A DNA stretch of 32,416 bases, taken from the IMG/VR virus record IMGVR_UViG_3300020450_000059, positions 1-32,416 of that record, one strand, 5' to 3'. The notes beneath the pieces are model-generated. The model did not search any database. It was not told the origin of the DNA and saw only the letters and a list, made by a program, of their open reading frames with translations. The position numbers and the translations under genes were made by a program. How positions within the stretch are numbered: the stretch's first letter is position 1; each line of letters starts with the position of its first letter. Source of the DNA: a virus. Positions 1 through 32,416 of this stretch are shown here, in pieces.

Positions 1-32
1 AGTTAGTACAAACGATATGAAAAATAAAAGTC

Positions 33-488
33 TTATTTGAACGGATTAATCTTATCTATTACTGATTCTTCAGGCGTATTATTTTGCTTATCTACTTCTT
101 CTTGTGCGCCTTCGATTTGACTATTAGCATTTTCTAATGCTTGTTCTGATTTTTCGTAGTATGACTGATATGCGGCAATGATTGCTTTTTGCTGTTGTAA
201 GAGTTTCATTATATCACTTATATTCATTGCTAGTATTTCGTAGCCATCATCAGTCAAGCCAATTAACACAGGATCTTTTTTATCTTTTTTTAGTCTTTCC
301 CAAACTTCTTGAGCATTTTCTTCGTTAATAACTACCCATTCTAAGTCTTTTAATCGTAATTCATCTGCTGGTGGTAAAACTAATTTAGGTTTTTCAATTG
401 GCTTTGCACTTATTTCAATTTGTCTTGGTGTGCTTGAACAACCTGCTAATAATGTTAATCCTAAAATTGCTACTATTAATATTCTCAT
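33..488 (-). CDS. Lipoprotein, candidate o-spanin
   Basis: The 151-aa product opens with a short hydrophobic signal and a clear lipobox (LLAGC, Cys17), so it should be lipidated and outer-membrane anchored. The mature part is mostly charged and helical, with a long predicted coiled region near residues 95-135. Its ATG overlaps the stop of the upstream membrane/coiled-coil gene as ATGA, with AAGGAA just before it, so I prefer 488 over a TTG at 506. Position directly after endolysin and a membrane coiled-coil protein suggests the outer-membrane half of a spanin pair that disrupts the outer membrane at lysis. Lipoprotein status is strong; spanin role is inferred from context. It is longer than typical Rz1-type o-spanins and not proline-rich, so another lipoprotein function is possible. 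Confidence 0.7.
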   Translation of the reverse strand: MRILIVAILGLTLLAGCSSTPRQIEISAKPIEKPKLVLPPADELRLKDLEWVVINEENAQEVWERLKKDKKDPVLIGLTDDGYEILAMNISDIMKLLQQQKAIIAAYQSYYEKSEQALENANSQIEGAQEEVDKQNNTPEESVIDKINPFK

Positions 489-982
489 AAGTTTTTCCTT
501 TTCCAAGCATCGGATTGTATGTTAGGATCAAAGTTTGGATTTGCTGTGCGCCAACATTCATTGTTTATTTCACTTGGTTTTGTTGCACTCAGTTCTTTTT
601 CAGTTAATGCACTACCGCTGAATATTTCTAAACAACGCTGTGCATTTTTAGTTGCATTGTTTAAAACCTTTTCAGTTAAACTAGGCTTAGCAACTCCACT
701 TGCACCAATATCGTGTCTAGAAAGTCTATTTTCTAATGAACGATTTCTGTTGTTAATCTCAGTCCACTCTGCTTGTAGTATTGCGTTTTGTTTTTGCATG
801 GATTCGAAAGCCGCAGTTTGAGCCTTTAAGGCTTGTTCATTAGTTTCAACTGCTGATTCTAGTTTGGCATTATTTTGTGTAAGTATTTTTATTTTTTCTT
901 GCGTGTCGTTGTAGTACCAATAGGCACCTCCACCCATTGCACACATTAAAACAAACATTACCAATGCTAATTTAGCACCCAT
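485..982 (-). CDS. Membrane-anchored coiled-coil protein, candidate i-spanin
   Basis: The 165-aa protein has one N-terminal transmembrane segment (about residues 4-23), then a long heptad-rich coiled coil (about 28-90) rich in Gln, Asn, Glu and Ala, then a polar C-terminus with two cysteines. This is the architecture of Rz-like inner-membrane spanin subunits: type II membrane protein, periplasmic coiled coil. It begins 5 bases after the endolysin stop and ends in an ATGA overlap with the lipoprotein gene, so the three should be co-translated. The layout endolysin, i-spanin, o-spanin is the usual Gram-negative phage lysis order. I recognise the architecture, not a specific family. Confidence 0.65.
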   Translation of the reverse strand: MGAKLALVMFVLMCAMGGGAYWYYNDTQEKIKILTQNNAKLESAVETNEQALKAQTAAFESMQKQNAILQAEWTEINNRNRSLENRLSRHDIGASGVAKPSLTEKVLNNATKNAQRCLEIFSGSALTEKELSATKPSEINNECWRTANPNFDPNIQSDAWKRKNL

Positions 983-987
983 ACCGC

Positions 988-1836
988 CTACCCTAGTAAC
1001 TTTCCCAATGTTTTAGGACCAACAATTCCGTCCGCAACTAAACCATTTGAACTCTGCCATTCTTTTACAATTCTAGCAGTGCCTGGACCAAATATACCAT
1101 CAGCAGGAGAAATGTCAAGTTTTTCTTGTACTTCTGCTACTAACGGACCACGTGATCCTTGTTTAATTGTTTGATTGTAGTCTGTTTCTGGTTCTTCAAA
1201 ATCTCCACCTAGTACATCCATTGCATGTAAGTAGTGTTTCTTACGATCATCTAAACCAATAGTTCCACCATTGATACGTTTTGTTGCACCTAAAATATCC
1301 ATTGCATCACAGTACTTGTTAAGTCCGTTTGTATCCCAGAACCAACATGCAGAGTCTAACGCACCCTTCTTAGTGCGTACATATTCTACTGCTTCTTCTG
1401 CTGACATGTCCATTTCTTTTGCGAATTTTGTGTAGTTGTATCTACCGGTAAGTTGAAGAATGCCGCCACCACGGAATGTCCACCCGTCACCGGAATCTGT
1501 ATCACCGTTGTCCATTCTGTTTGCGTAAATAACGTTAGCAATTTTTTCAGGTTGTCTATGATATTCATTAGCGTCCCTTCCTGCTCTTCTAAAATATTTT
1601 GGAAATATAGTATTCAGTGCTTTGGCGCTATAATTTAAGTTTTCACTTAACACTCTAAAGCCGCCGGATTCGTGTCCACACTGAGCGATAAACATTGCTA
1701 CACGTTCTGCTGTATTAACTTCCCATAACGGAAGTATTTCTAGCATTGCATTATACCAATCTCGCCAGTCATCTCTATGGATTAACTCTTCAGCCATCCA
1801 TGGTTCAAAATTAAATTTAAAATGTTCTTTAGCCAT
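988..1836 (-). CDS. GH19-type endolysin with C-terminal peptidoglycan-binding domain
   Basis: The 282-aa protein is a glycoside hydrolase family 19 (chitinase-like) lysozyme. Catalytic Glu56 lies in the motif CGHESGGF (53-60), and the FRGGGILQLTGRYNY block (121-135) is the typical substrate-cleft signature. Residues about 225-282 form a peptidoglycan-binding domain type 1 with the repeated DGIFGPGT / DGIVGPKT pattern. It should cut the peptidoglycan glycan strands at lysis. I chose ATG 1836, which overlaps the stop of the upstream zinc-ribbon gene (ATGGCTAA) and has AAGGAA upstream; an in-frame GTG at 1866 would add ten lysine-rich residues with no clear ribosome site. There is no signal peptide, so a holin is expected, but none is adjacent. 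Confidence 0.9.
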   Translation of the reverse strand: MAKEHFKFNFEPWMAEELIHRDDWRDWYNAMLEILPLWEVNTAERVAMFIAQCGHESGGFRVLSENLNYSAKALNTIFPKYFRRAGRDANEYHRQPEKIANVIYANRMDNGDTDSGDGWTFRGGGILQLTGRYNYTKFAKEMDMSAEEAVEYVRTKKGALDSACWFWDTNGLNKYCDAMDILGATKRINGGTIGLDDRKKHYLHAMDVLGGDFEEPETDYNQTIKQGSRGPLVAEVQEKLDISPADGIFGPGTARIVKEWQSSNGLVADGIVGPKTLGKLLG

Positions 1837-1981
1837 TTTCTGTTTCCTTTGTTTGACACTTGTCACAAATGCAGTGTTTACACACTTCTACAGAGTATTC
1901 CCTACCATCGTAATCTTTGTCCTGACGATAGAAAGGTGTTCCACAATGTGAACTGTGACCGCAATTTTTGCAATAGTACAT
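1829..1981 (-). CDS. Small zinc-ribbon protein (50 aa)
   Basis: This short gene fills the gap between the endolysin and the 238-aa gene. The 50-aa translation contains CKNCGHSSHCG near the N-terminus and CKHCICDKC near residues 34-42, giving paired CxxC knuckles of a zinc ribbon. Its stop overlaps the endolysin ATG by 8 bases (ATGGCTAA), typical of real coupled phage genes. No strong ribosome site precedes the ATG; the upstream sequence CTAAATATCTAT resembles a degenerate late motif but lies too close to be convincing. The function is unknown; small zinc ribbons may bind nucleic acid or protein. The Cys pattern and overlap make chance unlikely. Confidence 0.7.
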   Translation of the reverse strand: MYYCKNCGHSSHCGTPFYRQDKDYDGREYSVEVCKHCICDKCQTKETENG

Positions 1982-1989
1982 ATAGATAT

Positions 1990-2706
1990 TTAGTAAAGGC
2001 GCTTTAAAACTAACGCAGAATCGGCGTTCTCAAACATTAATTTATCACCATATTTTGTGATATTATAATCACCCACATATTTGCATAGATATATAACTTC
2101 TGCAAAATCGTTTACGTTTATTTTTTCGTCAAGTCTATCTAAAACTTCTTCTTTTTTACCAAAGTCTTTGAATTCAAATACAAGTGGATCTGCATATGCT
2201 TTTTTAATACGTAATTTATCATCATGCATATCCAGTTCTTCTAAATAACTGTTGTTGAAAAAGTTTTTGTAATTTTCTAAATTACTTTCGTTAACTTTTT
2301 GTTCATATGCTCTAGCATCCTGCGGAATAATACTATCTAATACTGCTTTTTCTACAGGCTTGCTTCTAAAATTTTTGTAATAACGAAACTTGAATTTATC
2401 TAAATTTGCAAGTTTACCAATACCGTCCACAACTTCTAATATATTATCTGAAATATGTCTGTCACGTTCTAATTCAACAAACACTTTATATGTTCCATCA
2501 CTTTGTTCACCTGCTGTAGCATCAGCATCTAATACAAAAGGATATCCTTTTTCTATAAAGTTCATTAAATCATCTGCGGCATGTTTTTCTCTAACACTGA
2601 AACTTAAAGTAACAATATCAGCATCACTGCCCATTTTACTTTTAAAACTATCAATTTCAAAAATGTGATCAACGTTGTCTTTTAGATCACCTAAACGTAA
2701 TCCCAT
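1990..2706 (-). CDS. Conserved-type phage protein of unknown function (238 aa)
   Basis: The 238-aa soluble, charged protein has no motif I recognise. The N-terminal 110 residues look alpha/beta, and the C-terminus ends with a repeated DYNITKYGDKLMF-like beta section. No signal peptide or membrane segment is visible. Its ATG overlaps the upstream 176-aa gene stop as TAATG, so the two are translationally coupled and probably act together. They share a late-type promoter at 3263-3270, so a virion or assembly role is possible, but that is only inference from expression context. Confidence 0.75.
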   Translation of the reverse strand: MGLRLGDLKDNVDHIFEIDSFKSKMGSDADIVTLSFSVREKHAADDLMNFIEKGYPFVLDADATAGEQSDGTYKVFVELERDRHISDNILEVVDGIGKLANLDKFKFRYYKNFRSKPVEKAVLDSIIPQDARAYEQKVNESNLENYKNFFNNSYLEELDMHDDKLRIKKAYADPLVFEFKDFGKKEEVLDRLDEKINVNDFAEVIYLCKYVGDYNITKYGDKLMFENADSALVLKRLY

Positions 2707-3236
2707 TATACTGCTTCCTCTGGTGCTGGAGCCGCTGTTGCCGCTTCATCTGCTGGTTGCATTTCTTGCCCTGCTTGAGCACCTGCATCTACTGCTGGCT
2801 CTGTATTAAAGTTTTGCATTTCTTGTTGTCCACTATACATGTCAACAATTAATTTTTTTGGCATTTGGACTTTAACAACCCAAATAGGTTTACGGTCCAA
2901 TTTGCCCTTTTTTGTTCCCGGACGAATATCATCTGGTTTGCGTATTTTTCTTGGTACTGTAATAGAGTCTTTTTTGTAAAATACTTTACAGTCATAGTCA
3001 AGGAGTCTTTTGCCTCCCATAGGATCAGGCATTCTATCCCGTGGCCACATAAATGCACAAGTTACCCAGTGTCTTTCTATTTCAGGCCCTGCTAGTAATT
3101 CACCATCTTCCCAATTATCATAAACGTATATGTCTAATTCGTCTAATACACGTTCAAAATCCTTAAGAACTGCAAAGGCAGTATTACTTTCGTATATGCC
3201 TTCAACGTTTTTAACTAAGTCGTATACATCTTCCAT
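2706..3236 (-). CDS. Phage protein of unknown function with Ala/Pro/Glu-rich tail (176 aa)
   Basis: Residues 1-135 form a folded-looking alpha/beta region with several conserved-looking aromatics (WVTCAFMWPRDRMP) and a lysine-rich patch (KKDSITVPRKIRKP). Residues about 140-176 are low complexity, rich in Ala, Gln, Pro and Glu, and likely disordered. It is the first gene of a two-gene unit (TAATG overlap with the 238-aa gene) and follows a T4-late-like motif 26 bases before the start. I do not recognise the family. Late expression suggests a structural or assembly protein, without direct sequence proof. Confidence 0.75.
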   Translation of the reverse strand: MEDVYDLVKNVEGIYESNTAFAVLKDFERVLDELDIYVYDNWEDGELLAGPEIERHWVTCAFMWPRDRMPDPMGGKRLLDYDCKVFYKKDSITVPRKIRKPDDIRPGTKKGKLDRKPIWVVKVQMPKKLIVDMYSGQQEMQNFNTEPAVDAGAQAGQEMQPADEAATAAPAPEEAV

Positions 3237-3262
3237 TTACAAGTCTTCCATTCTTACTATGT

Positions 3263-3270
3263 TATTTATC
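3263..3270 (-). promoter_or_regulatory. T4-type late promoter (GATAAATA)
   Basis: On the minus strand this reads CGATAAATAACA, one mismatch from the T4 late consensus TATAAATA, 26 bases upstream of the 176-aa gene start. The same octamer class recurs before five other minus-strand genes in the window. Confidence 0.6.
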
Positions 3271-3326
3271 GTATTAAAATAGTTAAGTTATCTTATTGAT
3301 CACGCATTTTTAAGGTAAATACTTTT

Positions 3327-3357
3327 GTAGGGCAGTGCGTTCTACCGCAGACCCTAC
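3327..3357 (+). promoter_or_regulatory. Hairpin in the phoH 5' leader
   Basis: GTAGGG (3327-3332) pairs with CCCTAC (3352-3357), and inside it TGCG (3336-3339) pairs with CGCA (3346-3349) around a 6-base loop. No U-run follows, so a terminator is unlikely. It sits about 12 bases upstream of the phoH ribosome site and would be near the 5' end of the transcript if the weak promoter is used; it could tune stability or translation. Function is inferred. Confidence 0.45.
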
Positions 3358-3380
3358 TCCATATCCAATAGGAGGACTTA

Positions 3381-4103
3381 ATGGGAGCAAAAAGAAAAGC
3401 CGCAAGGCAAAAAACTTTCACCCACAGTAACGTGGTTGAACTTAATTCTTTTACAAAGAAAAAACAATCCGTAACAATACTACCCCGCAATAGAAACCAA
3501 GAACAATACGTGCTTAAACTGTTAGAGCCATCGAAAGACATAGTCTTTGGCATCGGCCCGGCAGGAACAGGTAAAACTCTGTTGGCAGTACAGGTAGCGG
3601 TTAAGTTATTCAAAGAAGGTAGAGTTGACAAGATAATTGTTACCAGACCAGCAGTGTCTGTTGATGAAGATCTTGGTCATTTACCAGGTACGCTAGAACA
3701 AAAAATGGCGCCATGGACTAGACCTATTTTTGATGTGTTACGTGAATATTTTAATGCTCGCGAAATAGAAGGCATGATAGAAGAAGGTATTATTGAAATA
3801 GCACCTTTGGCTTATATGCGTGGCAGAACCTTTAAACATAGTTTTATACTTGCAGATGAAATGCAAAACGCAACACCAAACCAGATGAAGATGTTATTAA
3901 CACGTTTAGGACAAGGCTCAATGATGGCAGTAACAGGCGATCTACATCAGGCTGATCGTATACGTGATAACGGATTAATTAATTTTACACAATTACTACG
4001 AAACAGCGATACGTCACACCTGGACATAGTCCAATTTGCAAAGGGAGATATAGAAAGACATGACGCAGTCAAAGAAGTTCTCGAGGTATATGGGGACGGA
4101 TAA
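3381..4103 (+). CDS. phoH: PhoH-like P-loop ATPase
   Basis: The 240-aa protein is a PhoH-family ATPase. Walker A is GPAGTGKT at residues 59-66; Walker B with the catalytic acid is FILADEMQNA (155-164); the downstream TGDLHQAD (185-192) is also typical of the family. It lacks the extra PIN domain found in PhoH2-type proteins. PhoH is one of the commonest genes of marine phages; its biochemical role in infection is unsettled (ATP-binding, proposed links to RNA or phosphate stress). The N-terminal 30 residues are basic. It is the only large gene on the plus strand, has its own AGGAGG site, and ends at a terminator shared with the opposing thyX, so it is a monocistronic unit. Confidence 0.93.
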   Translation: MGAKRKAARQKTFTHSNVVELNSFTKKKQSVTILPRNRNQEQYVLKLLEPSKDIVFGIGPAGTGKTLLAVQVAVKLFKEGRVDKIIVTRPAVSVDEDLGHLPGTLEQKMAPWTRPIFDVLREYFNAREIEGMIEEGIIEIAPLAYMRGRTFKHSFILADEMQNATPNQMKMLLTRLGQGSMMAVTGDLHQADRIRDNGLINFTQLLRNSDTSHLDIVQFAKGDIERHDAVKEVLEVYGDG

Positions 4104-4114
4104 AGATTAAAACG

Positions 4115-4135
4115 AAGGGGGCTCTAAGCCCCTTT
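4115..4135. terminator. Bidirectional terminator between phoH and thyX
   Basis: AAGGGGGCT (4115-4123) and AGCCCCTTT (4127-4135) form a 9-bp stem (one G-U pair) with a 3-base loop. The loop is the thyX stop codon (TAG on the minus strand), so the terminator is built into the end of thyX. On the minus strand it is followed by CTTCGTTTT. It closes both convergent units. Confidence 0.8.
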
Positions 4136-4810
4136 CAAACTTTCAACTAACGGAAACACTTCAGAAATAACTTTAGCACAGGCGTGTGCAACTTCCATAT
4201 GTTCTTTCTGTGTGCCATTTGCACTACGTAATTCAATGTAGTGTACCCAACTACGTATTGTACCGTTCATATATAATCTAGTTTTGGTAAGGCCTTCTGG
4301 TAATACTTTACGTGCTACCTCTTTAGCAATACCATTGTTAATTGCCCAATCATATGCTTTACCGGCAGTATAGATTACATCTTGTTGTTTTTCTTCCCAA
4401 CCAACAATAAGTTCAGCCATGCCTGGTTCAGACATATCAATTTCGATAGAGTTTTGTCTATTTTTATTGTCTTGCAAACGTGCTTCGCTTGTAATAAAGT
4501 ATTCTCCCATTTCGCCTGGTTCTGCATATCTTTGACTAAATTCTTGGAATGCAAAACTTCTATGTCTAACAATCTGATGTGCAATGTCACGAGTAGTTTC
4601 AATTTCAATTACTGCGTTTACCATTTCTAAAGGAGACCAATGTGCATGTTTTATTAAGTACTTGATTAAACGTTCACTTGTTTCTGTGTTAATTTGAGCG
4701 GCAGGGTTTGATACCTTTGCACAAAACGCAATTAGTTCTTGTAAATCTGTTAAACCTTCTGATTCAAACTCTGGTGTTGCTTTGCTATAACTTACTAGTC
4801 TAGCGGCCAT
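4124..4810 (-). CDS. thyX: Flavin-dependent thymidylate synthase ThyX
   Basis: The 228-aa protein carries the ThyX signature RHRx7S at residues 82-92 (RHRSFAFQEFS) followed by QRYAE, which bind dUMP and FAD. The enzyme converts dUMP to dTMP using methylene-tetrahydrofolate as carbon donor and reduced FAD, with NADPH as usual reductant. The length matches the family, and both the N-terminal substrate region and the C-terminal GTxRSWxHYxxLR motif (NGTIRSWVHYIELR) are present, so it should be active. It is last in the operon that starts at the 7012-7040 promoter, overlaps the 60-aa gene by 16 bases, and its stop lies inside the terminator hairpin. Role: dTMP supply for phage DNA synthesis. Confidence 0.95.
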   Translation of the reverse strand: MAARLVSYSKATPEFESEGLTDLQELIAFCAKVSNPAAQINTETSERLIKYLIKHAHWSPLEMVNAVIEIETTRDIAHQIVRHRSFAFQEFSQRYAEPGEMGEYFITSEARLQDNKNRQNSIEIDMSEPGMAELIVGWEEKQQDVIYTAGKAYDWAINNGIAKEVARKVLPEGLTKTRLYMNGTIRSWVHYIELRSANGTQKEHMEVAHACAKVISEVFPLVESLKGA

Positions 4811-4977
4811 GGTGCTTCTCCTTTTAATTCCTGTATACGTCTACGTAAAAAGCCTATTGTTGTATGTATATGTCCTGTATCGTGTGGTTGCAATAATGTT
4901 TTATAGTATTCAACTTCTTCTTCAAGAACACTTATACGTACAATATCATTTAGTAATTTTTTATTCTTAGTCGCCAT
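4795..4977 (-). CDS. Small helical protein of unknown function (60 aa)
   Basis: The 60-aa product is mostly helical with two coiled stretches (about residues 14-28 and 43-53) around a central [11 protein letters not shown] segment containing three histidines. I chose ATG 4977, which overlaps the ferredoxin stop and has GGAG upstream; a longer start at 5007 would lie further inside fdxA. It overlaps thyX by 16 bases, so it is translated between FdxA and ThyX. The family is not one I can name, but the compact conserved-looking core suggests a real gene rather than filler. It could be an adaptor for either neighbour; that is speculation. Confidence 0.7.
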
Positions 4978-5329
4978 TTCCTGGTTTCTCCGAAAAATGG
5001 TTTTCATATTTGTCTTTTACTCCATTCATTTTTTCTGCCTCTTCTGCTGAAGGTTTGTCATCATGTATTGCTGTGACTACAGGCCAATCCATTTCTTGTG
5101 AATATTTTGTATTAATATTCATCCATTTAGCAAGTTCACTGCCTGCAAGTGCATTATCAGAAACAATAGCATCGGCTGGACATTCAGGTTCACATACTCC
5201 GCAGTCTATACACTCGTCTGGATTTATAACAAGCATATTTTCGCCTTCATAAAAGCAGTCAACAGGGCATACCTCAACGCAATCCATATGTTTGCATTTG
5301 ATGCAGTTGTCAACTACTAAGTATGTCAT
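4967..5329 (-). CDS. fdxA: 7Fe ferredoxin (FdxA type)
   Basis: The 120-aa protein matches the Azotobacter FdI/alphaproteobacterial FdxA pattern: cysteines at 9, 12, 17, 21, 25, 40, 43, 46 and 50 correspond one for one to FdI Cys8, 11, 16, 20, 24, 39, 42, 45 and 49. This predicts one [3Fe-4S] cluster (Cys9, 17, 50) and one [4Fe-4S] cluster (Cys21, 40, 43, 46). It carries low-potential electrons. The start at 5329 is one base after the oxygenase stop (TGATATG); an upstream TTG at 5347 is less likely. The C-terminal extension (about 60-120) is also FdxA-like, so the gene is complete. Its electron acceptor is unknown; neighbours include a 2OG oxygenase and ThyX. Likely acquired from a host-like alphaproteobacterium. 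Confidence 0.92.
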
Positions 5330-5330
5330 A

Positions 5331-5915
5331 TCATTTTGGAGCCTCAAACAGCCAAGTTGTAATTATATATTTATTAATCACTCCAATAGGAGGATTACCC
5401 CTATGTGTATGTGTCCAATCTGCAGGAAAAATTAACAGTCTACCTTCTTTTGGTTCCATACGTTTATTTTGATATAAAAATTCTGTTTCGCCTGCGTTAG
5501 GAATATCATTTAAATATAATTGGCAAACTAATTTACGCTTTGCTCCTTCTGCTAAGCCTTCATAATGCCAACTATGAAATCCACCGCCTGGTTTTATTCT
5601 TTTCATTTTCAGTTCTTCACCGGCTAATTGTATTAGTCCAAGAATGCTAAACTTCTTTGTATATAACGGAATAACTTTTTCCCATAATATTTTAAAGAAA
5701 TATTCAGCATAATATTTGTTTACATGTTGTATATTTTGAGGATCAAGAAATAAAAGCGAATCTTGATCTACACTATGACGCATTTCGTTTGATTCTTGTA
5801 CTAATGGTAAGTCTTTACTTGCCTCAAAAAATTTAATTAATTCTTTAATATATCCTTTATCAAAAGCATTATCATAGATACCTATGAATCCATCATATTC
5901 TTCTTTAATTTCCAT
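5331..5915 (-). CDS. 2OG-Fe(II) oxygenase, prolyl-hydroxylase-like
   Basis: The 194-aa protein has the double-stranded beta-helix signatures of the 2-oxoglutarate/Fe(II) dioxygenases. The proximal iron motif is HxE (WHYE, His117 and Glu119) instead of the commoner HxD, as seen in many phage members. The distal His is His169 or His171 in THTHRGNPP, and KYIITTW (182-188) supplies the Lys that likely binds 2-oxoglutarate. These enzymes couple 2-oxoglutarate decarboxylation to hydroxylation of a protein or nucleic acid; the substrate here is unknown. The start overlaps the gp44 stop (TAATG) and the stop is followed at once by fdxA, so it is in the early operon. Full length for a stand-alone phage family member. 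Confidence 0.82.
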
Positions 5916-6829
5916 TACAATCTCGCTAGTCGAATAAGTGTTGCTGATAAATTAATCTCTGGATCACTTACAAGTGTGTGATCTACTAACCCTTGTTTAA
6001 TTGTTAATACTGCTTGATCTTGTTTTTCTTCATCTCCAAATAATTCAATGTTGTCATAAAGCCAACGATATACATCTTCCATTTCTTCCGGACGTATTGT
6101 ACCACATAGCATTTTACGTGCTTCTGTAATTTTTCCTGCTTTAAATAATTCAACCATATCAAGTTTCCAATCGCTTTCGCCAGTGTCACCTTCATTAGGT
6201 TTATTAAGCACTCCATCTTGTGAATTCATTTGTACTGTATTAATACATTTACGCAAGTCTGGATATGTTGCTTTTACATATGTGTCAAGTGTATCTAAGT
6301 CTGGAGTAACACCTTCTGTGATAAGAATCTCTGCGACTCTTGCAGTAAACTCTGTTTGATCTATTTTAGCAATATGAAAACCTTGACAACGACTGTGTAG
6401 TGCTGGAATAATTCTGTTCGGATAGTTACAAGTAAGAATAAAACGTGCAGTAGTATGATACTCTTCCATTACACCACGCAATGCCGCTTGTGCGTTTGGC
6501 GATAGATAATCAGCCTCATCAAGTAATACAACTTTAAAATCTCCAAAAGGTATCATTTGTACAAAGTTAACAATCTTATCTCTAACATCATCAACACTAT
6601 TTGTACGACTAGCATTAATCTCTAATATATCTAAATCATTTATTTCGAGTTCGTTAAATAAAAGTTTTGCAAGTGTTGTTTTACCAATACCAGCATTTCC
6701 GCTAAACAATAAATGCGGAATAGTTTTATCTTTAATCCAAGTTTTTACTTGATTACGTTGTGCCTCATCTCTAAACACATAACCGTCAACAGTTTTTGGT
6801 CGATATTTCTCTACCCATAGTTCCTTCAT
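5915..6829 (-). CDS. 44: Sliding-clamp loader ATPase subunit (T4 gp44-like)
   Basis: The 304-aa AAA+ ATPase opens with LWVEKYRPK, the classic RFC/gp44 start. Walker A is GNAGIGKT (44-51), Walker B is LLDEAD (102-107), and the arginine-finger motif is SRC (146-148). Together with a gp62-type partner (not in this window) it would load the gp45 clamp at primer ends for phage DNA replication. The C-terminal region (about 220-304) fits the RFC collar domain. The length is close to T4 gp44 (319 aa). Its ATG overlaps the upstream small membrane gene as ATGA-type, and it is the second gene behind the sigma-70-like promoter at 7012-7040. Confidence 0.93.
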   Translation of the reverse strand: MKELWVEKYRPKTVDGYVFRDEAQRNQVKTWIKDKTIPHLLFSGNAGIGKTTLAKLLFNELEINDLDILEINASRTNSVDDVRDKIVNFVQMIPFGDFKVVLLDEADYLSPNAQAALRGVMEEYHTTARFILTCNYPNRIIPALHSRCQGFHIAKIDQTEFTARVAEILITEGVTPDLDTLDTYVKATYPDLRKCINTVQMNSQDGVLNKPNEGDTGESDWKLDMVELFKAGKITEARKMLCGTIRPEEMEDVYRWLYDNIELFGDEEKQDQAVLTIKQGLVDHTLVSDPEINLSATLIRLARL

Positions 6830-6990
6830 TTCTTTTTATTCTCCATACCCATGCCTACTAAAATCAAGAAGATATACAATATGGGCCATGCCCATCCTGT
6901 TAAGTAATTTGTAATATGAAGGATCATAAGTGCAATGCCTGCCGCACCGGCTGTGCCGATTCCAGTATTCTTTTGTTCAGGTAATTTCAT
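6826..6990 (-). CDS. Small membrane protein (54 aa)
   Basis: This gene was read from the gap before gp44. The 54-aa translation has a polar N-terminus (MKLPEQKNTG), two hydrophobic stretches (about 11-26 and 32-48) and a lysine-rich end (ENKKK), so it should be a membrane hairpin with both ends on one side or a single long helix. AGGAG lies 7 bases before the ATG, and the stop overlaps the gp44 ATG by 3 bases (ATGA), which makes it convincing. It is the first gene behind the strong sigma-70-like promoter. Size and topology resemble small holins, but its early, replication-linked position argues against a lysis role. Function unknown. Confidence 0.7.
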   Translation of the reverse strand: MKLPEQKNTGIGTAGAAGIALMILHITNYLTGWAWPILYIFLILVGMGMENKKK

Positions 6991-7011
6991 GTTATACTCC
7001 TATATTGTGTT

Positions 7012-7040
7012 ATTATATAAGAAAACTGCAAAGAAGTCAA
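7012..7040 (-). promoter_or_regulatory. Sigma-70-type promoter for the gp44-thyX operon
   Basis: On the minus strand, TTGACT (7040-7035) is followed by exactly 17 bases and TATAAT (7017-7012): 11 of 12 consensus positions with ideal spacing. The start would fall about 22 to 15 bases before the ATG at 6990, with AGGAG in between. It fits use of unmodified host polymerase, i.e. early expression. The -35 element overlaps the stop of the upstream 50-aa gene. Confidence 0.8.
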
Positions 7041-7189
7041 GAAGTTTTTGCAATATTTTGGAGGATTTCTTTAAGAAGTTCCTTTATTTCTTTTATTTCT
7101 TTTTCTATATCGAATTTTTGATCTTTGTTACTTGGAGTATGTACTTTTGCTATCTTAACACCTTGTTCTTCAACTTTGCTTAATTTCAT
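7037..7189 (-). CDS. Small lysine/glutamate-rich helical protein (50 aa)
   Basis: The 50-aa product has a short N-terminal strand-like part (MKLSKVEEQGVKIAKVHT) and a C-terminal amphipathic helix rich in Lys, Glu, Ile and Leu (about residues 26-48) that could form a coiled coil. Its ATG overlaps the preceding membrane gene stop as ATGA. The stop codon lies within the -35 element of the following promoter. There is no recognisable family. The coupling to a small membrane protein suggests that the two act together. Confidence 0.6.
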   Translation of the reverse strand: MKLSKVEEQGVKIAKVHTPSNKDQKFDIEKEIKEIKELLKEILQNIAKTS

Positions 7190-7365
7190 ATTTTTGCTCT
7201 AAACCTTTCGTATGCTTTCCATAATTCCCACACTACAAATAAAATTGTAGCAGTTGTGAATCCTCCTCCTGCTAATGTAAGAAGCACTAGTACTTGCATT
7301 ACCTTAGCAAATATTGCTATGACTACAAGGTCATACCATTCAAAGACATCTGCGAAATTATACAT
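7186..7365 (-). CDS. Small membrane protein, holin-like size (59 aa)
   Basis: Read from the gap after the amidinotransferase. The 59-aa product has an acidic/aromatic N-terminus (NFADVFEWYDL), a long hydrophobic region (about 12-33), a GGG turn, a second hydrophobic run (about 37-47), and a basic C-terminus (KAYERFRAKI). Two membrane helices with a positive tail resembles class II holins, but it lies far from the endolysin. The ATG overlaps the amidinotransferase stop (ATGTATAA), with AAGGAGAAAG upstream, and its own stop overlaps the next gene as ATGA; this double coupling supports a real gene. Confidence 0.65.
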   Translation of the reverse strand: MYNFADVFEWYDLVVIAIFAKVMQVLVLLTLAGGGFTTATILFVVWELWKAYERFRAKI

Positions 7366-8389
7366 AATTTTGTCTTTCTCCTTGTCTGCTTAAATCTAAA
7401 GTAACACAATGTAATCCACTGTCCCAGAAATATTTATGTCTGAAGTTAAACGGTATCATTTCAACACCATATTTCTTTAACTCATTTTCGATTCTTTTGT
7501 CATGACCATTTGTAATTATTGTATTTTCATCAATACTTACTACATTCAAATCAAACACTGTTTCATCTACGTAGCCAATCCAATGAGATAACCATTTTTC
7601 TACTTTATCTTTATAAAAATGTTGTGTTCTTATTTCATGAAACCAATCAGGTAAATCCCACGGTGTAAGTATAATCTTATCCCAATGTTTTAATTCTTCT
7701 GGTATGTATTCTTCATTCCATGTCATTAACAATCCAGGTTTGATAAGTGCTAACATACCATCAACATGTCCACAACCAGGTACTTCTATCCATTTAGTTT
7801 CACAGCCTATATTTCTTTTTACCCAATTTAAACCTGTCTTTGTTCCTAGCATAGAGTCAAGTCCTGCAGGATCATGATACGTTTTTGAATGAATTAAAGT
7901 ATCACCACATTTTATAATATTTGCGGCATGATACATTATCTGAGGTTCCATTATTTCGTAATTTTGATACTTATTTTGTAACAATGGTTTAGGCATTGCA
8001 ATATAGTTTCTTCCCTCTTTATGTTTTTCTAACATAATATCTAGGAAGTAATCACTTTCAGTATATCTATTACAGTCACCACCTATAGTATTAATAATAG
8101 TATCTCCATAAACTATATGATGATCACGAGGACATATAGCAGGATATGGAAATTTTGATTTCCATTGTCTTGTGCTTTCAGATTGCAAAGGTATATTTTT
8201 TGGTCTGTAAACTTTGACACCTGATGATTCAAATGTATTTGATAATTTTTTAAAATCTTGTTCTGTTTCTTCTAGTATCTTTGACATACTATCAACAAAC
8301 TGTGCGTCATCGAATTGTTCTAAGGATTTTGTGTCATAAGTAGAACCGACAATAATCTCTGTAAGTTTATCCCATTCTGTCCATATCAT
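7358..8389 (-). CDS. Amidinotransferase (AGAT/StrB-like)
   Basis: The 343-aa protein resembles the amidinotransferases that move the amidino group of arginine to an amine such as glycine. By eye, the histidine motif GHVDG (His208) matches human AGAT His303, and SGLHCVTLDL with RxGExQxY near the C-terminus (Cys328) matches the nucleophile Cys407 region. The segment aligned to AGAT FDAAD reads YHAAN here, so the third catalytic position may be Asn157 rather than Asp; some related families also have Asn. FPYPAICPRDH (80-90) is the usual N-terminal signature. Substrates are unknown: a guanidino compound, polyamine or arginine catabolism role is plausible. It sits between a GNAT-like unknown and a small membrane gene. 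Confidence 0.75.
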   Translation of the reverse strand: MIWTEWDKLTEIIVGSTYDTKSLEQFDDAQFVDSMSKILEETEQDFKKLSNTFESSGVKVYRPKNIPLQSESTRQWKSKFPYPAICPRDHHIVYGDTIINTIGGDCNRYTESDYFLDIMLEKHKEGRNYIAMPKPLLQNKYQNYEIMEPQIMYHAANIIKCGDTLIHSKTYHDPAGLDSMLGTKTGLNWVKRNIGCETKWIEVPGCGHVDGMLALIKPGLLMTWNEEYIPEELKHWDKIILTPWDLPDWFHEIRTQHFYKDKVEKWLSHWIGYVDETVFDLNVVSIDENTIITNGHDKRIENELKKYGVEMIPFNFRHKYFWDSGLHCVTLDLSRQGERQNYV

Positions 8390-8392
8390 ATA

Positions 8393-8836
8393 TTATTGTG
8401 ATCCTAATATTTCAAAACCGTTAATTTGCTTTTTGTATTCATCTGGAGTGCCAACGTATATGTACTTAACACCTTTGGCTTTGTAATATGCACATTCGTG
8501 GCGTAGACTTTTTAAACCTAAGAATAATTTAGGATTCTTGTAGTTCCAAGCAAATTGTATTGCTTCTACATTATGTTTATTAAAGTTATGGTAAAAACTA
8601 AATGCAATTAGTTTTTTGTTATTGTAATATCCAATTATATCACTGCGTGGCGCACATAAGTCTTCATTAAACAAAGGCATTACACTTTCAAATTGTTTGT
8701 ACTTACAATATTGATCGTATATTTCTTGCAATTCTTCTACTGGCGGATTTTCAAGTAATACTGCGGATTTAGACATCCTATAGTTTGTTTTAGTTAAATC
8801 AATCCTAGAATATATATCACTCACTTTGTTCTCCAT
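8393..8836 (-). CDS. Unknown protein, possible GNAT-like fold (147 aa)
   Basis: The 147-aa protein has no sure family signature. The C-terminal half has an alternating strand/helix pattern (KKLIAFSFYHNF, then AIQFAWNY, then LGLKSLRHECAYYKAKGVKYIYVG) that recalls GNAT acyltransferases and leucyl/arginyl-transferase-type folds: a strand pair, a long helix, then a GVKYIYVG strand. The GNAT idea is based on pattern only; the acetyl-CoA loop (Q/RxxGxG/A) is not evident. It overlaps the 162-aa gene by 16 bases and ends 3 bases before the amidinotransferase start, so the three are in one operon. It could act on the same substrate as the amidinotransferase. Confidence 0.6.
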   Translation of the reverse strand: MENKVSDIYSRIDLTKTNYRMSKSAVLLENPPVEELQEIYDQYCKYKQFESVMPLFNEDLCAPRSDIIGYYNNKKLIAFSFYHNFNKHNVEAIQFAWNYKNPKLFLGLKSLRHECAYYKAKGVKYIYVGTPDEYKKQINGFEILGSQ

Positions 8837-9309
8837 CTTACAACATCATCATAGTTTTCTTTTGGCCAATTATCATAATACCCTTGTTTCTTTAAAATTT
8901 CACTTGCGTTGTTTAACTTTGATAGCCTTTGGACTAGTACTAATATACATTTACCAAAATTCATGGTTTCCCCATTTAATATTTCTGGGTCGTTTGGATG
9001 GTCTTCTAATGCTACTATATCTTTAGTCATAGCAATATCATTGAAGTCTTTTACAATTTTTGAAAGTTCTTTAGGAGTTAAATCTTCTGTAGGACAATAG
9101 ACAACAACAACTTCATATTTGTCATCCCAGTTATCAGCAAGGGAATTTATTATAGGTAATATAGTATGCTTTTCTACTGAGAGATAATTAATTCTCTCTT
9201 TAAGCATAGCCTGTTTTGCAAAAGGACACGGAACTTTTCCGATTTGTTCATTGTGCGTTGATACAAATTCTTTAATCCATTTTTGAATTTCTGAATCAAA
9301 GGTCCCCAT
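8821..9309 (-). CDS. Unknown protein with CPFAK motif (162 aa)
   Basis: I place the start at ATG 9309, which overlaps the MazG gene end by 14 bases; the alternative 39 bases upstream lies further into mazG. The product begins with a helix (EIQKWIKEFVSTHN) followed by VPCPFAKQAMLKERI, a striking conserved-looking motif with one Cys. The remainder has alternating strands (YEVVVVYCP) and helices, suggesting a compact alpha/beta domain. I do not recognise a named family with confidence. Situated between MazG and the GNAT-like gene; a nucleotide- or small-molecule-related role is possible by context only. Confidence 0.65.
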   Translation of the reverse strand: MGTFDSEIQKWIKEFVSTHNEQIGKVPCPFAKQAMLKERINYLSVEKHTILPIINSLADNWDDKYEVVVVYCPTEDLTPKELSKIVKDFNDIAMTKDIVALEDHPNDPEILNGETMNFGKCILVLVQRLSKLNNASEILKKQGYYDNWPKENYDDVVRWRTK

Positions 9310-9706
9310 CTTTACGATTCTCTGAATAGTAAACATTAAATTCGCCACCTGGGTAACGTGATTTAAGTTTGTTTACATTTTCTGCTACTACGTCATTTGG
9401 GTCAAGCCCAAGAGCACGACAACTATTAATCCAATACCACATAATATCGCCAAGTTCTCGTTTAGCATGAAATATAGTTTCATCGTTAAGTGGTTTGCCT
9501 TGGAATATGCATTTTTTAACAATCTCATTGAATTCTCCAGTTTCCGATGACAGGCCTATTCCGCCTGTAAGTAGTAGTGCCATGTTTACACCACTTTCAT
9601 TTTCTAGTGCCTCTAGTTGGTTACTAAGTGCCTTTGTTTCGTTACTTTGTGCAGATGTTACAGTCGCTACAAAGTTTTCATATTTCTTTAGATCTATGTT
9701 TTCCAA
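9296..9706 (-). CDS. mazG: MazG-like NTP pyrophosphohydrolase
   Basis: The 136-aa protein has the all-alpha MazG signature: ETGEFNEIVKK (metal-binding acids) and KRELGDIMWYW (ExxD-type helix), followed by NVNKLKSRYPGGEF. It should hydrolyse (d)NTPs to (d)NMPs; in marine phages MazG has been linked to nucleotide pools and, controversially, to (p)ppGpp. The start appears to be TTG at 9706 with a weak purine-rich region upstream; no ATG lies close by. The gene begins 12 bases after the GroES-like gene and overlaps the CPFAK gene. The size is typical for a single-domain phage MazG. Confidence 0.85.
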   Translation of the reverse strand: MENIDLKKYENFVATVTSAQSNETKALSNQLEALENESGVNMALLLTGGIGLSSETGEFNEIVKKCIFQGKPLNDETIFHAKRELGDIMWYWINSCRALGLDPNDVVAENVNKLKSRYPGGEFNVYYSENRKDGDL

Positions 9707-9718
9707 TTTTGTTTCTTT

Positions 9719-10129
9719 CTAATTAGCGTTAACAAACCCACTTGGGTCAATTGCGTCAGGAGCATAGTCACCTATACTACTGTTACTCATTTGCACATCA
9801 TCAGGTTTTTCTTCTGAGTATGCTAATACACTTTCTGACTCAACCATTCTTAAAACAATCTCATCTTCGCCTTCATTTGTCATTGTAATACCTCGTGTCC
9901 AACGACCATGTTCTATTAGGATCCAATCACCTATTTTATAATCGTCTTTGTTCTTTGGTCCTTTACTATGAACTTTACCCCAGCGTGGATAAATGCCTCT
10001 AACATTTCCATCATCTGAGGTAAGAATGATTCCGCCTTTAGTAGTTTGTTCTCCAAAGTACATATCACTTACAAGAACTCTATTTCCTATTGCGGTTAAG
10101 TTTCCTTCAAATTTTGCTAACGTATCCAC
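9719..10129 (-). CDS. 31: GroES-like co-chaperonin (T4 gp31-like)
   Basis: The 136-aa protein has the co-chaperonin 10-kDa core in residues about 10-95: AIGNRVLVSDMYF at the start, a mobile-loop-like TTKGGIILTSDDG region, then WGKVHSKGPKN and IGDWILIEHGRW. T4 gp31 replaces host GroES to fold the capsid protein; this protein is probably the equivalent. The C-terminal 40 residues are acidic and probably disordered. Translation starts at a GTG (10129) with GAGGTGACTA upstream, overlapping the stop of the preceding gene by one base (TAGTG). The gp31 assignment is based on fold-level resemblance, since marine versions diverge strongly from T4. Confidence 0.78.
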   Translation of the reverse strand: MDTLAKFEGNLTAIGNRVLVSDMYFGEQTTKGGIILTSDDGNVRGIYPRWGKVHSKGPKNKDDYKIGDWILIEHGRWTRGITMTNEGEDEIVLRMVESESVLAYSEEKPDDVQMSNSSIGDYAPDAIDPSGFVNAN

Positions 10130-10518
10130 TAGTCACCTCTTTTTACAAAATTGCCGTCTGCGTCTTCTACCCAATCATCTTCAGCATCTGCTTTTTCAGC
10201 CGCTTTTGCTTTTTTAGCATTTTCTGTAGATTTCTTTTGGGCTTTAGTTTGAACAGGTTCTGCTACTTCTTCTACAGGCTGTTCTACTTGTGCTACTTCA
10301 TCTGGAGCCGCTTGCGGATGTTCTTCGTAATAATCACGAATTACATCATCACGCTTTTTAATAATTTTGCCACCAGGACCAAGTTCGTCGCCACGTGCAT
10401 TTACACGAGCATTACCAACTGCTGGAGTCAACTCATTACGCTGACGCAACGTATCCATGTCAATTTGCTTACCTTGAAAAGTTTGGTAAGTTTTCTTTTG
10501 TTGTTGTCTTACAGGCAT
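10129..10518 (-). CDS. Charged protein with disordered tail, unknown function (129 aa)
   Basis: The N-terminal half (1-70) is basic and contains the block GDELGPGGKIIKKRDDVIRDYY, which looks like a conserved functional segment. The rest is low complexity, rich in Glu, Ala, Val and Lys (about 72-115), ending in DWVEDADGNFVKRGD. The start is fixed by one of the best ribosome sites in the window (AAAGGAGG, then TATATT, then ATG), and a T4-late-like motif lies 24 bases upstream. It directly precedes the GroES-like gene (one-base overlap), so the two are likely made together late, consistent with a role in head assembly, though I recognise no family. Confidence 0.75.
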   Translation of the reverse strand: MPVRQQQKKTYQTFQGKQIDMDTLRQRNELTPAVGNARVNARGDELGPGGKIIKKRDDVIRDYYEEHPQAAPDEVAQVEQPVEEVAEPVQTKAQKKSTENAKKAKAAEKADAEDDWVEDADGNFVKRGD

Positions 10519-10542
10519 AATATACCTCCTTTATTATGTACG

Positions 10543-10550
10543 TATTTATC
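10543..10550 (-). promoter_or_regulatory. T4-type late promoter (GATAAATA)
   Basis: The minus-strand sequence TTAGATAAATACG overlaps the stop codon of the DnaE-like gene and lies 24 bases before the 129-aa gene. It would add late expression of that gene and the GroES-like gene to any early read-through from 11092-11120. Confidence 0.6.
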
Positions 10551-11085
10551 TAAGGAACTCACGCCAATCCAGGCCATATTGGATTGAGTTTATTCTATGT
10601 ACGCCTATTAAGTATAGCACATAACTTGCTACACTACTACCTCTACCTACACCCCACACAATGCTATTTTCACGCATAAAATCTACCATATATATCATAT
10701 AACGTAGTAAGTTTTCCATACCACGTTTTTTAAATTCTTGGAGTTCTTCAAATGCCCTTCTATATTCAGGACCTTGTGCTTTGTAACCATCAGTAATTAA
10801 TCTTCCTAATACATATTGTTCAACGTGTATAGTTTTATATTCTTCTGGCATAAACCATTCACCTTGACATACTCCGTCAAAAGTCTTTTGATCTACATCT
10901 AATGGAATATATTTTTGCAACGGATTCATACCTTGTTCTTCCATTGCTTTGTTAAATTTATCTATGTCGTCAGATTGATCACATAGTACCACATGACACT
11001 TATCACTATGACCAGTATAGATCATATCAATAAGATCCTTATTAGAGAATCGTGGAATACCTAGTTCATCTGTTTTCATAAGCAT
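10546..11085 (-). CDS. DnaE-like GRGS-motif protein without polymerase catalytic aspartates
   Basis: Residues about 105-179 of this 179-aa protein resemble the stretch of bacterial DNA polymerase III alpha (DnaE) just before the catalytic centre: a helix, FMRENSIVWGVGRGSSVASY (137-155 region with GVGRGSS) and then YGLDWREFL. In DnaE the catalytic Asp pair follows this point, but here the protein stops at once, so it lacks the DxD metal site. The N-terminal 100 residues are unlike DnaE. It may be a decayed or repurposed fragment. The -10 box ends about 7 bases from the ATG, so the message might be almost leaderless; an internal ATG at 11025 with AAGGA upstream is an alternative start. Confidence 0.7.
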   Translation of the reverse strand: MLMKTDELGIPRFSNKDLIDMIYTGHSDKCHVVLCDQSDDIDKFNKAMEEQGMNPLQKYIPLDVDQKTFDGVCQGEWFMPEEYKTIHVEQYVLGRLITDGYKAQGPEYRRAFEELQEFKKRGMENLLRYMIYMVDFMRENSIVWGVGRGSSVASYVLYLIGVHRINSIQYGLDWREFLR

Positions 11086-11091
11086 ACTTGT

Positions 11092-11120
11092 ATTTTAACT
11101 GATATTAATAAGATTGTCAA
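11092..11120 (-). promoter_or_regulatory. Sigma-70-type promoter upstream of the DnaE-like gene
   Basis: On the minus strand, TTGACA (11120-11115) is followed by 17 bases and TAAAAT (11097-11092): 11 of 12 consensus positions at ideal spacing. The elements overlap the end of the upstream small gene. Predicted initiation is near 11085, on or next to the first ATG of the DnaE-like gene. Confidence 0.7.
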
Positions 11121-11358
11121 GAGAATTATCGCTATCTTGACTATTAATTTTTGGTTTTGCTCTGCGACCTTCCATCTCTGCTTTATACATATCAAGAATA
11201 GCCGTAATTTGTTCTTTTACCTGCGGATTGTGTGTCATCCAGAATTTTTTATTTAATTCTATTATTTTTTCTTCTATTTCAATGTCTGACAGATCATCAA
11301 AACTATTAACTAATGGATTAAAGGACTTTAGAGAAGATGCCACTAATGAATTCTCCAT
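11095..11358 (-). CDS. Small helical protein of unknown function (87 aa)
   Basis: I choose ATG 11358; another ATG at 11376 and longer forms are possible, since no ribosome site decides clearly. The product starts MENSLVASSLKSF and is largely helical, with IEEKIIELNKKFWMTHNPQVKEQ (about 30-52) and a KAEMEGRRAKPK segment, ending in an Asn/Asp/Ser-rich tail. It overlaps the 203-aa structural gene by about 40 bases. I recognise no named family; the compact helical core and tight overlap support a real gene. Its 3' end holds the sigma-70-like promoter, so it is the last gene of the structural block. Confidence 0.65.
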   Translation of the reverse strand: MENSLVASSLKSFNPLVNSFDDLSDIEIEEKIIELNKKFWMTHNPQVKEQITAILDMYKAEMEGRRAKPKINSQDSDNSLDNLINIS

Positions 11359-11929
11359 AAACTGTTTGTCCGCCATCAATAGTCCAAAATCTATAAATTT
11401 TAGGATGGGTAGGATCTGCAATGGCTGTTGGGTGGACAAAGGCTTGTTCCGTTTTAATTACACCGTTTGCTGTACCTGAAGTAAAAGATATATCATAAGT
11501 GCTTGTTGTGTCTGCAATATCGCCGCCTCTTTTGAGTTCCAGTACTAGTTCAGCATACTTACCGCTAGATGGCCAATCAGTAACTTGTAAAGTAATTCCT
11601 GCACTATTAATTGTGTACGCATGATAAGTTGCAATTTCATAACTAACTGGTCTTACACCTGCTGTTGTTAATACACCACCACTATAATATTTTTGTGAAG
11701 ATCTATTAAGTACCACATTGTTAATTGTGTTACCTTGCATGTTAGTTATTGCATCATTGTTCTTTACTGCATTTGTATCTAATGCTGTTAAATCTGCATG
11801 AGCATTTGTTAGTTCTGCTTTAATTTTACTGAAGTTATCTCTAAAGCCTTGTGAGTCGTTATCTACACCTGCTTGTGGATAATCTGCATTAATTGTTCCA
11901 ATATTAGAACTGTTTGTAGTAATGGCCAT
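11318..11929 (-). CDS. Tail/fibre-associated structural protein with shared N-terminal module (203 aa)
   Basis: The N-terminus contains NADYPQAGVDNDSQGFRDNFSKIKAEL, a divergent version of the short module that begins three other tail genes here (shared core FRxNFxxI/L). Residues 60-200 are beta-rich, with Thr, Ser and Gly, typical of a virion protein, and no enzymatic motif. It probably forms an adaptor or small fibre part; the partner is unknown. It begins behind a late promoter 18 bases upstream (GATAAATA) with AGGAG before the ATG. Confidence 0.72.
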   Translation of the reverse strand: MAITTNSSNIGTINADYPQAGVDNDSQGFRDNFSKIKAELTNAHADLTALDTNAVKNNDAITNMQGNTINNVVLNRSSQKYYSGGVLTTAGVRPVSYEIATYHAYTINSAGITLQVTDWPSSGKYAELVLELKRGGDIADTTSTYDISFTSGTANGVIKTEQAFVHPTAIADPTHPKIYRFWTIDGGQTVYGEFISGIFSKVL

Positions 11930-11947
11930 ATCTTATTCTCCTACTCG

Positions 11948-11955
11948 TATTTATC
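11948..11955 (-). promoter_or_regulatory. T4-type late promoter (GATAAATA)
   Basis: Minus-strand CTGATAAATACGAG lies between the 927-aa and 203-aa tail genes, 18 bases before the latter's ATG, with GTAGGAG following. This matches the pattern and spacing of the other late motifs in the window. Confidence 0.65.
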
Positions 11956-11959
11956 AGTG

Positions 11960-14743
11960 TTATGCATTATAATTATACTTTCCGAATAGAATATATTGAT
12001 CATTTGAGTTACCTACAACACTATCAATAATATATCTATCAATTTCAATATCTAATTTTTTGAAATCATATGCTCTGTTTCTAAGGTTAATCATAATTTC
12101 GTTACTTGTTCCTGGCTTGCAATAGCATAATGGCATTGCTAACACAAATCCTGTTTCTTGCTCTCCAGCAGTTTGTGGAGTACGCATCCATAAAGGTAAA
12201 AAGTCATATTCTGTTCTACCTAATGCTTTTATACTATCTTGCATGTTTGTTATATTGCTTATATATTTTTTACCTTGGCCACCACTTGCTAAAACTGCAT
12301 CACTATCTGCTTTAACAACAGGATCATTATTGAACACAAATGGATCTGTATCTGTATTTGCTGTGGCTGTAAGAGTTTCGCCTGTCGCAATAGTTTGTAC
12401 AGTATCGCCAAGATCTAATTGTGTATCATCAGTCATAAATTTATACTGTTCTGTATTTCTATTTACATTTGAATTATCAAGTAAAGTAGGTGTGCCATTT
12501 GGATGATTAGCATAAGCCGCCATATCTGCTTTTAGTTGTTCAGGTCCACGTTGTACAAATGTCTTTTTTGTTTCTCCTTTTTTTGCTTTTGAAGGATCAA
12601 TTAATTCAACATATATTACTTCATATATTACATCTTGTGTACCTGGTGTTTTTGCAACTGCACTTTTAAGTGCTCCAACATTGAATCTACGTTTTCTGTG
12701 CCATTTTTTACTAGCCGTAGCAAATTCAGTTATTGTTTTTGTTTCAATTCCTGCATACGCTAAAATTTTTATATCACGTTGTATGCCAAAATTTGGATCA
12801 TTTGGTCTATATATACTTGTTGGTGGAAAGTTTGCAGGATTACTTATAAATTCTTGGTATTCTAATCTTTTAGATTCTTTTAAAAATGGTTTCATATAAA
12901 GATTACTATACTGTCTATCATCGTCATCAATTACTTCGATTACAAATTGTTTTGTTGTTGCACTAAATCCAAATCTATCTTCTGCTTGTACAGTGAAAGT
13001 ATAGTTTCTATCTATACTTGTAGTATCATTATCAAATGTCATATTATCATTATCGAAAAAAGTTAATCCGTTTCTTTCACTATCAGAAAACTGTATAACC
13101 GAACCTGTAATTTCACCATTATATTGTAGTGTTAAACCTGGAGGTAATTTTCCACTTTTCAATGTGTATAATAATGGAGCATCTGGAACTGTAGTAGTAC
13201 CTTGAACTTTAAAAACACTTATTTGATTTGCTGGTATAGTTCCTAATTTAGTTTTACTAATCCATGCAATGCTACTATCTACGTCACCTAGTAATTTTAC
13301 GGTAAATGTTTTATCTTTAAATGTTGCAACTTCAACTACATTTTGTTCACTTATCAAAAGTTCTGCTCTAACTGTAAATTTATATTCTGTAGTAATTGCT
13401 GGCTGGTATGCTACACGACCTGCTATTTCACCTGTGTCTGGATCTATTGTCATTCCTGCTGGAATAACACTAGCAGTGCCATCGTCGTTTGTTGCCTGCA
13501 ACACATATCTTATTGCACCTCTTTGATTTTCATTTTTTAAAACTTCTAAAAACAATGTCACATAGTTATTTGCTCTTCTAAAACCAAAGTCACTAGGAGT
13601 TATCCAAATAGGAGTTCTAACATATGTATTGTCTGCTGTAAATACACCTGTAGCAACTTGTACAACAATATTATCTGCTCTTAAAAAATCTTCGCCTACT
13701 ACAAAGATAGTAAAGTTTCTTTTGACTATTGCTAATCCATCACTTACACTTACTTTAAAGTCATAATGTCTGTTTAGTTTTTTAGGAGGATTATATACAT
13801 AATTAGGTATTACTTGTCCTTGAAAATACAAACTACTTTTGTTTGAAAAATCATGCAAATACATATCATAATTTGCTGTATCGTATTGACCTTGTTTTGA
13901 TTTTTTATCTAAAGCAAGCAATGGTTCAACTACGCCTGATAGTTTACCTGTGTTACTTAAAGATATACCAGGAGGTAATTCTCCGTCGCCTTTTTCTATC
14001 CAAAACTCTAAACTTTTGTCTGCAGGAAGATCTACGTCTTCTGCTACTAATTGGAAATCGATTATTTCATTATCTAAAATGAAATATCTATTATTATTTG
14101 GCGGATTTCCTACTGGTAGTCTACCTTGCTCTGTTTTCCATAAAGGATCATCTGGACCGTCTATTATTATTTGAAAAGTCCTGTCATGAATATCAGTGCC
14201 AATAGTTGATCTTAGCACAAATTTAAATGTAGTTTGTCTTTCAACTTGTTTAGGAGTACCAATAATGTTGTTTTGAAAAATTCTTAATCCTGGAGGTAAA
14301 GTACCTGCAATTATTTCAATAGTTGGACTGTTTGATGGTGTGTTGGCCTGTCCACCCATTCCTGTATGATACTGACAATAGTAATAGAGTGTAGGTGCTG
14401 ATATAGGAACTACAATAGTTGTTTTGAAATTAACCATATCAACTGTAACTCCTGTTGTATATTCTGTCCCGCCTGAGTGTGTGCCTCCTGATGTAGTTGA
14501 AAATCTTAGAGGGTGAGTTGACGAAGCAGACCAATCAAAAATATAAGTATTACCTTCTATCAATTCCAAAGTAGGTTGTTGTACGCCATCAATAAAATAT
14601 TTGTTGCCATTGACAACATATTGAAAAGTTACTGAATAATTTATTGTAGAAGATGTAGTCGTTATAGGTAAACCTATAGAAATAGTTTCTTCTTCATTAG
14701 TTGTAACTAATGTAGTTCCAGATGGCTTTGTCCAATGTGACAT
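11960..14743 (-). CDS. Large modular virion protein with cupredoxin-like and He_PIG-like domains (927 aa)
   Basis: Residues about 36-135 resemble a blue-copper (cupredoxin) domain: TYIFDWSASSTHPLRF supplies His77, and YYYCQYHTGMGG supplies Cys123, His126 and Met129. The C-x2-H-x2-M spacing is that of amicyanin. At least four Ig-like He_PIG modules follow, each marked by an LPPGL or IPAGM turn and an N/D-x-G-x-I-x-G strand (near residues 149, 250, 430 and 530). The C-terminal third (about 600-927) is a different, unassigned beta-rich and helical region. It is likely a tail-tip or fibre adhesin exposed on the virion. Its ATG overlaps the preceding gene stop (TAATG). Cupredoxin identification is by motif; copper binding is unproven. 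Confidence 0.8.
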   Translation of the reverse strand: MSHWTKPSGTTLVTTNEEETISIGLPITTTSSTINYSVTFQYVVNGNKYFIDGVQQPTLELIEGNTYIFDWSASSTHPLRFSTTSGGTHSGGTEYTTGVTVDMVNFKTTIVVPISAPTLYYYCQYHTGMGGQANTPSNSPTIEIIAGTLPPGLRIFQNNIIGTPKQVERQTTFKFVLRSTIGTDIHDRTFQIIIDGPDDPLWKTEQGRLPVGNPPNNNRYFILDNEIIDFQLVAEDVDLPADKSLEFWIEKGDGELPPGISLSNTGKLSGVVEPLLALDKKSKQGQYDTANYDMYLHDFSNKSSLYFQGQVIPNYVYNPPKKLNRHYDFKVSVSDGLAIVKRNFTIFVVGEDFLRADNIVVQVATGVFTADNTYVRTPIWITPSDFGFRRANNYVTLFLEVLKNENQRGAIRYVLQATNDDGTASVIPAGMTIDPDTGEIAGRVAYQPAITTEYKFTVRAELLISEQNVVEVATFKDKTFTVKLLGDVDSSIAWISKTKLGTIPANQISVFKVQGTTTVPDAPLLYTLKSGKLPPGLTLQYNGEITGSVIQFSDSERNGLTFFDNDNMTFDNDTTSIDRNYTFTVQAEDRFGFSATTKQFVIEVIDDDDRQYSNLYMKPFLKESKRLEYQEFISNPANFPPTSIYRPNDPNFGIQRDIKILAYAGIETKTITEFATASKKWHRKRRFNVGALKSAVAKTPGTQDVIYEVIYVELIDPSKAKKGETKKTFVQRGPEQLKADMAAYANHPNGTPTLLDNSNVNRNTEQYKFMTDDTQLDLGDTVQTIATGETLTATANTDTDPFVFNNDPVVKADSDAVLASGGQGKKYISNITNMQDSIKALGRTEYDFLPLWMRTPQTAGEQETGFVLAMPLCYCKPGTSNEIMINLRNRAYDFKKLDIEIDRYIIDSVVGNSNDQYILFGKYNYNA

Positions 14744-15303
14744 TATACTGCAATGGCTCCTAGATTACTATTAAATTTAGTTTCTGGGCTTGTAATTGTT
14801 CCATAGTCTATCGTTGTATTAAATTGTAAGAAACCTGCATGGCTTAAAATGTTAGGGTTTATTGCTCCAAAATCTAAGTTTGAATCAAAACCTTCATCGC
14901 CTGTTTCTCCCTCTGCAGAAATAGACAACACATTTCCTACCATTTTTGTATCTATTCCAGGTCCACCAATTACACGTAAAGTTTCACCGTCGTCTACGTT
15001 CATGCTTCCATTATCAGTTATTACTAGAAATCCTTGTAAGTTTGCACTTATTTGAATGTCATTACCAGCAACTGATTGTACTGCAACTCCTGTTCCTGCT
15101 GTAAAATTTTTGAATGTTAATTGATCGCCTACTTTGCCTGCAAATACAGCAACGCCTGTTCCTATACCAGCGGCTGTTGTTGCTTCTGGTTGTCGTAAAT
15201 CTAATTCATCAAAGTTTTCATTTACTTTACGAAATGCTTCTCTTAGATCATCACCTGTACCGTCGTTTGCAATATTTCCAATGTTTATGTTCTGTATAGT
15301 CAT
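14743..15303 (-). CDS. Tail structural protein with shared N-terminal module (186 aa)
   Basis: The protein opens with IGNIANDGTGDDLREAFRKVNENFDEL, the clearest copy of a module that also starts the 322-aa and 2484-aa proteins. The rest is beta-rich, with Gly/Thr/Asn repeats such as FTAGTGVAVQSVAGNDIQISA and VIGGPGIDTKMVGNVLSISA, common in phage fibre shafts. It is small, perhaps a cap or linker on the virion. A late promoter lies 18 bases upstream, and it is coupled to the 927-aa gene by TAATG, suggesting the two are made in matched amounts. Confidence 0.75.
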   Translation of the reverse strand: MTIQNINIGNIANDGTGDDLREAFRKVNENFDELDLRQPEATTAAGIGTGVAVFAGKVGDQLTFKNFTAGTGVAVQSVAGNDIQISANLQGFLVITDNGSMNVDDGETLRVIGGPGIDTKMVGNVLSISAEGETGDEGFDSNLDFGAINPNILSHAGFLQFNTTIDYGTITSPETKFNSNLGAIAV

Positions 15304-15321
15304 ATTATTATCCTTATATTG

Positions 15322-15329
15322 TATTTATT
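15322..15329 (-). promoter_or_regulatory. T4-type late promoter (AATAAATA)
   Basis: Minus-strand GGTAATAAATACAA lies directly after the stop of the 2100-aa gene and 18 bases before the 186-aa gene, with AAGGAT in between. It allows transcription of the last structural genes independently of the giant genes. Confidence 0.55.
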
Positions 15330-15332
15330 ACC

Positions 15333-18300
15333 CTAATCTGTAATATTATCTGCGGTAACATTTATTGTCACTGATGCACTATTGTTTAATATAGTAAATA
15401 CTCCGGTCAAACTTACACCATTAATATCAGCACTTGAAACTCCTGTAATTGTATATGGAACATTTGTACCATTTGCAACATTTGTTGTATCTAATGTAAT
15501 TGAAAAACTTTGTCCTTCATTAACACTAGTTGCACTTGAAGTTAATGAGTATGTTGGCGTTTCTGCTTCTGGCTCTGATGTTATACTTGTATCAAGTACC
15601 ATTTTGTATTCTACAAAATTACTCACAGATGTGCTTGTAGTCCCGTTAACTAAGCCTGATGCTGTTGCTGTACTGTCGTCAATTGTCATTCCTGTATCAT
15701 GCTGTGTTAGAGGGGAGTTTCCGTCTACAGTTACACTTCCGTGTACTTCGTATGACCAATCTTCTATATTCACAGTTGTTGTAGTTGTATCTGAATTATT
15801 AATTGGTACACTTGCAATTACACCTCCTACTCTACCTAAACTAGTTTGAGTAGAACTTACACCTTCGCCGCTTACCCAAAGTCTATTATTAGGATTAAGT
15901 GAGTTATCTAAACTACATTTATGTAATGATACATTCAAATTTGCACTTGCACTTGTATGCAAGTTTCTAAATTTTGTATTACTAAGACTAGTGCTGAATG
16001 ATAACACCATACCTCTTTTATTAGTATTTGTACTATCTTTATTTTGTTCTCCTACTGCAATTATTTTATTATTAACAGTATCAAAATCAATATCTCTTAG
16101 TTTAGGTTTAGTTGCTCTGTAATCTCCAGTGATATCTTGTTCACCTATATCATTTATCACCCAGTCAGTTGCAATAATTCCAGTAAGTGGATTAAGTTTA
16201 CAAATATGAGATTGCTCAAAATTTACTTGCGGACTATCAACATGACCAAAACCTATTATAGGATCGTCATTTTCATCTACAGTTATACCTGCAGGATTAA
16301 ATCCTGTTCCTGTTGCTGTAGGTACGTACCAAAATTTATTCCATACTATGCCTAACGAAGAATTAAATTTACGTGCAAATACAGTTTGTTCTGTACCATC
16401 GCTTTTTATTTCTGTACCAACAACATATATATTACCCGATGAATCTACAGTAACATCTTGTGCTTCTCCTTTTTTAGAAGTAGGATTTGCTTTCTTAACA
16501 CCCATTACATCACCATTTGTAATGTTTACTTTAATAAGCCACATACCGCTATCAAAATTTTGTAAGTAGTTTGCACCAACTGCAATTATGTTGCCGTCAT
16601 TTGCAAATGTCATAGCCTTTATTGCTAATGCATTTCCATCACTATCTGAATAGTTACGTTGCCATTGAGCAGTACCTGATGCATTTAATTTTGTTATATA
16701 TGCATCACTAGGATAATCAGCACTTGGTGTATTAGTTTCCCAATTCCATGAACCACTATATCCTACGTAAATATTTTCTGCACTATCTACTACTGCACCT
16801 GTTACAATATAATTTTGGGTAAATGTACGCCTCCAAATTGGAGATCCTCTGTCGGTATATTTTATTAATGCACAAGTTTTATTTGAACCGCTATCTAATT
16901 GTTCAATTGCAATCGAGGCTCCGCTTCCTGCGTGTGCAACAAATTGAAATGTTGTATTTGCAGAACGTGAAGTAGTAGGTCCATAATGTGTTGTTGTCCA
17001 ATGCTTGTCAGAAATATAAATTTCTCCATTCATATCATTGTGAATACTACATTGATAATATTTACGTCCACCAACTGTAGGTGTATAGGTTATAGTACCG
17101 TTTACAGTTCCTTGATTGACTACACCATTTGTTTGATTTGCTGTTCCGCTACCTTGTACATCTTTAATAAAGAACGGATGTCCTGATGCATTAATTGTCC
17201 AATTTATTGTGTCCCCTCTATCATACACAACTCCTGGATTTTGTCCACTAATTGATCCGTTTCTATCACTTCCTGAATTCCATACATACCCAGATGCTCC
17301 ACTATTGGTTACTGTACCTGTGAATGCTTCTTGTGTACCATCGCTTGTATCATTAATTGCGACCGTTTTTGATTGTGCATTATCTGTCATAAATGGCAGA
17401 TAGTGATTGTCGTCTTCTTGTGTTGTTGCTGTTAAACTTTCAATTAGTTTAAAATTAAATGTTTCTGCACCATCAAATGTATCGTCTGCTGTAACTGTAA
17501 AAGTTTTACTATTTGCAACTTGTGTAAGCGAACCTCTAATGTTTCCGTAAGTTGTAACTAATCCAGTCATATCAATATCAGTAGTAGCAACACCTGTTAC
17601 TTCAAATGGTATTGGAAGTTGCGGATCAGTAGTACTAAGATTGTTATTTGTAGTAATACTAAATGTACTGCCTTCGTTTGCACTAGTTTTATTTGATGCA
17701 AGTGTATATTGCGGTGCTTCAAATTTATCTCTGCTACCTGGATACATTATCCATATACCGCCGGACTGTCCAGTTTCTGCTCTAGTTTGACTTCCTGATG
17801 TAGCAAGTCCCATAACCATTACGCCACCTGCACCGCCACCTACTTCATGACTTGTTACTGCTGGCGATACTGTATCTACGTTATTTCCTTTTTGTCCTGC
17901 AACACCTGATGTAGTTCGAGTAGTTCCTGGAACTGAAATTGTAGGAACAGTTATGTTTGCATGATCACCTCTAAGTCCTGTAAGTTTTCTTGTTAGTGTT
18001 GTACCACCACCTCCTGCACCAAAAGTAATTCCTGTACCACTTGTCCAGTTATCAGTAAAACCGTGTCCACCTCCTGTACCGGCAGTTTGTTGAGGTCTTA
18101 GTTTTACATTGCCTTCTTCATATAATTTTATTTCTGCAAGTTTTGTTGTGTTTAAGTCTGTAGCATTTGTTGCCACGCCACCTCTAAATTCTATAATAGT
18201 TACTGTGTCAGTTGAACTAGTAAAACTGCCACTTAGTGCAAAACTAGATCCTCCATAATCTGCTGTACTTGCAAATGTTGTTGTAGTAGCAAATGCATAT

Positions 18301-21300
18301 ACTACATCATTCGCACCATCTAAAATTGCTGTTGCAGTTGAACCAAAATCTTTTGATGTACTTTGATAAACATACTTAGGAGCGTCTGTACCGTTACGCA
18401 CAAGTATATAGTAAGCATCATAATCTTGATTGCCATTTGAACTGTCTACCCATGTTGCACTTGTAGATAAAATATCTGCAAATTTCTTTTGTAAAAGATA
18501 TGTGTATTCGTTTGGATAACTTGCTGATCCTCCAGGTCTTACGTCAATTTTTACTCTGACTCCGCCTACATGGCTTATGGCTTTACATATTATATTACCA
18601 GTTGTGCTTGTGGTCCAATTGTAAGGTGATGTTTCTGCATTGCTGTAACCTAAAAGAGTATTGTATGGTTGTCCAGGTCCGCCTACAGCACCTGCACCAG
18701 CGCCGCCTCCGCCACCGCCAACAACTGCACCGTCTAAGTTATATCTATATGAGTCTCCACCTTGGCCTCCTGCTTTGCTTATAGTAAATGGTCCTGTTGT
18801 AGTACCACCTAAGCCACCCGCTTTGCGTTCATACACTGATAGACTATTCATTGCGACTGATGGACTTGTTTTTCCACCCCCGGCTATATAGTTTTGTCCA
18901 TTACATATAAAACTTGTGTCTCCACCATCGTTATTACCTGCACCACCTGCACCTATCGTATAGGTTAAAGTTTCACCAGGAGTAACACTTAGGTTATTAC
19001 TAATACCTAAAGCACCTGCTCCTCCTCCACCAGTCATTTGTCCTGCTCCTAGTGCGGATATTGTACCACAACCTGCTCCACCACCTACAGCCATAACACT
19101 TATACTTGTTACTCCTGCTGGTATTGTAAAACTACCAGAGCCTGGTGTTGTTATAATTTCATCTCCTGCTACTAATGTTGTACTTGTATCGTTAATTGTA
19201 ACTGATGCTGAGATGCCTGAAATTGTTGTTAAAGTTATTGTAAATGTTTCTGTACCTTCTGTAGTAAAATCTTCTGCTATTGTAAAACTTTGTGTAGTTT
19301 GTGTTCCTGTTACATAATTGCCACTTATAGATCCTGCAGATAAATCTGTTGCACTTATTCCTGTGACTGTGTAAGGTAAAGTTACACCTGGTATACCATT
19401 TTCAACAATCAAATCAACATCAAATGATTGTCCTTCATTTACTGAACCTGCTGTTGCAACTAAATTATAGGTAATAGGTGAGTTACTTGTGTCGTTAATT
19501 TGTACACCTAGTGTTTCACCTGCCGCAGAAAATGTTAATGTTTCTGTACCTTCTAATAATCCGTCAGCAGTTATTACGTATGTACGAGACATATCACTAC
19601 CAACAGTCAGTGTTCCTGATAACGGTTCATCACTAATATCTGCACTAGATACTCCAGTAATTGTATAAGGAATGGTTGTTCCTGATAAAACATTATTTGC
19701 TGTTAATGTAATAGTAGTTGACTCGCCTTCTCCTAAACTATCACGTGTACTTGCTAATGAATAGGTTGCACTTGGCTTACTAGTATCGTTAATTGTTACA
19801 CTTACATTTTTTCCTGCAACTTCATTTAGTGAAAGAGTGAATGTTTCGTTTCCATCGTCAAAGAAATTATCTGCTGTAGTTGTAAAAGTTAAAATTTGGT
19901 TTGTGCCTATAATAAAGTTGCCGGTTAAAGATGCATCTGAAATGTCAGATGATTCAACACCAGTAATTGTGTACGGAATAATTGTGCCATTCACAAGTCC
20001 TGTTGTTGTCAACGTAATTGTAAAACTTTGTCCTTCGTCTACACTTGAAGCACTTGCTGTCAGAGCATAAGTTGCTTCTACTGCACCTTCTTCTGCTACA
20101 ATAGTTTCATCACCTGCAATAGTCAAAACATCTGGATCGTTATAAGTTTGATGTGCGTATCTGTTAGTTCCGCCCATTAAACTTCTATAATTAGTATAGT
20201 CCGATCCGGTGTTACCATTTTCATTTAATTGTTCTTTGGCATTTGTTGTTATCCATGATTTATGTTGTGCCGGTGTTGCATTAGGTTGTATTTCTGCATA
20301 AGTTGTAACAAGTCCTGCTATTTGAGGTGATGCCATAGATGTTCCACCTATGTTCGCAATTCTAAATGCTGTTGTTCCATATTGTGCATCTGTAAATCTA
20401 TTTGTTGTACTTGTTGAACTAAAAATATTTGTACCTGGTGCGTATACATCAACTCCAGGACCTTTTTCACTGCTTTGTGCTATTTGTTCTTTACCACCAG
20501 AATCTAATGCACTATCGATATTTCCAACCATGATAGCGTTTGTTGAATAAGGAGATGAGCCTCTATGGTAGTATTTTGTTTGTCCGAAACTATTTGTGTA
20601 ATAGTTATTGTAATCTGGATCACTTGCTGTAGCAATTTTATGATAGTTGTTACCTGCGGCAATACATACTACAACTCCTGCTTCTATTAATTCATCGACG
20701 TCAGCATCTACTGATGCTACTCTTATAGGATGTCTATAACCTGATCCATCAAATGCACCTGTCATTCCGTAGGCTGTAAGTTTAGAATTACCTGTCCAAG
20801 GTGTGCCTCTATAGTTACCGCCAGTAATACTGAAATATCTACTAAAGTAACCCCAACTCATGTTTATTACTGTAGGACGTTTTACTCCAGTCAACACATC
20901 CGGAGTCTTTGCTTTGTGCCATTCTTTAACGACATCAAATATATCACTAATAGACATACCGTTGTTTGGATCTTGCGATCCTTGTAGTCCTGCAATTTTT
21001 ATTGAATAAATTTTTGAGTTCTTTGCCCAACCGTATGTTTTACCTGCCGCAATACCTGCAACGTGTGTACCGTGCCCGTCGTAGTCTGTATAGAACCCTG
21101 CTGGTAATGTTCCACTTACTACTGACTGTGCTTGATACCAATCAATTTCTTGTACTCTACTATTACCAAATGAATCTTGAAACTCTGGATGGTCTGCTTG
21201 TATTCCTGAATCTTGTACAATAAAGTCAACACCTGTACCTGTAAGTGTGTGATCATATCCGCCAACAACTGCACCGCTTGAATTATAAGGATTTGCTAAC

Positions 21301-21635
21301 GCACTCATTCTACGCAATCCCCAATTTATATTATCTCCTGAAGTTGCTGTAGATTTATCAAAATTTCCTGTTTGTGTTGCAAATCTTTCAATTCCAATAT
21401 CATCACGCAAGTCTGGTCTTAGTTCAACTGCTTCTACACGTTCATCATATTGTAATACATCTGCTTCTACATCAGTAAGCATGTAATGGGTGTTTCTTAT
21501 ACTTGCAGGTCTTTCGTTTGCAACTGTAACTGCCTTTGGTGGAACATAAGGTAGCATGTTATCAGCAATCATATCTTGTCTAAATGCTGTTGGATCTACA
21601 CCTTGTTTTAGTGTTACAATGTATTCTTTTTCCAT
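15333..21635 (-). CDS. Giant virion protein with subtilisin-like protease and multi-domain shaft (2100 aa)
   Basis: The N-terminus (about 3-75) resembles an inhibitor-I9 propeptide, then a S8 subtilase domain (about 100-470) has a complete triad: Asp142 in VQDSG, His188 in DGHGTHVAG, Ser433 in GGTSMASP, with oxyanion Asn329 in AAGNN. Three Calx-beta-like modules follow (521-617, 621-715, 720-815), then a glycine-rich region (825-990) interrupted by an inserted beta domain (about 990-1180), more glycine-rich sequence, another Calx-beta-like module (1308-1430), a cupredoxin-like domain (His1485, Cys1528, His1531, Met1534), a propeller-like repeat region (about 1540-1930) and a last, truncated Calx-beta module. 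It likely belongs to the tail, where it could cleave host surface proteins or process virion parts. No signal peptide is seen. Confidence 0.88.
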   Translation of the reverse strand: MEKEYIVTLKQGVDPTAFRQDMIADNMLPYVPPKAVTVANERPASIRNTHYMLTDVEADVLQYDERVEAVELRPDLRDDIGIERFATQTGNFDKSTATSGDNINWGLRRMSALANPYNSSGAVVGGYDHTLTGTGVDFIVQDSGIQADHPEFQDSFGNSRVQEIDWYQAQSVVSGTLPAGFYTDYDGHGTHVAGIAAGKTYGWAKNSKIYSIKIAGLQGSQDPNNGMSISDIFDVVKEWHKAKTPDVLTGVKRPTVINMSWGYFSRYFSITGGNYRGTPWTGNSKLTAYGMTGAFDGSGYRHPIRVASVDADVDELIEAGVVVCIAAGNNYHKIATASDPDYNNYYTNSFGQTKYYHRGSSPYSTNAIMVGNIDSALDSGGKEQIAQSSEKGPGVDVYAPGTNIFSSTSTTNRFTDAQYGTTAFRIANIGGTSMASPQIAGLVTTYAEIQPNATPAQHKSWITTNAKEQLNENGNTGSDYTNYRSLMGGTNRYAHQTYNDPDVLTIAGDETIVAEEGAVEATYALTASASSVDEGQSFTITLTTTGLVNGTIIPYTITGVESSDISDASLTGNFIIGTNQILTFTTTADNFFDDGNETFTLSLNEVAGKNVSVTINDTSKPSATYSLASTRDSLGEGESTTITLTANNVLSGTTIPYTITGVSSADISDEPLSGTLTVGSDMSRTYVITADGLLEGTETLTFSAAGETLGVQINDTSNSPITYNLVATAGSVNEGQSFDVDLIVENGIPGVTLPYTVTGISATDLSAGSISGNYVTGTQTTQSFTIAEDFTTEGTETFTITLTTISGISASVTINDTSTTLVAGDEIITTPGSGSFTIPAGVTSISVMAVGGGAGCGTISALGAGQMTGGGGAGALGISNNLSVTPGETLTYTIGAGGAGNNDGGDTSFICNGQNYIAGGGKTSPSVAMNSLSVYERKAGGLGGTTTGPFTISKAGGQGGDSYRYNLDGAVVGGGGGGAGAGAVGGPGQPYNTLLGYSNAETSPYNWTTSTTGNIICKAISHVGGVRVKIDVRPGGSASYPNEYTYLLQKKFADILSTSATWVDSSNGNQDYDAYYILVRNGTDAPKYVYQSTSKDFGSTATAILDGANDVVYAFATTTTFASTADYGGSSFALSGSFTSSTDTVTIIEFRGGVATNATDLNTTKLAEIKLYEEGNVKLRPQQTAGTGGGHGFTDNWTSGTGITFGAGGGGTTLTRKLTGLRGDHANITVPTISVPGTTRTTSGVAGQKGNNVDTVSPAVTSHEVGGGAGGVMVMGLATSGSQTRAETGQSGGIWIMYPGSRDKFEAPQYTLASNKTSANEGSTFSITTNNNLSTTDPQLPIPFEVTGVATTDIDMTGLVTTYGNIRGSLTQVANSKTFTVTADDTFDGAETFNFKLIESLTATTQEDDNHYLPFMTDNAQSKTVAINDTSDGTQEAFTGTVTNSGASGYVWNSGSDRNGSISGQNPGVVYDRGDTINWTINASGHPFFIKDVQGSGTANQTNGVVNQGTVNGTITYTPTVGGRKYYQCSIHNDMNGEIYISDKHWTTTHYGPTTSRSANTTFQFVAHAGSGASIAIEQLDSGSNKTCALIKYTDRGSPIWRRTFTQNYIVTGAVVDSAENIYVGYSGSWNWETNTPSADYPSDAYITKLNASGTAQWQRNYSDSDGNALAIKAMTFANDGNIIAVGANYLQNFDSGMWLIKVNITNGDVMGVKKANPTSKKGEAQDVTVDSSGNIYVVGTEIKSDGTEQTVFARKFNSSLGIVWNKFWYVPTATGTGFNPAGITVDENDDPIIGFGHVDSPQVNFEQSHICKLNPLTGIIATDWVINDIGEQDITGDYRATKPKLRDIDFDTVNNKIIAVGEQNKDSTNTNKRGMVLSFSTSLSNTKFRNLHTSASANLNVSLHKCSLDNSLNPNNRLWVSGEGVSSTQTSLGRVGGVIASVPINNSDTTTTTVNIEDWSYEVHGSVTVDGNSPLTQHDTGMTIDDSTATASGLVNGTTSTSVSNFVEYKMVLDTSITSEPEAETPTYSLTSSATSVNEGQSFSITLDTTNVANGTNVPYTITGVSSADINGVSLTGVFTILNNSASVTINVTADNITD
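19191..20075 (-). repeat. Tandem Calx-beta-like modules in the 2100-aa protein
   Basis: Three consecutive modules of about 96 residues occupy 19785-20075, 19491-19775 and 19191-19478. Each has the pattern ATYxLxA, then EGQSF or EGEST, then IPYTITGVxxxDIS, TADxxxEGxETFT and SVTINDTS. Further copies lie at 17346-17714 and, truncated, at 15336-15557. Confidence 0.8.
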
Positions 21636-21647
21636 CGACTAAATCCT

Positions 21648-22616
21648 TTAAAGTGCGGCTATACGTGTTTTGAAGTCTGCAAAGTCTGTGCTATTAGCAA
21701 CTTCTGTTTTCAAGGTTGCTAAGGTAAGTGTTTCTACAACTGGTGCAACAAAAGCATAACCTGTTGCTGATTTAACAAGCATATCTCCTAAGTTTCCTCC
21801 TGCAACTAAATCACCTATGCTACTTGGAATAACGTTGGTTGCATCATTCAATTGACTTACATCTGTCTTAATTACATTTGTTGTATCTGTTAAGTTTGAA
21901 AGATCAGTTGGTATAACATTACCTACATCTGTAAGTTCACCTACATCCTGTAGAGTCATCTTTCTCCAAGCACCGTTTACATATGCTTCTAAATGTCCTA
22001 GTGTTGTGTTAACAACCATAAACCCTTCTGTTGTGAATCCACTTCGCCCTGCTGTTGTATAACTTGGTGGAACAAGTTTTGTAAACGCATTTACATCTAA
22101 GTTACCATTGATATTTACTGTTGAACTGTTGTGACCCATTTCAATGTTACCACTTTGTGTATCATAACCAATGTGTATGTCTTGTCCTTGTGTGCGTAGT
22201 GCAATATCTGAATTAGAATAAAGTACAACCCCGTTTGAACTAACTTGAACATAATCTTCTGCAGAACTTTCTTGCAGTGTAATAACACCTTGTGCGTCTA
22301 GTGTAATGTTTGCATTAACACCTGTGTTTGTAGTTGTTATATCTATATTTTGGTCTTGCACTATCCAAGAAGGACTTGCTATAGGACCTACAATTTTACT
22401 GTTGTTACCGTCAACAAGTAATGTACTATCAGTGCCATGTACACTACCAATTGTATCAACAATTAGTGTACCACCGCCTGTTTGTGCTGATCTAATTTGT
22501 TTTATATCAACATATAGTTCATCAAAGTTATCATTTACTTTATCAAACGCTGTGCGTAACGGATCACCATCACCTTTGTTTGGACTAGTACCTAAGTTAA
22601 TTACTTGCTTTGCCAT
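21648..22616 (-). CDS. Tail structural protein with shared N-terminal module (322 aa)
   Basis: The start carries LGTSPNKGDGDPLRTAFDKVNDNFDELY, matching the N-terminal modules of the neighbouring tail genes. Residues about 45-200 are beta-rich with Asn/Gly/Thr, including NINGNLDVNAFTKLVPPSYTTAGR, as in fibre shafts. Residues about 240-290 form four LxD-based repeats (DVGELTDVGNVIPTDLSNLTD and following), and the C-terminus is helical. It is coupled to the 2484-aa gene by TAATG and precedes the subtilase gene by 12 bases. It probably links or caps the large fibre; no enzyme motif is visible. Confidence 0.75.
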   Translation of the reverse strand: MAKQVINLGTSPNKGDGDPLRTAFDKVNDNFDELYVDIKQIRSAQTGGGTLIVDTIGSVHGTDSTLLVDGNNSKIVGPIASPSWIVQDQNIDITTTNTGVNANITLDAQGVITLQESSAEDYVQVSSNGVVLYSNSDIALRTQGQDIHIGYDTQSGNIEMGHNSSTVNINGNLDVNAFTKLVPPSYTTAGRSGFTTEGFMVVNTTLGHLEAYVNGAWRKMTLQDVGELTDVGNVIPTDLSNLTDTTNVIKTDVSQLNDATNVIPSSIGDLVAGGNLGDMLVKSATGYAFVAPVVETLTLATLKTEVANSTDFADFKTRIAAL

Positions 22617-25600
22617 TACACTTTCCCTACTACTATTTCGATTGTTCCTCTTTCAGTTGTGTCTTTGGTTTCCATTGCTTTACCAATGACTGTACCTACT
22701 TCTGGATTGTTGTTGACTATTGCATACCCGGCAATAGCACTTGACACTAATATATCTCCAGGTTGTGTTTTGCCAATAACTTTGCAAGGAACTCTACCTG
22801 TCAATGCAACCGGAGTTACAAACTCACCTGTTAAATCACTGTTCATTAAGTATGCTGGTTTCTCACTTACAACACCAATAACTTTTGTATCACCTTTAGT
22901 TGTAGTTGTTGTAATTTCTTTTGCACCACCTAGTATAATAACTGTTCCTGGTTCGTATTCTGTATCTGCTGAATAGTTTTCTGCCAAGTCAGCGTATCTT
23001 GCTTTAGTTGCTATACCATCAAATGTAGTTGCATAAACTGTATTGTATTTTGCAGTACCTGAACCAATGTTGTACGTATTGTTTACATCAGGTATAACTC
23101 CTGTGTTGCTAAATTTAAATGGAACAACACCACCTGTAACCATTCCAAGTTCGCCTGATGCTGTTTTACCTGTACCAGTACCTATTGCGATACCTGTACC
23201 TGCATCATTTGTTGCTTCAACAAAGTTTGATTTAATCCATGCTGAACTTAAACGACTTGCTCCAGAAAAAGTTGAATTTGATTGTAATGTACTTTGTGTA
23301 TTTGCACCACTAGCACCAATATCGATGCTTGCGGCAAATTCTGCTGTAATTGCACTTGTACCTGTTGCTTCAAAAATTTGTGCACCACCTGGTGTCAACA
23401 TTTCAATAGTTGTAGCCGCTCCTGACTTAGGTTGTAAAATTGTGTAACTGTCATCTGTACCAACAATAAGACCGGTAGTTCTTATTTTACCATCACTTTT
23501 AGTTAAAACAAGACTATCATTACCACCAGTAGCAGTAATTGGAACTTCTGCTGGAACTGCTGAAGCATTTGAAATATTACCTAATGCTGTTAAACTGCTG
23601 ATTTCTTCGATATCTGCTAAATCAACACTTCCTGCCTTAAGTGTTACCCAACCATGTGTAACATCAAAATCACCACTATCAAATTTAGCAAGACCTAGTA
23701 AACTTTGATCAAAACTACCTGGAGCCGCCGCTGAAGTATCTGCCGCCTGTAATGATAATTTACTTTGTTCAATACCTGCATCACTCTTGACATCAGCATT
23801 TATAATAGTGTTGTCTTTGATCATGTATTGAACATCAAGATAATCAGCCGCCGGATTAACTGTAAATTCAAGTTGACTACTGCTTGAGACTCTACCATTT
23901 GCTTTTTCTAACATAGGTGCAATACCTACACCTTCTCCTACTGGTCTTGTAACATTACCTGTAGTACCTGTAATACTTGCTGTTAAGATTTGCCCTGTTC
24001 CAGTTACAGTATTAATTGTAATAGTTGCATCGTTTGCCGGTGAAACACCTCCTGGAAATGCTGTGCCAGGAACTGTAAAAGTTTCTCCTACTACATATCC
24101 AGTTCCTGCGTTTCCAATTAATTGAATACCAAAATTTAAACCAGATGATATCCAAAAGTTTGCATCAACACCTGCCGCAGTATTTGACGTTAAGTATGGA
24201 ACTCCTAATCCTCTTTGTAAATGGTCTTGTGCTATGTCAGTTTCATTTCCTGAAAATGCTGTTCCACCTAATGTAGCATCATCGTAAGTAATCTTTATAA
24301 CAGCACCTTCCACTGGATCTGTTATACTTTCTACTCTACGAACCCAACCTTTGGCTGTGCCACTTGTAATAATACTATCTTGGAATGTTGTTGTAAAAGG
24401 TCCGTCTGTAATTGTTCCGCCGTTAATGTATAATATTTTGTCTCCGGAGTAATGAACAAGTTGTCCTTTGTATGCAAATTGATCTGAAAAGCCACTGTCA
24501 ATAGATGCTTTGCGAATAGATGTATCACGCAAATTATCAAATTGGCTATTTCCTGCCGCAACATTATCAACATATGCTTTATTAACTGCATCCGAATCTT
24601 GTGTAGGTGCTAGAAGATTGATTATTTTTTTACTACCCATGTTCAAGTTACCAGTCATAGCCGCATGTCCGTCTCTTGGAAGCGTACCACCACCTATAAC
24701 ATTGTTTACAGGTAAACCATTATGATCCCAACCTAAACGTCTATTAACATAACCACGTACTGCGTTTTGTGTTGGCACAATATCAGAACCGTTTTGCGTC
24801 ATACCATCGTCAGTGCTAAATTCACTAACAACAACACCACGTTTGAAACCTATACCATCTAAGTTACTTAGGGCAATACTACCTGCAAAAGTAACTGTAC
24901 CTGTACCTTGGTCAACTGTAAAGAATCTACCAACACGGAAGAAACCATCTTGGTCAGTACTTACATAAAATACTCTACCTTTTGAACGCTCTTGTACTTC
25001 ATAAGATTGATTTGGTGCTCTTGGTGCACCTAGTAGTACGTTTGGATAGTTACTTGTGTTATAAGATCCTGTACCAACATCCAAGAAGTCGTGTCCTGTT
25101 GCTCTTGTAAGTGAAATATTAATTGTAATATCACCTGGAGATCCTGCTGGCAAACCAATTCTAAATGTATTTTCTTGTCCGCCACTTAAATTAACTGGAA
25201 GATGAATACCTGTTGCATTGTTTGTTAAGTTATGGTCAAGTTTACCACTTGGGTTTGTTGCGTCAGTTATGTCTTCAATCTTGATAACTGCATAACCAAC
25301 AAAGTCTAAGTAATCAACAACTCTATGTGTTTTACCTTCCCATGTAAAGATCATGTCACCTCTACGTAATCTTGCAATATCTGAAACTTCTGTAAGTTCA
25401 TTGATAGCAATACCTACATCACCTTTAGTTGCACCTAATGTAGTACCACCAAAGCCTACTGCCGGAGTTAAACTTGTTCTAGTTTGATCTACAATTACTC
25501 TTACATAATCATAAGTTGCATCAAATCCCATTAAGATTTCATCTGCAGGTAAATTTTCTCCTGTAGTTTCTGTTGTTGTAAATTCTGTAGTTCTATAAGT

Positions 25601-28600
25601 AAAACCTATGCGTTCATCAAATTCAAACGCTGTACTTGGACGAATAGTAAGTCTCTGAGTATCTAAAACATTATCAACAATAACAACTTGGTTATGTCTA
25701 TAACTTATAAAATGATTTTGTTTTAGTCCTTCTAATAAACCGTCATTACTAAATCCTGCTGTTGCAGTACTAAAGTTTAATTTATAAACTTGTCCGCTGT
25801 AAATTGGAGTATCTAATAATATGTTTACTGTACCTGAGGTTGTTACTGTTTGTATTTTACCGTCACCATCAACTGTTGCTACAGTAATTGTACAATCATT
25901 TGTTGAAGTAACACCATCTAGTTGTGTTCCATCTACAACAAATGTATCACCTACTGTATAGTTTACTCCTGCTGATCTAATAAATGTTTCGTAAATTCCA
26001 CTGCTTTTACGTAATTTTTGTATATCAAATTTTGCACCAGTACCTGTTGCTGTTGGAGTATACGTTACATCATTATGTCCGTCTACTCTAAAATCGTTTA
26101 TTTTTGCTACACTTGAAACTTCGTAACGACCGTAGTTACCGTTTTCGTGTAGTATGTTTATCTCACCTCTGTTTTGTGGAAAAGATTCAAAGTCATATGC
26201 ATATACACTTAGTTGTCCTGCAGAAAGTATATATCCTGCCGCACTAGCATCTGTTGGAACACCAAGTGCAACACTATCATTACTTGTTACAACTCCTGTT
26301 GTATCAAAAGTACCTGTAACATTTTTCAAATATAAAACTTTACCTGATGTTTCAAAAACAACTTCACCTGATGCTCCTGAACCTGCTTGTGAAACTCTAT
26401 GTCCTATAGCACTTGGTCCTGAACTTCCTTCTTGAAGTTTTGCTATACCAAGAACATTTGTAAATTTAAGTATAACTGCGGCTTCTGCTGTCCTTGCAAT
26501 TTTAGTCATATTATCACGTAGTGTTACAGCATCCGGAACTTCATTTGGATCACTACCATTAGCAACTAAACCATATTCACCGTATGCGTTAGATCCATTA
26601 AGTGATCTAATTTCACCACCGTTGTTAGCGTAATATGCAGTCCAACAATAATATGTAAACTGTGAAACCATTTCTGATAAACCACCGTTGGTAACAACCA
26701 AACCATAACCTAAGTCATTAACTTGTGTAAAATCATTACCAAGCATACTTCTATTACCAGCAGTTTGAACAGTAATTTCAATTGGGTTAATTGCACTAGC
26801 ATTATCTAAAACAATACTACCTGAAACTGTACCAGTCCAGCCTGCTTTAGCATTTGAACTAGGATCAAGTATAAGCGTAGCAGTACCTAGTGTAGGATCC
26901 CAATCTCTAACTGCATTAACTTGGAAACGTCTACCTTCCATATAAAATGGAGATGGAACTTGTGGTGCCTTGATAAAGAGTCCTTGTCCTGCTTGTGAAC
27001 GCACATCAATTTTATAAGCAGTTTGTTTATTAATAACTTCCATAGGTACGTTACCAACGAAAGCGTCAACTAACATACCACCTCTAAACGCTTGTCTGTT
27101 TAGTGATCTTGAAAAACTTGAACCTGTTTGACAGTATGGTGATTTAGTTAAGACTTGTCCATCTGGATCAAGCACCATCATAAATCCACCGTGTCCTGTT
27201 ACAGAACAGTTTCTTATAATAACACCGTCATTACACATGAACACATCAATTTCATTATTTTTCTTAGGTGTATTGATATTTGCATTAAACGCAAATAATA
27301 TACAATCAATAAGTGAATCTAAATTTGTATACGCATTTGTTTCAGCAGTTAATGTTGTATCAATAATTTGAGATTCATTTGACTGTGTTGCTGTAACTGC
27401 ATTATTTTGTAAAATTGTATTTGCAAGTGTGCTTATGTATTGTATTGCCGCTATTGTTTCAGCAGTCTGGTTTGCGGGAATATATTTGTCACCAAATTCA
27501 CCTTGGTTCATTAATGATTGTTCACGTCCGCCGAATACTAAGTCCTTCACTAAACCATCAATAATAAAACCAGTATCACGTTTACATTTTGCTGTGTAGT
27601 TTGTATTAGTTTGGTGGTTTGGATAGTTTGTGTCTACGAAACTAATAACTTCTTCTATAATAAACTTTTTATTGTTTTTTAGAATCTTAGACGCTTGTGG
27701 AAATTTACCTGGATTGTTAATACCGAAGTTACTAACGTTTACATCTTTAGTAGGATCGTTTAAGTAATGTTTACCAAACCAACCAATTGGATTTCCTGTC
27801 AAAGGATTAATATAACGAGAACCGTTTGTAGGTAAGTTGGTATCTGGTACACCGGTTATACTACCTGAATCACCTGTTAAGTTATCAAACTTTTCATCTC
27901 TGTAAAAATATACATTTGACCATACTGATTGTGAAACACCTTTTTTAGGTCTTATAATAACACGTCTAAATTCATCACCTTTTAAGGAAACGTTTGCAGG
28001 AACTCTAATAGGCATGTGTTCATCATATGTTCCTGATTCAACTCTAATACTAATTTGGTTAAATTTAATTGTATTTGCATATTCTAATTGTTCGCCTGGA
28101 ACAAATTCAATTGGTTCTAGTAATTGTAATTCTAAAATATCTGTATTGACTGGATTAGGAGCATTTAAGTTTTCACTCAAGTATTCTACAACTCTACCTA
28201 ATGCACCTGATTCTTTACCACGTACAACTTTACCAGGAAGTATATCTGTGTTATCTGGATTACCTTGATCAACGTAGTCATTTGTAGTACCGTTGCCCAT
28301 TGTAATTTGATAAGTGCTACCATCAACTATCGCAGGCGCATCAAATACACTACCATCGTTGATAATGCCAGTGATAATATCAAATTTTGCGCCAACTGAA
28401 TTACGTGCAGTAGCATCTGTTTGAAACCCTGAATTAATATATTGTGAATATAAAGATTGTCTAGTTACACTAACACTGATGTTTTGTAGTATAACATCTA
28501 CTATTGCTTTTACAAATGCAATACCTGCAAGTGTTTGTGTTTTTTGTCCTGTGATTGCCTGCACACCGCTTGCGTTTGAATAATATGTTATACCTGCACG

Positions 28601-30070
28601 TCTTGAAAGAAAGTTTGCATTATTACCAGTAAGAACATCAAGTACTACTGCATCTAATATTAATCCTACATCACGTGAACAAACATCTTGGTCGTAAACA
28701 AAATCAGGAAATGTTTCATTCAAGTACGCAATAGTTTCAGCCTGAATAAATTCTTTGTTTTCTGCAACCAACGATTTAACATTTCCTCTGCCTGATGGAA
28801 TAGTCTTTACATCAGCAGTTAAAACTGTTGTAGGAATTGAAAAATTTGTATGTGTAATTGTCTGTGCGTAGTTACCTAATTCAAATTTTGAAGCAATCTG
28901 TAATTCTTCTGCTTTACGTGCCGCGGCTCCTACTGTTCTAAATGCAAAAGATGGACTTCTTCCTGCTTTGCCTGGTGCTGTTTTTGTGTATCTATCATCA
29001 CCTGATGTACTTACGTATAAGTTACTTGCACTTATACCTTCTTGCTGATCAACGTATAATTTTGTTGCAACTTGTTTTGCATTTGGATCAGAACTAGTTG
29101 CTCCTTCTAAAGCGCCTGGATGATCACTTGCAAATAAAGGACCAGTCATTGTATCGCCTGCTCTTCTAACTACACTCTTACGTGGTAGTGCTTCATTAGA
29201 AAGATAAAATCCTGCAAGTGTTGAATCTAATCCTTGATCAACAATTTTATGCACTCCTGCTACAACAGTACCAGTTATAGCAATATTGTTTGTTTTGTTA
29301 ATTGCATCTGCAGAACTATTATGTAAACTGATTGTATTGTCGTCAATAATTCCAACATAATAAATTTGATCTTTAGTTAGTCCTGTAAGTGCCGCACCAG
29401 TAGATGTATACTTGTAACTTGCTCCGTTACTTGCTCTGTCTAGTCCGTGTGCTAGAACCTGTAAATTTTGTGTGGAAACTAAACCTGTAATATCTAATGT
29501 ATATTCTGATGCATCTGCAGGTTCATCTCTTAAGCCACCCATTTTACCAGGGTTCATTGCTTTTGCGTATCTTTGATCGTTAAATTCTTTATCTGGTACT
29601 AAGTCATGTATAGTATAGTTTCCACCATACTTACTTGTAAATGCCGCCGCATCTGCTGTTGAAATACTTGCGTTACCGATTGCATATCCTGCCGCGTTTA
29701 AATGACCGCCTAGTTGTGGACTAGTATCACCTGCAACATTTGTTCTACCTGCTTGGATTAATAATTTACCTGCTTGTGTAACGTTGAACACAATAGTATC
29801 ATCTGCTGGATCACCTGTAATTGCACCATTTGATACTAGTTCAAGTGCTTCAACACCATCTTCTGTAGTGTTAACTGCAAGTACTCTACTTGCTAATCCT
29901 GTATAGTCATCTGGTGTATCACTTAAACCTCTAAAGTTTATTTGTCCGCCGATACCAAATACAGCGTATAGTTCCTGAAAGTTTTCGTTTGATTTACGAA
30001 ACGATTCACGTAAACTATCACCGGTACCGTCGTTACCTTCTACACCAATATCAATTATATTTCTTGCCAT
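22616..30070 (-). CDS. Giant tail fibre-like protein with beta-helix and ADLAE-type C-terminus (2484 aa)
   Basis: The shared N-terminal module is at 8-37 (GNDGTGDSLRESFRKSNENF). Next come a NKxYVD-type hinge (near 337-341), LYVSTSGDDRYT (351-362) and a beta-helix-like section (RVESGTYDEHMPIRVP and NVSLKGD, about 677-699). Two copies of a roughly 100-residue helical repeat flank it (437-537 and 799-895). Later sections include GRVFYVSTDQDGFFRVGRFF, VNRRLGWDHNGLP and MTGNLNMGSKKI, typical of T4-like marine tail fibres. The C-terminus (about 2340-2484) begins ARYADLAENYSADTEYEPGT and contains CKVIGKTQPGDILVSS, a domain common at fibre ends. It likely recognises the host. Ribosome site GGAG precedes the ATG. 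Exact virion position is unknown. Confidence 0.85.
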   Translation of the reverse strand: MARNIIDIGVEGNDGTGDSLRESFRKSNENFQELYAVFGIGGQINFRGLSDTPDDYTGLASRVLAVNTTEDGVEALELVSNGAITGDPADDTIVFNVTQAGKLLIQAGRTNVAGDTSPQLGGHLNAAGYAIGNASISTADAAAFTSKYGGNYTIHDLVPDKEFNDQRYAKAMNPGKMGGLRDEPADASEYTLDITGLVSTQNLQVLAHGLDRASNGASYKYTSTGAALTGLTKDQIYYVGIIDDNTISLHNSSADAINKTNNIAITGTVVAGVHKIVDQGLDSTLAGFYLSNEALPRKSVVRRAGDTMTGPLFASDHPGALEGATSSDPNAKQVATKLYVDQQEGISASNLYVSTSGDDRYTKTAPGKAGRSPSFAFRTVGAAARKAEELQIASKFELGNYAQTITHTNFSIPTTVLTADVKTIPSGRGNVKSLVAENKEFIQAETIAYLNETFPDFVYDQDVCSRDVGLILDAVVLDVLTGNNANFLSRRAGITYYSNASGVQAITGQKTQTLAGIAFVKAIVDVILQNISVSVTRQSLYSQYINSGFQTDATARNSVGAKFDIITGIINDGSVFDAPAIVDGSTYQITMGNGTTNDYVDQGNPDNTDILPGKVVRGKESGALGRVVEYLSENLNAPNPVNTDILELQLLEPIEFVPGEQLEYANTIKFNQISIRVESGTYDEHMPIRVPANVSLKGDEFRRVIIRPKKGVSQSVWSNVYFYRDEKFDNLTGDSGSITGVPDTNLPTNGSRYINPLTGNPIGWFGKHYLNDPTKDVNVSNFGINNPGKFPQASKILKNNKKFIIEEVISFVDTNYPNHQTNTNYTAKCKRDTGFIIDGLVKDLVFGGREQSLMNQGEFGDKYIPANQTAETIAAIQYISTLANTILQNNAVTATQSNESQIIDTTLTAETNAYTNLDSLIDCILFAFNANINTPKKNNEIDVFMCNDGVIIRNCSVTGHGGFMMVLDPDGQVLTKSPYCQTGSSFSRSLNRQAFRGGMLVDAFVGNVPMEVINKQTAYKIDVRSQAGQGLFIKAPQVPSPFYMEGRRFQVNAVRDWDPTLGTATLILDPSSNAKAGWTGTVSGSIVLDNASAINPIEITVQTAGNRSMLGNDFTQVNDLGYGLVVTNGGLSEMVSQFTYYCWTAYYANNGGEIRSLNGSNAYGEYGLVANGSDPNEVPDAVTLRDNMTKIARTAEAAVILKFTNVLGIAKLQEGSSGPSAIGHRVSQAGSGASGEVVFETSGKVLYLKNVTGTFDTTGVVTSNDSVALGVPTDASAAGYILSAGQLSVYAYDFESFPQNRGEINILHENGNYGRYEVSSVAKINDFRVDGHNDVTYTPTATGTGAKFDIQKLRKSSGIYETFIRSAGVNYTVGDTFVVDGTQLDGVTSTNDCTITVATVDGDGKIQTVTTSGTVNILLDTPIYSGQVYKLNFSTATAGFSNDGLLEGLKQNHFISYRHNQVVIVDNVLDTQRLTIRPSTAFEFDERIGFTYRTTEFTTTETTGENLPADEILMGFDATYDYVRVIVDQTRTSLTPAVGFGGTTLGATKGDVGIAINELTEVSDIARLRRGDMIFTWEGKTHRVVDYLDFVGYAVIKIEDITDATNPSGKLDHNLTNNATGIHLPVNLSGGQENTFRIGLPAGSPGDITINISLTRATGHDFLDVGTGSYNTSNYPNVLLGAPRAPNQSYEVQERSKGRVFYVSTDQDGFFRVGRFFTVDQGTGTVTFAGSIALSNLDGIGFKRGVVVSEFSTDDGMTQNGSDIVPTQNAVRGYVNRRLGWDHNGLPVNNVIGGGTLPRDGHAAMTGNLNMGSKKIINLLAPTQDSDAVNKAYVDNVAAGNSQFDNLRDTSIRKASIDSGFSDQFAYKGQLVHYSGDKILYINGGTITDGPFTTTFQDSIITSGTAKGWVRRVESITDPVEGAVIKITYDDATLGGTAFSGNETDIAQDHLQRGLGVPYLTSNTAAGVDANFWISSGLNFGIQLIGNAGTGYVVGETFTVPGTAFPGGVSPANDATITINTVTGTGQILTASITGTTGNVTRPVGEGVGIAPMLEKANGRVSSSSQLEFTVNPAADYLDVQYMIKDNTIINADVKSDAGIEQSKLSLQAADTSAAAPGSFDQSLLGLAKFDSGDFDVTHGWVTLKAGSVDLADIEEISSLTALGNISNASAVPAEVPITATGGNDSLVLTKSDGKIRTTGLIVGTDDSYTILQPKSGAATTIEMLTPGGAQIFEATGTSAITAEFAASIDIGASGANTQSTLQSNSTFSGASRLSSAWIKSNFVEATNDAGTGIAIGTGTGKTASGELGMVTGGVVPFKFSNTGVIPDVNNTYNIGSGTAKYNTVYATTFDGIATKARYADLAENYSADTEYEPGTVIILGGAKEITTTTTKGDTKVIGVVSEKPAYLMNSDLTGEFVTPVALTGRVPCKVIGKTQPGDILVSSAIAGYAIVNNNPEVGTVIGKAMETKDTTERGTIEIVVGKV
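23950..24133 (-). repeat. Short beta module, copy 2, in the 2484-aa fibre protein
   Basis: The module reads GYVVGETFTVPGTAFPGGV, then NDATITINTVTGTGQILTA and SGT-like end, matching copy 1 at 25818-26002. Confidence 0.65.
25818..26002 (-). repeat. Short beta module, copy 1, in the 2484-aa fibre protein
   Basis: The module reads NYTVGDTFVVDGTQLDGV, then NDCTITVATVDGDGKIQTV and SGT. A second copy lies at 23950-24133; both keep YxxGxTFxVxGT and NDxTITxxTVxGxGxI. Confidence 0.65.
27386..27676 (-). repeat. Helical repeat, copy 2, in the 2484-aa fibre protein
   Basis: Residues 799-895 repeat the copy-1 pattern (NKKFIIEEVISFVDTNYP, CKRDTGFIIDGLVKD, TLANTILQN) after the beta-helix-like section, so the two copies flank it. 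Confidence 0.7.
28460..28762 (-). repeat. Helical repeat, copy 1, in the 2484-aa fibre protein
   Basis: Residues 437-537 share with 799-895 the pattern NKxFIxxExIxYLNxxFP, then CxRDxGxIxDxxVxDxxxG, then ETIAxIxxIxxxVxxILQN. Copies are divergent in DNA, so the duplication is old. Confidence 0.7.
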
Positions 30071-30081
30071 GTTTTACTCCG

Positions 30082-30444
30082 TTAAGCAGGTATTGCTAAT
30101 TTGTCCATATCAAAATTTACACTAACGCCACATCCACAACTGCTCTTTGCGTTAGGATTTATAATTTCAAACATAGATCCCATAATATCTTTTTTGTAGT
30201 CAATTACTGTGCCAAACAAAAACATTATACTTGCTCCACCTATTACAAATGTGCAATTTGTATCTGTTTTGAAGACTTCGTCATCATCTAGTAATTCGTC
30301 TGGTTTTGCATAAGTTCCCCATTGATATTCAAACCCTGCACAACCACCACCTTTCATGTTTAGCGTAACTGCATAAACCTCATTTTCATTGCAAATAGTG
30401 TCTATTTGCTTCTTTGCGGCGTCTGTAAGTGTACAAATCGTCAT
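30082..30444 (-). CDS. HesB/IscA-like Fe-S cluster carrier
   Basis: The 120-aa protein is an A-type iron-sulfur carrier. The three invariant cysteines are Cys35 in KGGGCAGF and Cys103 and Cys105 in SSCGCG, with the typical FEIINPNAKSSCGCGVSV C-terminus. Such proteins receive [2Fe-2S]/[4Fe-4S] clusters from a scaffold and pass them to targets. The length is normal. It starts behind a T4-late-like motif and AAGGAG, with the giant fibre gene 12 bases downstream, so it is probably expressed late with structural genes, which is unexpected for an auxiliary metabolic gene. Possible targets include the phage FdxA or host proteins. Confidence 0.88.
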   Translation of the reverse strand: MTICTLTDAAKKQIDTICNENEVYAVTLNMKGGGCAGFEYQWGTYAKPDELLDDDEVFKTDTNCTFVIGGASIMFLFGTVIDYKKDIMGSMFEIINPNAKSSCGCGVSVNFDMDKLAIPA

Positions 30445-30463
30445 AGGAACTCCTTATTAATGT

Positions 30464-30471
30464 TATTTATC
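30464..30471 (-). promoter_or_regulatory. T4-type late promoter (GATAAATA)
   Basis: Minus-strand TAAGATAAATAACA sits 19 bases before the HesB-like ATG, with AAGGAG between, in the short divergent gap before the plus-strand zinc-finger gene. It probably drives HesB and the 2484-aa fibre gene. Confidence 0.65.
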
Positions 30472-30504
30472 TTAGTGTTTTGTAATCCGAATGTAAATAT
30501 AGTT

Positions 30505-30795
30505 ATGTTTATAGAAGAATTTAAAAAGAAAAGCCGGCACGTAAGGCAGTCTAAAACAGGCGTAGAACACCAGTATACACGTATAAAAACGTTTGCTAGA
30601 TTACGCTGTGATAGTTGTAATACTGAATTTATAAGGCCAAGAGGAAGTATGGATCCTAAACGACTAAACAATAACTATTTTCATGTATGTAATGATTGTG
30701 ATGCAAAGAAATTTGCACAAAAGTTAGGAGTAGACCAGAAGCAGAAATGGAATAATCTTTCTGCTTCTAGTAATATTCCTATTGGTAAGTTGTAA
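30505..30795 (+). CDS. Small zinc-finger protein (96 aa)
   Basis: The 96-aa product is basic at its start (FKKKSRHVRQSK) and has a treble-clef or zinc-ribbon-like pattern: RCDSC near residues 37-41 and HVCNDCD near 61-67, giving two CxxC knuckles about 25 residues apart with a basic loop (RPRGSMDPKRLNNN) between. It likely binds nucleic acid. The start at 30505 is preferred over the ORF beginning at 30406 because the longer part overlaps the HesB start and is hydrophobic without a clear ribosome site; even so, no strong ribosome site precedes 30505. It ends one base before the stop of the opposing small membrane gene. Confidence 0.75.
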   Translation: MFIEEFKKKSRHVRQSKTGVEHQYTRIKTFARLRCDSCNTEFIRPRGSMDPKRLNNNYFHVCNDCDAKKFAQKLGVDQKQKWNNLSASSNIPIGKL

Positions 30796-30960
30796 CTATT
30801 CTGCTTTCCAAATAGTCCATGCACCATATGCTACTGCTAAACCAGCGGCAATTTTTGCTAGTGGTGCAAGAAATAGTACCATAAGTCCTAGTACTACTAA
30901 TGCGGCGCCATCCCAAGATGTACGCTCTTTCATTCTTGAATTAATCCATGATTTAATCAT
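30796..30960 (-). CDS. Small membrane protein, holin candidate (54 aa)
   Basis: The 54-aa product has a basic N-terminus (SWINSRMKERTSWDG), a hydrophobic helix (about 19-36), and a second less hydrophobic helix ending in GAWTIWKAE. Two short membrane segments with charged ends fit a small holin or a phage membrane accessory protein. The start is certain: GGAGG lies 6 bases before the ATG, and the 16 bases spanning ribosome site to ATG are identical to those before the 129-aa gene at 10518. It is convergent with the zinc-finger gene with no intergenic base. No holin is next to the endolysin, so this is one candidate; no proof from sequence. Confidence 0.72.
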   Translation of the reverse strand: MIKSWINSRMKERTSWDGAALVVLGLMVLFLAPLAKIAAGLAVAYGAWTIWKAE

Positions 30961-30971
30961 AATATACCTCC

Positions 30972-31175
30972 TTAAAGTATTCCATTATGTTTGATACTTC
31001 CTAACGGTAGAACTTTGCCAAACTCATCTTTGCATATTTCTCCGTTAATACTACCTGCCATCATCTTCCTGCCATTGCTGTTTATAAAAAGACAAGGCTT
31101 AATTTCTTCACCATCCCATGTTCTTTTTACATTACGTGGCTTAGGCTTTCCACTTCCGGCTTTGTATCCTGCCAT
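30972..31175 (-). CDS. Small basic protein of unknown function (67 aa)
   Basis: The 67-aa product starts with a basic, glycine-rich segment (AGYKAGSGKPKPRNVKRTW) and then a beta-rich domain (EIKPCLFIN, RKMMAGSINGEIC, KVLPLGSI). It has GAAGGAG upstream of ATG 31175 and a late-like AATAAATA motif 19 bases before it; the start lies inside the end of uvdE (49-base overlap). Its stop overlaps the ribosome site of the small membrane gene. I cannot name the family; the basic N-terminus suggests nucleic-acid contact or virion packing, which is inference. Confidence 0.75.
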   Translation of the reverse strand: MAGYKAGSGKPKPRNVKRTWDGEEIKPCLFINSNGRKMMAGSINGEICKDEFGKVLPLGSIKHNGIL

Positions 31176-32215
31176 AAATCTCCTTCTGTTAGATATTTAT
31201 TGTATTGATTTAACAGTTCTATGCTTGCTAAATTCTTCATCTTACTTTCACACATAATATCTGCATACTGTAAAAAAGATAGTGCATATGCATTAACTTT
31301 TTCATTAGGATAATAATCACTATGTGCTCTAAGTTTTGCTTTCTTATGACCTGCTTCTAGTAGTGCAGGCATATCAGGCATTGTATTGTGTGTAAAACCT
31401 TCAGGTAGTGCTTCATCTCTACTGTAACTATAATGTATTACAGGACGCACACCACGCCACGAATCTATTATGCGAGAAAATCTATCGTCGGTTGGACGTA
31501 TGTATTCACCTTCACGGCACCAGTGATGGTGTATGTCGAGCACCAATGCACAGGTGTCAACGAGTTCCAAACTAGCGTCGATCCCCCACTTGTTTTCGTC
31601 GTTTTCGATCGTAATTGTGTTTCTCGCTTCCGGAGAAAGTCTTGTGTCAACTGCGTGTTTAATACCGGCTGGACCTTTCTTACCGGATATGTGGACGTTG
31701 CATTTAAAGTCTTGGAACGATTTGCCATAGCCCATCCATCTGATGCAATCAACATGATATTCAAACTCCTCTATAGATCTTTCGACAATGTCTTCGTTGT
31801 CGCTTGCAAGTACAGTAAATTGGCCGGGGTGCATCGATAGTCGGACATCGAGGGCTCTTGCTGTTTCACCGACTTTTGCGAATTCTTTAGCGGCATAATC
31901 ACGTACATCAGACTTGCGCCAGTAATAACTCCAAGTAGGCTCGGTATAAACAGGAAGGACATCGCTACCCAATCTGACCATACGAAGTTCTGGAGGAAGG
32001 CTTCCAACATATTCAATTAACCTTTTGTATGACGCTATGTTATGAACCATCAAGTCCCATAAGCGTTCTTCAGCAACATCACGTGTTTGATTGTTTAACC
32101 AACGTACTGTTGTGCTACGAGTATTTAGTGGCCGTTGTACTTCTTCTAATAATTTTTTCTTTTGTGTTTGGTCTGGATGCATGTACTTGCAAGCGAAACC
32201 TATACGTTTAGTCAT
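31127..32215 (-). CDS. uvsE: UV damage endonuclease (UvdE/UvsE family)
   Basis: The 362-aa protein is a TIM-barrel UV-damage endonuclease. It starts RIGFACKYMHP and carries the family's metal-site regions: RLSMHPGQF (about 125-133), CNVHISGKKG, ENDENKWG, LVLDIHHHWC and VIHYSYSRD, together supplying the His, Glu and Asp ligands. The enzyme nicks DNA 5' to UV photoproducts and starts excision repair, useful to phages of the sunlit ocean. The length is somewhat longer than bacterial homologues (about 300 aa) because of an N-terminal helical region and a C-terminal tail of about 40 residues. Its ATG overlaps the stop of the DHODH-like gene (ATGACTAA). Confidence 0.92.
   Translation of the reverse strand: MTKRIGFACKYMHPDQTQKKKLLEEVQRPLNTRSTTVRWLNNQTRDVAEERLWDLMVHNIASYKRLIEYVGSLPPELRMVRLGSDVLPVYTEPTWSYYWRKSDVRDYAAKEFAKVGETARALDVRLSMHPGQFTVLASDNEDIVERSIEEFEYHVDCIRWMGYGKSFQDFKCNVHISGKKGPAGIKHAVDTRLSPEARNTITIENDENKWGIDASLELVDTCALVLDIHHHWCREGEYIRPTDDRFSRIIDSWRGVRPVIHYSYSRDEALPEGFTHNTMPDMPALLEAGHKKAKLRAHSDYYPNEKVNAYALSFLQYADIMCESKMKNLASIELLNQYNKYLTEGDLWQDTKPEVESLSHVM
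31194..31201 (-). promoter_or_regulatory. T4-type late promoter (AATAAATA)
   Basis: Minus-strand ACAATAAATATC lies within the end of uvdE, 19 bases before the 67-aa gene's ATG. Same class and spacing as the other late motifs, but inside coding sequence, so less certain. Confidence 0.45.
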
Positions 32216-32416
32216 TAATAATACCTTTAATTTTCCACGGAGTAAAACTTACACTACCTAGACTTATATGATCTGCTCCTGCGTCTAAATAATTTTTTGC
32301 ATCTTGTTTAGAATACACACCGCCTCCTGCAATAACTGTGACGTGTGAATGTTTGTTTTTTATATAATCAATCAATTTCATAGTGTATGGTATAATAATT
32401 TTACCTGATAGTCCGC
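32208..32416 (-). CDS. Dihydroorotate dehydrogenase-like protein, C-terminal end (partial)
   Basis: The window's right edge cuts this gene; the last 68 residues are visible. They begin GLSGKIIIPYTMKLIDYI and continue VTVIAGGGVYSKQDAKNYLDAGADHISLGS, the FMN-phosphate-binding end of PyrD-family TIM barrels (GLSG..., then G-GG-x-DA-x-x-x-x-x-AGA). This would oxidise dihydroorotate to orotate in pyrimidine synthesis, matching thyX in the same genome. The stop overlaps the uvsE ATG (ATGACTAA). A related FMN-dependent oxidase or dihydropyrimidine-type enzyme is possible, since the N-terminal active site is outside the window. Confidence 0.7.
   Translation of the reverse strand, partial: GLSGKIIIPYTMKLIDYIKNKHSHVTVIAGGGVYSKQDAKNYLDAGADHISLGSVSFTPWKIKGIIND

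Follow-up and report, generated by a model that had tools for sequence, protein, structure and literature searches.

Can a copper-type domain be carried on the tail of a phage, and by which route would it have arrived there? This question is raised by two neighbouring genes in the virus record IMGVR_UViG_3300020450_000059, analysed here over its whole stretch (the window), which is the entire IMG/VR record of 32,416 bases. A sequence-only reading of this DNA had proposed that a 927-aa protein and a nearby protease protein of 2100 aa each include a cupredoxin-like module, referred to here as module A and module B, respectively. The two modules lie 2.35 kb apart, in neighbouring genes of the tail region (Table 1). 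The explanation favoured here, with a probability of about 0.7, is that module A has the cupredoxin fold, retains an intact amicyanin-type type-1 ligand set and was recently inserted by horizontal transfer into a presumed tail protein, in which it would constitute a copper-stabilised surface domain.

Table 1. Positions of the two modules, their carrier genes and the predicted copper ligands in the window
Feature	Position	Strand	Evidence
927-aa carrier protein of module A	11960..14743	-	ORF; three He_PIG Ig-like stretches; presumed virion/tail protein
Insertion at the DNA level	14330..14665	-	In four relatives, blastn matches end at 14327-14329 and restart at 14664-14667; net gain 321 bp
Module A, inserted cupredoxin-fold domain (predicted), residues 30-136	14336..14656	-	AlphaFold2; VIA; absence in carrier relatives
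Cys123-x2-His126-x2-Met129, loop of predicted copper ligands with the length seen in amicyanin	14357..14377	-	Invariant in A1; C in 215, H in 216 and M in 213 of 219 modules
His77 codon, predicted first copper ligand	14513..14515	-	Invariant in A1; H in 218 of 219 modules
2100-aa carrier protein of module B, with an S8 peptidase at the N-terminus and a glycine-rich region	15333..21635	-	Pfam Peptidase_S8 (E 2.9e-31) and Gly_rich_2
Module B, cupredoxin-fold domain (predicted), residues 1434-1543; ligands His1486, Cys1529, His1532, Met1535	17007..17336	-	AlphaFold2; VIA; A3 profile (E 7e-45)

Genomic setting and carrier protein

The gene set of the window is that of a T4-like phage. It includes clamp loader, PhoH, MazG, thymidylate synthase, endolysin and spanin genes, as well as those for a head-morphogenesis protein and for gp9/gp10-like and tail-fibre-like proteins. 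Gp9/gp10-like and tail-fibre-like genes are the neighbours of the 927-aa gene, and its product is presumed from this neighbourhood to be a tail or virion protein. Pfam recognizes He_PIG (PF05345) in three stretches of the protein, over the curated cut-off (E 1.9e-9), a match that describes the scaffold of the protein and not module A. The family of this carrier displays lineage-specific insertions at other places too, which points to a scaffold accepting domains.

Some minor features of the same DNA and of its relatives can be mentioned. A minus-strand ORF of 362 aa at positions 31127-32215 matches the phage endonuclease family phrog_8420 (E 3.9e-79) and resembles a UV-damage endonuclease, and another of 343 aa, also on the minus strand (7358-8389), matches phrog_25854, a family of unknown function, and looks amidinotransferase-like by eye. 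Two relatives of the 927-aa protein (L235, positions 10-3408, and L238, positions 1414-4821) carry, close to the C-terminus, about 310 extra residues that include a His-rich HVFHTVHAFGIPG stretch.

Predicted fold and ligands of the modules

In the 927-aa protein, His77, Cys123, His126 and Met129 are all found at the positions given by the sequence-only reading. The place that it had assigned to the module was also right, but the extent was not quite so, module A being a little wider (residues 30-136). Both the ligand set and the loop length match an amicyanin-type (type-1) copper site. Alignment of module A with 39 relatives (40 sequences, A1) shows His43, Cys89, His92 and Met95, in module numbering, to be invariant, and the four ligands of module B are likewise invariant when this module is aligned with 43 relatives (44 sequences, A3). 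A further residue, His89 of the 927-aa protein (14477-14479 of the window), belongs to a TH-x-GG motif; it is invariant in all 40 aligned relatives of module A and missing from B-type modules.

The AlphaFold2 models of both modules are confident. That of module A (pLDDT 95.8, pTM 0.87) was matched best by VIA to the cupredoxin domain at the N-terminus of a Hyphomicrobium nitrite reductase, 2dv6 (Z 7.6, rmsd 2.6, 86 aligned), and nearly all VIA rows with Z of at least 5 are type-1 or multicopper cupredoxins, such as rusticyanin, multicopper oxidases, plastocyanin and pseudoazurin. Foldseek reached an E-value of 0.01 at best, with Ig domains mixed among the cupredoxins. By itself, such a match of a predicted structure is middling, and the cupredoxin fold of module A is supported because the module is homologous to module B. 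Indeed, the AlphaFold2 model of module B (pLDDT 97.5, pTM 0.89) aligns by VIA to the same nitrite reductase domain with Z 11.3 (rmsd 2.1, 93 aligned), and Foldseek lists 53 PDB matches with E of 1e-3 or lower (best E 3e-5), with rusticyanin, nitrite reductase, CuA and plastocyanin at the top. The predicted structures of both modules thus match cupredoxins, as expected if the proposal of two cupredoxin-like modules was correct.

Searches against PDB sequences depend on the breadth of the query. With the single sequence of module A, the best match is an unrelated KIAA0319-like protein (E 0.52), and the A1 profile retrieves mostly antibody chains. Copper proteins are reached by the A2 and A3 profiles, which are more diverse than A1 and consist of module-B relatives, but not by A1. 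The A2 profile matches pseudoazurin (E 0.002) with the His and the Cys-x2-His in register, and A3 matches copper nitrite reductase (E 0.005), amicyanin (E 0.0065) and plastocyanin (E 0.02). The top A3 match by E-value, v31Bagel8, is a repeat protein in which no individual stretch is significant and was discarded. Pfam and NCBIfam searches with the whole 927-aa and 2100-aa proteins yielded no copper family; PF00127 (Copper-bind) matches neither the 927-aa protein nor modules A and B, and neither module reaches the cut-off of any Pfam copper family. Only one relative, in the baseplate wedge protein of L114, passes the Copper-bind cut-off with 21.9 versus 21.2 bits.

Conservation of the ligand set

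The four ligands are kept together in 212 of 219 aligned modules; for the individual residues, the counts are 218 (first His), 215 (Cys), 216 (second His) and 213 (Met). Three of the seven exceptions (L182, L210 and L297) carry Gln in place of Met and retain the Cys and both His residues. Replacement of Met by Gln is a known axial substitution of type-1 copper sites, found for instance in stellacyanin. The seeds used for some scans held ligand residues, and an unbiased subset is provided by the S8 loci, which were chosen by protease peptides alone; in these, Cys-x2-His-x2-Met is present in 25 of 25 modules (23 ORFs). Together with the invariance of the ligands in A1 and A3, these counts place the motif match beyond chance, in agreement with the sequence-only reading. 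The ligands are still fixed in A3, where sequences diverge to about 37% identity.

Such a pattern has to be weighed against a module that would be a purely structural spacer, i.e., an Ig-like beta-sandwich that is cupredoxin-like and metal-free and in which the motif is kept for packing. Ig-like domains are known decorations of phages, the carrier is itself built of them, and Foldseek ranks Ig domains beside cupredoxins for the module A model. A packing role does not readily explain, however, why the Cys, both His and the Met stay fixed while the remaining sequence varies to such a degree in A3. The Cys is moreover unpaired, no disulfide being possible inside the module, and the Met to Gln exchange is the one known from type-1 axial positions. 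A metal-free spacer is consequently considered improbable, and copper occupancy of the module is likely in view of the ligand conservation.

Carriers and hosts of the module

The expectation that tail-fused cupredoxins would be found among marine phage proteins was borne out by searching them, as the module is common under tail, baseplate and structural annotations in marine and freshwater phages. Among the named phages that carry it are phages of Synechococcus, Prochlorococcus, Pelagibacter, Methylophilales and an actinomycete, and the annotations of the carrier genes read gp9 connector, baseplate wedge, tail fibre, subtilisin-like protease or structural protein. The cultured phage S-ShM2 (L318) has one module in gp9 and one in the adjoining baseplate wedge subunit (gp10), which is the two-neighbour layout seen in the window. 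The family is also carried by the cultured phages S-TIM5, P-SSM2, HTVC028P and Melnitz. PHROG 677 (gp9 connector) includes the domain, unlabelled, at the C-terminus, and the family is not named as cupredoxin in Pfam, NCBIfam or PHROGs. The open-access papers searched contained no description of phage-tail domains of the cupredoxin or blue-copper type. The module can be placed among the laterally spread virion beta-sandwich domains, with a conserved copper-type site as its particular feature.

The position of the module within its carriers is variable, with insertion into an Ig-like loop, N-terminal, C-terminal and tandem arrangements, and the carriers have no redox partner domain in common. 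This distribution bears on the possibility that the module, instead of acting in adhesion, is redox-active, either transferring electrons with partners of the host surface or periplasm or detoxifying reactive oxygen. Amicyanin, plastocyanin, pseudoazurin and rusticyanin are electron carriers and are also the top structural matches, which speaks for such a role. It is nevertheless given a low probability, since placement differs among carriers that have no common redox partner domain and the hosts span cyanobacteria, SAR11, Methylophilales and an actinomycete, so that no single photosynthetic partner fits. Because the carriers are mixed and no partner domain is common to them, surface display is favoured over a dedicated electron-transfer chain. 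A link of the module to photosynthesis was considered and rejected, since SAR11, Methylophilales and an actinomycete are among the annotated hosts.

Module A as an insertion

A search for carriers, with the 927-aa protein minus module A as the query, retrieved 41 contigs. Only one of them carries module A, namely L213 (IMGVR_UViG_3300020392_000335), which agrees with the window at 99.99% identity across a 7,964-bp stretch that contains the module and is essentially the same virus; this second copy argues against an assembly artefact. In three of the other 40 contigs (L234, L240 and L248), the ORF leaves the insertion site uncovered. None of the 37 informative relatives, which cover the region and include divergent proteins of about 40% identity, has module A at this site. 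The alignment of the carrier proteins shows a single clean gap between GLPI and SPTIEIIAG, located in a loop of the first Ig-like domain. In L225, for example, 15 bases stand against 336 in the window, i.e., a net gain of 321 bp or 107 codons. The closest relatives of module A (L003-L017, 71-77% identity) belong to other viral contigs and have carriers unlike the 927-aa protein outside the module. GC3 is 0.206 in the insert and averages 0.135 (sd 0.033) over the remainder of the gene, a mild deviation of about 2 sd that is not relied on, and dS for module A is saturated. Judging from these alignments, module A is a recent insertion into a loop of the first He_PIG Ig-like domain.

Relationship between modules A and B

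The alignment of the two modules proposed by the sequence-only reading identifies them as homologues. BLASTP gives a weak but positive match (28% over 79 residues, E 1e-4), and hhalign with the two profiles gives a probability of 99.1% (E 3.8e-19). The A3 profile, composed of module-B relatives without any module-A sequence, matches the 927-aa protein at E 4.4e-9 in a search of all window frames, and no third cupredoxin-type module was found in these frames. In the module tree, A and B stand far apart, in separate parts, and a duplication of module B into module A was rejected on this placement and on the level of identity. The idea of a reused module is therefore retained in the sense that A and B are homologous, but not as a duplication within this genome. 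Module A, as far as sequence comparison tells, is of the same broad family as module B and was acquired separately.

An ancestral module A mostly lost from the carrier family, or a module A copied from module B within the genome, would agree with the occurrence of both modules 2.35 kb apart in one genome, but either is very unlikely considering that 37 of 37 informative relatives are without module A and show the same junction, even at about 40% identity, and that A and B, which share about 28% identity over 79 residues, are placed apart in the tree.

Module B is carried by every complete S8 protein of at least 56% identity, and its dN/dS against close relatives (0.11-0.23) indicates purifying selection. 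S8 proteins of about 520 aa are without it. In L275 and L276 (ORF 7986-11216), a single S8 protein combines an A-type and a B-type module.

Proposed origin and role

According to the favoured explanation, a module circulating among aquatic phages would have been transferred horizontally and would have entered the presumed tail protein within a loop of its first Ig-like (He_PIG) domain. Once folded, the domain would project from the tail or baseplate surface and could take up copper after assembly, on release into oxidising surroundings. It would then form a rigid copper-stabilised surface (adhesion) domain aiding contact with the host surface. Exposure of the module on the virion is probable, and the adhesion role is put forward tentatively. 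Should the modules bind copper, the particles of aquatic phages would represent a pool of protein-bound copper, and the metal site of the tail would allow host adsorption to be probed by experiment. The comparison with empty sites captures a putative metal-binding domain as inserted into a tail-region protein and illustrates how such proteins may gain new surface chemistry.

Comparison with known systems

The phage modules have in common with amicyanin, pseudoazurin, plastocyanin and rusticyanin the predicted fold, the His...Cys-x2-His-x2-Met pattern and the amicyanin loop length. Unlike these single-domain blue copper proteins, they are domains inside tail-region or protease proteins, lie below the Pfam cut-offs and have a predicted copper site. 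The Ig-like decorations of phages (He_PIG, Big) are likewise small, laterally transferred beta-sandwich modules of virion proteins, and module A is inserted into one of them, whereas module A has a conserved cupredoxin-type set of metal ligands. The cyanophage plastocyanin PetE is a phage-encoded cupredoxin as well, but it is a stand-alone electron-transport gene product (PMC3037559); modules A and B are parts of much larger ORFs (927 and 2100 aa), and their family also occurs in phages of non-photosynthetic hosts.

The nearest published idea concerns the iron-binding HxH tail fibres of T4 (gp37) and of the alterophage R22Y, and the Ferrojan or Trojan Horse hypothesis (PMC11705849). These fibres and the modules both present a putative transition-metal site on a marine phage tail protein. 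They differ in that the fibres are trimeric and use HxH motifs, whereas the modules are monomeric beta-sandwiches with copper-type ligands, and no HxH motif occurs in the sequence of module A or module B. A copper counterpart of the iron hypothesis can be formulated for marine and freshwater phages, in which copper-loaded tail cupredoxins, as a mobile domain of unrelated virion proteins, would engage copper-uptake or electron-transfer receptors of the host via the bound copper or via the cupredoxin surface. This reading is considered improbable.

Outside phages, relatives of the module are found chiefly in marine Bacteroidota, often at the C-terminus and accompanied by DUF7282 or CHRD domains, one of them with a Por secretion tail. 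These surface proteins carry homologous C-terminal B-type modules with the same ligands and are cellular, not phage. Compared with viral models, the module A model matches many phage proteins, several of which are annotated as structural, tail-fibre or baseplate. Small "beta-sandwich proteins" from relatives of Pithovirus and Marseillevirus (BFVD A0A481Z6J5, A0A481Z7Q7 and A0A481YVH3) also match it, with E-values from 9e-6 to 1.5e-4, and the fold may thus occur in giant-virus proteins too.
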